Source of the DNA: Tricholomella constricta
Lineage: Eukaryota > Basidiomycota > Agaricomycetes > Agaricales > Lyophyllaceae
Length of the DNA stretch: 64,000 bases
NCBI GenBank assembly: GCA_013368375.1
Contig: JAACJP010000001.1
Location: 1,116,001 to 1,180,000, forward strand
Direction of reading: 5' to 3'
Shown: positions 1 through 64,000 of the stretch, piece after piece
Numbering within the stretch: the stretch's first letter is position 1
How the letters are laid out: the number at the start of each line of letters is the position of its first letter
The notes under the pieces: model-generated
The model's input: only the letters and a program-made list of their open reading frames with translations
What the model was told of the DNA's origin: nothing
The model's database searches: none
Program-made: the position numbers and the translations under genes

Positions 1-122
1 TAAATGTACGGTGTCTGGGCAGCGTCAATCTACTCAGGAACGCATCGAAGTAGGTATAACGGAACAGATCGTTGTACATGAGAGCATGGATCGATTCATT
101 ATAAACACCCACGCATTTCATA

Positions 123-410
123 ATGCACATCTCCTTCGCGCAATCTTACCCCGGGAACTTGTTCAGCCAATTCCTTTTGCTACAGACCGGAGGACACATC
201 ATGACGACCTGGCGACGGCTTTACGCGAATCGCAGAGTATCAAACGCGCAGCAACTGCCGCCAAGGCTGCTGGAAAGAAGTTGGCCAACGAGTCAGGGAA
301 TGTTGGGGGCGCAACGGGTGGTTATCTTTGCCAAGAAACGGAGGTTGGAGGCTCAGGAAGTCGACGACGACGGTCACGAGGAAATGTTTGAGGGCAGTTT
401 GCCGCAGTAA
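123..410 (+). CDS. possible 3' exon of an unrecognised gene
   Basis: An open frame of 95 codons ends at a TAA at 408-410. Its C-terminal half is mixed and charged (for example the segment AKKRRLEAQEVDDDG) and could be the last exon of a gene that begins left of the window. An overlapping frame at 11-391 is equally long, so coding status is not settled. I recognise no family. A splice acceptor near 120-180 would be needed for this to be a genuine terminal exon. Low confidence. Confidence 0.22.
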   Translation: MHISFAQSYPGNLFSQFLLLQTGGHIMTTWRRLYANRRVSNAQQLPPRLLERSWPTSQGMLGAQRVVIFAKKRRLEAQEVDDDGHEEMFEGSLPQ

Positions 411-1070
411 GATTTCAGTGACGCGGAACTAGAGAAAAGTAGTATGTGTGCTCGAGTACATATCAATGAAGTTGTCTAACTCGACCTGTGCATGACACCT
501 CGAAAATTCATGAGTCCAGCAATGTGTGAGCCGCAATTCCACCTGTGCGTCAGATCCAAGTGACTAGGAAGCTGGAGAAATGAGACAGTGCCAAGCTGTC
601 CTGCCAGGTTGTCATTGCCTGAGCGCGTCAGCTGTTTTGAAGCCCGGAATGGCTGTCAGGAAGGTCGAGATCATGGTCGTAGGCACCCGATTTTCTTGGC
701 TGGAGTCGGCGTGCGACCGCAATGGCGGTGTAGTACAGTAGTCTGGGGCGACACCACGTCGGCGCGTCCAGTGTATGCGTGTCAGTGTTGCAGCAGACGC
801 GTGTGACACGTGCGAGTCCAGGGCCCTTTGAGCCTTTCATTGGACTTGAGTAAACATTTGTTGAAACTCGATTTGTCCCCCGGCCAATATTCTAGTGTCC
901 CTCGGACATGTATCGGACTCGGACTCTCGGACTTCCGTCGGACTCGCAGAATACGCCATTTGTCAACGGCGGTTGCTTACGAGGGAATGCTGTCAACAGT
1001 TGTCTCAAGGTTACACTTCATCGGCCTATCTCGTTTAGTATATCGACCGTTCTTAACTACTACGCGTACC
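411..1070. other. intergenic region upstream of the aminotransferase gene
   Basis: About 660 bases without a convincing open frame. The region should hold the promoter and 5' UTR of the aminotransferase that starts at 1071. The bases at 896-945 hold a short run of ctcggac-type repeats. I see no canonical TATA box or other named site. Confidence 0.4.
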
Positions 1071-2784
1071 ATGACCCAGGCCAACAAGCCTGCCTCGACG
1101 CAAGATCGCAGCAATCTCATTCCGTTTTCTTCTCGGTTGAAAGAAGGGCGGGCTCTGGCGCAAGATGTCTGGTCCATCTTTAAGTCAGTTTTCATGTTTG
1201 TCCTCTCAAAAATTTGAGTCTGATCTCCTTGCGATTCCAGTGTTGCTAATCTGCCCGCGGAATGCATTAATCTCGGCCAAGGCTACATGAACTTTCCACC
1301 ACCACAGTGGGTGACAGAAGCAGCGGAAGAAGCACTCAAAGCAGTTGCTCCAAACCATTATTCCCACCCCAGAGGGCGAATTCGTCTGAGGCAGGCTATC
1401 AAGGGCTTCTACGATTCACTGTTCCATCGAAATTTGAATGTTGAGTCTGAAATTCTTGTGACCAGCGGAGCTAATGAGGGTACAGTTCTCAGTGGCAAAT
1501 CCTCGACTAGAAACTTATTACCATGTCCAGGACAATACTCTGTCTTCACGGCATTCCTAGAACAGGGTGATGAAGTCATCATGTTTGAGCCTTTTTTCGA
1601 TCAATATCTCCCCTCTGTGACATTTAACGGCGGAAAGCCCGTTTATGTTCCGCTGCATCCCCCAAGGAATGGGCAGGGAAGGGACTCTAGCAATGATTGG
1701 ACTATTGACTTTAACGAGCTCCGGTATGTCGGTTATGTGGACTACAACTTTATTTGTTACGACTTGACGAACAATAGACGTGCTATTACGCCTCGCGCGA
1801 AGATAATTATCGTCAACACACCCCACAACCCCGTGGGGAAGGTATTCCGCAAAGACGAACTTGAGGCTATCGCTGCATTAGCCGAAGAGTTCAACCTGAT
1901 GGTGATGTCTGACGAAGTGGTGCGTGAGGTCAGCCTTTGGAGTTGAGTAGCAGTCCTAAACATCGCGAAAGTACGATTGTCTCGTGTTCGACGGTAAGGA
2001 GCATGTCCGTATTGCAAACCTTCCTGGTATGTGGGACCGGACAGTGACCGTTGGGTCCGCTGGAAGTAAGTGACAAAACCCCTTTTTGGATTGAATCTCT
2101 CACCTGTTTCAACAGAGGCCTTCGCTGCCACTGGCTGGCGTGTAGGTTGGCTCATTGGTCCCCCATCTATAATTCAGCCTACACTCGCTGCCACAACTCG
2201 TATCGTGTTCTGCACCAATTCTCCGCTGCAGGAGGCTGCAGCGGCCGGACTTGAGCAAGCAAGAGAACGAAAATTCTTCGAAAATCAACGCGACGAGTAC
2301 GCTGAAAGGCGGGCGATCCTCACGGATGCCTTTGACCAGCTGGGCATGAAGTATACTCTTCCAGAAGGCAGTTACTTCGTTTTATTGGTGTGTATCAACT
2401 AGGGTTCGGGAGCAACGGCTGACGTGTCGCATAGGACATTTCCAACGTCCAATTCCCCGATGATTATCCCTTCCCGCAAAGTGTTTTAGGGCGCGGTCGT
2501 GATTTCAGGTACTTCAAAATGTATGTTAGTCCGCCCTGATACCAAGGCGTCTCTAGGGCTTGTTGGTTCATTGCTTTGGAAGTTGGGGTCTCCTCCATTC
2601 CAGTCAGCGAGGTACGTTTTTTCTCCTGTGCATGATTGGATGCTCCTGAACTTGCGTTCAGTTCTACTGCGAGGAGCATGCTAACATCGGAGAGGCTTAT
2701 GGCCGTTTTGCGTTCTGCAAAGACGTGGAGACACTCAAGAAGGCAGCAGAGCGGCTACAGGGCTTGAAGAAGTATTTGAAGTGA
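1071..2784 (+). CDS. BNA3: kynurenine/cysteine-conjugate aminotransferase, fold-type I PLP enzyme (BNA3-like)
   Basis: This PLP-dependent class I/II aminotransferase should transfer the amino group of kynurenine (or related amino acids) to a 2-oxo acid, giving kynurenic acid. The start ATG at 1071 opens MTQANKPASTQ. An intron of about 60 nt (donor near 1184, acceptor near 1241) leads into the family signature INLGQGYMNFPPP. Further signatures are ILVTSGANEG, the PLP-contacting segment NTPHNPVGKVF, MSDEV, and the Schiff-base lysine in GSAGKAFAATGWRVGW. The lysine codon is split by an intron with donor GTAAGT at about 2066 and acceptor CAACAG at about 2115. The last exon ends ERLQGLKKYLK and stops at 2784. 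There are at least six short introns. It converges with the helicase gene, with only 66 bp between stop codons. I see no breaks, so it is probably functional. Substrate preference within the kynurenine/glutamine transaminase family cannot be read from sequence. Confidence 0.88.
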
Positions 2785-2850
2785 TTTATCCATTTTAGGA
2801 TATACCTGTAGATTCTGTATGGGCAATGCTATCGATGATGTGTTATCTAT

Positions 2851-5800
2851 TTATTTCTCTGTTGAAAGTGATGTCGAGGTTGCGGTTGCTACCAATTCTC
2901 CAGCTCTGGCCACAATCTTGTCTACAATACGAGACAGGTTCTCATCTCGAGACGTAGACGTACTATCATAGTACGCGGGATTTGCAATCACACGCCGTGC
3001 AAGGAATGTGAACGACAAGGCGTCAAGGACATCCTGTTCCTTCAACGCGCCAGCACGCTGGGTGTTGTACCACCGCGCCAAATCGTTGGTCTCCAGGAGT
3101 TGAGATTCGAGCGGAAGGCCCTCATTTAAAAATCGAGTGAAGGTGTCTTTCGCCTCCGCCTGACAGAACAAATAAAAATAACCTGACCCGGTATGCCGCA
3201 CAGCTCGACTCTGCATCCTGACAAGCTCAGTCAACCCATAGTCGCACACCTGGCGTTCGAAACCCTCAGCTTCGACGTGCACATATTGGGTACCCATCAC
3301 AACCACGACCGTTGCTCGCACAGGTAACGTCCAGCACGAATCTCGAGGGACGACAAGCACGCGGATGATTCCTTCCGCGTATAGTTCCAGTATTAGGTTT
3401 CGATCGGGTTTACGCATGCCTTCATGGAAAAATCCGACGCCTTTCGAAACGAAGTCGACGAGCGTTAAATCCTGGAGTCGAGCGAGGTAGTTCTCCAGAA
3501 ACTCTGGAGGGGTATCAGGAGGGAGATATCCCCGTTCTGTTTCCATCTCTAACGCACGTTGTGTGAGAAGGTCGAGTGCAACAGCTTTACACTGGCCGCG
3601 AGATGGGACGAATACCAGGGCGGATTTGCATAGGGGCGCCACCTGTATCGCTGCGTGCGCGGGCTTTGCCATTGCTTTAAAGAGAGCGGCGGATTGCGGT
3701 ATTGTAAACGTTTGAATGGAGAATGTGAGGGATTGATCTCGGTCCCTTGGACGGAAACTATGGAGCCCGGATGGATCGACACTGAGCCAGTCTGCGAGGT
3801 CAGACGCGTCATTAAGCGACGCCGAGAAGCCCACGAATCGCGTTGTGGACGATTGTGTGGCGTGCCGGAGAAGTGAGACGGCCAGCTCATAAGTCGAATC
3901 TAACAGTTCCAGGTTCTCACAGACGACAATGTCGAGGCCCGTGAGAGGTATTCTTGGGTCTCTCCTCGAAATGACTTCGAGTAGATGAGCGGCGGTGATA
4001 ACTCGAATTACTCTTCCCTTTGGTCGATTTAAAGCGTCAGGCCCTGTGGCGTAGTCCACAGAGACGGCAGAAGTTTTTGACGCCGCCCTAAGTTCCAATA
4101 TAGTCTCTGCTGCCACGCTCCTTCTAGGTGCGACTATGATCACCCAACCTTCACGGGACTGTAAGATGGACAACCTTGAAGTGAATCGTCTAAACAAACG
4201 CCTTGAAGAGAGGGGAGGGGAAGGGGGGGCGAAGACGTACCAGACAAGTATGTGTGCCATTGTTGACTTGCCACAGCCAACGGGAGCAGAGAGCAATGCA
4301 TGACATTTGGTGTTAACGAGGCTCCAGTAAGTTTGCGTCTGAACGGCATTGAAGTGATCCACTCCTAATCTTAATCTGAATTTCTCTGAGAAGGGATTTT
4401 TGATTACTGATGTCGACAGAAGGGGAAGGTCCAACAGGGGTGTGTTGGACGACGACGGCGCCGGCATGATTAGTGATTCCAAAGAAATGAAGGTCTCGTC
4501 CTCTGCGCCCAGCCACCGGTCGGAAACGTATCGTACTGTGACCGAAGGTGGGGGAAGGCCGTCTGGAATTGAAATTATGAATTCAACAGTTAATATTTCT
4601 GTCGCCTGGCGGAAAATAAGATGCGCGAGTTGAATGATGATCAAGCCTTCGTGGTCCTCGATCCAAAGCCAGAAAGGTTCTGCAGTACCATGGACTTTAG
4701 CATTCCACGTGAACGCTCGCTTCACGCGAACGCTGATCTTCAGAACATCGGGACCGAGGGGGCGCAGGTCATAGCTGATCTGAACAGCAGGGAACTGTTT
4801 GGCAGCATTGAGGATAGCCTGTCCATGATGCTCGTTCAGATGTACCAATTTACCCAAGGCCACTGCATCGAGAGTGACTAGCTGCGAGACAGACCATTCA
4901 TCTGCCCATTCTTGCAAGCCATAGAAGATGTCGGCTCTGAGGTTGAATTGTTTCAATGGTTGGTCGAATGGCCATAACCGCTTTTCAATAGCTTTGCTGA
5001 TGCCCATGAGAACTGTTGTAACTTTGGCCCACTTCCTGCTGATGGCGATCTCGAGGACGGCACGGACGATACGGCCTCCATTTTGCATGGCATATGCCAT
5101 ATCGGAAATCAATGCAAAGTCTTCCACCATCTCTCTGGAGATGGCTCCTTGCAATAGAATGTTGACTTTACCCTGGTTTGTATCTGCGCCTCCCTGGTAA
5201 CTTGAATATTGAAACGACAAAAGTGGAGATTTCTAGACATACCTTTACATCACATGGCACTCGGCTCATGAGCTGCTCCAGCTCTTTCCCTTCAGATTCT
5301 CGGACTTGTACCTGGTCAAACTAGGGCAAACTCTGAGTCACAGAGGCGACGACGTGAAAAGGTAGCATGACGTACCTCAGTACTCATACTTAACATGCCC
5401 AGGACGTCTGCTTCTGACATCCTTGGGCGGAATTCCTTGTTGAATATTTCGATCGAAGCATAGCGAATGTAATATTTCGCCGCGATTCTGCCCAAGTCTG
5501 TGGATTTTAAAGCTCCTGTGACTTGATCAAATGTTATCATATGGGCGTCTGCGAGTTTCTGAGCAGCAATTGTAACAAGTTCATGTCTCTTGCTGCCCAA
5601 CTGGGGATCGTCACCAGTTGCTTCTCGTGCAATTCCTGTTGCACGTATTAGAGAAAAGCCCACAGAACCACAAGCTACGACTGACCGTAGATGAAAGGAT
5701 TCTTCTGCATTCTGACGAAGAGATACGTGTAGCCCAACCATCTTACAGCATCTCGAGTGTTAGCAACAGTACCGAGAGATATCTCGGCGTTGAGAGAATC

Positions 5801-8800
5801 AATCAGGCCACTTTGGAACCTAGTAGAGAAGCATCAGTCATCCCTCCGGTCAAAACATGCATGGTAGAAATGCTGACTGCGACTCAATAGGGATCTTGTA
5901 ACAAGATGGTTCAGCAACGCCTGCGCCAAAGAAGCATATAGGTCGTACCTGTGATGTCACAGCGTCGAGGTAATGCGCAAGCTTGTCTTCGGTGGTACAA
6001 ATATAGCCTTCACCACTGGTCTCGAATCCGGGACGTCCAGCTCGTCCGAAAACTTGGAGGACATCGAGCACCGACAAGTCAACAAAATTACCTTTAGAAC
6101 TGTCATAGACTTGGGTGCCCTTGATGATCACTGGGCTAGCATAAGGAGGACGTCGAGAAAAGCTTCAACGTAGATAGCTCACCGGCATGAGCAGGCAGAT
6201 TGACACCCCAGGCTAGAGTTGCTGTACAGCAGAGGACCTGAAGTTGCCAAACAGACCTTAGCCATAACGTCAGGGCTGGCTCTGATTAGGCGTCGGCAAA
6301 CCTTAATTGCTCTCGCCTCGAACATCCTCTCCATCATATTTCTGTCTGATCTCAGCATGCCTGCATGATGAATGCCAAATCCATTGTCGAACAGCTGCTT
6401 CATCTCCTTATTCCTACTCTCCCCGATGGATCTCCTGTATATGCTCCATTGAGGGTGTTCCTCGCAGCTAAAATCGTCGATATTCCCCTCGAGCACTGCT
6501 GCTTCACGGAGCGCAAGTGCTGTTTTCACGGTCTCTTTCCGCGCATGGACAAATACCATCACCTGGTGCCCCTGAGCAACGAGGTCAGAAACCTTGAGGA
6601 AAGTCACACGATCCAAGTTCTTCCGGGATTGGGCACTTCCTGGTTTTCCCTTGATTCCAAGGAAGTGTTGTTCGAGGGGAACCGGCCTGAAGGAAGAATC
6701 AAAATAGAAAAGACCCTTGAACTTGGAGACACTGTTCATTCTCGAGTTTAGTTTTGTAACATATCGAACGACTTCAACGCCCACCATAGAAATTCAGCGA
6801 CATCCATATAATTGGGAAGAGTTGCGCTCAAGCCAACGATTCGAATCATCGATTGGCTGGATTCAACCTGCGATCATAACATGGTTAAATCATAGCAGTT
6901 GAGTAGACTCTAGAGGACCACACTTGTCGTAAGGTTCTGGCAACGATCGTCTCAATTACAGCCCCACGCTCTTCGTTGAGAAGATGAACTTCGTCAATAA
7001 TAAGCAATTTTAAGCTCTGACGGGTTTGTGTCAGACGACTGCGCATACATAAAACAGGGACGTCTACACACAGAAGCTAATTCCCCTTCGCCCGTCGGTT
7101 TCCTGGTAATAACGTCCCATTTTTCCGGCGTTGTGACAATAATTTGCGTTTGAGCTATCTCGGCCTTCGTCAATTGCATATCACCTGGGTAATTTGTGTG
7201 AGGTCCCTTGCCTCGGATAAAAAAGATTTAGAATGCACCAGTCAGCTCTCGAACTTTAATAGATAGCCAGCTCAACCTCTTTCCAAGCTTGCGTACTAAT
7301 TCCGATGCAAGAGCCTTCATTGGAGCCCTGTAAATATTCTGATCGTAAAAGGCGAAACATGCGAAGAATGATTTGATTGCTTACACGTAAATTATTTTGA
7401 ATGCGTCTCGATTAATCGTTGCACGTAGATGGGCTTTGATATCACCATCACTCGTCATAGACGTACTAAAGCGATGTTGGTCAATCACTCTTAGTATTGT
7501 TAACATAGCGACATCTGTTTTTCCCTATAATGATGTCAACCGAGATTAATTACACGGGATCTGCAAAGACATACAGCACCGGTCGGGGCTAACGAGCCAT
7601 GTCAGCCATGTTGGTTTACATAGTATAATGAATGGAAACGAACCACAAATGAGGAGATTCTCATTGGAACCATATGCAGTCGGGTAAACGATGGACTGAA
7701 TCCTGTTGAGAGATTGGTATCCCTGGGATAATTGTTTTGCTTAGCATAGGTGGAGACAATAGAATATGGGCACTACCGGAAAACATTCCCTTGCCAGAGG
7801 GTCCAATTCTTCAACTGAAAAAAGTCGCTCTGACGCTTTTGGAGGTACGGTCTTTACTGGGGGTATAATCACTTCTTCAAATTCCTGTCAAAGCCCGTGT
7901 AAAATGCTGGACATCCTGGAGGTCTAGAGACAGAACTTACTTCATGCAAATTACGCACGGTGCCCATTGGCAACATGTACTTGCTACCAAACTGTGATAG
8001 GACATTACCCTGAGACACGTGCGTCGCGGAATAGACATGAGGAAGGATTTCAGCAGTCGGTTGCTAGAGAAGATATGAAGATGTTAATGATAGAATCTAA
8101 AGATCTTTAGGGGGCGAAGTACTGCCGTGCCGGAGAACAGAGGTCGCGCAGCATTTTCTCGGAAATTGTGTTCCATCCGTCGCCGTGCTTCATCTTCCGA
8201 AAATTCACGTAAGGGATCCGTACGAGACGACCTGAAGCGTTCCTGAAATTCAAGCTGATCAAGCTGACCTTACATTAGCATTATAAATATTAGATACAAA
8301 AATTGACTGTACCTCTTTCGCAAGCGAGACTCGGTCTTTGAGTATGTCCATTGCAAGTTCGATGTCATCGAAGCCGACGATCTCAGCTATCTCTCCAGAA
8401 ATAACATCATCCGCACGATCGGAGGAGAGAGCTGTACGCAGAGAGCCTAATAGTGGTCTAATATTCGCTGTTCTGTTCGACCATGAATAAATGGTGTTGG
8501 TATTAATCATTTTGACTTGAAGTGATACACACTGGAGCAACCGGGTGACACATTTATTCGAACTATAGATATTGAACTGGTTCGATGTTGGAGTTATTTC
8601 TTCCTTGAAGCCTTGAATGCGGTATATGTCAAGGATAGTAGGCCACCTTTCGACGTATTCGGTGTTGGAGGACGGCGCATCTTGACTAAGACGGGGACCT
8701 TTTAAGGAATAAGCAGTAATCGTTTGAGTAAAGCAAGCCACATACTTTGTATAGTCTTTTGAAAGCTTTTGTTCAGAGGTCAAGTCAAGCCCTATTTTGA

Positions 8801-8920
8801 CAGTGAGATTTAACTGTTTTCGACGTACGATTCCCAATCTTCGAGGACGCGTTTGTCATTGTCCGCCGCATCTTGCGAAGGGCCGACAAGAAGTTCAAGA
8901 TGAGAAACGATCGAAGACAT
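2851..8920 (-). CDS. SLH1: Slh1/ASCC3-type Ski2-like RNA helicase lacking the C-terminal Sec63 domain
   Basis: This is a two-cassette Ski2-like helicase of the ribosome-quality-control trigger (RQT) family, which splits collided ribosomes. The start is set at the ATG at 8920 ([13 protein letters not shown]). The N-terminal cassette has Walker A APTGAGKTDVAM, interrupted by an intron near 7520-7575. It also has the motif II box [16 protein letters not shown] near 6970-7015, [43 protein letters not shown] and [10 protein letters not shown]. The wording of these segments fits ASCC3/Slh1 better than Brr2 or Mer3. A long 3' exon (5220-2851) holds the first Sec63 module ([19 protein letters not shown]). 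It then holds a second cassette with Walker [13 protein letters not shown] but a degenerate motif II, VVCENL. The protein ends about 25 residues after the winged-helix segment VIANPAYYD, so the second Sec63 module of about 300 residues is absent. More than ten introns interrupt the N-terminal half. Confidence 0.85.
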
Positions 8921-9410
8921 TATACTCGTAGATATAGAAGGTTCACAAAGGTAACCGGCTCTCGCGCCTATGATTAAAACTCATTGACTCGTGGGCAATC
9001 ACTGTGGCACAGCCACCGTTAGCAAATTTGGACATACAGTCGAAGCTGTCGGCGGTCATAAGATAGCTGTATAAACCCATAATCCACAATAACCCATAGG
9101 TTTGGGAGGCCCCGGGAAGCTCCCATATATGTTTGTCGGAAAAATAGCGTATTTGAGGGCCCAAAAGTAGCCATTTTCCTGTCGGAACATAGCGTATTCA
9201 ATGAGGGCCAGCGGCCCAGATCCTTGTCACAACATTGCGTATTTGAGGGCCAGCGGCAAAAAAAATTTACCAGGGCCGAGGTTCGCGATCCTGTTTGGCA
9301 GATGCTGGTGTTGCCTGGTGGCCCCAAACTCAGTATATATACTCCCGGGGGGAAATTAAGCAAGTAGTTCATTGGTAGATGCAGATACTGTACATCAGTA
9401 AATTTGGAAA
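8921..9410. repeat. boundary region with repeated GCGTATTT-AGGGCC motifs and one arm of a 33-bp inverted repeat
   Basis: No gene is supported here. The bases at 9107-9139 form a 33-bp block that recurs, perfectly inverted, at 31217-31249. Directly inside it are three variants of the motif gcgtatttgagggcc (near 9147, 9188 and 9236). A related motif, attgcgtatttcaggcc, lies next to the right arm at about 31183. This looks like the terminal and subterminal repeats of an old DNA element, or a repeat pair around the nested insertion block. The family is not identified. Confidence 0.5.
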
Positions 9411-9743
9411 GTTTGGGAGGAGGAGGAGGAGTTTATTATACTGGCACGGTCCCCAATTGGAACAACCAGTTCACTGCGGGTCTACTTAGGTAATTAACTA
9501 TATACCTTGGCATCAACTCATCGCAGTACACACATACCTACTGATGGGGGCGAAGATGCACCACAGCAAAGCGGGGTCGCCCTGGCCGCCTGCGGCAGGA
9601 TGAAGCGGTTACAACCCAGTGGGAGCTGGTGCGCAGTCCCCTGCTCACCAACCTAACTCCCCGCCATCCAGGCGCCTCGCAATGTTGGGTGGTCAACAGT
9701 CCACCAGAGCATGCATGCTTCTTTGCATCTATCTACAGCATTC

Positions 9744-12700
9744 TTACGTGTCTGGGATTAGCATCAGCCCTGCTGGGATCAGCATGGGTTCTGCATAGAA
9801 AACCTCCAGCACATCATAGCAGAATTTGGCTAGCAGTGCCACTGTGACCCGCTGGCCCAGCAGGTCCCTCATCATTGCTTCCGCATCTGTGAACCGGGAG
9901 CGGAAGCCAGGTAGGGCAGCATCGACCTGGGCATAAAATACACGTCTGTACCGCTGGACAGGTGCATGGGCACACACCAACAGCGCGTGCACAGCATCTT
10001 CCACCCCGTCCCTGCAAAGCCTGCAGACCCGGAGCTCTCGGGCCACTGCTGGGCGCCGCCGCTCTGCCCATCGCAGTCGTTCCACTGCCAGAGCATGGCA
10101 GCACAGGACTACATGTGTCAGAGCCCTTCTGTGCTTTGGGATCTTCACCCGGAGATAGTGTCGGAATGCAATCACCTTTTTGACCAGCCTCCCTTCCACC
10201 ATCTCCATCCTCCCGGCCAGTAGGTCGCGTGTCCGGGCAGAGGACAGGACCACCCCATCAACCCATCGGTCTGCTGAGGCCTTTACCTCATCGATGAGAC
10301 TGTCCACCATGTCAGCATCCATGCTGCCCTCTGGTAGCACCCAAAGAATTGGGTCTGGAAGGTTTGCCAGCACCAGCTTAAGGTCGGTCACCCATGATCC
10401 ATGTCCCATGCGGGCGAGTTTAAACGACTCTGCCATGGCACTCCACACTAGTCGGTCTTCTGGCAGGCACACCACGTGCTTCAGAAATCCAAGAGCAAGT
10501 ACCACTCTCCTGTACCTGATGGGCAGCAGGCCTGTTTCCGAGAATAGTACTGCCTTGACAGAGCGGGCATGGATGCGTAGCATGCGCCGGAGGTAGTAGC
10601 ATTGTACTTTTTCCAGTCCCTCCCAGTGTGGTGCAATAGTGTCCAGGATCACCTCCGCGGCTGACGTCAGGTAAGGGTCCACTCGTGCTACATACAGGGT
10701 CCGAGACTCCCACGCGGGCATGTCACCCACAAATCGGTCCACTCCTAGACACATATTTGCCATTCGGCGCGCTTTCTCTGTGTTGACCCTGTAGTGTTCC
10801 ACAAACATATTATCGGAGAATGTTCGGAAGTGGACACCTACATACTTGAAGTCCCGGACTTCCTTGAGTCGGTGAGATCCCAGATAGAATGCATAGGGCT
10901 GCTTTGGTTTGGGGCCTGCAATGCTGAATACACACTTCTCCAGTTGTGTCTCGCACCCATTGTCTGCAGCCCAGGCAGCCATATCTGTCAGCTTTCCTTG
11001 GAAGGCTACTGGACATGGGGTTGCTATCATGATGTCATCTGCCTGCTCTAGCTGAGACACGTACACATTGTGCAGTAACATATCCCCAGGGAAGTGGCTG
11101 ACCACAAAGTCGGACAGGTAAATATTCCAGTTTCCGGGTGAGCCGGGGTCACCTGTGAGCAGCCCCAGGTTGCACTGGAACCTATTGGAGAGGTCGCCGT
11201 CCAGGCGCACCATGTAGGTCATGCTCCCATAGAGTTTCCGCAGCCAGTTCACGACTGGTCCAGAAATTCCCCAGGTGTTCAGTTTCAGCCACAGTGTTTC
11301 GCGGTCAGTCCATGGGAATGCATTTTTCAGGTCGATGTATGCGATGTACAGCGGGGTGCCCTCTGCCTTAGCCTTTTCAGTCATTGTGCGCAGGATGAAA
11401 GGGTTGTTATTTGTGCGGTACCCCTCGCGAAACCCGTTCTGTGTTTCTGGGATGATAGCATGCCTCTCTGCATAGTCTCGCACTCGACGATCAATCAGCA
11501 GTGTGAAGAATTTCAGGAGGCAGCACTCTAGCACAATCAGGCGGTAGTTTTCGGCTGCCTTTCGGTCCTTCTCAGGCTTTGGGATCCCAATGACAAGGGA
11601 TGCTAGCCACCTGGATGGGATCTCCATTTCATTGAGGCATGCATTCAGGAGCTCTGCAATCTTGGTGTTTGGGATAGTCATGATGTCTCTGTATGTGTAC
11701 CCATCGGCGCCTGTCGCGCTGTCAATGGTGTGTGTCCTGACATGGTTCTTTCCCCATGCAATTTCCTCCTCTCCGAAGGCCCGTGAGAATAGCCCATCAG
11801 GGGTGGTGTCTACACCGTAGGTTGGCAGTGCTGCAGCGAGGACTTTATTCAGTGCCAGCTGCTCCCTATTGAAGCTGGTGGGCATTTCAAGGGGCGCATT
11901 CATGCGTGCTTGGAGTTCATTTGTCAGAGCATCCAGACTGACCTCTGTCTCTGCTGGGCGGGCATCCGTCCATTTTCTAATGAGGCGCCAGAATTCCCCA
12001 GGGCCGTTGCAGTCGAGCAGTGCATTTCTCATGGACTGTTGCAGTTTTCGAGTCTTCTCTCTGCCACGGTGTGAGAGCCCATCTCGTCTGTCTGGGTCGT
12101 CGAGTACCTCGATGGCGGGCTCCACTGGGCGTGCAGTGGGAGTTTCAGGCAGGGCAGTTGAGACCTTCCCGGCATCCATGGTGCCCTCGTGTGGGGGTGC
12201 GCCTGTTGCCGCCCATGGGGCGTCAACCAGATGCCTGTAGTTACCCACTTCTGGCAGTCTCGCACCTTCTTTTGCTAGCCGGTCTGCTGCATCCCCCCAT
12301 TCGTTCCCAGAGTGCCCTTTTATCCACACAAATCGGGTGGGTGCCTGGCGGGCAGCTAGTAATTTTACCATGTCATGCAGCAGGTCCCCATTAGGGCGGT
12401 CCCAGCCCATGTTATCATGCAGGGGTGCCCAGTAACATGCCTCCCTAATCACCAGCTCAGAGTCCGTTGTAACCCTCAGGCTCTTTCTAGGGTCAGCCTC
12501 TAGTAAAGCAAGAATGACAGCAAATATTTCCCCCCGGTTGTTTGTCTGCGGGCCAGGGCCTGGAGCGCGCTGGGCACGGTTCTTGTGGGAGTGGAGCCCC
12601 CAGAATGTTCCGCTTCCCGCAGCTGCATTGCGCTTGCCATTATTGAGGCATGAGCCATCTGTGTACACCTGTACCTCTTGGGTCCAGTGATAGGTCTTCC

Positions 12701-13601
12701 CATACAGCCGTTCTAAGCCCTGCTCCAGTGTCTCCTTTGACTTCATTGTCGCTTCCCACAGTATGTCTATTCCAGACTCTGCTGCTGGCCACTCGATCTG
12801 AATCTTCTCCCGGCGGCCCACTCGAGTGGGTTCTATGATGGCCAGTGTTCTGTTCACCGTCAGGACCAATGGTGTGTGGTCTGCCCAGGCACAGTCAGGG
12901 TCTTCAGGCGGCTCCAGGACTTTCAGTTCAAGGACAAGGGCCAGTGCACGTAGGGAGACTATAGCATAGTCGACGACTGCTCGACCGTTGGGCTGGAATG
13001 ATGTGAACCGGCCTGGCGTGTGGGCCTCTGTAGCTGTGCCATTCAAGATGCACAGAGCAAAGTCCTGCACCCATGACAGTACTTGTCGCCCTCTCGTGTT
13101 GGTCATACTGTCGCATGAGTTGCGTGGTGGGTGAAGGGGGGAGCCTGATAGGGAGGCAGTCCGTGCGTTCAGGTCGCCCATAACAATCACTGGTTTTGAG
13201 GATGCCGTGCATACGGCCAGCACCTCCCTCAGGCGTATTTCAGGGCTCACGTCTGTCCACCCCTCCCATCTGCTTGTTGAAGGCAATATATATGCCCCCA
13301 CAATATAGCAGTTGCCCATGTCTAGGACTATAATGTCTCCAACGGACAAGTGCACTGCGACCTCTGCTTTTATACCCTTCCGTACAAGAGCCATTACTCC
13401 CCCACCCCACCTCTGCCAGCTTGCTCTCCGAGGGCGTGACACAGCGATCATATAGTATTCTGGAGGCACTGGGGTGCTGCTCTCCTCTTCTGGCCATAGA
13501 TGTGTCTCCTGGAGGAGCACTACATCATACTGCCCAATATCCTTATTGAATTCCGGGCTGAGGATTTTTGCTGCATAGTTACCAAATATATTCCAGCTCA
13601 T
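9744..13601 (-). CDS. LINE ORF2: APE endonuclease - RNase H - reverse transcriptase - zinc knuckle
   Basis: A 1,285-residue ORF that nicks target DNA and copies the LINE RNA into the nick. Residues 1-240 form an exonuclease/endonuclease/phosphatase domain, with MSWNIFGN, VVLLQETHLW, VMGDLNART, VDYAIVS and the catalytic WADHTPLVL. Residues of about 305-460 form a type 1 RNase H, with VYTDGSCLNN, NNRGEIFAVILALLE, RVTTDSELVI and NEWGDAADRLAKEG, giving a complete D-E-D-D set. Residues of about 600-1000 form the reverse transcriptase, with IGIPKPEKD, the motif A aspartate in YIDLKNAFPW, LLTGDPGSPGNWN, and motif C EQADDIMIA (QADD in place of YADD). Near the C-terminus CRLCRDGVEDAVHALLVC is a CCHC-like knuckle. 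RNase H upstream of RT is unusual; known LINE RNase H domains lie after RT. No internal stops are present. Confidence 0.9.
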   Translation of the reverse strand: MSWNIFGNYAAKILSPEFNKDIGQYDVVLLQETHLWPEEESSTPVPPEYYMIAVSRPRRASWQRWGGGVMALVRKGIKAEVAVHLSVGDIIVLDMGNCYIVGAYILPSTSRWEGWTDVSPEIRLREVLAVCTASSKPVIVMGDLNARTASLSGSPLHPPRNSCDSMTNTRGRQVLSWVQDFALCILNGTATEAHTPGRFTSFQPNGRAVVDYAIVSLRALALVLELKVLEPPEDPDCAWADHTPLVLTVNRTLAIIEPTRVGRREKIQIEWPAAESGIDILWEATMKSKETLEQGLERLYGKTYHWTQEVQVYTDGSCLNNGKRNAAAGSGTFWGLHSHKNRAQRAPGPGPQTNNRGEIFAVILALLEADPRKSLRVTTDSELVIREACYWAPLHDNMGWDRPNGDLLHDMVKLLAARQAPTRFVWIKGHSGNEWGDAADRLAKEGARLPEVGNYRHLVDAPWAATGAPPHEGTMDAGKVSTALPETPTARPVEPAIEVLDDPDRRDGLSHRGREKTRKLQQSMRNALLDCNGPGEFWRLIRKWTDARPAETEVSLDALTNELQARMNAPLEMPTSFNREQLALNKVLAAALPTYGVDTTPDGLFSRAFGEEEIAWGKNHVRTHTIDSATGADGYTYRDIMTIPNTKIAELLNACLNEMEIPSRWLASLVIGIPKPEKDRKAAENYRLIVLECCLLKFFTLLIDRRVRDYAERHAIIPETQNGFREGYRTNNNPFILRTMTEKAKAEGTPLYIAYIDLKNAFPWTDRETLWLKLNTWGISGPVVNWLRKLYGSMTYMVRLDGDLSNRFQCNLGLLTGDPGSPGNWNIYLSDFVVSHFPGDMLLHNVYVSQLEQADDIMIATPCPVAFQGKLTDMAAWAADNGCETQLEKCVFSIAGPKPKQPYAFYLGSHRLKEVRDFKYVGVHFRTFSDNMFVEHYRVNTEKARRMANMCLGVDRFVGDMPAWESRTLYVARVDPYLTSAAEVILDTIAPHWEGLEKVQCYYLRRMLRIHARSVKAVLFSETGLLPIRYRRVVLALGFLKHVVCLPEDRLVWSAMAESFKLARMGHGSWVTDLKLVLANLPDPILWVLPEGSMDADMVDSLIDEVKASADRWVDGVVLSSARTRDLLAGRMEMVEGRLVKKVIAFRHYLRVKIPKHRRALTHVVLCCHALAVERLRWAERRRPAVARELRVCRLCRDGVEDAVHALLVCAHAPVQRYRRVFYAQVDAALPGFRSRFTDAEAMMRDLLGQRVTVALLAKFCYDVLEVFYAEPMLIPAGLMLIPDT

Positions 13602-13663
13602 AATTGTAAACGAACTAGTAGAATTGTTTATACTTGGTGCAGCGTTGTCGCTCTCCTCAGCCC

Positions 13664-16138
13664 TTACCGAAAACCCCTACCGCCAACGACCAGTGACATC
13701 ATCTCCTCATCCCCCCTGGAGGAGCCCGAGGCCATACTACCCATCCCACCTTGGTTGCCTCGATCGATGAGCTTTGTTGCGGTGGTGATAGAGTTGTGAC
13801 TGGCCCTCCATGCCATCACAAACTGGCTAGCAGCGCTCTCGGAGCGAAATCCAACAATCAGGACCATCTCTTGTCCCCCCTCCGACAGGGCAGGCCTCCC
13901 CACCCGGAGCTCAGCATGGAACTCCGCGGGGCGAGTGACATTGGCTCCGTGCTTAGCGTACAGTCGGAAGAGGGCCTGGGGGGTGTTGGCATGCGGGGAC
14001 TCCTTGACAGGCACTAGCTCAATGGTGAATGGGAAGGAGGCACGACGGCCCTCATTCATGCGTTTCGTGGCAGGTGCCCCCATTGGTTGCGCTTGTGCAG
14101 GCCGCTTCGTGGCCCCCTGGTAGTCTGTGGGGCGCAGCGCGCCTGCAGGAGAGGTTGGCAGTGCTGGGGTAATACTGGGAGCGTGCGAGGGGAGGCTCGG
14201 GGCCTGTGTGCCACCGAACATGCTCACAGCATTGGGAGGGGCCGATAGCACAGCGCCGGGGGTGGCCAGCCCAGTGAACCCACCCGTTGGGTTGCCGAAT
14301 AGGGTGGGTGGGGCAATGGAGTTGGGCGCGCCTCGCGTCGCTAGTGCTGAGTTTGCGAAGTCCTTCCCCAGCTTCGCCAGGTTCGCCCTCACGTCCAGCA
14401 AGTCCTTCTCCAGCACCGCATTCTTTCGTTCCACCTCCGCACACCTTTTCTCTGCCCGCGCCGCCCGTTCCTCAGCCTCGGCCATCCTTCCCCCCATTGG
14501 GTTCACCTGCTGCTGGACCGCCAGGAGCGCACCCTGCAAGGTGGTGTTGACTCCACCGATGTTCTGGAACTCCTGTCGGCACGCCTCTACGAGGCTCTTG
14601 CTGTAGTCTTGGGCCGTGCTGAGATCTGCTCGGATGGTGGCCAGGTCTGCCTGCATCTCTCCCTGCAGGACCCCGAGGTGGTTGGTGAGGGCAGCCGCGT
14701 TGTGTGGCCCGCCGCCCGTGTGGTCATAGTCAGAGATGCCGAAGTCGCGCAGCTCTCTCATCTCTCCTTCCACCTTGTCGACTGCAGAGCCCAGGCTGGA
14801 CACACGTTCCTCGAGGGTGGACAGGGCCGCTGACTGCTGGCTCTGCTCCGTGTGGGTAGTGGAGACATCCGACCTCAGGCGGCGGGTGTCGTTTGTCTGG
14901 GTAGCCTTGACATCGGCGACACTTGCGCGGAGGTTGGCGATGTGGTTTGCCAGTGCGGCGATGTTCGCGTTCGTCCTGGTCAGCCCGTTCGGGACGGTCT
15001 CCTTCGCAGAGGGGGGTAGCGTGAGCTGGAGGTCCGCAGCAAGCTTTGCCAGGACCGCTGTCTGGCTACCGGGCAAGTGTTCCTTGCCTTTCCTCACGGG
15101 GGGCTCAGGCGGCGAAGCCGTGTCGGGGGGGAAGGGGGCATCAGCAGTGATGGACGGCATGGTGGCGGACCTCGTCAGGCGAGGTGTGTCTGGTGCCGCT
15201 GTCGGGCTGCCTGTTGTCGCAGTGGCCGATCGGGTCTGACCTGGGGTGTGCGCCGCTGCATCTCGTCGAGCATCGCCCCTCTGTTCCGCCCATGCAGCCT
15301 CGGCTGCTTGTTGCCCCGCTGAGGAGTTCTCTCCCTGCCCCAGCGCCGCCTTCGTGGTCATCGGGTCGGCCGCGACCTGCATGGCCGTCCCGAAGTGGAA
15401 CGCGATGGGCAGGGCTTCGTGGGTGGCGGGTCGAGCAGCAGCCTGCTGCCCAGTTCCGCTCTTGGTTTTCCCGAAGGCGAGGTGCCGGATGACCTCGTTA
15501 GTCGGGGCCCTTGCGCCGAGTAACGTCGGCAGGAGAACCTGTGGGGCGCGTCGGTCAGCACTGTTTGCGGACGCCTGCAGCGGCCTTACCGTTCCTGCGT
15601 CATCCGCTGCCTGTGTTTCCGTGACCCCCTTAGCTCCTGTTTCGGTCAATGGCAGCGTCGCGGTGTTCACTGTGACGGTTCCGGCAGTGGTGTTGGCAGG
15701 GGTAATCGTGTTGGACATGTTGAGTTGCGCGTGAGTTACTGTGTTTGATGTGCGGGGTGAGTGTTCTCTGGTGTACAGGGCGAAAACTTCGCCACTCACC
15801 ATCCTGTTGCCCACTCCGCCATCCGACTCCCGCCGCTCGTCCTCGATCGTTCTGCGGAATGTGAGAGGGGTATTCACCGGCTCATCGAGAAGCCTCGTAC
15901 CGCGCTTGCTGCTAGGGTTAGGGTCTGCCGTGGTTTTTGTTGGGCTCGCAGTGGATCGCGATGCTCGCTCACCGGCCCACAGCGGCGTGGATCTACTCCT
16001 CATCGCGTGTGTTGCTTCGACGAGGCGTCCGTTCACCAACTGGAGTGGCAGCCCGCCCAGTGCGGCGGTTTGAGGTGTGGTTCTTTGATCAGGGTCCGAA
16101 TCTTGTGATTCCGCCGATTGGTTCATCGACGGCCACAT
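13664..16138 (-). CDS. LINE ORF1 protein, Ala/Thr-rich with central coiled coil
   Basis: This is an ORF1-type protein, expected to bind the LINE RNA. The frame is open from inside the Ty3 LTR down to 13664, but the part right of 16210 is LTR sequence and not original. The ATG at 16138 (MWPSMNQSAESQ) is the first LINE-derived methionine; the ATG at 15718 (MSNTITPANTTAG) is an alternative. A long heptad-rich segment, about 430-640 residues from the 16138 start, contains LSTLEERVSSLGSAVDKVEG and AEERAARAEKRCAEVERKNA. The C-terminal part (FTIELVPVKES to FVMAWRASHN) is compact and could be the nucleic-acid-binding domain. I cannot place it in a named ORF1 class. Confidence 0.7.
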   Translation of the reverse strand: MWPSMNQSAESQDSDPDQRTTPQTAALGGLPLQLVNGRLVEATHAMRSRSTPLWAGERASRSTASPTKTTADPNPSSKRGTRLLDEPVNTPLTFRRTIEDERRESDGGVGNRMVSGEVFALYTREHSPRTSNTVTHAQLNMSNTITPANTTAGTVTVNTATLPLTETGAKGVTETQAADDAGTVRPLQASANSADRRAPQVLLPTLLGARAPTNEVIRHLAFGKTKSGTGQQAAARPATHEALPIAFHFGTAMQVAADPMTTKAALGQGENSSAGQQAAEAAWAEQRGDARRDAAAHTPGQTRSATATTGSPTAAPDTPRLTRSATMPSITADAPFPPDTASPPEPPVRKGKEHLPGSQTAVLAKLAADLQLTLPPSAKETVPNGLTRTNANIAALANHIANLRASVADVKATQTNDTRRLRSDVSTTHTEQSQQSAALSTLEERVSSLGSAVDKVEGEMRELRDFGISDYDHTGGGPHNAAALTNHLGVLQGEMQADLATIRADLSTAQDYSKSLVEACRQEFQNIGGVNTTLQGALLAVQQQVNPMGGRMAEAEERAARAEKRCAEVERKNAVLEKDLLDVRANLAKLGKDFANSALATRGAPNSIAPPTLFGNPTGGFTGLATPGAVLSAPPNAVSMFGGTQAPSLPSHAPSITPALPTSPAGALRPTDYQGATKRPAQAQPMGAPATKRMNEGRRASFPFTIELVPVKESPHANTPQALFRLYAKHGANVTRPAEFHAELRVGRPALSEGGQEMVLIVGFRSESAASQFVMAWRASHNSITTATKLIDRGNQGGMGSMASGSSRGDEEMMSLVVGGRGFR

Positions 16139-16206
16139 CGCCGAGCCCAGATTCTCTGCAGGCCCGAGGCTGAGTAGTATATTGTTGGGCGCAGCAGACG
16201 GTTTCC

Positions 16207-16210
16207 CCGT
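16207..16210. repeat. target-site duplication (left copy), CCGT
   Basis: CCGT immediately precedes the 5' LTR and recurs at 28848-28851 immediately after the 3' LTR. The 4-bp direct repeat fits LTR-retrotransposon integration and fixes both LTR ends, TG at 16211 and CA at 28847. Confidence 0.75.
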
Positions 16211-17246
16211 TGATGAGCACCGTCCAACGCTGTACACTGAACCAACCCATTCTACGGATATCAACCGTTGCGCCACGACGAACACGGTCCCAAATGCGAC
16301 CAAAGCGCTAAACCGACCGACCGACAATACGACCGACCGACCGACAATACGACCAAACGACCGACGCACCGACCAAGAGACAAAGTAACTTGGAACGCCA
16401 GTTCTCCTCTCTGGGCGCGCGGAGCACGGAACGCCGTATAACCTGTCAACGACCGCGCACGTTTGTATGCCAAGGTCTCAACCCGGCAACAACCAAACCC
16501 GATTTGAAATAATCCTAGGAAACGCCGTTGCCTAGCTAGCCGCAGGAAGGATCCGGCCGTACCACGGAGCTCCGCACCCAAGAGCCACTACCGATCGCAA
16601 AGCCATCACCGATCATACATCCGACCCGACGCCTCGAGCCGATCAAAAGCCCCTTTGCCGAGCCAAAGAGCGCCACACTCTCTAAAAAGCGTCGCGCGGT
16701 ACCAAGCTTGGCGGCGCTTCCCCCAAATAAACCAGTAAAACACCTGCCTCGCCGGCTCGCGCGAGGCAAGTCGGTCGTATTGTATAAAAACATACCCATG
16801 TATTACCTACTTGCCCCAGTGAATTACAGCCCGTATTTTCCCTCACTCTCAGAGTTAATAGCTCAAAACCGTCGTCTCTGTCGTCTCCGCATCGTTCTCA
16901 TCGTATAAACCGTCGCCACCGTCGTAAACCTCGTAACCGCCGTCTCCGTCGCCTCGTAACCGTCGCCCGAACCCGTGAGTTCTCCGTATTCGTCTCGTTC
17001 GTCTCGTTGTCGCACAACCAACACGAAAGTCGTGTTGCCGACCCGTTCCACCTGTGAACGATCGTATTCTATCGCGCCGCCGTCGGTTCGACTAATTACA
17101 AGTCAGATCGTCTTTACTTTCGCCGAACCACCACTTTCAAACCCTGCACACTCGCGTGTTTGGGAACTTTTAACACTTCTCGCCCCCCATAGTTGTTAGT
17201 TGTTTTGTTGTTGTGTACAGCACCTACAGGCCTTCTAGCTCTATCA
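16211..17246 (+). repeat. 5' LTR of the Ty3-type element
   Basis: A 1,036-bp direct repeat matching 27812-28847 except at two positions. It begins TGATGAGC and ends CTCTATCA. A tandem block of GACC/GACAATAC units lies near 16313-16365. A TATAAAA box is at 16783-16789, so the R region probably starts about 30 bp downstream, near 16815. Confidence 0.93.
16783..16789 (+). promoter_or_regulatory. TATA box of the LTR promoter
   Basis: TATAAAA lies about 430 bp before gag coding begins and is repeated in the 3' LTR at about 28384-28390. It is the only good TATA box in the LTR, so it is the likely core promoter for the genomic RNA. This is inference from sequence only. Confidence 0.55.
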
Positions 17247-20035
17247 TTCTGGAGCCCACCGCGAGGGTTTTAAAAGCCACCGCCGAACACGCAACCTCAT
17301 TCCTCTTGTTCATAAAAACCTACGACTCGTCGACCATTCCGCCCGCAACCCGACAAGAAGCTAAAGCCCGAACCCTCCGTGCCGAAATTCGCGCTGCTCT
17401 CGGACAAGTCGACACAGACTCAGAATCGCTCTCCCCGTTCTTCCGCTCAGTAACCCCACACCGCGCGATCCATAACAACCTCAGCCCGCTCTTCTATAGC
17501 CCTTCGTCGACACTACCGTCGCCTACCCCGACCGATCAAACACCGCTCCCCGAACCAACCGCGCAACCCGACCTAGCTTTCGACCCCTTTGCGTCGGAAC
17601 CTCCTACCACCGATCAAGGAGTTGAATTTAGACTCCCCTATCTATCGCCCGCGACCCCAGAAATCTCAGATTCTTCTTCACCGTCGTATTCCCCCTCCCC
17701 GTCCCCTATCCCGAAACCAATACCATCTATCATGGCACAACCACCAATCATTATAAAGCCGATGCCCGCACGCGGACAAAGCTCGGCGCCGACGTTCGTA
17801 CCCGAACGCGCGCGTGAACTGCGCCGATATTTTTCGGACTTAAATCATCTCTTCATCGAGTGTAACGTCGTAGATGAGCAAGAAAAGAAAACGCACACTA
17901 CGCGATACACCGACATCGATACCGCGGATCTGTGGGAGCAACTTGACGAATTCGCAGTCGGTACCACATACGACGACTGGCGAAAAGCGATAATGGCGCT
18001 TTACCCAGGCGCAAGCGAAGAAAGAAAGTATTCAATGGCCGACCTCGACTACCTGATCAGGGAACGACACCGACTCGGGATCCAGTCGAATAGTGACCTC
18101 GGGGAATATTACCGACAGTTCCTTTCTGTTACCCAGTTCCTTGTCAGCAAAAACCGACTTTCGATAAACGAACGCGACCGCCAATTCCGTCGCGCGTTCC
18201 AGTCCGATCTATGGTCAAAGATCCATCGCAGGCTCGAGATCCTAAACCCGAACCACCATCCCGACGACCCCTACGCCACGGAAACCGTTCGCGCTGCGGC
18301 GGAACATATCCTCCATGGAACAAACGCCGGCCAACGGCAGGAAGCGCCATCGGGCGCGCCCCCACAAATTACGATCGCGCCAAGCGGGTCGTTAACGGGC
18401 GCGACCAAGTCGCCTAACACGGGACAGCCCCTCAAGTTGGAAGAGCTCTACGAAAGAATCAACCTGTTGGAACAACATATCCAACGCTTAGGACAAGACA
18501 AAGGAGGCGACGGCGGCCGACCGAGTCAGTCACCTAATGACAACTGCCACTTCTGCGGTGGTGAAGGACATTATATTCCTAACTGTCCCATACATCAAAC
18601 ATACGCGACCGAAGGACGCTGCCGACGAACCGACGACAACAAGATAGGCCTACCAAGCGGCGCGCGCATACCGGCGGGAACTCCAGGCCGATACATAAAG
18701 GACAAGTTAGACGAGTGGCACAGACGCAACCCCGGCCAAATGGCGACAGGACAGCTATCAGCGAACGCGAACCCGACCGAGAGCATGATGTTGGAAATAC
18801 TACAGTTTAACGACGTCACCGACCATAACTTGAAAATCGAGGATCGCATGATCGTGTTAGAACGAGAACTCAACACCCTGCGCGCAAGGAAAGAGGTGTT
18901 CGACGGCGTAGAACTTATTAGCCGCGCACCGCAAAAGCGACCCGTCACGGTCGAAACCGTTCAAGACGCCGACCAACCAAGGATCGCACCAGTCAACAAA
19001 TCAGCGCCCGCGTCGCAGCCCGTCTCGGACGCGACGAAAAGCCAGGCCAAGGCTCCCCCGCCGCCGTCCAACATACCTCTGATCCCCAGTACCACGACTG
19101 ACGCCACAGGCAATGCCCACGACCAGACTCCAGTACACCCTTTCTCTAACATTCCTGAGAACCGATACATCCCCCCTACCACGCGAAACTTAGCCGCCAC
19201 GGAGAAGGCGAAAGCCGACAGCGCGTATCGCACACAAGCGCCCATTACAGATCCGACCAAATCAACGACTCTATTCGAACGCGCACTCGACGCCACCATA
19301 CCGGTCACAGTTCGAGAACTCTGCGGGGTAGCGCCAGAGGTTCGCGGAAAGTTTAGGGAAGCTAATACACCGAAGCGTATCGTCGCCGGCAACCTCACAA
19401 CGGTATACCAAGAAGTCCCCACGTCGGCGTTCATTGAGGAACTCGACGCACTACCTTGCGAATCCAACAGCGACAACGCGACGCCACCGCCCGGAGCGCT
19501 AGTCACCGGCGACATCTACGACACGTATTACCAGACACTACTACCCGGCGAGCATCCGGACCGACTGATCGTCGCAATGGAATCGCACGCACTCAGGTCG
19601 ATCATGATAATGGTCGACGCGAGAGAACAGATAGAAAGCATCGTCGACAGCGGGTGCCAGATCATAGCCATGTCGGAAGAAGTTTGCCATGGACTAGGGG
19701 TCAAATACGACCCAACTATAGTGCTGCAGATGCAATCAGCGAATGGAACAACCGACCCGTCGCTCGGTCTAGCACGAAACGTACCTTGTACGATAGGAGA
19801 GGTCACGCTCTACCTCCAAATGCACGTCATTCGCAATCCCGCATACGATATACTCCTCGGCCGCCCGTTCGACGTACTTACTTGCTCTAACGTGAAAACG
19901 AGATCCGCCGACGATACGATCATAACCATCACCGACCCGAACACTCGAGAGGTCATCGCGATACCGACCTTCGCGCGCGGACAACGTCGCCGCCCCAAGA
20001 CCGACGTAAATTTTCGTATACTCTCGAGGAAATAA
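17213..20035 (+). CDS. gag: Gag polyprotein with zinc knuckle and aspartic protease
   Basis: The frame is open for 940 codons. The ATG at 17213 lies within the LTR before the primer-binding site, so the ATG at 17732 (MAQPPIIIKPMPARG) is a more conventional start; the stretch between is Pro/Ser-rich but looks coding. A capsid-like helical region follows (FVPERARELRRYFSDLNHLF to AAEHIL). A CCHC knuckle, CHFCGGEGHYIPNC, lies near residue 444 of the long form. The protease lies near residue 810 with the active-site triplet in IVDSGCQIIAMSEEV (DSG in place of DTG) and the later segment YDILLGRPFDV. The protein should form particles and package the RNA. The stop at 20033-20035 lies just beyond a slippery heptamer, so pol is probably made by frameshifting. 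Confidence 0.88.
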   Translation: MYSTYRPSSSIILEPTARVLKATAEHATSFLLFIKTYDSSTIPPATRQEAKARTLRAEIRAALGQVDTDSESLSPFFRSVTPHRAIHNNLSPLFYSPSSTLPSPTPTDQTPLPEPTAQPDLAFDPFASEPPTTDQGVEFRLPYLSPATPEISDSSSPSYSPSPSPIPKPIPSIMAQPPIIIKPMPARGQSSAPTFVPERARELRRYFSDLNHLFIECNVVDEQEKKTHTTRYTDIDTADLWEQLDEFAVGTTYDDWRKAIMALYPGASEERKYSMADLDYLIRERHRLGIQSNSDLGEYYRQFLSVTQFLVSKNRLSINERDRQFRRAFQSDLWSKIHRRLEILNPNHHPDDPYATETVRAAAEHILHGTNAGQRQEAPSGAPPQITIAPSGSLTGATKSPNTGQPLKLEELYERINLLEQHIQRLGQDKGGDGGRPSQSPNDNCHFCGGEGHYIPNCPIHQTYATEGRCRRTDDNKIGLPSGARIPAGTPGRYIKDKLDEWHRRNPGQMATGQLSANANPTESMMLEILQFNDVTDHNLKIEDRMIVLERELNTLRARKEVFDGVELISRAPQKRPVTVETVQDADQPRIAPVNKSAPASQPVSDATKSQAKAPPPPSNIPLIPSTTTDATGNAHDQTPVHPFSNIPENRYIPPTTRNLAATEKAKADSAYRTQAPITDPTKSTTLFERALDATIPVTVRELCGVAPEVRGKFREANTPKRIVAGNLTTVYQEVPTSAFIEELDALPCESNSDNATPPPGALVTGDIYDTYYQTLLPGEHPDRLIVAMESHALRSIMIMVDAREQIESIVDSGCQIIAMSEEVCHGLGVKYDPTIVLQMQSANGTTDPSLGLARNVPCTIGEVTLYLQMHVIRNPAYDILLGRPFDVLTCSNVKTRSADDTIITITDPNTREVIAIPTFARGQRRRPKTDVNFRILSRK
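17250..17265 (+). other. primer-binding site
   Basis: TGGAGCCCACCGCGAG begins three bases after the 5' LTR. TGG is the complement of a tRNA CCA 3' end, and the following bases should pair with the tRNA acceptor and T arm. I cannot name the tRNA without a tRNA set. Confidence 0.6.
20008..20014 (+). promoter_or_regulatory. candidate -1 ribosomal frameshift heptamer A AAT TTT
   Basis: In the gag frame the codons read GTA AAT TTT, so the heptamer A_AAT_TTT fits the X_XXY_YYZ rule exactly. A -1 slip here continues as TCG TAT ACT CTC GAG GAA ATA AGT in the pol frame, which is open from upstream of this point to 21906. The gag stop is 19 nt downstream. I did not fold the downstream RNA for a pseudoknot. 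Confidence 0.6.
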
Positions 20036-21628
20036 GTCGAGATCACGGCGATCTTGCACTCCTCCTCGAGTACGACCCACTAAGCTATACCCCGACTGTC
20101 CTTTCTTTCTGTGAACTACCGACCGAATTTAATAGCGACGCCACCTACGACGCGCAACTAGCCTCACTCTACGTCGCGGCATCCGAACTAACCGCACCAG
20201 CAATCGCCGACCAATCCGATAATACCAACTCTAACCCTCAAAAACGAACGACCCTCTGCACTATTTTACCGCACAACGAGCGCCATAGTGGACGCCACAC
20301 CCAATCCCTGACCAACGCCGCCACCGACGCCTTCGTGGTGAAAATCAAAGGCGTACAAACCAAAAAGAAGTACAAACCAGTAGCGCAAAAAGTACGATCG
20401 ATCATAGCAAGTTGTCCCGACCACTTCCGCATCGAGCGCAAAATATTGGGCGACCCTCTCGCCAACATGCCGACTCTGCTCCCCAACCCGCCACCTTTCC
20501 AACCCACCGGCCGCTACACTCTAGAGCGAAAAGACGACTTAGACCGTGAACACCCAGACTTCTTAACGCCCTCCGAACGAGCAATTATGCACGACCTCAT
20601 GTGTAAGCAGAATCTCGCTTTCGCATGGGACGACTCCGAACGCGGTAGTTTTCGATCGGATTTCTTTCCCCCTATCGATATCCCGGTCGTCGCACACACA
20701 CCCTGGATCGAACGAAATATCCCCATACCGCCTGGCATCTACGATGAAGTTTGCGACATTATCAAAACTAAACTCGCCGCTGGCGTTTACGAACCGTCCA
20801 ACTCCAGCTACCGATCGCGTTGGTTTTGCACTCTAAAGAAAAATGGCAAGTTCCGCCTCGTCCACAGCCTCGAACCGCTCAACCGAGTAACTATCCGACA
20901 CTCGGGGGTCACTCCGATACCAGACCATGTCGCCGAACAATTCGCCGGTCGCATTTGTGGCGCAATGTTGGACCTGTTTGTCGGCTACGACGAACGGCTA
21001 ATCGCACCATCGTCGCGCGACCTTACCACTTTCCAAACACCTTTCGGCGCGTTACGCCTAGTCACCTTACCTATGGGCTGGACCAACTCCGTCCCAATCT
21101 TCCACGACGACGTCACTCACATCCTACAACCGGAGATCCCGGACTATACACTACCTTATATCGACGACGCTGCTATAAAGGGACCAGCAACTTGGTACCC
21201 CGACCCGGACACAGGATTGCCGAAAACACACCCCGACAATGCCGATGTGCGATTCGCGATCTGGGAGTTCTTCAACAACGTCAACCGAATCCTCCAGCGC
21301 ATGAAGTACTGCGGCGGCACCTTCTCCGGCAAGAAGCTGATTTTATGCGCACCACAATTTAAAGTCCTCGGACACGTCTGCACGCCCGACGGTCGCATAC
21401 CCGACGCGGACCGACTCGCTTTACTGCGTAATTGGAAGTCGTGCGCCACCCTATCAGAGTTACGCGCGTTTTTAGGAACAGTCGGAGTACTAAGGATATT
21501 CGTCAAAAACTTTGCTCATCGCGCACACCACCTCGTAAAACTAACTCGCAAGGACGCAGTCTTCGAATTCGGCCCCGACCAGATCGCAGCACAGCGTGAC
21601 ATCGTCGAGGCGATCGCAGAAGCGAAAA
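20014..21628 (+). CDS. pol: Pol, reverse transcriptase part (frame -1 relative to gag)
   Basis: This is the reverse transcriptase of the element. The frame is open from the gag overlap. A linker (KFSYTLEEISRDHGDLALLL) leads to the RT core with SRWFCTLKKNGKFRLVHSLE, FQTPFGALRLVTLPMGWTNS and the catalytic motif C LPYIDDAAIKGP. The thumb/connection segment follows (SELRAFLGTVGVLRIFVKNF). The frame runs on without meaning to 21906. Coding continuity passes to another frame at an A4 tract (21625-21628), where RDIVEAIAEAK must be joined to PLVPIDYASDDPVILAVDTS. One base too many is present relative to a continuous pol frame. Confidence 0.85.
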
Positions 21629-23779
21629 CCCCTCGTACCCATCGACTACGCCTCGGACGACCCCGTCATCCTGGCCGTCGACACTTCACACATAGCAGTC
21701 GGATTCTACCTCTGTCAAGCCGACCCCGTCGATCGGAAACGACGCAGATACAATCGGTTCGGTTCCATTACACTGAACGACCGCGAATCACGGTTCTCTC
21801 AACCAAAACTCGAATTTTACGGCCTATTTCGGGCGCTTGGCGCTTTACGCCTGTACGTTATAGGCGTCCGCAACTTGGTCGTCGAAGTCGACGCGCGCTA
21901 CATTAAAGGAATGCTCTCCAACCCCGACATCCAGCCGTCAGCTTCCATAAACAGGTGGATCGTATCTGTCCTCATGTTCCACTTCGAACTTGTCCATGTT
22001 AAAGGCACGTTCCATGGACCCGACGGTTTGTCCCGGCGCCCACGACAACCCGACGATCCAGCCGACAACTACGACGCAGAAGAAGCCGACTTCGAAGATT
22101 GGGTCGACCGAATGCAAGGACTCATGCACATTATTCAACCGCTGCCACAGCCGCCGTCGCCATTACACATATGCCAGATCTTCGCTATGGCTCAGGTCTC
22201 AAGTAAGGAGGAGATGGGGGCAGTATACACGGACGCGGTACCACCAGACTCAACGACTCACGAACTCGCAACCGATTCCCCACGACAACCCAGAATCCGT
22301 ACCGACGACGATACAGGAATAACCGACCCAAATGCGAATTCGACCGACATGTCATACGACGACGTACCCAGGACCGACGCCGCTAAAGCCCAAGACCAAC
22401 GCATAGATGCGGTTAGACAATGGTTGACCAACCTCGAACGGCCAGAAGGCATGTCCGACGATCAGTACGCCACCTTCATTCGATACGCCACCGGGTTCTT
22501 CCTAGACGGAACACGACTCTGGAGAAGAGATAGCCAAGGCGCACATAAACTAGTCGCCCGCCCCAATGCACGATTAGAGATTCTGCGATCCGTCCACGAC
22601 AACCTCGGACATAAGCGCTTCTACGCGACACGCGCAACCTTGCTCGAACGCTTCTGGTGGCCTAATGTTCGGGCCGACGTCGTGTGGTTCGTACAGACAT
22701 GTCACATATGCCAGATCCAGCAAACGACCAAGGTCCTGATCCCCCCGGTCGTTGCGACACCCGCGCCACTGTTTGCAAAAATGTACATCGACACTATGCA
22801 CCTACCGCCGTCGAATGGTTTCAAATACATTGTCCAAGGTCGTTGCTCCTTGATTCACTTTCCTGAATGGCGCGCGCTCCGAAAGGAAAACAGTCGCACC
22901 CTCGGCGATTGGATGTACGAAGACATCATCTGCCGGTGGGGCGGACTGCGCGAAATCGTAACCGACAACGGCCCAGCCTTCATCAAAGCCGCCGAACACC
23001 TCACAAAGAAATACCACATACACAACATTCGGATCTCAGGTTACAACTCTAGAGCCAACGGGCTAGTCGAGCGATCCCACTTCGACGTCCGGCAATCTCT
23101 TTTCAAAGCCGCCGACGGAATCGAAAATAAATGGTCGCAAGCCGCCTACTCCGTTTTCTGGGCGGAACGCGTCACAATCCGCAAACGAATGGGATGTTCC
23201 CCCTACTACGCTGCGACAGGCACGCAGCCCCTCCTGCCACTCGATATCGTCGAAGCCACGTACCTCCAACCGCCACCCGACTCAATACTGTCCTCCACCG
23301 ACCTCTTGACACGTCGCGCGATCGCCCTACAAAAACGAACGACCGACCTAGAGCGACTGCATTCAGACGTATACGCGGCGCGACGACAAGCGGCGATTCG
23401 CTTTGAGCTTCAACACGCCAGAACCTTGCGCGACTATAACTTTAAACGCGGAGACCTCATCCTCATGCGCAACACGAAAATCGAGAAGTCGCTCAACCGC
23501 AAAATGCGATCTAGATACCTAGGTCCGCTCGTTGTGATCTCACGCAACCGTGGAGGCGCCTACATCCTCTGCGAATTGGATGGCACCGTCTTACACCGGC
23601 CTGTAGCAGCGTTCCGACTCACCCCCTACTTCGCGCGAAATAATATTCTCCTACCCGATAACGCGCTGGACATAGACACCAAACGACTCCGAGAACTAGA
23701 GGCGACGACGATCACCGACAATGAAGACCGACCCGAAGTCGTAAGCGACGACTCGGAGTCGGAAGAAGAGCAGAACTGA
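21629..23779 (+). CDS. pol: Pol, RNase H and integrase part (shifted by one nucleotide)
   Basis: The frame opens just after the A4/C4 tract. RNase H motifs are VILAVDTSHIAVGFYLCQ, LEFYGLFRALGAL, VEVDARYIKGML and HVKGTFHGPDGLSRR. The integrase zinc-binding HHCC module is at about 22590-22720 (HDNLGHKRFYATR and CHICQIQQ). The catalytic D-D-E residues lie in YIDTMHL, VTDNGPAF and SRANGLVERSH. A GPY/F-type C-terminal module follows (KMRSRYLGPLVVISRNRGGA). I see no chromodomain. The stop is at 23777-23779. It is functional only if the one-nucleotide shift is bypassed or is a sequencing error. Confidence 0.85.
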   Translation, partial: PLVPIDYASDDPVILAVDTSHIAVGFYLCQADPVDRKRRRYNRFGSITLNDRESRFSQPKLEFYGLFRALGALRLYVIGVRNLVVEVDARYIKGMLSNPDIQPSASINRWIVSVLMFHFELVHVKGTFHGPDGLSRRPRQPDDPADNYDAEEADFEDWVDRMQGLMHIIQPLPQPPSPLHICQIFAMAQVSSKEEMGAVYTDAVPPDSTTHELATDSPRQPRIRTDDDTGITDPNANSTDMSYDDVPRTDAAKAQDQRIDAVRQWLTNLERPEGMSDDQYATFIRYATGFFLDGTRLWRRDSQGAHKLVARPNARLEILRSVHDNLGHKRFYATRATLLERFWWPNVRADVVWFVQTCHICQIQQTTKVLIPPVVATPAPLFAKMYIDTMHLPPSNGFKYIVQGRCSLIHFPEWRALRKENSRTLGDWMYEDIICRWGGLREIVTDNGPAFIKAAEHLTKKYHIHNIRISGYNSRANGLVERSHFDVRQSLFKAADGIENKWSQAAYSVFWAERVTIRKRMGCSPYYAATGTQPLLPLDIVEATYLQPPPDSILSSTDLLTRRAIALQKRTTDLERLHSDVYAARRQAAIRFELQHARTLRDYNFKRGDLILMRNTKIEKSLNRKMRSRYLGPLVVISRNRGGAYILCELDGTVLHRPVAAFRLTPYFARNNILLPDNALDIDTKRLRELEATTITDNEDRPEVVSDDSESEEEQN
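22200..22214 (+). repeat. internal polypurine-tract copy (candidate central PPT)
   Basis: The 15-mer CAAGTAAGGAGGAGA is identical to the sequence directly preceding the 3' LTR (27797-27811) and to a third copy at 26166-26180. This copy lies in pol between RNase H and integrase, where central PPTs occur in Ty1 and lentiviruses. Function as a second plus-strand primer is inferred. Confidence 0.5.
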
Positions 23780-24132
23780 TCGACATTCCGCGAAACCATA
23801 TACCCTCCCTTTTAATCAGCACCCTTCTCACCGACACACACCGTTCGACCGACCGAATATACCGACGACCTATGCTTTTTTTTCAGTACCGACCTATTAC
23901 CGACCACCGATCGGGTTTACGATTCACTATGTTCAGACAACAAAACTCCACTCAATCACTCTTTCCGACTCTGTCGCCACTTCGCACAAACATTGCCGAA
24001 CGCCAATATATATTGCATGGTGGTCCATTAGGACCACCCCAGCACAGAACCACAACAAAATAATAAACACGGCCGAGCGCGCGACCAAGATACCAAGCGC
24101 GCCCAAGCCGACCGACACTCCGCGACGCTCGC
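23780..24132. other. spacer between pol and antisense gene A
   Basis: About 350 bases between the pol stop and the stop codon of antisense gene A. It should hold the 3' ends of both transcripts. Motifs of the type accgaccgaata are frequent. No ORF of interest is present. Confidence 0.5.
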
Positions 24133-26001
24133 TCACCCCATTACGACATCGCCACCCTCGATCCCGTCGCCGCCCTCCTCGACTCCGTCGCTCTCGCCGT
24201 CGCCCTCGGCATCTTCGTCATCGGTACTCACCGCGCTCCCTTCACTGGAGTCGGACTCGCCCGCCGCCTCCTCGACCAACTCCGAGCGCCGCTCCCGAAG
24301 CAGCCTCAGCGCGTCCACGGTGCCTTCCACTTGCTGGTAAATCTGTCGCAGCGACCAGCGCGTTATCTCCTGCTGGGACTCCAGAACCTGCGCTTGCTGA
24401 ACCAAGGCCCGAAGAAAGGCGTTGCGCGAGAAAAGCGCGCGGTCCACGTCGGCGAGGTCGAAGCTGTCGATAATCGCGGTCGAGGCCATGTACCCCAGAC
24501 CGTCTAGGTCCTCGTTACGGAGCAGGGCCTCCGCCTGAGGCAAAGCGCCCTGATGCAAGAAACCCGCGCCCATGCCCGCAGAGCCGGCGACCTGAATCAT
24601 CGCAAGGTGGTGGGTGGCCGCCGCCAGCTCGCGTTCGCGCTCCCGGGGATCCGCCAGGAAGGGCTGAGGGGACCGGCGCAGCGAGGGCGCGGGCGCAGTG
24701 GCGGGCTTCTCCTCCTCGACATCCTCGACGATAGGGCGCGATATGTTTCGGCGCCGCGATCGCGAACCAGAGGCCCTCGGAACGACAAGGGGGACGCCGT
24801 CGCGCGTCGTCTCACACTTCTTGGCGTGGATCTTGCAGAGCGCACAAGGACTGACGCCAGGCTTCTGCAGGCAGTCGACGCCGGAGTCCACGCAACGATC
24901 GCACTAGAAAAGGGTCAGCGCCGACGACCGCACGAGCCCAGCCGATAACCTACCGCTACATCGCGCACCAAGTGGTGAGGGCACTCCTTCTTGAAGTCCT
25001 CGAGGCGCCCGAGCCACTTGTCGGTCGTGCGCCGCTTCCGTTTGCCTTTCCCCGACTCCGCCTCCGGGACCTCCACTAACGACCCTTCCCCGTCATCCGC
25101 GACGTCGCGCTTGCGCTTCCGACTCGAAGCCGTCACCTCGTCGGACCCAGTGGCAGCGGGCGTTGCACCTACCAAGCTAGTTAGGGGCAGACCACTCACA
25201 GCGCTAAAGATAGGCCCCGATCGGAAGGCGGACTCACGCGTACGAAGCGATCGCGAAGCGGACGGGGCAGTCTGTCCAAAAAAAAACATTAAGCAATCGA
25301 CAGAAGACAAAATCGCGTGAGATACGCACGTCGGCCGCAGCGTCTTTACCAGCACGCGACCCGCCACCGACCGACATACGAGGCACAAAAACGGGAGGCC
25401 GCGAGGACTTGCCTTTCCCCTTGGGCGACGGCGCCGCAGGAACGCCGGACGATGCCCCCCCCACGACCGGCGGCGGGATTGCGCCCACACTACCGCGCCT
25501 CTTCTCCGCCTCCACCGCCAACTCCGTGTCGCGCACTTCGACGTCGCCAACATCCGGACGGGGACCCTGCTCGACTGGCGGTTCGCCAGATACGACCGGT
25601 GGCGCATTTCCGGCGCCTCGAGATGTGCCCGATTGAAGATGTCGTTCACGGCGCCGGCGGGTGTACTCGTCCTCAAGAACGCACAAGACCAAGTCGGTCA
25701 CCTACATACCAAAAGTCAGAAACGGACGCACCTCGGGCTCCAGATCCGCGAATTTTTCCGACCACTCCCGGTCGTCCTTGATGCGTGCCCATATTTGGGA
25801 CAACGCCTCCTGCTCCTCCCGCCATTCCAAACGCCCGGGGCCCGCCTCTTGTTTCCGAAGCGCGGTCACGCCGTCCCGTATGTCCTCGAGCGCCTCGAAG
25901 CGCTCTTCGCGAGTGGCGTCGTCGGGAAGTTGACACCATCGAATGTAGTCGGTGGTCAGATACCGGAGGACGCGCTTGAAGTCAGACACGACGGTGGCCA
26001 T
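24133..26001 (-). CDS. antisense accessory gene A: Zn2Cys6-like cluster protein (four exons)
   Basis: A spliced gene on the strand opposite to gag-pol, reconstructed from splice signals: exon 1 26001-25732 (90 codons), exon 2 25701-25330, exon 3 25271-24954, exon 4 24903-24133. All junctions are phase 0 with donors GTGCGT, GTGCGT and GTAGGT and acceptors ending in AG. The predicted protein is about 576 residues. Exon 1 encodes an acidic helical domain ending EWSEKFADLEPE. Exons 2-3 are low-complexity, with a basic stretch RKRKRD and then LEDFKKECPHHLVRDVA. Exon 4 begins CDRCVDSGVDC and CALCKIHAKKC, giving spacing C-x2-C-x6-C-x8-C-x2-C-x6-C, exactly a Zn2Cys6 pattern. Unlike classical Zn2Cys6 factors, the basic residues lie between the fifth and sixth cysteines. 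A leucine-rich helical region (LADVDRALFSRNAFLRALVQ) and an acidic tail follow. A DNA-binding regulatory role is inferred only. Confidence 0.7.
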
Positions 26002-26139
26002 GATGGTTGAAAAGGGAGGGAACCGAAAAAGGGACAGTCACTCTAAACAAACCAGGACGCGCCGTCAAATTCTGTTGCACCGCCACCACCATCTCACGCC
26101 ACACACGCGCCAGTTCTAGAATTTTCTCGACCGGTCTCC

Positions 26140-26180
26140 GGACCGACTGAGGGCAGTCGGCATTTCAAGTAAGGAGGAGA
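26140..26180 (+). repeat. hairpin plus polypurine tract, internal copy
   Basis: This 41-bp block matches 27771-27811 at 39 of 41 positions. It contains a perfect 7-bp stem (CCGACTG, loop AGGG, CAGTCGG) followed by ATTTCAAGTAAGGAGGAGA. It lies about 140 bp upstream of the start codon of antisense gene A, as the 3' copy lies upstream of gene B. It marks a module duplication. Confidence 0.7.
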
Positions 26181-26396
26181 CACGACCTACAGGTTGAGCG
26201 GCGGCCGACGCCAGCAACCGACGCCACCAATAAAAGAACCGACCAAAACGAAGAACCGACTTACGCCACCTAGAACGAATAGTTCGAATTATAACAGAAC
26301 GACCCAATTTTAGGGCCCGCACAACAAAACAGGTATATACGGCATACGCGACCAATAATGAGCGCAACCCGACCACAAAACACGACAAACCTAGAG
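26181..26396. other. spacer downstream of antisense gene B
   Basis: About 215 bases between the internal PPT copy and the stop codon of gene B. It is A/C-rich on the + strand with several accgac motifs. No ORF is supported. Confidence 0.4.
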
Positions 26397-27651
26397 TCAA
26401 AACGACGAACCCTCGCCACCATCGTCGCATACGCCACCACCGACAACGCTTCCACTACCGCTACCCCCACCGCTCGGAGCACCCATTACAGACGCACCAA
26501 CTAACTCGACGCGCCGGGCCTGAAGCAAGTCAAGGGCCGACGACGTAGACACGACCTGCTCGTAAAGCTGACGGGCCGACGAACGCATAATCTCTTGGCG
26601 CGATTCAAGGACTTGAATTTCCTGGACCAAAGTACGCAAGAAAACGGTGCGCGCCGATAGCGCCCGATCTATATCCGCAAGACCGAACCGCGAAATACGG
26701 AGGAAGTCCTCAGGGCGAAACACCGGACCTTGATAGAGGAGACCCGCGCCTCGGTCCACCGAACCCGCAGAACGAGTCACGACAAGGCGCTGAGCAGTTC
26801 TCGCCAGGTCGGGCGAACGGACCTCGACGAACAACGGAGGTGGCGCGCACGCGTCGCAAGAGCGCCCCTCTACTAAGCATGGCACAAACTGGTGCGGAGC
26901 CGGCGGAAACGACCCCACCTCACTCGTCTCACATTGCTTCGACTGAATCTCGCAAACCGCACAAGCGTCAATCCCGTTGCGCTGAACACAGTCCAAAGCG
27001 TAGCCCGCACAACGGTCGCACTAGCCAACAAATGAGAGGAAGAACAAGATTGCACGAGAACCGATGACTTACCGCTTCGCTACGAGTGTAATGCTCCGGG
27101 TACTCCTCTTTAAACTCCTCAAGACGCTCCAGCCACAAATCGTGTCGCCTCCGCTGCGCCGCCAATACCGACTCCCCGGAGATCTCGACTACAGACTCTT
27201 CTTCGTCCCCGTCCCCAACCGAGGAAGCACACATGCGATCCCGAACGACAGGCCCTGCCTGTTCTCCAGCAGAGGCGGCGCGAGCAGGCTCCCGAATGAC
27301 CGCCCGTCGGTGAGGGTAGTCAGACTACCAGCTAGCGTGTTAATCCTCGGGAACGATCAAGCCAACGAAGAGCGAACTTACACTCGGCTGTAGCCCCGCG
27401 AACCGTCTGGACCATTCAGGGTCAGACGCGACCGAAGACCATACGTCGAGCAAAGCATATTCTTCGTCGCGCCACGCCCAGCGCCAGGGTTCAGCTGCTG
27501 GTGACCTAAGCACTTCGACGCCGTTTAACAAATATTGCAGCACGCGAGTACGCTCGTAACGAGGCGAGTCGTCCGACAGCGATTGCCATTCCTCCCAGTC
27601 TCGTCCCAAATTGCGGAGAATACGACGGAGATCGACAGGAGGTCCCGACAT
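26397..27651 (-). CDS. antisense accessory gene B: Zn2Cys6-like cluster protein (three exons), paralogue of gene A
   Basis: The gene is reconstructed as exon 1 27651-27382 (exactly 90 codons, as in gene A), exon 2 27324-27073, exon 3 27020-26397. Donors are GTAAGT and GTAAGT, and all junctions are phase 0. The predicted protein is 381 residues. Exon 1 ends EWSRRFAGLQPS, matching gene A. Exon 2 ends LERLEEFKEEYPEHYTRSEA, matching LEDFKKECPHHLVRDVA of gene A. Exon 3 begins CDRCAGYALDC and CAVCEIQSKQC with the same C-x2-C-x6-C-x8-C-x2-C-x6-C spacing. The helical part GLADIDRALSARTVFLRTLV is the counterpart of the gene A region. A TATATATA run at about 27683-27692 could be its TATA box. Identical exon phases, matching exon 1 length and the shared domain order argue that both genes are real and duplicated. 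Confidence 0.7.
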
Positions 27652-27770
27652 AACGATGGGTAAAACAAACCAAGAACCAGGATATATATATGTCGCCAAC
27701 GCGTCGGCACCGCCACTCGCTCCTATGTCCGCCCCTTTTTCCAAGGAGAACGCCCCCTGACCAACGCGCG

Positions 27771-27811
27771 GGACCGACTGAGGACAGTCGGTATTTCAAG
27801 TAAGGAGGAGA
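27771..27811 (+). promoter_or_regulatory. 3' polypurine tract with preceding hairpin
   Basis: AAGTAAGGAGGAGA ends exactly at the first base of the 3' LTR (27812), the expected place for the plus-strand primer of reverse transcription. A 7-bp stem-loop (CCGACTG and CAGTCGG) lies 6 bp upstream of the tract. Confidence 0.8.
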
Positions 27812-28847
27812 TGATGAGCACCGTCCAACGCTGTACACTGAACCAACCCATTCTACGGATATCAACCGTTGCGCCACGACGAACACGGTCCCAAATGCGA
27901 CCAAAGCGCTAAACCGACCGACCGACAATACGACCGACCGACCGACAATACGACCAAACGACCGACGCACCGACCAAGAGACAAAGTAACTTGGAACGCC
28001 AGTTCTCCTCTCTGGGCGCGCGGAGCACGGAACGCCGTATAACCTGTCAACGACCGCGCACGTTTGTATGCCAAGGTCTCAACCCGGCAACAACCAAACC
28101 CGATTTGAAATAATCCTAGGAAACGCCGTTGCCTAGCTAGCCGCAGGAAGGATCCGGCCGTACCACGGAGCTCCGCACCCAAGAGCCACTACCGATCGCA
28201 AAGCCATCACCGATCATACATCCGACCCGACGCCTCGAGCCGATCAAAAGCCCCTTTGCCGAGCCAAAGAGCGCCACACTCTCTAAAAAGCGTCGCGCGG
28301 TACCAAGCTTGGCGGCGCTTCCCCCAAATAAACCAGTAAAACACCTGCCTCGCCGGCTCGCGCGAGGCAAGTCGGTCGTATTGTATAAAAACATACCCAT
28401 GTATTACCTACTTGCCCCAGTGAATTACAGCCCGTATTTTCCCTCACTCTCAGAGTTAATAGCTCAAAACCGTCGTCTCTGTCGTCTCCGCATCGTTCTC
28501 ATCGTATAAACCGTCGCCACCGTCGTAAACCTCGTAACCGCCGTCTCCGTCGCCTCGTAACCGTCGCCCGAACCCGTGAGTTCTCCGTATTCGTCTCGTT
28601 CGTCTCGTTGTCGCACAACCAACACGAAAGTCGTGTTGCCGACCCGTTCCACCTGTGAACGATCATATTCTATCGCGCCGCCGTCGGTTCGACTAATTAC
28701 AAGTCGGATCGTCTTTACTTTCGCCGAACCACCACTTTCAAACCCTGCACACTCGCGTGTTTGGGAACTTTTAACACTTCTCGCCCCCCATAGTTGTTAG
28801 TTGTTTTGTTGTTGTGTACAGCACCTACAGGCCTTCTAGCTCTATCA
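27812..28847 (+). repeat. 3' LTR of the Ty3-type element
   Basis: A direct repeat of 16211-17246, with about two substitutions in 1,036 bp. It starts TGATGAGC, ends CTCTATCA, and is followed by the CCGT target duplication (28848-28851). Confidence 0.93.
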
Positions 28848-28851
28848 CCGT

Positions 28852-31216
28852 GCTCTTTTCCCTATACATAGTGCTTGTATCTACTGCTTTTCTCTTTTTT
28901 ACTTTTTTGATGATGGTGGTTGCACCTTTTTGTAAAGCGTTGTTCCAACTGTACATGTTTGGTCATGTTATTAAGTAATTTGAATGCATTATCGTAAGGT
29001 TAGAATAATTGTAAAGGATCATAAGCAAGGGGCTGGGATGGTCAAAATTTTGGACCAGACGTTGAAATATTATTTACAGCAGTTAAGGACCCCCTCCCCT
29101 CCCGTGGGAACTATTTACTTGATATAGTAATATGATGCGATCAATAATTTGTCATCCTGCTGCACACTGTCATCCCTTGGCCTTATGCACGGAACAGTGC
29201 CAGAGAGAGCCATCATTGAGGGGTAGGAAGACATCAGATAGCCAGGTTTGCTAAGGAAGGAAATCGACTCATATGCTCGGTCTTGTAGCCCACAGTTGAG
29301 CACTGCACAACATGATTGTCGTTGTTGTTTGCATTAGTAACATGCCTGCAATGGCACACATTCAAGAGTCCGCCTCCTTCTCTTGCATGTGTTGATGCAG
29401 TCCAATTTCGCACCAACAGCTGTGCTGTTACTTCATTTATGGCACAATGAATGGGAGATTCAATGCAAAAATTCACCCATGCCGCGGCTTTGATGGACTG
29501 ACTAATCACCCTAATTTGGAAGAGGTTGCCCATTTTTGAAGTACAGCTGTCTTCTGGGTGCCCATGTTACTGTCTCTATGCAGAGCAACAATTTGGTGCT
29601 TGTAGATACATTTCTATATGGAATTGAGCAAAACATTTTCAATGTCGGAAAATTTTTTAGAGCTCGGGGTACCCCCCTCCCTCCCCCTATGCTCCGGTCC
29701 GGCATTTCCGGCCCGGGGGCCCCTTGATCATAAGGAGTTGAAAAACATGGGAATTCTTATTGAACATAATGCTTGGGCAGAATGTTTCATCAGAATGCTA
29801 ACAGGTTTGCCTTTCAGGCAATAATTATATTCTGTGCAAAATTTCCTACTGTGGTTGCCCGCATACCTTGGTCCTGCATGACTGAACAGTTTCGCCCTTG
29901 CGAAGGGGCTCGTCAGAGGGCTTAACCGCTACCCTAACTGTCCGATGGAAGTGGATCTGCCCATCTTAGAATTGAACGAGGGAGTCTGTCACATGATGCG
30001 AAGCGAAGCATGACGTAACCCTGCGTCGTGGGTGTGTGGGTTGGGTCTCTGGACACCCTCAGACATTGGGCAGACGGCTGATCCATGCGTGCCGACCCAG
30101 GGCCGAGACTGCCGATCACTCAGCAGAACCGGACTTGTGTGACCCCTTCCTGTGTGTACTCTCACCGGAGGTACCGCACGAGATCAGCAATTCAGTGCTC
30201 CAGTCCCCGAGGGTCATGGGACAAAGTATCGCCTTACTCGAGGATCGAACCCTCGCGCAGCCATGAGAGACCGGAGAAGTAAGGCTTCATTTTCGAAGCT
30301 CATCCCTTGCAAAATTTCACTGAGCGCACGTGGGCATGGGCGAGGTTGAGCAAAACTAATTTGAACCTCAGCTCCGGAAAATCCCGCCTTGACAACCGCA
30401 ATTTCTCGCTTTCGTTTTTTGCTGGCATCTCCCTGCTCCACCCACCCATGTCTCTCTCGTCTGCTCCTGCTCAATGTTGCAGTTGGGCTTCTTTGTGATC
30501 ACATATGTAACCGTGATTGTCCCAGTTGTGGGCACCAAGTTTATTGGCACAAAGGACCTTTTTGAGCACAAATGTTAACGAGAATTCGATGTATTTCTGT
30601 TTGCCATTCTCTGCTTGGATGACAAGTACGTCGCCAAACACCTGTCCACACGTGCACCTATACTGACGCACCCCACAGACAGGTTTGTCCCGTGTGCGCG
30701 ACATGGCAGCCTCTTGTGCATGGGTCAACAAGCTCCGTGTGTGATGTGCCCGTGACCCGAGCTGTGCAACTGCCCGCCATCAATACCATAGCTAGATTTT
30801 CTGTCAATATAATTTGGTTGCCCCCCTATGTATCTGGATAATGTGATTGGTACTATTTCTCGAAATGACAAAGCATCGGACTAGCACCCATAATTCTACA
30901 AATTCTCGATTCAATATAATATTATGCCAAAACGGCCTCCAGTTGTGAAAAAAGAGGTAGACCTTTATGGCCATGTCCGGACTTACAATTATTGGTAAAA
31001 TATTGTAGCAGATTATTCCTCTTACATCAAATTTCAGCTCAGATATTCTATATGCTACTGATTACCGCAATCATGCAAATTCACTGATGTATTTGATGAC
31101 TGTTCGTCGTGTTTCCTTTTTGAGACGTGATACATCTCACATGAAAACCCTGTCGGACATTGCATATTTTATGCCAAGAATATTGCGTATTTCAGGCCGA
31201 TTTTAGGTGATTTTGG
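28852..31216. other. non-coding or decayed repeat region right of the Ty3 element
   Basis: About 2.4 kb with only short disconnected frames. The first part could be the 5' remainder of the interrupted LINE, since the element lies between this point and LINE ORF1, but I see no ORF1 continuation that proves it. The - strand frames at 29115-29533 (for example HCAINEVTAQLLVRNW) look like a degraded exon of an unknown repeat-borne protein. A tRNA-like fold is described separately at 30231-30285. Confidence 0.4.
30231..30285 (-). ncRNA. tRNA-like or SINE-like sequence with B-box and paired ends
   Basis: On the - strand the segment begins GCCTTACT and ends AGTAAGGC (8 bp perfectly paired). It carries a T-arm-like hairpin CGAGG-GTTCGAT-CCTCG including the pol III B-box core GGTTCGATCC. 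At 55 nt it is too short for a full tRNA, and I find no good anticodon arm. It is probably a tRNA-derived relic or SINE head rather than a functional tRNA. Confidence 0.3.
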
Positions 31217-31249
31217 CCGACAAACATATATGGGAGCTTCCCGGGGCCT
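31217..31249 (-). repeat. right arm of the 33-bp inverted repeat
   Basis: The exact reverse complement of 9107-9139. The two arms point toward each other across 22 kb that contain the LINE and the Ty3 element. The neighbouring motif attgcgtatttcaggcc resembles the motifs next to the left arm. Confidence 0.7.
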
Positions 31250-31888
31250 GGTTTGGCCATCCACCGACTTCGTTCGCAGGTAATATTGTGAAACCCCCCA
31301 TTTACCATAACCCCTAAAATTAGAAATAATACATTAAATTGCCCCTGAAGGGTTGATATGAAGGCCCATAAGTTGAACACACCTTGGCGAGCTCTCGAAA
31401 AGGCCATGAATGATAATTAAGGAAGTAGGGTCTACTCTAATACTTTGAATTTCAGCAATGTCCGTTGCAGCGGCACAACCTCAAATGTTAACGAAAGCTT
31501 CCGAAACACTGAAGGCGGGCCTTGTTAAGCTTGGACTGAGGCAGCAGGAGTGTAACGAATCCCTATTGCTAAGTCAGATTCCCTCTCCTATTGTCTCCTA
31601 TCTCATATATATTATTTTATCACATTTATCGAAAACCTAGACATATCCACTTATTTCCACCAATTATCTACGGCCTCTGCCTGAGAGACCGCTGGAAGGC
31701 AGGGGGACCGAGGCAGGGGAATTGAACCAGAGATATAGCGGGTAACTGGGTCCGCCTAAGCGGACCCCCAAATATATTGTTTAATCCAGCGCGAGATTGC
31801 GAAAGAAACCGAAAGAAAAGAAAGTGGTGAGGAGCGAAAGGGCTATAGGCCAAAAGGTAAGAATGCTGTTGATGGGGTGGCCGGTGGT
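31250..31888. other. degraded repeat region, possible LTR fragment with a perfect hairpin
   Basis: A short frame at 31458-31547 (MSVAAAQPQMLTKASETLK) is not recognised. From about 31549 (TGTAACGAATCCC) the sequence looks like the start of an LTR fragment that ends where the copia LTR begins at 31889. A perfect 8-bp stem with a CTAA loop (GGGTCCGC and GCGGACCC) lies at 31748-31767. Confidence 0.35.
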
Positions 31889-32221
31889 TGTTGGTCAGGG
31901 ACTTACCAAGACCGACGTGGTGCGCTCAACGCACCCACCACTTCCTCATCCGGCGAATTGCCCGATTGGGACCGGTTATACCTTACGCCACGGCGCAGGG
32001 CGTCGTGGCTCAGACTCGTCGATTGTTCACGGTATTTGCTAGTCTTTACCGTGAACCTTATATATTTTCACCCTACATACATTTCGTATTCACTGTACTG
32101 CCCCCTCAGTCGTCTTTAACACTGTGTGTCGAGACCTGAGGGTGAGCCACTTATTTACCCATTTCTAAAAGAAGCTCTTACTAATTATTACCTGTAGCTT
32201 ATCTTACTTCGTAATTCTACA
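31889..32221 (+). repeat. copia LTR (5'), with a partial tandem duplication after it
   Basis: It begins TGTTGGTC and ends TTCTACA; the same 333-bp unit is inverted at 34236-34568. The bases at 32222-32288 repeat the terminal part of the LTR (gtcgtcttcaacactgtgtg and a second end TTCTACA) with an internal deletion, so the functional end next to the primer-binding site GGTTACGGG could be 32288. Confidence 0.75.
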
Positions 32222-32360
32222 GGTCAATAGAGTCGTCTTCAACACTGTGTGTCGAGACCTGAGGCTTATCTTACATCGTAATTCTACAGGTTACGGGCCC
32301 CGCTCGCGCTTTGCCTAAAATCGACAAACCCCAGACGAACTCAAATACTTTACCCACAAC

Positions 32361-32837
32361 ATGTCTAACACTACAAACAGCGTTACAAATACCCCGTTGT
32401 TCCCAGACGACAAAAAGTTTGATAGATTGAACTTTGTTGGCTTCAAAACTCGGATCCTCATAGTCGCGCGTGTGCGTGGCGCACTCGGATACCTCTTTGG
32501 GGACATCAAGAAACCCAAAGAGGAGACGGACGAGGATAAATCCCTCCTACCAGAAGCCAACGCTATCCACCTTCCAACAAAGTGGGTGTCGAAATACCCC
32601 TCTGCTGAAGAGTGGGACACACGCGATGCCTGGATGCTCGCATTAATCACATTCAATACCAAGAATCCTATCGGACTTGGGATCAAGTTAGACGATACTG
32701 GTGCTGACGCTTGGGCATCACTCACCGAGACATATGGTGAAGTCTCGGACTTCGCAGCCGCTGACGCTGAGCGCGTGCTTCGGACCACTTCTCTCACCGA
32801 AGGGGCAGATCTCCACCTTCACATTGCAGACCTCTGA
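32361..32837 (+). pseudogene. copia Gag, N-terminal part ending at a premature TGA
   Basis: The frame starts MSNTTNSVTNTPLFPDDKKF and runs through the copia Gag helical core (SEVSDFAAADAE-type region, DAWASLTETYGEVSDF). It stops at TGA (32835-32837). The same frame then continues with typical Gag sequence (TKWKNATEKGAPIPDKTFRT), so the stop is a mutation and not the natural end. Confidence 0.75.
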
Positions 32838-34235
32838 ACGAAGTGGAAGAATGCCACGGAGAAAGGCGCACCAATCCCTGACAAAACCTTCCGTACCATC
32901 CTGCTCGGTTCACTGCCTGCATCATGGAACCTGTTAGTATCTACTCTGTATACCTGCAAAACGTCGGCCGAAACCATTACTCGCCTCAACTTGCACTGGG
33001 ACAGACTCCGGTTCCAGGCAAACCCGGCCGGCGCCACCACAACGGCCATGGTGGTCGTGGCGCCCACGCAGAAACCAAAGCTCCTGTGCACCAACACAGA
33101 GAATTGTGGACAGACAGGACATACAATCGAAAATTGCTACTGGAAGGGCGGAGGGAAGGAGGGTGTTGCCCACCTTCGGCTGTGCAGTTGCATTGCCTTC
33201 GCGAAAATTCCTGAGGAGCTGGTGACATCGAAGCTAGACCCCAGGTCGGTGAAGTACATCATGGTCGGCTACTCATCGAGCGGATACAAACTCTTCGATC
33301 AAGGCACCCGATTGATCATCACCAGCTGTGATGTCATCTTTGTCAAGGGCACTAGACATCGCGCACTCACAAACCACAGCGATGACGGCCTCCTCGGTGA
33401 CAACGCGCCTGCTGCAAACCCCACCGTACCTGGCCTTATCCTCCCCAACTCGCAACCTGTAGCACCACGCCTCCGCATCACCGATGGGCCACTCTATGAC
33501 ACCCCGAACACCGGAACTGATGCCGCGGGCGTGGAGGAGATTGACCACCGCCCTATCGCGCACCGCCGCGTGCCACGGCATGCCAAAGCCACAGATGCCA
33601 GCATTGCCACGAAGGAGACTCTAGCGACGGAGGAGGCCGCACGTGTCGCTGGTGAAGAGTGGGCGCAGGAAGAGACGGATGGACCACAAGCTTTCCTCAC
33701 TGCACTCGATGCCACCGCTTCTTCTGATGAGTACCTCCTGAAACACTATGGGGAAGCAATGCGGCGTCCAGACTTGTGGGCAGCACCCATGGAAGTGGAG
33801 CTCACTGTCCTCCAAGAACGCGGTGTCTTCAAGCTCGTTCCCGAGGCGTCCGTTCCCACGAGCAAGAAGATCATCAATTGCATGTGGGTATATGCACATA
33901 AATACGACGCCGAGGGGAACATTGTAAAGCAGAAAGCGAGGCTGTTGTGAAGGGGTTCACGCAGGTACCGGGAGAAGATTATAGCGAGACGTACGCCGCG
34001 GTCGTACGGCTCGAATCGATCCGCATTTGCGCTGCCATAGCAGCCGCCCTCGGACTACACGTTTGGCAGGCTGACTTTGTTTCGGCCTATCTCAACAGCA
34101 TATGCGAGTACACGGTCTATATGCGCCTACCGCCGGGGTTTAAGGGGGGAGTAGGAATGGTATGCTTACTTCTTAAAACCCTTTACGGTATGATGCAGGG
34201 GTCACGGCTCCTCGCTCCACATCTTCTTGCACCAC
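32838..34235 (+). pseudogene. copia Gag end, integrase C-terminus and N-terminal RT, broken
   Basis: After the premature stop the Gag frame continues to a CCHC-like knuckle region (CGQTGHTIENCYW). It is joined directly to the post-integrase segment VKYIMVGYSSSGYKLFD, so protease and integrase core are deleted. The RT start is clear (AAPMEVELTVLQERGVFKLV, NCMWVYAHKYDAEGN). A frame break near 33943-33950 separates QKARLL from KGFTQVPGEDYSETYAAVV. RT ends after LKTLYGMMQGS, some 35 bp before the inverted LTR. Confidence 0.78.
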
Positions 34236-34568
34236 TGTAGAATTACGAAGTAAGATAAGCTACAGGTAATAATTAGTAAGAGCTTCTTTTAGAAATGGGT
34301 AAATAAGTGGCTCACCCTCAGGTCTCGACACACAGTGTTGAAGACGACTGAGGGGGCAGTACAGTGAATACGAAATGTATGTAGGGTGAAAATATATAAG
34401 GTTCACGGTAAAGACTAGCAAATACCGTGAACGATTGACGAGTCTGAGCCACAATGCCCTGTGCCATGGCGTAAGGTATAACCGGTCCCAATCGGGCAAT
34501 TCGCCGGATGAGAAAGTGGTGGGCGCGTTGAGCGCGCCGCGTCGGTCTTGGTAAGTCCCCGACCAACA
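34236..34568 (-). repeat. copia LTR (3'), inverted
   Basis: The reverse complement begins TGTTGGTC and ends TTCTACA like the + strand LTR at 31889-32221, with scattered differences. It is preceded on the - strand by a purine tract CCCGGGGAG, the expected PPT, and by the end of RNase H. Confidence 0.78.
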
Positions 34569-34590
34569 CTCCCCGGGACGGGAAGACCGA

Positions 34591-35667
34591 TCACTTGAGT
34601 TTTAAGAGCTCGGTGAAATGCTCGTGGAGGACGCATGGTAGCGGCTTGGTGAAGATGTCGGCGATGTTTTCAGTGGATGGGATATGGATAAGTTCAATGT
34701 CTCCGTCACGGACACGCTCGCGGATATAGTGGTGTCGTATATCGATATGCTTTGCGCGAGGGTGTCCCTTCGTAGTCTGGGTGAGTGCGATAGCTGAGGT
34801 GTTATCTCCGTGGAGGGTAGCGGGTAGTGATTGTGGTAGATTGAGGAAGTTATGCATCCAGAGGGCTTGCTGTGTCGCGCGGGTCATGGCCATATACTCG
34901 GCCTCGGTGGTGGAGAGGGCGACAGTCGCCTGCCGTTTCGACAACCACGAAACGGGACCCCCGGCCATCATAAATACGTACGCACCGGTGGAGCGCCAAG
35001 TATCGAAGTCTCCCCCGAAATCTGCATCAACGTATCCGGTGGGTCTAACTCCCTCCTTTCCACGTGTGTAGGTAATCCGGTAGTCGAGTGTCCCTTTTAG
35101 GTAGGCAAGGACGTGTAACATAGCTTTCCAGTGTCCTGGGCCGGGGTTTGTCTGGAAGCGGGCTAAGAGGCCGACTGCATATGAAATATCTGGGCATGTT
35201 GAGACTTGCGCCCACATGAGTGATCCGAGAAGAGCACGATACGGTTTGTCCTTCATGAAGTCCTTTTCAGCAATAGTTTTGGGCGATAGTGATTCGTCGA
35301 GACGGATACCGGTGGGCAGGGGTGTGGCTTGTGGATTGCAATCCTGTAGTCCGAAGCGCTCGAGGACGCGCTCAAGGTAGGCGCGTTGGGAAAGAGAGAT
35401 CGCACCTGTGGTAGGATCGCGATCGACGCGCATTCTTAGCAGGAATTTTACCTCCCCCAAGTCCTTCATTTCGAAGCACTCCCCCAACTCCTTCTTAGCC
35501 TTTTCAGCTCCCTTCTCCGTCGATGATAGCCCAAAGATGTCATCGCTGAATGTACTCGTAATCGTCACCTCGCCTCCTTCATCTCTCGTCCTCACGCAAC
35601 TGTCTGCCCTCGACGCCCTATATCCGAGGTCGCGGTACGCTTTATCGAGGGTATGCCACCAGGTAGG
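34591..35667 (-). CDS. copia RT C-terminal half and RNase H (fragment)
   Basis: The frame can be read from the break at about 35667 (WWHTLDKAYRDLGYRASRAD), continuing to TSTFSDDIFGLSSTEKG, FEMKDLGEVKFLL, PYRALLGSLMWAQVSTCPD and the RNase H segments GYVDADFGGDFDTWRSTGAY, LSTTEAEYMAMTRATQQALW and HIPSTENIADIFTKPLP. It ends at 34591 (TELLKLK). It is intact in itself but has no start, since the upstream half lies inverted at 31889-34235. The right edge abuts the terminal repeat of the KDZ transposon. Confidence 0.85.
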   Translation of the reverse strand, partial: PTWWHTLDKAYRDLGYRASRADSCVRTRDEGGEVTITSTFSDDIFGLSSTEKGAEKAKKELGECFEMKDLGEVKFLLRMRVDRDPTTGAISLSQRAYLERVLERFGLQDCNPQATPLPTGIRLDESLSPKTIAEKDFMKDKPYRALLGSLMWAQVSTCPDISYAVGLLARFQTNPGPGHWKAMLHVLAYLKGTLDYRITYTRGKEGVRPTGYVDADFGGDFDTWRSTGAYVFMMAGGPVSWLSKRQATVALSTTEAEYMAMTRATQQALWMHNFLNLPQSLPATLHGDNTSAIALTQTTKGHPRAKHIDIRHHYIRERVRDGDIELIHIPSTENIADIFTKPLPCVLHEHFTELLKLK

Positions 35668-35739
35668 GGCATTACAATGTAGCGTGTCCTACTGTCCAGC
35701 GGGGCCATACATGTAGCCGTGGTTGACGGCACCAGCGGG
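35668..35739 (+). repeat. KDZ element left terminal inverted repeat
   Basis: It begins GGCATTACAATGTAGCG. The reverse complement of 49091-49162 matches at 69 of 72 positions. The copia RT fragment ends directly at this edge. Confidence 0.75.
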
Positions 35740-36720
35740 CCCGCTGGAGCGCCAGCGGGACCCCTACATGTAGCCGTGTGGCATGGTGCCAGCGGGGTCT
35801 CTACATGTAGTCGTCTGGCACAGTACCAGCGGGCCCGCTGGTGCTGCAGCGGGTCTATATGGTGCTGTGAGGGGCAGCGGGGTGGATAGCGGGGGGTTGC
35901 CGGACCTCCGTGGGTCACCCTTTTGGGGCACACCCCGCACTGCAGCGGGCCTAGCAGTGAGGGGTTGCCCAACCCACCCAGCACTACAGCGGGCCGATAT
36001 GCTGCTGTGGGGGGCTGGTGGCACATTACCCACGTCCGCGGACCTCCACGGATCATTGTCTGGGGGCCCAGCACTACAGCGGGCCTATATGCTGCTGCGG
36101 GAGGGGGGCCAGCGGGGCACTACCCACGTCTGCGGACCTCCGCGGATCATTGTCTGGGGGCCCACCCAGCACTACAGCGGGCCGATATGCTGCTGTGAGG
36201 GGCTGGCGGGCACATCACCCACGTCCGCGGACCTCCACGGATCATTGTCTCGGGGCCCAGCACTACAGCGGGCCTATATGCTGCTGGGCTGGTGGCTACC
36301 CACGTCTGCGGACCGCCACAGATTATTATTGGGTACACCCAGCGATGCAGTGGGCCTATATGGTGCTGTAGGGCTTACGGGGATTGTGGCTGCAGACTAA
36401 AACATGTCCGCGGCTCATTGTTTGCGGGGCATACTACATGTAGCATGTCCAACATGCCAGCGGGACCACTACATATAGCCGTCTGGCACGGCATCAGCGG
36501 GATGCCTACATGTAGCCATGTGGCACGGTGCCAGCGGGGCCCTACATGTAGTCATCTGGCACGGTACCAGCGGGCCCGCTGGTTCTGCAGCGGGCCTATG
36601 GGGGCAGGCTTGCGCGGAATTGGCCATGTCCGCGGACCTCCGCAGGTCGGTGTCAGGGCACACCCAGTGGTGAAAACCATAAATGTCCGCGAACATGGTC
36701 ATAATTAACCGCGGGCTCTC
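35740..36720. repeat. left subterminal tandem repeats of the KDZ element
   Basis: Repeats of CTACATGTAG with CAGCGGG units are followed, at about 35990-36300, by units of roughly 105-125 bp. Each unit contains CAGCACTACAGCGGGCC, CCCACGT and a CCGCGGA or TGCGGA site before GATCATTGTCT. The short frames in this stretch are by-products of the repeat and not genes. Equivalent inverted units lie at 48480-49090. Confidence 0.8.
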
Positions 36721-36893
36721 CCCCAGATGCTTTGATGTATCCACAAGGGGCACCCACAATTGTTCCCCTTTCGTGTTTCATTTATAAGACTTATAATGTG
36801 TACAAGGTTATAATATGTATATTTTGATTATCACAAGGCAGAATGTTCATTGTCACAAAGGAAAAGGCAGAAAAGACCTCAAGATAAAGCTAT

Positions 36894-38742
36894 CTAATCA
36901 TCAAGAATGTTGGATGGAATGTGAGCAAAGGAGGCGGCAGTGTATTGTCTGCGGGGTACTGGAATTGCAAGCTCCTCATTGATTTCACTGTCTGAAAACT
37001 GCAATAAGCCTTCAAGCATTTCAATGGGTGGTCTCCTGTGTCTCCTCCTGACCCTAAACTCTTCCTCACCTGAGTCATCGGAAAGGGAAAGCACTTCCAT
37101 TGTGGTGTCTTGTTGCTCCGCGGGGCTGTCTTCATCAGAAAACACAATATCTGGATCTTCGAGGAGAGCAGGGGCGTCCTCTGCAGAGCTGTCCTCGTCA
37201 GAAAACTCAATCTCGGGTCCTTGGACAGCGGGGGTGTCCTCTGCGGGGCTGTCCTCATCAGAGAACACCATATCGGGGTCTTCATTTGATTGACCTACAA
37301 AAATGGTGAAAGGTAAGTATATACGAGTATAAGTAATAAAACTCACACATGGGCTCGTCCTTATCCTCAGAATCCTCACTCTCAGAAGGAACATATTCGG
37401 CGATACGTAACGGGGTGCAGGTCGGCCTTGCAAAAGGTTGAATGCAGTACAAATGATAAGAATCACTGTTCTTACCTTCAATGTCCGCGGGGTCCGGATC
37501 CGCGGCCATGGGCTCGTCCTCATCCTCCTCAGAGGGGACATAATCTGGCGATATAATTCCCGCGGGGTCCGCATCTGCGGGGCCGCTGTCAGACCCTTCA
37601 TCATGCTGTGCCAAGTGCCACTGGTAGTAGCTTTTATACTCCACATTGTCACCTCGGAGTGGCGGCCTGCGGAAGTGATTAGGAAACTCATGAGGCAGCA
37701 GCTCCCTGGGCTGGTGGATGTCACTTCCGAGCAGGTCATACCTCGCAGGGGTGTCAGAGCTCACGCCCAACTCCTCGTCTGATTCCTCTCCCATGTCCTT
37801 CCCTGATGGCAGCTCCCCACCAAAGTCTGACGCGAGTGGTCCCTCCATCGCCTCCAGATCAAACATTTTGAAGAGTTCATGGGGGCTCATTTCTGTGTCA
37901 TCCCTTGCAGATCCCGCGGATCCCGCGGACCCCGCGGACCCCGCGGACCCTGCGAGCCCCGTGGCCTGTTGCATCGCTGCCTCAAAAATCGTGTGGAATG
38001 CCGAGGCACGGCGGGCGGTCTGATAGGCTTGAGCTTCATAAATTGTTTCGAAGCCCTGGACCCGAGTCCGACACTGTTGCAGGGCTTGCGGAGTTGCTCT
38101 CGTCTGCGGAACCCAGAGTGGTGGCGCTTGCTGCCGCTTGAAGCGGTGAAGGACAAGGCACTCCTCCAACGTGTCATGACTGAGTGGTTCATGGGGCTTG
38201 TTGTCTTCGTGCTCGTGCCACCAATCACAGGCGTACTCGGAGACAGCGGCCGTGGGGTGCTCAAGCGGAATGGAGCCGTCCAACGCGAGAATCAGTGAAT
38301 CGGAAAGGACGAGTGGGCTGTGAGGCTCAAGCTGCCCATGGAAATGGGAAGCGAGAAGCCGAAGGATATTGGGAATTTTGCACGATATCATCATGCTCGT
38401 TGCAGCGCCGACGAATATCATTGCAAAGTCCTGTAGTAAAATAAGTCATTGATCCAGAAGATGGCTAAGTCAGCAACGTACCACCTCCGCGGCCAAGCGC
38501 ACTTGCATTGAAGCCCGGACCTCCGCATTGTGCACACCTGCAAACTTCACCAAGGCAACACGTAAGCAGGATTCACAGTAGTAAAGCACCTCCTGGAGGT
38601 GAACTGCGGCCCCGCCCAACATCGGAAGCAAAAAGCTCTCGGAATCAATCCAGTGCAGCGCGGAGGAAGTCATTGATTTGCTTTGGATGAGGTGCGATAA
38701 GGGATCAGATAGCGGGAAGAAAAAAGCTGTTGCCACAGCCAC
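36894..38742 (-). CDS. KDZ element gene 1: acidic protein with YVPSE motifs (unknown function)
   Basis: At least four exons. Exon 1 starts at the ATG at 38742 (MAVATAFFFPLSDPLSHLIQ) and ends near 38481 (donor GTACGTTG). Exon 2 (from about 38424) runs through DFAMIFVGAATSMMISCKIP to the PADIE segment near 37477. A short third exon (IAEYVPSESEDSEDKDEPM) and a last exon full of acidic repeats of the type DPDMVFSDEDSPAED (three copies) follow; the end is at 36894 (IPSNILDD). An in-frame run of GSA repeats lies near 37910-37960. No catalytic domain is visible. The motif YVPSE(E)D also occurs in element gene 4. It is probably an accessory protein of the transposon. Confidence 0.6.
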
Positions 38743-38999
38743 ATGTAGTAATGGTGACTTTCACACTGTCATGTGACCAGGGCATGTGGCAACAATGTCC
38801 GCGGACATGACCTGTGCTGATCTCTTACCGCTGCATCAGGTTCACATGCTTTAGAAGGCATTTATATGCCAAAGGATGCCCTGATCAGCATCCGCGGAAG
38901 GCAACGTCCGCGGACATAGTTAGGCAGAGGGCAACATTTAACGATTCATATCCGCGGACATTGTTAAGACCCCGCAGACACAAAACTGCATGGTCCATT

Positions 39000-41900
39000 C
39001 TATTGAAGCAATGCTATATATGATCTATTGACAGTTTTAAATCGTTGCTCTGCCAACCAAGCCAGTTGTCTCCACATGGCCGCTTTCCGCCGTGCATATG
39101 CTGTCGGGCCCAGTTGTCCTGCAGCCGCGGCCTCCGCACCGCGCTCTATCCAGATCTGGGCCTGATGAAGGAAATATCGGGTGGTCCAAGTCATTTCATA
39201 TTGAACAAGAGTAAATTCTTCTGTCCATCGATCCTTTTGTGCCCTTGCCCTTAAGAAATGAATATGTTGGACTATTGGTATCATGTCAGTAACAACTCCG
39301 CGGAGTTGACACCAAAGGACATACACTCCAGCACAGTCTCTGGACTATCTGTTGCTTGACCAGGTATTTGCCAGATCCAAGAAAGGCTGGTACTTCGGAT
39401 ATCAGTTGAGCCCGGAGTGTTGGGATCCAGTATGGCGGTGCTCGATTTCACATGCTTCTTGTCGAGAATTTTGTACCTTTCCAGTGTGCCTTCATCTGCA
39501 CCCAGACAGACGAGCTTTGCTCTGCATTTGTCATACATCCGACAAAGGGTGGTGATTGTGCAATTGAGGGTGGTGATGTTCCCCCGCGCGCGTGTCACCA
39601 CACCCTTCCGCGGAGCAACTCGGATGACGTGTGAGTACAAAAATGATTTCTCCGCAATTGCATTATGGAGGTTCTGAAGATGACGCTCCGCTTGAACCTT
39701 GCGCAATGCAAGCTCGAGTTTAGCCAGATGTGACTCAGTTTCCCCAGCTGAGGATGGCAGGCAAATAGGTGTCTGCTCTGGTGGTAGGGGTCCGTCTGTT
39801 GCACTGACAGGTGCAGGACGTGCACGTGGTTGTGCTGGTGCCGCGGCATCTCCGGAGGGTGGCAAGTCCGCGGGGTTCTCGTCTAGGTTATCAAAGGCTT
39901 CGACGTTCCCTGGCACATCCTCCGCGGAGGCCGAAGGAATGAAATTTATGCTCGGCTGTTTTGACGTGAACACATCAATTTGTGCACGTAGGCTTTGTCT
40001 TTCAGTTTCGACGGCTTTGCGGACATCTTCCCGCGGTTCATGGACAAGTTGGCGGACTTTGTCTTGAAGGCCAATTCTAGATGGAAACTGTTCAGCTCCG
40101 GAAGACAAATAGAGATAAAATGTCTTACTGGCGCTCCTCGATATCAAGGCCTGATTGTATCCACTCCTCTTCAGCTGTTGAGTGCTCCACAGGTCCATTG
40201 GAATCTCCCGGCTGCCCGATGTCCGCGGTGCGCGCTTTGAGGATGTCCATAGCCTTGACATCATGAACCCTCCTCTGCTCGGCCTCCTGGATCTCCGCCT
40301 CCCAAATTGCGGTTTGTGTGCGGCTTATTCCCTGGGCAACTCCTTTGAAATATTCTTGGGCAGTCTCCAACATCTCTGTCGCCTTTTCGTATGTCCGACA
40401 CAATGTGACCGCTACTCCGCGGCCGCGGACATGGTCAGTTATTGTAATGGAATAGATGAAATTTTACTAACGCATCTGCAGGAGTTTCTTCCAGTTAGAA
40501 TCATTCATATGGTCGTCCAGGATCTCCGCTCGGTGTGCCAACGTTGCGGTTCTGGTCATTGGTGACACAGTGTTCAACACGGCCCACAAACTCTCCAGAA
40601 TTTCACCCGCAACTATAGCAGCGCCTGGAATGAATGAAGTTGCAAAGCGGTTAAAGCAATCATCTTTGTGACCGTGAACATGGAGTAGTCCGATGGCCTG
40701 AGCAATAGTCATCCCTGGGGGGAGTAGGTGGCCGATGCGCTTTAGAAAGTGTACCATGTATTGGCAGGCAATATCATAGATCAATAACACCTGGTCAATG
40801 TCTTCCACATTTGTTGTTTAAAGCGCCTGGAGGAATGCCCAGTCCACGTTCTTTTGCTGCTCACCCGCGTGGAGGTCCGACAGGCTGTTGGGGGCAAAAC
40901 AGCCATGCCGCGCACATGCAATGGCTACAATTCCTTTAACATCACAGGCCTTGGACACAAGCATTGCCTGCTCAACAGCGCGGAACTGATTCTCGCAAGG
41001 GGCTTTCTAAAATAGAGGTTAGCACAGAACGCCGCGGGCTGGGCCGCGGAGGTGATCGGACTTGACTCACTGTCATCACATTGAATGCTTCCTTCAGGAA
41101 CTCATTATAATTGGCCCGGTTAGCCATCATACCTGACCCTTCCGACAGCCAAACATCCATGGCATTGTTCTTTTGGCGAACATGATCGGCTTTGAAATTG
41201 CCGTCTGCCACAAAAGACCTCATGTATACTTTTCTGCATCTCATGTCAATAGCAATGATCAATCGTCACTAAATGCACTCACTTATTCAGGTCCGCGGAC
41301 CGCCCCGCGGGGAGATTCACACCTGGCTGCGGACATGTTGGACAAAAGATGGCAAGCTCCCCTGCGGTGGTCTCCATTGGATCTCTGTTATTGTTGCCAA
41401 AACCACCCCATTTGAGCTTCTTGAGCCATCTCCATGAACGCGAGAGCCGGCGGAGTTCACAATAAAAGTTGTCGATGTCCGCGGAGCTCATTGCTGCAGC
41501 GGTAGTCCGGCTGAGTTTGTGCCAATACTGAAATGCAGATGCCTTGCATTCCAGGTTTGCAAGGCGATAATCATCAAGGACTGCAGTGGTGAAGAGGGTC
41601 TTGTACCGAGTGAAGCTGGCAGGCACCAATCGTTTGTGCATGAGGTCTGTATTGACCCAGTTGACTCCGCGGCATGAACAGAAGACAAGTGGAATGTAGT
41701 GAATTCCATTGACATGGACAATGCGCACATAAGGATTGTTGAATGCATCGTGCCGCGGCATTCTCGCCGGAAGGTCATCATTAAGACCAGTGTCATCGTC
41801 ATCTTCCTTGTCAACTTCAACTTCAACTGTGTCCAGAGTAGACCCATCCTCAGCTATCGGATGAAATCCTGGCTCTTGACCATAAGCGCGGCTCAAACAC

Positions 41901-42723
41901 GTCATATAATTGTCATCCTGTGCATCATAGGAAGTCTGCTCGGTGATGTCCGCAGCGTCCGCGGGGTTGGCATGTGGGCCCGCGGGGTCGTTTTGCTTCT
42001 CTGTGCGGTGGTTCTTCTGTTCTTCAACATCATATACCACCTGGTATTTCTCCAACTGCTCCTGTTGCAGCTGTAGCGTATCACAGAGTGCTTTCCCGGA
42101 GGAGTGAGGGACCAGCAAGTAGGTACCGACCTCCTGCAGCTGAGCTGCCTGGAAGTATTGACCTGTCCAGAACTCAATGCGATGTAGAGGATTGTCCCTG
42201 TGAGTTGTCCGCATGCAACCCCGGCAGAGTATCCTGTCACTGAGACAGTCTCGGCAACGCCAACGTCCATAGTTGCCCTTGGGACAATCAGAACATTGAG
42301 TATGATTCTCAATGTACTCTCTCCCAAGGAGCCCCTCCAACAGCTCTGGAACATGGTTCACAAACTCTTGAAGGTAATCAGCTTGTGTCTGTGCTTTGAT
42401 TCAGTTACATGTACACAATGTACACAATACATCAAAGAACAATTCACCTTGGCCCGTTTGGGGGCAACCTCATCAGTGGTGTCATCCAGCTCTGTTGAGT
42501 GAATGTCCGAATGCTGAAAGGGTTGGACATGGGTTTGCACACCCTGAGGGACAGATGTAGCAGGGTCCGGTGACCTCTTGCGCAAAGGGACACTCCTGGA
42601 TTCCAAAATGTCACCCCTCTGGGTATGCCTGACTATTGTCTCGACATCCATGGCATGTGAATGAGAACTTTCCTGAAGGACTTCATCCTTCTTGCGACGG
42701 GTGCGCTTTACTGCACGCAACAT
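39000..42723 (-). pseudogene. KDZ transposase with CxC2-like cysteine cluster, interrupted by a stop codon
   Basis: This is the transposase of the element. Exon 1 starts at the ATG at 42723 (MLRAVKRTRRKKDEVLQ) and joins FVNHVPELLEGLLGREY across an intron (donor GTGAATTG, acceptor near 42360). The cysteine cluster CSDCPKGNYGRWRCRDC with CRGCMRTTH is the CxC2-like KDZ-associated domain. The core has FVADGNFKADHV, LIYDIACQYMVHFLKRIGHL, GLLHVHGHKDDCFNRFATSF and PGAAIVAGEILESLWAVLN, so the three acidic catalytic positions are visible. Helical C-terminal exons follow to 39000. In the core, VDWAFLQAL is followed by an in-frame TAA (complement of 40818-40820) and then TTNVEDIDQVLLIYD, where a sense codon is expected. 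Several introns interrupt the gene. Confidence 0.82.
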
Positions 42724-42955
42724 GGTGGGTAAGGGTGAGATCTGATATGGTGGAAAAATCAGAAACTGTCTACTGATGTATCACTGATTACTCTCGGACA
42801 TGTCCTCATGGTGGTGCAAAGGTCAGCTGCACTCACAATCAGGGCCATCGATGCACCCGTTCCTCATATTACCTAAACTGGAAAATTCCTTGCCAAATGC
42901 GGGTACTGTGGGATAACTGTCAAGCATGTTGAACATTTCTTTACGGAGCTCCACC

Positions 42956-45131
42956 ATGTCCGAAAATATTTTCACACCGCAAACTGTCCCACATGCCCCC
43001 GCGGCCCTAAAGAAGACAAGCAAGGAGCCCTGTTACCCGGCTGACGAGCGCACGGTCCTCAACAAGTACCGAGAGGAGTACCGGTCAGAGTCGGACAAGG
43101 ACAAAAGGGCGGCCATTTTCAGAGACAAAGTCCTTGTTGATATATTCAACTACTGGAAGGCAAAGGGAACAGAACCCAAGACCGACAAGAAGTCTGCGTC
43201 CGCCACCACGGTCTGTCAGGTTACGGAGTATCCCTGTGCCATCATGCTGACCAGCACACAGAAATTGGCAGATTGGGTGAGGAACAACTGGAGGCCCTAC
43301 CCATCATATAACCAGTCATCGGGTAATGTGAAGGTTACTGTGCGCCAGGTAGTCAATCGGACAATGCGCGGCTTGATTACTGAAGAGTTGAAAGAGATAC
43401 TGGAGGAGGTCAATGAATCTCCCACCGCGGCCTTCCAGCAACACAACAAGGCTTTGGCACGGGTGATGAACAAACTCACTCCGCAACAACTCCAGGAGGC
43501 AGAGGCCACTGCCCGTGAGTGGAGCACCAAGGGCTTTTCCCCTGAGGAGCAGCGCAAGTGAGTGACTCCGCGGGGTCCGCGGACATCTCGGAGTTGATAC
43601 TTTCTTATCTCAGGAATGCGGATAAGCGGGGCTTTCAACGAGTGGAGAATGAGGATGCCAACAGGTGGCGAGAGATGGGCATGCTGTCCCTTACCTTTGT
43701 GGTATGGAAAGGGCAAGATGGGCAACTGAATGTCCGGGCGTGAGTTGTTCATCGACTCCGCGGACTTGTGCTGATGTTCACCGCGGAGCAGTCATGACAG
43801 CATTGCGGCAAATGCAGGAGTGATCAGCAAAGGTTTCATTGATACCTTTCCGCACATGGTGAAGGACTTCAAAAGAAAGCTTATGGACTATGTCCTTTCC
43901 CTCCAGGAGTCTATTGCACCAGACCCCTTGCATCAGATTGATACAGTGATTGAGCCACGTCCAGATCTACAGCTGGATCAACAAAATGACGGTTTTCCAA
44001 TTCTACCGGAGTTGGTAGAAGGTGTGCAACAGAGCAAAGATGACCTTGAGCTTCTGGTCCGCGCATTCCTGAAACATCATTACAGTACATGATAATTTTT
44101 TGACATCATATCACACCTATCCTAATTTCCTTACAGAACTAGCATTGGGACACCTCTACTCGTCCCCTCCATTCACTTCCATAAAAGCAGACAATGGAAT
44201 GTTCATCTCCGCGGAGTACGTGCCTGCGGACATCCGAATTCAAGACCCGCGGAACCTCCGACTAAATGAACTCCAGGATTTGCTTGACTTCTGGCGCTCT
44301 CGCCAGAAGAGGCTTGGACCCTCAGAGACCTTTCGCTGGTCCCGTTACTTGACCAAGAAAAAGGAGAGAATGGAGGCGGTCTATGGGGCGCGAAAGGACC
44401 AGGAAGCTTTGGCTGCCGCGGCAGCAGCAAAGAAAGCAAGGCGGAAGAAGGGCAAAAAAAAAGCACCCGCTCCGGACCCCTTAGAAAGCCTTATTCCGAT
44501 GTCGGACCTGGAAGGCAGTGGCGGCGAACAACCAGATGAAAACCAACATCCGACACCCCTGGGATTCAATCCATTACCGGATAACGGACCCCGCGGACCA
44601 CCCGATGAACTCTCAGAACACAATCAGAATCAATCACAAGATAACGACTCCCACGGACCACCCAACACACCCCGCGGAGCATCCAACATACCCGGACCTG
44701 GAGAACAGACTGATGAATATGGTCTCAACATCAATGAAACTCAGGTCACCATTGACGAAACAACAATGCACCGCTTAAATGCCCGCGGACTTCCGACTCA
44801 GGCACCCATCAATGGGCCTGGCGAAGAGCTGCCACAGTATATGGTGCTGGCAACTGCGATGCAGCTGCTCAACGAGGTAACTCCGCCACCCAACACTCCT
44901 ACTCCCTCTCTGCCTGGTACAACAACTCCACCCCCACCTCCGGTTACACGCAAGCGCAAGCATGTTGAAGGACAGACCAAGCGAAAGAAATCAAGACAGG
45001 ATTTGCTGCTTGCGGAGGCCGCGGACTTTGGTGCCAATACCAGGGGCAGCCGCACACGCAATGGGACCACAACACGAGCCACAACAAAGAAGTCCACGGG
45101 GGTTGGCATTGGAAGATCAAAGCGCCGCTAG
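42956..45131 (+). CDS. KDZ element gene 3: unknown Lys/Pro-rich protein
   Basis: Divergent from the transposase; the start codons are 233 bp apart. The ATG at 42956 (MSENIFTPQTVPHAPAALKK) has a good context (ACCATGTCC); an ATG at 42926 is in frame. Exon 1 (TVLNKYREEYRSESDKDKRA, VRQVVNRTMRGLITEELKEI) ends at 43558 with donor GTGAGT. Exon 2 begins after CTCAG at about 43615 (NADKRGFQRVENEDANRW). A third exon near 43830-44090 encodes ISKGFIDTFPHMVKDFKRKL. The last exon, from about 44136, encodes LALGHLYSSPPFTSIKADNG, a basic stretch KKARRKKGKKK, a Pro-rich region and a basic C-terminus; it stops at 45131. One splice junction (43740-43830) could not be resolved. No known domain is recognised; the basic stretches could bind nucleic acid or act as nuclear signals. 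Confidence 0.62.
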
Positions 45132-45380
45132 TCTTTTGCTTGTACTTGACTTCACATTTTACTTAGAGAAAATTCTGATTTTGGAGAGCACTATTATTTT
45201 GTATATACTACTTTGAAAGTATAATACAATTTACTTCTTGATCTTGCTACTATATTGAAGAAGTATTACAAGATATATATGCATGAGACTACAAAAAAAT
45301 ATGTATATAAATGTCCGCGGGTTTGCAAAAAAACGATTGTCTGCGGGGTCGCCAAAAAATCATGTCCGCGGGGTGCACAT
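45132..45380. other. AT-rich intergenic spacer within the KDZ element
   Basis: About 250 bases between the converging genes 3 and 4, AT-rich at 45160-45300. Two TGTCCGCGGG sites lie at about 45311 and 45363. It should contain the 3' ends of both genes. Confidence 0.4.
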
Positions 45381-47424
45381 TCACTTTTTTGAGGGCCTGT
45401 CGCTATCACCCTCATCCGACGCCTTGCGCTTGACACCTCGGGGGCTGGTAGGGGGGCTCGGAGTTGGGGGTGGGGGGGTGGTCAGCCTTGGGGAGGGGGT
45501 TTTTGGTGCCGGCGGAGGACTTGGCGGATCTGCGGACTTGGCGGGGGTGGATGGTGTGGATGTTGGAGTTGACAGGCGGCTTGGCCTGCCCAATGCCCGA
45601 CTGCGCGGAGGGGCCGATGAAGCCACGGACTTGGCAGGTGATGTTGGGAGGGGGGGCGGAGTTGCTCGAGGGGGAGGAGGTGGGGATGCCTCCCAGTCCA
45701 TGTCCGTTTCCCCGAGAGCATCGGGGTCCGCGGGTGTTGCTGCGGCCATCGCTGCGGCCCATTCTGGGGGCACATCTGCCAACTGCATCGCCGCAGGTGT
45801 CGCCGCGGGTGTCGCCGCAGGTGTCTCCAGCGGTGTCTCCGCGGGTGTCGCCACGGGCCTTCCCTGCTGCCCAGAACCCCTTCTCTCAACCCTCACCAAC
45901 CGCCTGCGGATCCGCCACAGCTCCTCCCCATGGTATTGGATGACCGCCGCGGTGTTCATCCCCTGCTCCTTCAACTCTTTGTCCGTGTTGTTGAGCTCCT
46001 CCATCTCCAGACGGAGAAGCTCCATGTCAAATCCCCTTCGCCTGTCCCGTCTGAGGAGCTCCTTCACTGTGGCCTTCATTTGGGCCAGGGTGGACTGCAG
46101 GCTTGCATTCTGAGCAAGCAGTGAAGCAAGCTCCGTGGACTCAGAGGGCGCGGACATGGCGGGGGCGGACATTGCGGGGGCAGACATTGCAGCGGCGCGC
46201 TCGGCACGGGTCACTGTAAAGGTGTTATCAATAGTTTGAACCAAAAAAGAAAAGAGACTTACTGGATGGGCCCGCGGTGTTGTCCTCCTCGCTTGGGACA
46301 TACTCTGGGGTCAAGTTCCTTGCCCGCTTGCTGGGCTTCGACCGTCCCGCGGAGTCGGACACCCCGAGCGCCGCTGCATGGATGCAGCTTTGCTTTGCAT
46401 ACTTGCAAGGCAAGCATGCAGTCGCCTTCGTTCCCCCCGGTTTCAAGCAGCCCAGCCCCTTCCGCAGGCATCGCGCACATGGGGGGTCGTAGAGCGACGC
46501 ATCCATGTCTTCATCATCCTCCTGGGCCAAGTCCTGAAACGAGCGGCCCATATCCGCAGCGGAGGGGAGGGGGTCCGCGGCACGGATACGGGGCCCTTGC
46601 ATAAATGGTCAGTATGAGCAATGAAAGAAAAAAGTGAACTTACCGGGCTGTACACCCGCGGGCTCCGCTACTTCCCTGTCCTTCCCCTTTTCCTTCCTCC
46701 GCCTCTCCTTCTCTGCCCTCTCCAAGTCCGCGGCCTTCTCCTTGGAGGCGCCCTTGCCGGCGGCCTTCTCCGCCCTCATCCTCTCCTTCTCCCTCTCTGC
46801 CCTTGCCCTCTCCTCCTCTTCCAGCGCCTTCCGCTCCCTCTCTGCCTCCTTCCTCTCCTTCTCTGCCCTTTTCTTTGCCTGCCTTTGGGCCTTCTCCTTC
46901 GCAGCCTTCTCCCTCAACTCCTTCTCCAACTCCTCCCTCTTTCTCCTCGCCAGCTCTGCCCTCGCCTCCGCCTCCGCGGCCCTCGCCTCCTCCGCGGCCC
47001 TTGCAGCATTGGCCGCGGATGCATGCCCGCTCATGCACCCGCACAATTTTTCGGAGGCCCTTAAGCCGCTCATCGAAGTCCTTGGGGCCGTGCTGAATGC
47101 CCTGCAGTTCCCTGACAGTGGCGGCAAGGAGGGACGCGAGCCGGGCCTTGACCACCTTTGGGTCAGTGCTGGCCTTTGCCTCGGGCCAGACTTTTTTCTA
47201 CATCAATAAAGTGCAGTCAGTAATATGAAGGGAAGTCAAATAAAAATGAACCATACTGCTTTCTTGTAAACCGCGGCCAGGGCGGCACGATCCCCGCTTG
47301 CAACTGCGACGGCAATCTCTTGGTCAATAGAATTGAGGGCGATGATAGACATGGAGTTAGTGCACGGAGTTGGAGTGCGGGTTGGGGCGCGGGGTTGCGG
47401 ATGTGAGAGAGGAAGAGAGGGCAA
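45381..47424 (-). CDS. KDZ element gene 4: coiled-coil protein with Zn2Cys6-like cysteine cluster
   Basis: Four exons fit splice signals. Exon 1 from the ATG at 47424 or 47350 (MSIIALNSIDQEIAVAVASG) ends at donor GTATGG. Exon 2 (about 47201-46641) encodes LASLLAATVRELQGIQHGPK and KIVRVHERAC, then a long charged coiled coil (REELEKELREKAAKEKAQRQ). Exon 3 (about 46592-46262) carries CARCLRKGLGC and CLPCKYAKQSC, giving C-x2-C-x6-C-x10-C-x2-C-x6-C, then PEYVPSEED. Exon 4 encodes SLLAQNASLQSTLAQMKATV, further coiled coil and a Pro-rich tail ending KRKASDEGDSDRPSKK. The basic residues of the cluster lie between cysteines five and six, as in the Ty3 antisense genes. Between HERA and ASAANAARAAEEAR the frame changes by one nucleotide near 47040, so this copy may be mutated. 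It is inferred to be a DNA-binding accessory protein. Confidence 0.62.
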
Positions 47425-47608
47425 AATTTTGAAAATTTAAACAAATGTCACGTGACAACCCTGTCTAAATATAATCTTTTTCTCTTATCAATCATTCCTC
47501 ATTGTTCTACCAGGTTCTTATCACACATTGAAGGTCAAGGCCGTTCCAGACCATAAAGGTCGAGGCTCTTCCGGACCTTGTCCAGGCACTACTGAACACC
47601 TCACACGA

Positions 47609-48179
47609 ATGAACACTGATAACCCATCAACCTCTGCGCAACCCAACCCCGCGGACATACAGTCCGCTCCGCTCCGCGGACATGTTGTAATCAAGTCTGG
47701 TGGTAATGAGTACCTTGTGCCCCAATTTTTGGCCGCTTCTACGGAGCAGAAGCTGCTCATTGAGGCACTAAAGGCAAAAGAGTTGAAGAAGGCCGAGGCA
47801 GATCCGGGGGTAAGCGGAGCCATTGCTGATTATCGTATTTCATGGCTAACCTATCTGATAAGCCACATATGCACAGGGAGGGGGGTTTCCTGACACTAGC
47901 CTCCGGTTCCGTTGTAATCCCCGCGGACCCTGTAAATCGTTTACTTGCACATTTTTAACAAAACTAACAGTCATTTATTAGCCAATGACCCAGCGAGAGC
48001 TCCTTGGTCTCCACGCTGAGATCAAAGCATTTCAACAACTCCACAACGTATCATATGCCTCCGCGGCTCGTCAGCTTTACCTGGTGGAGGTTGCCAAACT
48101 TCACAGTGAGCAAAGTGCTCTGAGTGCATTCTGCACCATGCGTGATGAAATTGACGGGCCTCAAGGGGACGATTTATAA
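47609..48179 (+). CDS. KDZ element gene 5: small unknown protein
   Basis: The gene has two exons. Exon 1 starts at the ATG at 47609 (MNTDNPSTSAQPNPADIQSA), encodes HVVIKSGGNEYLVPQFLAAS and LIEALKAKELKKAEADPG, and ends at donor GTAAGC near 47812. Exon 2 starts after TTATTAG at about 47982 and encodes MTQRELLGLHAEIKAFQQLH and RQLYLVEVAKLHSEQSA; it stops at 48179. The protein is about 135 residues and mostly helical. I recognise no domain. Its presence between the subterminal repeats and gene 4 suggests it belongs to the transposon. Genes 4 and 5 are divergent, with about 185 bp between starts. Confidence 0.55.
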
Positions 48180-48199
48180 GAAGGGGGATTGGACTCATC

Positions 48200-49090
48200 A
48201 TAGTTATGTGCACTTCTGTCAATAGCTTTTATATAAATATTCTTACAAACCCTTCTTGATGACGGAGCTCCGCGGGCATCATAACGTCCCGCCGACATGC
48301 ATTGTTCCGGAGACGAACACCTTCTATTGGCCGCTGCAGTGTGCCCTGACACTGACCTGCGGAGGTCCCCGGACATAGCCAATTCCCTGCAAGCCTGCCC
48401 ATAGGCCTGCTGGTACCATGTCAGATGACTACATGTAGGGCCCCGCCGGCACATGGCTACATATAGGCATCCCGCTGGTGCTCCAGCAGGCCCACTGATG
48501 CCGTGCCAGACGGCTACGTGTAGTGGTCCCGCTACATCGCTGAGTATGCCCAATGATGATCCGGGGCGGTCCGCGGACATGGGTAATGTGCCGCCAGCCC
48601 ACCCCCCACAGCAGCATATTGGCCCGCTGTAGTGCTGGGTGGGCCCCCAGACAATGATCCGCGGAGGTCCGCAGACGTGGGTAGTGCCCCGCTAGCCCCC
48701 ACCCCACTGCCCCGCAGCCCGCTGTAGTGCTGGGTGGGGCCCCGGACAACGATCCGCGGAGGTCCGCAGACATAGGTAGTGTAGCCCCCACGGCAGCATA
48801 TCGGCCCGCTGTAGTGCTGGGTGGGCCCCCAGACAATGATCCGCGGAGGTCCGCAGACGTGGGTAGTGCCCCGCTAGCCCCCACCCCGCTGCCCCGCTGC
48901 CTGCTGTAGTGCTGGGTGGGGCCCCAGACAACGATCCGCGGAGGTCCGCAGACATGGGTAGTGTAGCCCCCACCCAGCCATCCAGCACCATATGGGCCCG
49001 TTGCAGCACCAGCGGGCCCGCTGGTACTGTGCCAGACGACTACATGTAGAGACCCCGCTGACACCGTGCCACACGGCTACATGTAGGGGT
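48200..49090. repeat. right subterminal tandem repeats of the KDZ element
   Basis: Inverted counterparts of the left array. Units of about 110-125 bp contain GGCCCGCTGTAGTGCTGGG, AGACAATGATCCGCGGAGG and CACGTCTGCGG-type sequence (about 48600-48980), followed by CTACATGTAG/CCCGCTGG units. Frames read through this stretch are artefacts of the repeat. Confidence 0.8.
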
Positions 49091-49162
49091 CCCGCTGGTG
49101 CCGTCAACCACGGCTACATGTATGGCCCCGTTGGACAGTGGGACACGCTACATTGTAGTGCC
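49091..49162 (-). repeat. KDZ element right terminal inverted repeat
   Basis: The reverse complement starts GGCACTACAATGTAGCG and matches 35668-35739 with three mismatches in 72 bp. Confidence 0.75.
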
Positions 49163-49195
49163 TGTATGTGATGCCACCAGTCATGGCCGCGAAGA

Positions 49196-49790
49196 TCAAG
49201 CAGGAGGGCGCTGCCGAAGAGAGCTCAACTGAAGCTCGGCGCAAATGGCAGGGTTCTCACGGACATAGATACGCCAGGCGGCAGATGACCAACACCCCAG
49301 AGCCTGGATAATGGCCTCCGACAAGCCGAGACCAGCGTAGAAAGTTGCGCCACCCGCCCAGGGCGAGTGGCCTCCAAAGTCCCGACCGAGGACGCGAAAG
49401 AACCGACATCGAACCAAGAACACGTTGGACGGGAGCCGTCCTCGCAGAGGAACAAGGCGGGGCGCCCACCGTGAATCCGATCACGCGCCACCACATACTC
49501 GCGAAGAAGCGCAACAGGATCGAGAACCTCCCATCACGGAACTCCAAGGATGTGCGCTTGATGACTTTGCGCCAGTCAAACAAAGCGGCCCCATTCTTCT
49601 GGACCAATTCGCCAGAACGATGGCACGCATAGAAGCAGCAAGACAAGATGACCACGAAGAGAAGGTCGTCGTAGGACGCCGAGGCCCGCGCGATGACGAG
49701 AAAGCACGCCAAATGCGCTACACGTAGAGGGAGCTTGCATCTGACCGGGTTGGCGCGGACTTTCTTCGACCCTCGGATAGTAGTCTGAAC
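49196..49790 (-). pseudogene. tyrosine recombinase fragment (Crypton/DIRS-like), broken
   Basis: On the - strand, TIRGSKKVRANPVRCKLPLR and DLLFVVILSCCFYACHRSGE match the core of fungal transposon tyrosine recombinases, including the catalytic arginine in HRSGEL. The C-terminal part lies in other frames: GGHSPWAGGATFYAGLGLSE and ALGCWSSAAWRIYVRENPAI, where HxxR has become HSPW and the arginine is lost. At least one frameshift separates the parts, near 49470-49530. The 5' end is lost where Plavaka-type sequence begins at about 49790. Confidence 0.65.
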
Positions 49791-50829
49791 GAGAGGATGA
49801 CTTCGATTGGGCTTCATTTTCTCACCCACTATGTCTGCGCGATCAAGGTTTTTGGCACTACCGACAACTATAATACAGAGGCCACAGAACAGCTCTATAT
49901 CGACTTTGCGAAGGACGCGTATCAGGCCACCAATCACAAAGATGAGTTCCTGCAGATGACAAAATGGCTAGAGCGACGCGAGAAGATCCTACATCATGCA
50001 AACTACGTGACCTGGCGAACCTGACAGCAGCCTGAGAGTGATGGCCCTGTCCCAGTCTCTGCATGCTGTGAGACTCAGTGGCGACCATCTGACCTGTCTT
50101 GTGCCCTTTACCACAAAATGACTCGACATCCAACATGCAAATCTGTATCACTGCTTGATATCATGTCTATCTATGGAACATCTTTCTTTTCCGCGGCCCT
50201 CGCATGCTTCATCGTCCAGTTCAATCATCCAATGTGCACTCGCCACCAGATCGAAGAGGACGCCGCTGATGTACATTTCCCATTCTCGACCCTTCCTGTT
50301 TTTCACAAGATCAAATTTTGGAACGAAGAACTCCATGGCAACACAACACTTGATTCGCTCCATGTCTATCCTCAAAGGATCGACAAACACGGAACCCCGA
50401 TTGCTCCCGCGTGTTTTGATACAGCTTTGGTTCGTGTAAGGAGCCCGACAGATGCCTCCGAACATGTCTCTCAGATCAATGGTATGTTGGTAACTCACTT
50501 CTTATTCTTCCCAAACCATTTACCGATATTTTCGCACCCAGGCTGTCGTTTGCCCTCCTCGTCATCTTGCATATGTCGAATGGTTCTCGAACTTTACTCC
50601 ATTTCCGGATCCAAATTTCAAAATGTACAAAGTTAAGCGCTCTTTTACAGATGAGGAGCGTATTGCCTCAGTGATCCCGGTGTCCATCATTCAGCATAGT
50701 GTACACCTCCTACCTAAATGGGGTCCCGTCATCCCGCCGAGCTGGACAAGCCAAAATGTTCTCGATGTCTGTCCTTCTTTTTTTGTAAATTCCTTCAAAG
50801 ACCCTCATACGCACTTTAATGTATATTGA
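49790..50829 (+). pseudogene. C-terminal fragment of a Plavaka-like (CACTA-related) transposase
   Basis: The sequence VFGTTDNYNTEATEQLYIDF and ATNHKDEFLQMTKWLERREK (49797-50021) is typical of the C-terminal third of Plavaka transposases of Agaricomycetes. It continues in another frame as FIVQFNHPMCTRHQIEEDAA and LPVFHKIKFWNEELHGNTTL. After an intron (donor GTATGTTGG at about 50481, acceptor CACCCAG) it reads AYVEWFSNFTPFPDPNFKMY and PVSIIQHSVHLLPKWGPVIP, ending at 50829. The N-terminal two thirds, with the catalytic core, are absent. It is a relic truncated by the tyrosine-recombinase fragment. Confidence 0.68.
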
Positions 50830-50985
50830 TATTATATTAACCACAAGTTTCTGTACTTTATCCAGTAAGCTTATAATCAGTTGAAATTGAGTAGCCTTAT
50901 GTCGCATTCAGACAATTAAAGACTTTTGTGATAATTCTTATCAATTTACACATTTTTATCGGGGGAGGTTTTTCCTGATGCCAGA

Positions 50986-51103
50986 CCCCCCACGGAGCTC
51001 AAGCCGAAAGGCCCACGAGTTCGTAACTCACCTACGCAGTAAAGTCTATGTTTGTACTTGTAGACAAATTTAAGGAAGTGTCATGAGCCTAGTAGGCACG
51101 AAA
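50986..51103 (+). repeat. 118-bp direct repeat, left copy
   Basis: It recurs at 53595-53712 with three substitutions. The pair bounds the truncated LINE and the MITE. The left copy runs into the LINE ORF (ATGAGCCTAGTAGGCACG). Confidence 0.85.
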
Positions 51104-52786
51104 CGAAAGTCCTCTGAAAGGAGGCACGGGATGAGAGAGGACATGTTTCAACACCTCTATATGCTCACCCTTTCCCTGCCCAATTACCACCTCCCTCGTG
51201 ACCTCATCCCACCTAGAACCTTTTCTAACTTCACCCGCTATGACATGTCCCTCCTCTCTCACTTTGGTGCTTGGGCCCTCGATCCCGATACCCATGTCCC
51301 TTCCTCCTTCCTTCCCAATGTCCTCCCACCTTCCGCCCCCCGCACGCTCCACCGTGACTGGCCTCTCTTCCTCACTTGGTTCCATGCCCTTCCCTTGCTC
51401 CTCCTCCTCCTCGCCCGCTCAGACCCCCTCCTCCTCACATCTCGGCCTCAGCGACAATCCCTTGCCGAAAACGTCATCCATACCCTCTTTCGCCTCCAGT
51501 CTCCTTCACCCAATACCGTGCCTCCGTCTTCCCCTTCCCTCGCCTCCGATGCCTCCCTCGTACCCTGCTCCCCCAGCCTCCAACCTTCCGTGATTTTTGC
51601 TGTTACCCTTGGTGGACGCACGCTTACGGCTACCCTTGCCAATTTCCGTTCTTCCGCCTCCATCCTTCGCGGTGAGGCCTATGGGATCGCCGCTGCCCTC
51701 GTCTTATCCATGGCGGACATACAATGCCCGCAAACCCTCTATTCTGACCACCTCACCTCTGTCAACCTCATCAACTCCTCCACCCACCCGCCTGTCTGCA
51801 GCCCCGCCCAGTCTATTTACCGCAGGATTCGGGATCTGCTCTCTAGGCGCCCTCCTACCGCGGCGCTTTCCTTACAGCATGTCCGCGCCCACACGTCCTC
51901 TACGTCTCCTGCCGCGCTCCTCAATCGCGTCGCGGACCATGCCGCTTCCTCCTCTCAGCGTCTCCTTCAACCACCCCCTCCCGCCCCAATCCCGACCTTC
52001 TTTATGGACGACTACATGCCCTTCTCGTCCGCCGATGGCTGGGTTGAAGCGAACCTCACTGACTACGTTCAGTCCAAAGTCTTCTCCCTTCGCTCCCGCC
52101 GTCTCCCCTCAACCTCTCTCTTCTCTCTCGTGCCCTACGACTACCGCCCTCCTCCTGATTACCCGTACCTACAAGCCCCCTCCTTCTTTTCGGCAGTTGT
52201 ACAGCTTTACCTCCGCGCGAACCAGCTTGATACTGCGGCAAGGCTTTCCTCTCGCCTCCACGTGGGCGAACAACCATACTGTCGATTTGGATGTCTAACC
52301 TACGAAGATGCTCGCCACATCTTTGTCCATTGCCCTAGATTTGACGCCCTCCGAAGGGAAATGGACGAAACCACTGCCCAGGCGACCGTTACCTTTCTAG
52401 ATGTCTTCCGAGTTCCCCCACATTTCCAAGGCCACATCATTCAACACGCTCAGCATCTCTCCCATGATTCCGCCAGCTGGCCTTTCGGACACACCATGTA
52501 CTTCTACGGTGTTTTTCTGCCTCTCGATGACATCACACGCAGCCTTACCAACACATCCTTCCCCAATCGACAACTTAATACTCTCCGCCTCCGTATCTCA
52601 GCCACCTGGCATACCGCTTGTATTCGGCTTGCCGGCCGCATCTGGGGTATTGCCAAGTGTTCCCATCGTGAGAGCACCCTACCCGCTGTCCCTACCACAC
52701 ACCGCTCAGTCGCTACCCTTCCCTCTCACCTCTCAAGCTCTATCGTGCTTTCCAAACAAAATAAATTATCCCTCCGTTTCACCTAA
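51083..52786 (+). CDS. 5'-truncated LINE ORF2: RNase H and zinc-knuckle C-terminus
   Basis: A 567-codon frame whose middle is a type 1 RNase H domain: SVIFAVTLGGRTLTATLANF, LRGEAYGIAAALVLSM, LYSDHLTSVNLI and LNRVADHAAS. The usual first acidic residue is not obvious (FAVT). A CCHC-like knuckle, CRFGCLTYEDARHIFVHC, lies near residue 400. No endonuclease or RT is present, so this is the 3' part of a LINE of a different family from the one at 9.4-16.2 kb. The first codons (MSLVGTK) come from the 118-bp direct repeat, so the frame start is chimeric. A TTAC tandem tail follows about 40 bp after the stop. Confidence 0.65.
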   Translation: MSLVGTKRKSSERRHGMREDMFQHLYMLTLSLPNYHLPRDLIPPRTFSNFTRYDMSLLSHFGAWALDPDTHVPSSFLPNVLPPSAPRTLHRDWPLFLTWFHALPLLLLLLARSDPLLLTSRPQRQSLAENVIHTLFRLQSPSPNTVPPSSPSLASDASLVPCSPSLQPSVIFAVTLGGRTLTATLANFRSSASILRGEAYGIAAALVLSMADIQCPQTLYSDHLTSVNLINSSTHPPVCSPAQSIYRRIRDLLSRRPPTAALSLQHVRAHTSSTSPAALLNRVADHAASSSQRLLQPPPPAPIPTFFMDDYMPFSSADGWVEANLTDYVQSKVFSLRSRRLPSTSLFSLVPYDYRPPPDYPYLQAPSFFSAVVQLYLRANQLDTAARLSSRLHVGEQPYCRFGCLTYEDARHIFVHCPRFDALRREMDETTAQATVTFLDVFRVPPHFQGHIIQHAQHLSHDSASWPFGHTMYFYGVFLPLDDITRSLTNTSFPNRQLNTLRLRISATWHTACIRLAGRIWGIAKCSHRESTLPAVPTTHRSVATLPSHLSSSIVLSKQNKLSLRFT

Positions 52787-52825
52787 ATATGTTCTACGCT
52801 ATTACCTACGCTAATTATCTCCTGC

Positions 52826-52897
52826 CTCTCTTGCTTACTTACTTACTCACTTACTTACTTACTTACTTTCTTTCTTACTTACTTACTTACTTATTTT
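52826..52897 (+). repeat. TTAC microsatellite tail of the truncated LINE
   Basis: Imperfect tandem TTAC units (with some TTTC) over about 70 bp follow the LINE ORF. This is the type of simple-repeat 3' tail found on several fungal LINEs instead of poly-A. Confidence 0.75.
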
Positions 52898-53179
52898 CCC
52901 TCCCTGCTGGTTGACGAGGTATTCGTCACGTCTACCTGAGTTACTTATGTAACGTAGTCAGCCAAATTTATTCCAATTCCAATTCGTGACACGCGAGCAC
53001 ATGACCTGGCTCTTGATTCCCTACCTTCACCACCGCGTACTTCCTTACGCAAACAGATCCTCCAGCTGTACGCAATAACTCGGCACTCGACACTCGCGTA
53101 AACTACTCGCGCACCCTCCCACCCTCTCCAATATTACTTATTCATTTCCTACACACTAATCCATGATTTCCTCTACAAT
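52898..53179. other. non-coding spacer between LINE tail and MITE
   Basis: About 280 bases without ORFs or recognisable repeats. Confidence 0.35.
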
Positions 53180-53539
53180 TACTGTACTAATACGACCAAG
53201 TCTTCGCTGGATGTGACGTGTGACAAGCTGCACGATCTCTTCACCTCTTCAAGGCCACTCGCCTGGTGTGACCAAAGCAAAATTTCTTCATGAGGAGTGA
53301 AGATGTAGTCAATGTTTCACTGTTGCAAAAATGCAATGGCTACATTGCAATTGGTGGAGTGTATATTGTATCAGTATAGCTCATGTGGAATGCGCCTGCG
53401 GCGGAAAAAAAAAATTAGTATGGGGGTGCAATTGGTCACACTCTTCAAAAGCATTTGTGATGTGTGACAAGCCCAAAAACTCTTCAATTCAGAGGTACCC
53501 GTGACAAGTGACTGAAGACTTGGTCGTATTAGTACAGTA
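53180..53539. mobile_element. MITE with perfect terminal inverted repeats and TA ends
   Basis: The bases at 53180-53205 and 53514-53539 are perfect 26-bp reverse complements, beginning TACTGTACTAATACGACC. If the outer TA is the target duplication, the TIRs are 24 bp and the element is a Tc1/mariner-type MITE of about 356 bp. The interior carries several tgtgacaag motifs in both halves. It has no coding capacity. Confidence 0.8.
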
Positions 53540-53594
53540 TCTTCATACTCTTTACTGTATCTGTTTGATTGGGTTCTTAGCCTTCTCATCCAGG

Positions 53595-53712
53595 CCCCCC
53601 ACGGAGCTCAAGCCGAAAGGCCCACAAGTTCGTAACCCACCTACGCAGTGAAGTCTATGTTTGTACTTGTAGACAAATTTAAGGAAGTGTCATGAGCCTA
53701 GTAGGCACGAAA
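53595..53712 (+). repeat. 118-bp direct repeat, right copy
   Basis: Matches 50986-51103 with three substitutions; here ATGAGCCTAGTAGGCACG is followed by an immediate stop. It lies about 165 bp upstream of the secreted-protein gene. Confidence 0.85.
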
Positions 53713-53876
53713 TAGTGGAGTTGCGTCTCCCCACTGTTATCTGTAAAGGATGCGCACAACGTGACTTCCACGTGACCTACTAATATCAGGCTACGACGCG
53801 TCAACCTGTAAGTTACCACAGAACTTAAACTACCCGCCCTTCGATACATCACCTCGCTACTCTTCTGAACGCCAAA

Positions 53877-54805
53877 ATGGTCAAATCTCACTTCTCATCT
53901 GCCGCCTTTCTCGTCATTTTCGTTATTGCCCCCCTCCCTACCCTTGCGGCCACAAATACCGCCACTTCAGTTCGTGCAGTCTCCCATAGCAGATATTCCA
54001 AAGCGCATTCTCTCGGAGACGACTACCAATTCAGTCCTAGAGATGGCTGGCAGAGCATAAACGCTTCCGACCTTCAGTACAAATACCACCGTGACGAGCA
54101 GATGCAAGACGCCACTGCAACTGACGCCCAACAACTCGAGAGAAGGACGCCCGATTCAAATTTGGGCCTGGGCGAGACGATCGGCGGAGTGGTTTCTAAG
54201 ATTTGGAAAGGTCTGAAGGCGATTGGAAAGCCGCAGACGGTGAAGATTACTTGGTAAATGCTGAGAAACGTAGTCAAAAGCTGCTGTTACCTAACGCAAT
54301 TTTTCTTCAAGGTACACCGGACACGACCTCAAGAACCCTAGCTGTTGGGCACAGGGGCATTGGGCTCCCACTGTGAGTAGTTACAACTAGGCTCTGCCCT
54401 TGATCTAATGGCTGCGTAGGATAAATCGTTCGCTTGCGCCACCACCCTCCATGGCTGGCATGACCGACCCCCGTGCTTCAAATTCCTAGAACGTAAATGT
54501 TGTTCGGCGTGCATCTTAAAACATCCTACTCACTTCGTTCCTTTCAAGTGTGCAATACCCCAAAGAAGTGTGTTTTCGTCCGCGTGGTGGATAGTTGCGC
54601 AGGCTGTAGCCCGGGATCTCGTCACATCGACCTCACGCGCGCAGCGTTTGGCCAGCTTGCCGACCTCGATCAGGGGACTTTGAACGTTGAACTCAGAGCT
54701 GCAACGGAGCCCGACGAATGGTGAGTAGCTCATCTCGACTGTCCCGTCTGTTTCTAAACTGTCTTTAGGTACGAGGACCTCTGGGGCCCAAAACACAAGC
54801 GCTAG
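53877..54805 (+). CDS. secreted double-psi beta-barrel (expansin/RlpA-like) protein
   Basis: A small secreted protein of the fungal expansin-like/barwin-like class, which may act on or bind cell-wall polysaccharide. The ATG at 53877 opens a signal peptide (hydrophobic FLVIFVIAPLPTLAA, cleavage probably after LAA). A pro-like linker of about 100 residues follows. The barrel starts at WYTGHDLKNPSCWAQGHWAP and continues DKSFACATTLHGWH, VCNTPKKCVFVRVVDSCAGC and SRHIDLTRAAFGQLADLDQG. The conserved VDSCAGC and HIDLT segments and the paired cysteines are present. It ends WYEDLWGPKHKR, stop at 54803-54805. There are four introns, two of which split the W codons before YTG and before YED. It is about 227 residues. 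It is not an effector of proven function. Confidence 0.82.
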
Positions 54806-54922
54806 ACGTCTGATTCGGAGCTGGGTTCTATTTGCACAGCATTGGTGAACATTGTGCTTTTAGCGTTCCCGCATACCTGTATCAGCATATACTAGGTTGA
54901 TCATTCATTCCTTCCACACTAC

Positions 54923-57900
54923 CTATATCTTAATCTCCATTCTCTTTCGCTTTTTCCCTTCAGCTATCCTCGCGCGTACTTTTTCTTCGTCAATACCTTC
55001 CTCTTCATAGAACTGAGCAGTCCGGTCGGCATCGTTTCGTCTCCGAATGTACTGAAGGGCCGCGAGGTTGTATCCAAGAACATCTTTTTGACGCTGTAGA
55101 GCCGCGCGCAGGTGCTTTCGCAAGGGAATGAGAGCAGTCCGCATTACTCGGTTAGCGACGATCTGGTGGTGATGTGTTTTGAGAAGGAAGAATATTATGC
55201 GCGAGACAAGCGGAATGTTCATTTCCTGGAAAGCAGGAAAATTGAGTGTTTGATGGAAAACAACGCATCTAAATGTTTGAAGTACCTTCTGCGCCCACAT
55301 TTTCAAGTAGATCATCAACGACACCACTTTTCCGAACGGAAGGACCAGCAGAGCATCATGGAGAGCTGTACTCTGAACTTTCTCAAGAACCCATAGAACA
55401 TATTCATCCGGCTCCATTTCCAGTTGAAGGAGAAGTTGGTTCTTTGGCGGTGGTTGCAGCCGCATCGGGCTGTCTTCGGGCAACCGTGCCATATCATCGT
55501 GGTATGTTTGAAAGGTCGTCCGTTCGTTATCAACTAGGTCGATCGCTTCCATGATGCGCTCTCCAGCCATGAGGCTCTCCGCAGTTTGCTTGGTCACCGC
55601 AGTCACTTCCACTTGGGCTACAGCATCACCTGTGGCACCCTCTGCTCCACTGCCGAATGACGCTTCAACACGGTTCAAAGAGTCGGCGATTCCGCTTTCG
55701 TACAGGGCCTCAAGCTCCCGTTCGCGCTCCTCCTCAAGAAAAATCTGAGACAAAATTCAGCTTCGAAAAGGAATTGTTGCCAAAAAGCATTATACCTGAT
55801 CCTCTTCGTCTTTATCCCAGACACGGATCGATTTGTCGTGCGAACCGGTGACGACGAATTTGCCGTGGTGACTGAGCGCCAGGGCCCAAATCTCGCCATG
55901 GTGTCCTCTCAGATTTTGGATGTGTTCAAACTGTTGAGCTCATTAGTGTTAGCACTTACTTAGTGTTTCGTGTGTACAACCAAACTGACCTTATCACCGT
56001 CCCAGTATTTCAACATCTTGTCCTTTCCCACAGTCCAGAAGTTATGCGAGTCCTTTTCAAACGCGACCTGCATGACGCTTTCATCGTGCGCAAATATCGA
56101 CTTGTGGCAGTCTCCGAAGTCAAGGCCCCATATTTTAACGTTCTTATCCGCGGAGCATGTGACGATCAGTTTTGAATCGTACGAGATGTCCACGGAGAGC
56201 ACTGGTAACTGGATAATGTGGCGTGGGTTTTACTTCAATTTCGAGAGGCTTATGAGATGTTTTCTACGTACCCTATGCCCGTATAAGGATAAGAAGAACT
56301 TCAGGGAGTCCTGATAGAAAACCTTGACCGTCGAATCAAGGAGAGAGACCGCCAAGAATTTTCCGTTGGGGCTGTACCTAACGGCGAGGACGTCGTCGGT
56401 CATTTTTAAAGTCCTTGTATGCACCAAAGAGAGGAGTTTTCCGCTTTGGACCTGATAATGGATAACGTTAGGCGGAGAGAGATGCTGTCGACATTTGGGA
56501 CATACGCTTTCTCCTCTCGCATCCTTGTGTTCAAATTCCCAGAATTTGACATCCTTGTCAGCACTGCCGCTTACGAGCGCCTGTTGGTCGGCTCGTACGT
56601 GCAATGACCAAAGAGTGGCTGTATGGGCTTGAATGCTTTCAATCAACGACGACGATGCGATGTCATAAATGAGAATTTCTCCAGCTTTGGTGCCGATGGC
56701 CACCTGTTTTGGAAAAAGGACATTAAAATGAGCTTTGAGGATGAAGACAAGGCACACACATGTCGATCCCCAGGTAGGAATGTGCTACTGATTGCATACC
56801 CGCAATCTATGGTCCTGATACATGCGTTACTTTTCATGTTCCAGATTTTCAGCAAGCCTAACTCCGGGTTTAGCACTTATTTACCAGTAAAGTTCACCGA
56901 CATACCGTTGGAAGCAGAAGCCAGAACTTCATCGTCTGAGCTAAGTGCCAACGTCCGCACATCCGTCCTGTGTCCCGGAAGATTTACAGAAAATACGCGG
57001 CTGGCCTCAGGGGTATCTTTCGACTTGGTAGGTTGAGGAATATTGTAGACCTCAATTGCATTCGAGGCGAGAGCCGTCATAATCTATGATCCAATATGGG
57101 GACGTTAACCGAAACGGGCACAATGAACGGGCGAACAAACCTGCAGACCGCCCTTCGAATTGACATCTCCTTCGAAGTCAAATGACCTTATTTTCCCACT
57201 GGCGCGGACAACGAGGTATGGGGTGAACAAGTCGACAAGCTTGATTTCCTCGCCATTACCATCCTCTTCGGCCGCTTTTCCATCGTTCTCCTTCCCAGCT
57301 TTCCACTTGTCAATCGCCTTCTTCTCCTTAGCTCGCTTTTTTCGCCTGAGTTGCTTTTTGTGTACCTCTTCCTCTGATCGTATCCTGAAGATTTCTACGG
57401 AGCGGTCGTGCGACTGGACGGCTAAGAATGGTTGCGACGTATGGAACGCTATCTGCGAGACGCGATGCCGAGACGCAAGAGGTAGAGTTGAGAAGGGATG
57501 AATCATTTTTGCTATCTGTTAAGACCACAATCAATATACAGTTCATGGGATCGCTTGAGACCAACTTCGCCTGTTTCCGTTTCTCTGAGACCGTTTGCCA
57601 ACGATTCATGATCAATTCGCCATGCTTTAACCTCTCCTTCTCCACTCCCAGTTAAAACTAAATCTTGTTTGGCATTGATGTCCATGGTCCATATTTCAGA
57701 ACGGTGAGCGACTACTGTCTGGATACAGTGTTGGGTCGAAAGATCCCACAGCTTCAAGAATGTGTCTTTAGAAGTAGTAAGCAAAAGACCTGACGCAGAA
57801 GCAGTCGAAGTAGAGGGGAGCCCTGCAGGAGTTATGAATTGGATCGCCGTTATTTGATCTCGATGTCCACGGAGGCTGATAAATCGCAAATGAGCTATTG

Positions 57901-58437
57901 ATTGAGAAATACACCGTAGATCACACACCGAAACAAGCCAGATTCTGCAACAACGTCCCACACAATGAGGTCTGTATCTTGAGAGCCTGAGGCCAGTCGT
58001 GTGCCTTGTTCATCGAATGCGAGAGTAGTGACGGATTTTTTGTGGCCGTTGAAGGTCGCGGTAACAGTGTCACTGGAAGATTTCCACAGCCGAATAGATC
58101 CATCTGCGTATCCAACGGCAAAAGTGTCCTTCTTGGGAGACTGCAGGATAGCAGTAACTTCTGCTATGTGGCTGATTTCATGCCACATCGCAATCTATAA
58201 AACATTCAATAGAGAGCTCAGCCACTGAGCGCGGAGGCATACCATTTTACCCTTTTTCACATCCCAAACTAACACGTCCTCCAAAGCCGGGACGTAGGCC
58301 AGCTTACCATCGTATTGTGAGTTGGAAGACGCGCTGCAAACCAGGCCAAAAGCCTAAGGAAGAGTTATCAATAGCAAACATTCAGTAACCGAATAACGAA
58401 CGGCAGCTGGGACGTGCTTGCTGTACGTCTTGACCAT
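54923..58437 (-). CDS. UTP12: Utp12/Dip2 (WDR3), U3 snoRNP / SSU processome WD40 protein
   Basis: This UTP-B subunit is needed for early cleavage of pre-rRNA and 18S rRNA maturation in the nucleolus. The ATG at 58437 gives [14 protein letters not shown]; after an intron comes [20 protein letters not shown], then [17 protein letters not shown], the typical start of Dip2. WD40 repeats run through [52 protein letters not shown] and [20 protein letters not shown]. The C-terminal Utp12 domain ([37 protein letters not shown]) ends at 54923 with RKRMEIKI. There are about ten introns of 50-60 nt. It diverges from the aminopeptidase gene with about 140 bp between start codons, so they may share a promoter. 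Confidence 0.9.
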
Positions 58438-58579
58438 GGCTAGTGAACGAGGGTCAACGACGAAGAAAATGTTGTGCGCGCACGTGATCCCCGATCGTAT
58501 GAACTTCCATCCGTGCCGGGTGGCCGTGACAAGCCCGCTGGCCAGATCGTTCGGAGGTCTGGGAAGGTTTTTAACCACT
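58438..58579. promoter_or_regulatory. short divergent promoter region of UTP12 and APE4
   Basis: About 140 bp separate the two start codons. No TATA box is evident. Both genes must initiate here or within each other's 5' ends. Confidence 0.45.
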
Positions 58580-60389
58580 ATGATGCTCTACCCAACCAGC
58601 CCAGAGGCTGCGGTCAAGTTTCTCCAGTTTGTCAACGCTTCTCCGACTCCGTTTCATGCAGTAGAGAACGCTGCAGTTCGGCTGGAGAAGGCTGGGTTCA
58701 GAAAGGTAGGAGTCATCCTCTGCATCGACCGTGGTATAATACACTCCTTATATTTTTTTTCAAAGCTCCAGGAGAAAGAGGACTGGGAGAAGGATATCAA
58801 GCCCGGTGGCAAATACTACTTTACTAGGTGAGCTCACTTTTGGATAATGTCAAAGCAACTTGCTCATCATGATCAGAAATCAGGCAGCACTTGTAGCTTT
58901 TACACTTCCTGCCATATGGAAGCAAGGAGCAGGTCTCAGCATTGTTGCTACGCACGTCGATAGTCCCAATCTTAAGGTGAGTTGCGCATCATTCAGATGC
59001 CCCTGATCACACGCTCATGAAGTCCCAAGGTTCGCCCCATTTCGAAGCGCACGAAATCAGGATACCTTCAGGTCGGGGTCGAGACATATGGCGGTGGGAT
59101 ATGGCATTCCTGGCTGGACCGCGATCTTTCCCTCGCCGGACGGGCCGTGGTCTCGGAGAAAGGGGGCCGTTTTCAGTCGAAGCTCATTAAGATTGACCGT
59201 CCACTCTTGCGTATTCCTACTCTCGCTATTCACTGTAAGTTGTGTTTGTACTTGATTTGCCTACCAACACTGAAACATCATCTCATTTGCCAGTGGATAG
59301 AAACGTAAATGACAACTTCAAGTTTAACCAAGAGACGGAGTTCGTTCCGATCCTTGGTTTATTGGAAAATCAGTTAAACGCCAAGAAATATGAAGACAGC
59401 GATGATGAGGATAAGCCTGCAAAATCGACGGTTTCACAGCAAGCCTCTAGCATTCAGGCTAACCATCACTCCGAGCTACTGGCCGTGCTCGCCGGTGAAC
59501 TCTCCGTCGCACCCGAAGAGATCCATGACTTCGAACTGTGCGTTAGTTCTCACGTTTGCAGTCGCAGCCTCTGATTTGTCGAAGATCTTTGTTTGACACG
59601 CAAGCTGCGACTCTTGGGGGGCTCAACAGGGAATTCATCTTCAGTCCTCGAATGGATAACCTTGTGTCGACGTAAGGCTCGGCCCTTATCTCCTGCTTGT
59701 TGGTGCTGATTTAGTCTCTCAAGATTCTGTGCCATCGAAGCCATTGCAGAATCTGTATCGGCCCAGAGCTTCTCCACTCTCGAAGGGAATGTCAATTGCA
59801 TTGCTCTGTTCAACCATGAGGAAATTGGCAGCGTTTCCACCTCCGGTGCTGAATCAAGCCTTATTCCATCGCTCCTTAACAGACTCTCGCCCACGCCCGC
59901 AGCCCTGGCCCAGTCTATCTCTCGGTCCTTCCTTATTTCTGCGGACATGGGGCACGCCATCCACCCAAACTACACCACCAAACATGAAGACAAGCATAGA
60001 CCAGTCATGAATGGCGGGATCGTGATCAAAACTAACGCGAAGCAGAGATACGCCAGTGACGCTATATCAACCTTCATCGTAAAGCAACTGGTCCAGCGTA
60101 GGGGTGGAAAAGTCCAGGAATTCGAAGTCCGAAATGACATGTAGGCGAACTTACTGTTCATTGATCAACATGTGCAGAACTAATCATCGACGGCAGGCCT
60201 TGTGGATCAACCGTTGGACCCATGTTGTCCAAGATTGGCATTCGCACTGTCGACGTTGGTAATGCTATGTTGTCTATGCATTCCATTAGAGAGACAGCCG
60301 GCTCTCATGATGTTCAGCACGCGATTGATCTCTTTTCCTCGTTCTTCGAAGGATTTGCGGCGCTGGACAAGGAGCTGACAGTGGATTAA
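58580..60389 (+). CDS. APE4: aspartyl aminopeptidase, M18 family (Ape4/DNPEP)
   Basis: This zinc metallopeptidase removes N-terminal Asp or Glu from peptides in the cytosol; in yeast Ape4 also travels to the vacuole by the Cvt pathway. The start is at 58580 ([20 protein letters not shown]); an upstream ATG at 58436 in the same frame overlaps the divergent gene start and is less likely. Metal and catalytic segments are [49 protein letters not shown] and [13 protein letters not shown]. Exons are joined over at least seven short introns. The end is TVD at 60389. A low-complexity insert, [17 protein letters not shown], lies between the H-D and E-E segments, as in other fungal members. The family's usual domain order is complete. 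Confidence 0.9.
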
Positions 60390-60650
60390 AAAAACCAAAT
60401 ACATCATTAAGATAATTGTGTCTGCGAGGTGTGTTGCCAGTGTACATTTTCCCCCGTACTTGTACGTTTTACACATTGATGGCCGAATGAAACAACCAGT
60501 TATCCATGTAGTTCTTCTCCATAGCGTTGCTATGAAACATTCGGAAACGAAAACGATAGTGGTCGGGACTATGAGCAGCCATCATACCTCATCACAGAGA
60601 TCGGCGCTGCATATAATAGATAGCCTCTAAAAAATATTATCCGAGCCAGT

Positions 60651-61902
60651 TCATGATGATCGTCTTGACTTTTTCGTAGGTGGCTCGGAAGACGACCCTG
60701 GGCCACCCAATACAGTACGCTTTTTAGTTGTACGTGCATAGTGAGCGAGCACCCATTCTCGCTCGGCTTCCGTCTGTTCGATAGTCCCTTGCCGAATTTC
60801 ATATGCTGGGTAAAACGTTAGTGCTCAAGTTAGTTTGTGATTGCAAAAGTAAGTGCTTACGCTTCATTTCGAAGCGCGGTCCGACCTCTGCAAGTTGGAC
60901 TTGCCGTGGAATTTTCACAAATACATGGTGTCTGTGAGACGACATGAGGGCTGGGTATCTACGAAGTGGAATAACACGTACCGGAAGGAAATGAAATCAT
61001 CCTCATTTGCAAAGGTCATAACACGTTTGCTATCCTCTTTTGGGACAGGAAATAAGTATTTAAGGACATCCTTGATGCGTTGTCCCAGTGGTGAGGTGAA
61101 ATTTTCGAATATAAGATGCGGGTATTGCTCGGAAACTGTGGAGTTTTTGTAGGTTCCAATATCATGTCGAAGAGCGACGTTATTCAGCGTAAAGTAGACG
61201 GTGGGACCGTGAGGGAAATGGGATACGATCATTGCATCTAAAAGAGATTGGATCAAGGTGAGACGGAGACACCTCAGGTCCAGAAGACTAACCAGGGATA
61301 CCGCGATGTTCATGCAGCACTATCAAGTCTGTCACGTCGTTCGCTCTGCAAGCTTCAGCGAGCTCTTTAACGACGTAGTTTCCGCGATTGATTCGATGGG
61401 AATTGGGGAACACTAGCCTCATTTCCTGGGTAAAGAAAAGCTCAATAGACATTCAAAACCACGCAGACAGCAAGACGTACCTTAGTGAACTGCAACAACT
61501 TAGAGCTTGGATCGCGAGAGGTGGTGATCACTATCTTGGGATCTTGTACACCGGCACGGGAATATTCGTTATCAATATGTGTCGTAGGCTCTACGAGAAG
61601 TCGTTCAAACTTATCAATGTCCAATACAACTTCTCAACTCACCTCCTTGTGCATCATCGAATGCCAGGTCCTTTCCCAATGTCCTCGCATCCTTTTTCAA
61701 CTCTGTCGGTAAATAATTTCCGCTTGCCAAAGCATCTTTCATCTGTTGTTTCCTTTCGAAGGTTTGCCTCTCCTGGGCCTCTTGAGATTTTGCATAGATA
61801 TATTGACGACGCTCCCTGACTTGACGACGCTCCCTGACTTGACGACGAAGCTAAAGGTAGATGAAAATAGGCGCAAAGAGGCAGAGGAGAGTCGCGTACC
61901 AT
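60651..61902 (-). CDS. IMP4: Imp4, U3 snoRNP Brix-domain protein
   Basis: Imp4 stabilises U3-pre-rRNA pairing in the SSU processome. The start codon at 61902-61900 is followed directly by an intron (GTACGC, acceptor CTTTAG at 61851), so the first coding exon is only ATG. Exon 2 begins [20 protein letters not shown], where VRERRQ is doubled by an 18-bp tandem repeat (61805-61840). It continues [20 protein letters not shown] and [10 protein letters not shown]. The Brix core is evident ([55 protein letters not shown]). The C-terminus reads [20 protein letters not shown] to KKSRRSS, stop at 60651, with a basic nuclear signal. There are several short introns. It converges with the aminopeptidase, 260 bp apart. 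Confidence 0.88.
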
Positions 61903-62030
61903 TTTTTTCTGTAATTGTGCAGGGGAAGACTCGAAAAATTGTGACCAAGATAGACAGGTCACACGCCCGGCAAGATCATCATAGATACATAACGGAATTA
62001 GAGGAATCTACAGTGCTATTTTGATAGATT

Positions 62031-63877
62031 TCAAAACGTCAGAACTATTTCCTTCGCAGTATCAATCCCCAAGGCATGTATATAAGCCAGGATCTCGCCC
62101 CGAAAATCTTCGTAATCCCAGTAGGAAGTCGTCTGGGGTGGTGAGTCATTCTTGATATTCGACACTGACAGTAAATTCGTAGGGCTCACGTTGATTGGTT
62201 TGGTAGATATTGTGTTGCCCGAGACCCTAGAAACAACCACTATCTGTTCAAGGTCGCCTTCATCCAACAGTGGTAATTCTGGATCATCTACAACGCAGTA
62301 AAGGTCTTTAATCGCGCAAGAGAGGAAGGCAGATGATGATTGACCTTGTTCATCATTTGGGAATTCGGTGAGCGAATGTTCAGGGTGGGAGAAACACCCG
62401 TATCTATGTCTCTCAAGGAGCGGAACACAGCTCGATAGGGGAAACCATGAGTAAGTTTCCTAGAATGAAGTTTTAATCAACAAAGGGAGGAAGACAAGTT
62501 ATTGTAACTCTTACAGGGTCCGCCAGGTAGGAAGGCGAGTATTCCCCCTTGTAGCGCATTTTCTGGCAGGAGTAAATGTAGAAACCTGTAAGTGAGGATG
62601 AACTCCAATAAACGCAGGCTGAGTGCTATGAAGACTGCTGACCCATATACAGAAAGTCCATCTGGGGCGCACCGGCATCATGCATTTCGCGTACGAGGGA
62701 AATTTCTCGCAGGGCACTTAACTGTGCCATGGGTGAGTGATAGACCTTACCGAGTGTGAGATAAATCAATCACCTTTCCTAGGGAAAACTCCTCCCATGC
62801 TACATCGTACATAAAGTAGACGCTCGAGACACAACAAGGGAGGATGTCAATCACGCTCATCGCAATGAGCTTCCCGTCCAGCCTGTATTCTTGGTGATAT
62901 GACCCGTATGTTCTTGGGAGATGAGAAGGGGGGTCTGCTGCGTAGGATATCCTTTCGTACTGTCCCGCATTCAGAGAGGAGCAGGGTTTACTAGAAAAAC
63001 AGGGCTTACAAGTAGTGGCGAATCCACTAAAAATCGCTTAAAACCGCTTGGCGTTGAGTCATCGTGATGTACACTTGTCTGATATCTCTCAAACAGAGCA
63101 TATTTTTCCTCGGTGAACGAGGAAGGTTCTAATGTCGTCTAGACAAGCTGAGCAAAAATGAAACTGAAGGTTGAGCTCTTGCAGACCTGCTTACCTCAAA
63201 CAGATGGAAGGGATTCACTGATAGGTCAGTGAATCCTTTTTCTGAGGCGTGGATGGAACCACAGAGGGAAAAGGGGGGCAACTTCATGGGCTTCTTTGTG
63301 GAAGACCTTGAGGGGAATCAGTGAAGTATGTCAGAACACCACGCACGCCGTGCGACATACGTCTCTTCCCGAGTGTTCATATGCTCTCTGTCCTTGCCCG
63401 CAATTACAAATCGATTCCACCGATTAACCAGTTTTCTTTGGCTCTTTGATGCTTTGAATGCAAGCGCATCTAATCTAAAAGATCCACATTAAACGGGAAC
63501 AATTGAGTGCGAATTCAAGAGGAAAAGTGCCTGATCGTGTATTGCGGACAGCATGAAAGTTTTAAATCCGGTTTGTAGCAGTATGTCCCTGATAGTTGAG
63601 CCAACATTAGACGTTGAGCTCGCCTGATTGACTGGTAAACTCGCCCGAGCGACGCCATCCGCGATCTATCATCCTTTGATACACCTGTGGAAGACTGAGC
63701 GTCGTTCAGGTCTCTTTCTCTGCGCTGCGTACGCACGTCGCATGTCAGTGTTATAGCGGATAAACTTGCAGCCTTATAGCTAGATTCGTCCTCGCTTCTT
63801 CGGCCTGGTGGAGAGCAGTAACCGCACGTCGACGAAGAACCAGAGCGAGAAGGTATGACAATTGATTTCGCAAACAT
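62031..63877 (-). CDS. ATE1: arginyl-tRNA--protein transferase (Ate1)
   Basis: This enzyme transfers Arg from Arg-tRNA to N-terminal Asp or Glu, marking proteins for the N-degron pathway. The ATG at 63877 opens MFAKSIVIPSRSGSSSTCGY. The N-terminal domain has CGYCSPPGRRSEDESSYKA, then VYQRMIDRGWRRSG, TYCYKPDLKLSCCPQYTI and LDALAFKASKSQRKLVNRW, all joined over short introns. It holds the conserved Cys cluster that binds metal or haem in this family. The C-terminal GNAT-like part has IAMSVIDILPCCVSSVYFMY, ALREISLVREMH and CQKMRYKGEYSPSYLADP. The end is at 62031 (EIVLTF). Two introns (after RRSG near 63655 and after TIR near 63530) appear to use GC donors. It lies in tandem with IMP4, 128 bp upstream of it. 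Confidence 0.87.
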
Positions 63878-64000
63878 CCAAGCCCGAAGGAATTTCAGAC
63901 CGTACTTATTTAATTCGACGAGATGGAGGTTGGAGTACAGATGTACATAAGTAGATAGAACCGAGCCTCAGACCGTGTGAACTCTAAATACATCCATCCA

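Follow-up and report, generated by a model that had tools for sequence, protein, structure and literature searches.

Two paralogous intron-containing genes, each preceded by the same dyad motif, are antisense behind pol in a Ty3-type retrotransposon of Tricholomella constricta

The window analysed here is a stretch of 64,000 nucleotides of Tricholomella constricta (contig JAACJP010000001.1, positions 1,116,001 to 1,180,000). It contains a Ty3-type element of 12.6 kb, in which two genes, here called A and B, are encoded antisense between pol and the 3' LTR (Table 1). The LTR pair, the target duplication, and the polypurine tract of a Ty3-type LTR element are all present. Pfam families follow the Ty3 order: PF13975/PF13650 (protease), PF17917 (RNase H), and PF17921 (integrase). 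This order, the two differences between the LTRs, and CCGT at both flanks bear out the earlier note, which had called the element a young Ty3 retrotransposon. No Pfam family was matched at E ≤ 1 within 20335–21906, so the reverse transcriptase is uncalled; YIDD and LPMG-type motifs spotted there by eye mark a putative reverse-transcriptase region. Its frame is broken near 21.6 kb in the window copy.

Table 1. Features of the element and its two antisense genes (positions in the window).
Feature	Position	Strand	Remarks
Target duplication CCGT, 4 bp	left 16207..16210; right 28848-28851		
5' LTR, 1036 bp	16211..17246	+	TG...CA
Gag/protease open frame	17213..20035	+	zinc-knuckle match weak; aspartyl protease
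Reverse-transcriptase region	20335..21906	+	assigned by eye
RNase H + integrase frame	21596..23779	+	
Polypurine tract, third copy	22201..22214	+	within pol
Gene A exon 4	24133..24903	-	six-cysteine cluster, basic SRSRRR stretch, helical region
Gene A exon 3	24954..25271	-	basic, NLS-like KRKR
Gene A exon 2	25330..25671	-	start uncertain, GAG acceptor weak
Gene A exon 1	25732..26001	-	90 codons
Dyad CCGACTG-N4-CAGTCGG	26143..26160		ahead of gene A
Polypurine tract, internal copy	26167..26180	+	ahead of gene A
Gene B exon 3	26397..27020	-	six-cysteine cluster + long helix
Gene B exon 2	27073..27324	-	
Gene B exon 1	27382..27651	-	90 codons, helical domain
TATA-like run, gene B promoter	27682..27692	-	by eye
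Dyad CCGACTG-N4-CAGTCGG	27774..27791		ahead of gene B
Terminal polypurine tract AAGTAAGGAGGAGA	27798..27811	+	
3' LTR	27812..28847	+	2 mismatches to 5' LTR

In the window copy, gene A is composed of four exons (566 aa) and gene B of three exons (381 aa). Their introns are phase 0 and 50–60 nt long. An antisense accessory gene is thus present in duplicate: a unit made up of a helical exon-1 domain, a cysteine-cluster exon, a long-helix domain, and a promoter with dyad and tract occurs twice in tandem. The coordinates in the earlier note, with the start of B at 27651 and, likewise on the minus strand, the stop of A at 24133, are correct. So are the first exons of exactly 90 codons (27651–27382 in B and 26001–25732 in A) and the cysteine exons, which start with CDRC and have the spacing C-x2-C-x6-C-x8-C-x2-C-x6-C. 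The claimed paralogy is seen as 42% over 91 residues in exon 1; around the cysteine cluster and the helical part, A and B show 40% over 257 columns. Good donors and acceptors were claimed for all introns. This holds for four of them (GT, YAG), but intron 1 of gene A has no good acceptor at the usual length. Its candidates in the window copy are a 30-nt intron ending with TAG and a 60-nt intron ending with GAG. The 60-nt option leads to the exon-2 start DEYTRRRRER, which is reached through YAG acceptors in the A genes of L013, L017, L027, and L032. The splice search produced no gene A model in L009 (the window copy), L010, or L012.

The genome contains at least 61 copies of pol: 61 of the 62 rows were used, the 62nd being a second piece, and 61 of 1016 candidates were scored. 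Both genes are antisense behind pol in 44 of these copies, one gene in 12, and neither in five; one or both are present behind 56 of the 61. The five copies without either gene count against a regulatory role. Checked across the copies of this 44-Mb genome, A and B belong to the element. Their recurrence is beyond chance, as dozens of copies carry them and they are constrained at the protein level. The list of A/B places was merged by hand from 82 of the 147 rows of one search and 76 among at least 195 matches listed in another. Second pieces and repeats were left out, and at least two genes are still entered twice. Among its 158 places, 106 follow a pol row of the 61 used; the other 52 do not. 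Five pairs (10 of the 52 places) adjoin a pol end that went unscored in the first search (C1:892155, C61:149583, C33:456311, C42:98357, and C5:535523), leaving 42 places with no pol copy placed beside them.

Both A and B evolve as proteins under selection. The median dN/dS is 0.14–0.16 for A exons, 0.31–0.40 for B exons, and 0.07 for pol. The input was open last exons longer than 150 codons (50 of 64 match clusters; 25 hand-chosen regions and eight loci chosen by search), and the constraint is somewhat overstated because only open exons from these chosen regions and loci entered. In the other 14 of the 64, the last exon is broken or split, or is truncated at the end of a locus, which also counts against a regulatory role. 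Among 19 distinct B genes, divergence at codon positions 1, 2, and 3 is 0.084, 0.091, and 0.173, and that of introns is 0.207. The low dN/dS and the introns diverging more than any codon position indicate that A and B encode selected proteins. Ka/Ks between copies, which the earlier note had suggested comparing, points to constraint at the protein level (medians of 0.14–0.40). Open frames persist despite synonymous saturation; under random substitution at 15–25%, only 0.7–6% (A) and 2.5–9% (B) of last exons would be expected to be still open.

The Zn2Cys6 consensus is C-x2-C-x6-C-x5-12-C-x2-C-x6-8-C, and DNA is contacted by basic residues that follow the second cysteine and precede the third. 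The six cysteines of A and B are invariant in all 19 aligned last exons, which were picked for having the cluster, and their spacing fits this consensus. A long helix further on is another likeness to the fungal Zn2Cys6 (PF00172) factors. Unlike these factors, A and B have an extra exon-1 domain, mostly miss the basic loop, and are uncalled by Pfam. Zn_clus (PF00172) was not called in any of the 19 cluster exons, a single exon reaching E=0.041, and none of its 22 genome-wide matches over the cut-off is at a listed A/B place. In 16 of the 19 exons, neither lysine nor arginine stands between the second and third cysteines; L027, L029, and L031 do have such a residue there. In the divergent lineage of L029 and L030, B keeps exon 1 and the helix while the cysteine cluster is absent. 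Exon 1 is confidently predicted as a five-helix domain (pLDDT 91.6), and the predicted last exon of B contains a 66-residue helix (block pLDDT 80–98). The stretches KRKR and RxRR are invariant in all five aligned A proteins.

The dyad CYGACTG-N4-CAGTCRG is found together with a polypurine tract 127–173 bp ahead of the gene starts. It or a variant is present within 330 bp upstream in 50 of 56 gene starts, and is perfect and two-sided in 42, by a search in which variants were tolerated and an incomplete right arm was accepted; these starts are not independent because loci overlap (L001/L009, L002/L012, L004/L010/L017). The six misses are L008/L018 and L010/L017 (two copies, each counted twice), L011 (mis-set start), and L030 (variant dyad). 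Genome-wide, 132 dyad sites are counted vs one for the reversed pattern; not all of the 132 are matched to genes. Neither of the two dyads in the window is in an LTR; both are at antisense promoters. The dyad is almost constant across A/B types while A reaches synonymous saturation. Immunity through cognate dyads was considered and gains no support in that form, as the dyad scarcely varies between these types.

In two independent cases, pol is nearly identical and A/B are strongly diverged. Judging from these comparisons, A/B seem to be sometimes swapped as a block between copies. The claim is limited to these two groups because the majority of near-identical-pol pairs are also similar in A/B, which speaks against a general exchange. 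Distances of A and B correlate at 0.83 over 55 pairs, which are not independent. A matched A-B pairing was rejected, as both also correlate with pol (0.80 and 0.87).

Ty3 elements with antisense genes have been described before (plant Retand and Grande, fungal Boty), and the function of such accessory genes is given as unknown in PMC7264820. In plants, most copies of Retand (TRP28), Grande (gene23), and RIRE2 have ORFs that follow pol, precede the 3' LTR, and are antisense; a nuclear or DNA-binding role has been proposed for them, the function being unknown (PMC11963269, PMC7264820). Position and orientation are the same as in A/B, but the TRP28 domain PF04195 was not matched in A or B by Pfam. 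A and B are spliced in design; the word "intron" does not occur in PMC11963269 or PMC7264820. The earlier note knew of no fungal family with this arrangement. Boty-like elements of Botrytis cinerea, likewise fungal and Ty3-type, also have one gene more on the antisense strand, brtn (described by Zhao et al. 2011; citations in PMC7264820, PMC8365987, and PMC4227169). Compared by description, brtn is a single gene, and the excerpted accounts do not mention two paralogous spliced genes or a dyad; the literature searched yielded no other case of such a paired and spliced form, but with Boty on record the statement needs to be qualified. Protein searches (about 8000 candidates scored in each) gave no Botrytis protein among the matches listed. 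HBZ of HTLV-1, as partial accounts have it, is an antisense gene near the 3' LTR whose product modulates sense expression. It is one bZIP protein with its promoter in the 3' LTR, whereas A and B are two cysteine-cluster proteins with internal promoters and no bZIP match by Pfam. What is new here is the dyad and tract at the antisense starts, the diverged A/B on near-identical pol, and a B without the cysteine exon. Encoding on the strand not copied as genomic RNA is a route by which a retroelement can retain intron-containing genes. With dozens of copies in a 44-Mb genome, a candidate target, and diverged A/B on near-identical pol, the question of what such antisense genes do is directly testable.

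The favoured explanation, plausible though somewhat short of probable, is that both proteins work in the nucleus as coiled-coil regulators whose targets are the dyads of their own element. Host RNA polymerase II would transcribe both genes from their own internal promoters, and the introns could be kept because the copied genomic RNA runs the opposite way. The proteins might enter the nucleus through the basic stretches of A and form A-A or A-B dimers along the long helix at the C-terminus. The cysteine cluster of A would bind the dyads ahead of each antisense start, and B without the cluster could be a modulating partner. A and B would set their own level and, near the 3' LTR and the tract, govern the activity of the element and its siblings. 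The net effect may be self-restraint or escape from host silencing, with self-restraint slightly favoured. The earlier interpretation is partly supported: the genes are paralogues, belong to the element, and evolve as proteins. The idea of element-encoded regulators gains a candidate target in the dyad, whereas DNA binding is made less certain by the uncalled Zn_clus, the loops without lysine or arginine, and the B without cysteine exon. Since the dyad is nearly constant while A diverges, covariation of protein and site lends no support to binding. Control of LTR transcription, also suggested earlier, would have to be indirect given where the window dyads sit.

It can be further speculated, although this is on balance unlikely, that A and B together form a control module which the element encodes for itself, which can be exchanged between copies, and which acts on shared dyads, with negative frequency-dependent selection keeping old divergent types while pol and the LTRs are near-uniform. 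The exchange in this reading draws on the two independent comparisons above. If so, rare A/B types would slip past the restraint that common types impose. The logic would be like that of a phage immunity region. Ty1 p22/p18, a self-encoded copy-number control with subfamily-specific restriction, could serve as a model for the diversification of genes of this kind, although p22 is a capsid-domain fragment acting on capsids (PMC12530519, in part).

The net effect might instead be anti-silencing, A and B binding element motifs and removing or blocking host silencing marks, like plant VANC. VANDAL differs from the fungal Ty3 element in class and host. VANC of Arabidopsis VANDAL is encoded by the transposon and acts on motifs in its own non-coding sequence (PMC5735166, in part). 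A and B are likewise element-encoded, their motif is non-coding and recurs genome-wide, and strong A/B differences exist between some elements that are otherwise near-identical. However, the dyad is near-constant across lineages, whereas VANC targets vary considerably between related transposons (PMC5735166, in part), and this explanation is considered unlikely. As RNA, the terminal dyad forms an 8-bp hairpin (-12.8 kcal/mol, z -2.9) adjoining the polypurine tract, and therefore may serve reverse transcription instead. The cluster would then bind this hairpin and aid export, packaging, plus-strand priming, or nuclear import. The tract being present three times and the cluster not being of the standard DNA-binding type fit such an accessory. 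Its improbability comes from the promoter-like distance of both dyads from the antisense starts and from the one-sided variants found by inspection (L020-L023, L026, L029, L031 B, and L033), which break the sense-strand pairing.

Two further explanations are very unlikely. The antisense RNA itself might be active, through dsRNA silencing of the sense RNA, with incidental proteins. Such action is possible for retroelement antisense transcripts and is discussed for plants (PMC7264820, in part), but both genes show protein-level constraint and conserved intron positions. Alternatively, A and B, nuclear-looking by the basic stretches in A and encoded near the LTR end, might tether the pre-integration complex to chromatin, against which stands the location of the window dyads at antisense promoters. 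That A and B were captured from the host and ride along as passengers of no use to the element is hardly credible despite their eukaryotic intron-bearing structure and the 42 of 158 places without adjoining pol, as 56 of 61 pol copies carry at least one gene and the frames stay open at synonymous saturation.

In the window, the plus strand of the LTR element encodes gag/protease, RNase H and integrase, arranged as in Ty3, and its minus strand carries two genes, A and B, between pol and the 3' LTR. CCGT is present at both of its flanks. Near 21.6 kb this copy has a break in its pol frame; many other copies have pol frames that reach at most about 1295 codons. By eye, the element is seemingly inserted in a non-LTR retrotransposon, and fragments of a Copia-like element are also seen in the window.

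Coordinates of the elements, genes and associated features
Feature	Location	Strand	Remarks
LTR element	window 16211-28847		12.6 kb; LTRs 1036 bp, 2 mismatches between them
Gene B	window 27651-27382, 27324-27073, 27020-26397	minus	381 aa
Gene A	window 26001-25732, 25671-25330, 25271-24954, 24903-24133	minus	566 aa
Third tract copy	window 22201-22214		in pol, between RNase H and integrase
Non-LTR retrotransposon	window 9744-16369		by eye; 1285-codon frame and 901-codon frame, the latter running into the LTR
Copia-like fragments	window 32315-35595	both	by eye
Tail-to-tail pair L010/L017	C2:304853-318180
Tail-to-tail pair L018	C61:137839-150180
Fusion junction	C42:78021-80666		protease/zinc-knuckle piece and A gene

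A and B are part of the element. Their last exons, which contain a six-cysteine cluster starting CDRC, have 147 (B) and 195 (A) matches in the 44.1-Mb genome. Manual merging gives 158 places, 82 rows for B and 76 for A among the matches listed, and these were compared with 61 pol copies. Both genes lie antisense behind pol in 44 of the 61 copies, one in 12, and none in 5. Four pol copies have same-strand matches downstream, three of which (all except that on C19) are genes of neighbouring elements, judged by position. Beside a pol copy lie 116 of the 158 places; 42 are not so placed.

Judged by sequence, A and B are paralogues. Their introns are 50-60 nt long. Exon 1 has 90 codons in both genes of the window; across all loci fetched, 34 of the 44 splice models also have 90, the rest having 69-94 codons and one 214. 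This modelling left four starts without a model and one without a start codon. Three of the four are gene A of the window copy (L009), L010 and L012. At the homologous acceptor site of intron 1, L009 has GAG as the sole acceptor, and L010 and L012 are presumably likewise GAG-only; YAG is found there in gene A of L013, L017, L027 and L032. In intron 1 of 19 distinct B genes, a possible branch point, identified by eye from its motif, reads CTAAC in 8; all remaining genes have TTAAC or CTGAC.

Exon 1 is predicted to form a five-helix domain (mean pLDDT 91.6, pTM 0.82), for which comparison with the PDB gave no convincing relative. The last exon of B is predicted with low confidence (mean pLDDT 59.7) except for a helix at residues 114-179. 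No variation occurs at the six cysteines across the 19 exons aligned, which were chosen for having the cluster. The Pfam Zn2Cys6 model does not call the cysteine exons of A and B, and none of its 22 genome matches falls at the listed A/B places. At the B position of L029 and L030, exon 1 leads into the helical part without the cysteine cluster. Eleven rows of the B-exon search match only from query residue 57-61 on, in stop-free frames of 212-230 codons, as B genes without the cluster would.

By their substitution patterns, A and B evolve as proteins. Median dN/dS, taken over non-independent pairs with dS 0.05-1.2 and biased downward by the use of open exons only, is 0.068 for pol (170/210 pairs), 0.138 and 0.162 for the last exon and exon 1 of A (37/171 and 54/190), and 0.311 and 0.398 for those of B (254/300 and 293/406). 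Among the 19 distinct B genes, divergence is 0.084, 0.091 and 0.173 at codon positions 1, 2 and 3, and 0.207 in introns. After 15-25% random substitution, 0.7-6% of A last exons and 2.5-9% of B last exons are expected to stay open. Open frames of 246-247 codons persist in ten A last exons whose nucleotide difference from the window copy is 46.5-47.7%.

For the most part A and B travel together with pol; the association is clearly broken at least twice. Identity was profiled along the element for six locus pairs. L009 is 98-100% identical to L013 and L011 in pol, 64-87% in the A/B region and 93-96% in the LTR, with 89% against L011 in the first interval behind pol. For L014 and L022 the values are 98-100%, 58-97% and 98-99%, the last LTR interval being 86%. 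Three profiles add no support for this contrast: between L011 and L013 there is almost no difference anywhere save one 79% interval right after pol; for L014 and L021 the contrast is slight (pol 88-100%, A/B 80-96%, LTR region 83-94%); and L009 and L017, profiled without the LTR, give 93-100% in pol and 67-96% in A/B. Among pairs with pol dS below 0.05, dS exceeds 0.3 in 4/23 (A last exon), 7/23 (A exon 1), 6/20 (B last exon) and 6/27 (B exon 1), all from two groups, L009/L010/L012 against L011/L013 and L014/L015/L016/L018 against L022. In the 48 pairs whose pol dS is above 0.02, dS relative to pol has a median of 11.8 for A and only 1.8 for B. The high dS reflects older ancestry or a local excess of mutation. 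Block exchange between lineages, for example by template switching, would be the simplest reading of the breaks. As the two breaks suggest, an element may gain from having a different A/B type. It can be speculated that the block is a self-encoded, exchangeable control module whose old divergent types are kept by negative frequency-dependent selection, but this is rather unlikely, and the limitation of the breaks to two groups lowers its odds slightly.

Upstream of each gene is a 41-bp repeat with the dyad CCGACTG-N4-CAGTCGG and the polypurine tract whose terminal copy ends at the 3' LTR. In the fetched loci, 50 of 56 gene starts have the dyad or a variant within 330 bp upstream, 127-173 bp before the ATG; 42 of these are perfect on both sides and 8 have one side altered. 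Genome-wide, CYGACTG-N4-CAGTCRG has 132 sites versus 1 for the reversed control. When up to 2 mismatches are allowed, the dyad matches the window at two places, those before A and B; shuffled windows have a mean of 0.31, and 3 of 100 reach two. Gene A of L027 and L031 has CTGACTG-N4-CAGTCAG, a two-sided change that keeps the symmetry, and the tract upstream of A is absent in L031. Retention of the dyad by both copies in lineages where A has diverged to saturation argues that it is functional. The terminal copy forms a stable hairpin as RNA, so roles at the DNA and RNA levels are both possible. One-sided changes occur upstream in L020-L023, L026, L029 (gene A) and L031 (gene B); by eye, they allow G-U pairing in RNA of the antisense strand but cause mismatches in that of the sense strand, and few of them are independent events. 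Tandem duplication of a gene plus its promoter is the probable origin of the internal tract.

Most likely, A and B would work in the nucleus as regulators that target the dyads of their own element, with A doing the binding and B serving as its partner; we infer that they are expressed, located in the nucleus, pair and bind. Since the dyad is near-constant, any specificity would reside in protein-protein contacts. Rival readings are that A and B counteract silencing, that they have an accessory function for RNA or particles, that the locus acts through antisense RNA, or that the proteins tether integration.

Antisense ORFs are described as frequent in plant Ty3 elements, with function unknown (PMC7264820, PMC11963269), and a fungal antisense gene, brtn of Boty, has been cited (PMC7264820, PMC8365987, PMC4227169). 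A paired, spliced, dyad-bearing arrangement was not found among titles and abstract openings on antisense genes with zinc clusters, introns or additional ORFs in Ty3 elements, most subscription journals being outside this scope, which is not proof of absence.

The third tract copy, in pol, shows at most a one-base difference across the 21 pol sequences compared, and resembles a central polypurine tract. Elements are paired tail to tail in L010/L017 and L018, where one B gene each lacks the dyad and tract and an LTR end abuts its promoter; autointegration or LTR recombination could have placed it there. A T. constricta database protein consists of a protease/zinc-knuckle piece of another retroelement fused to an A gene, and the junction is also found in the genome studied.
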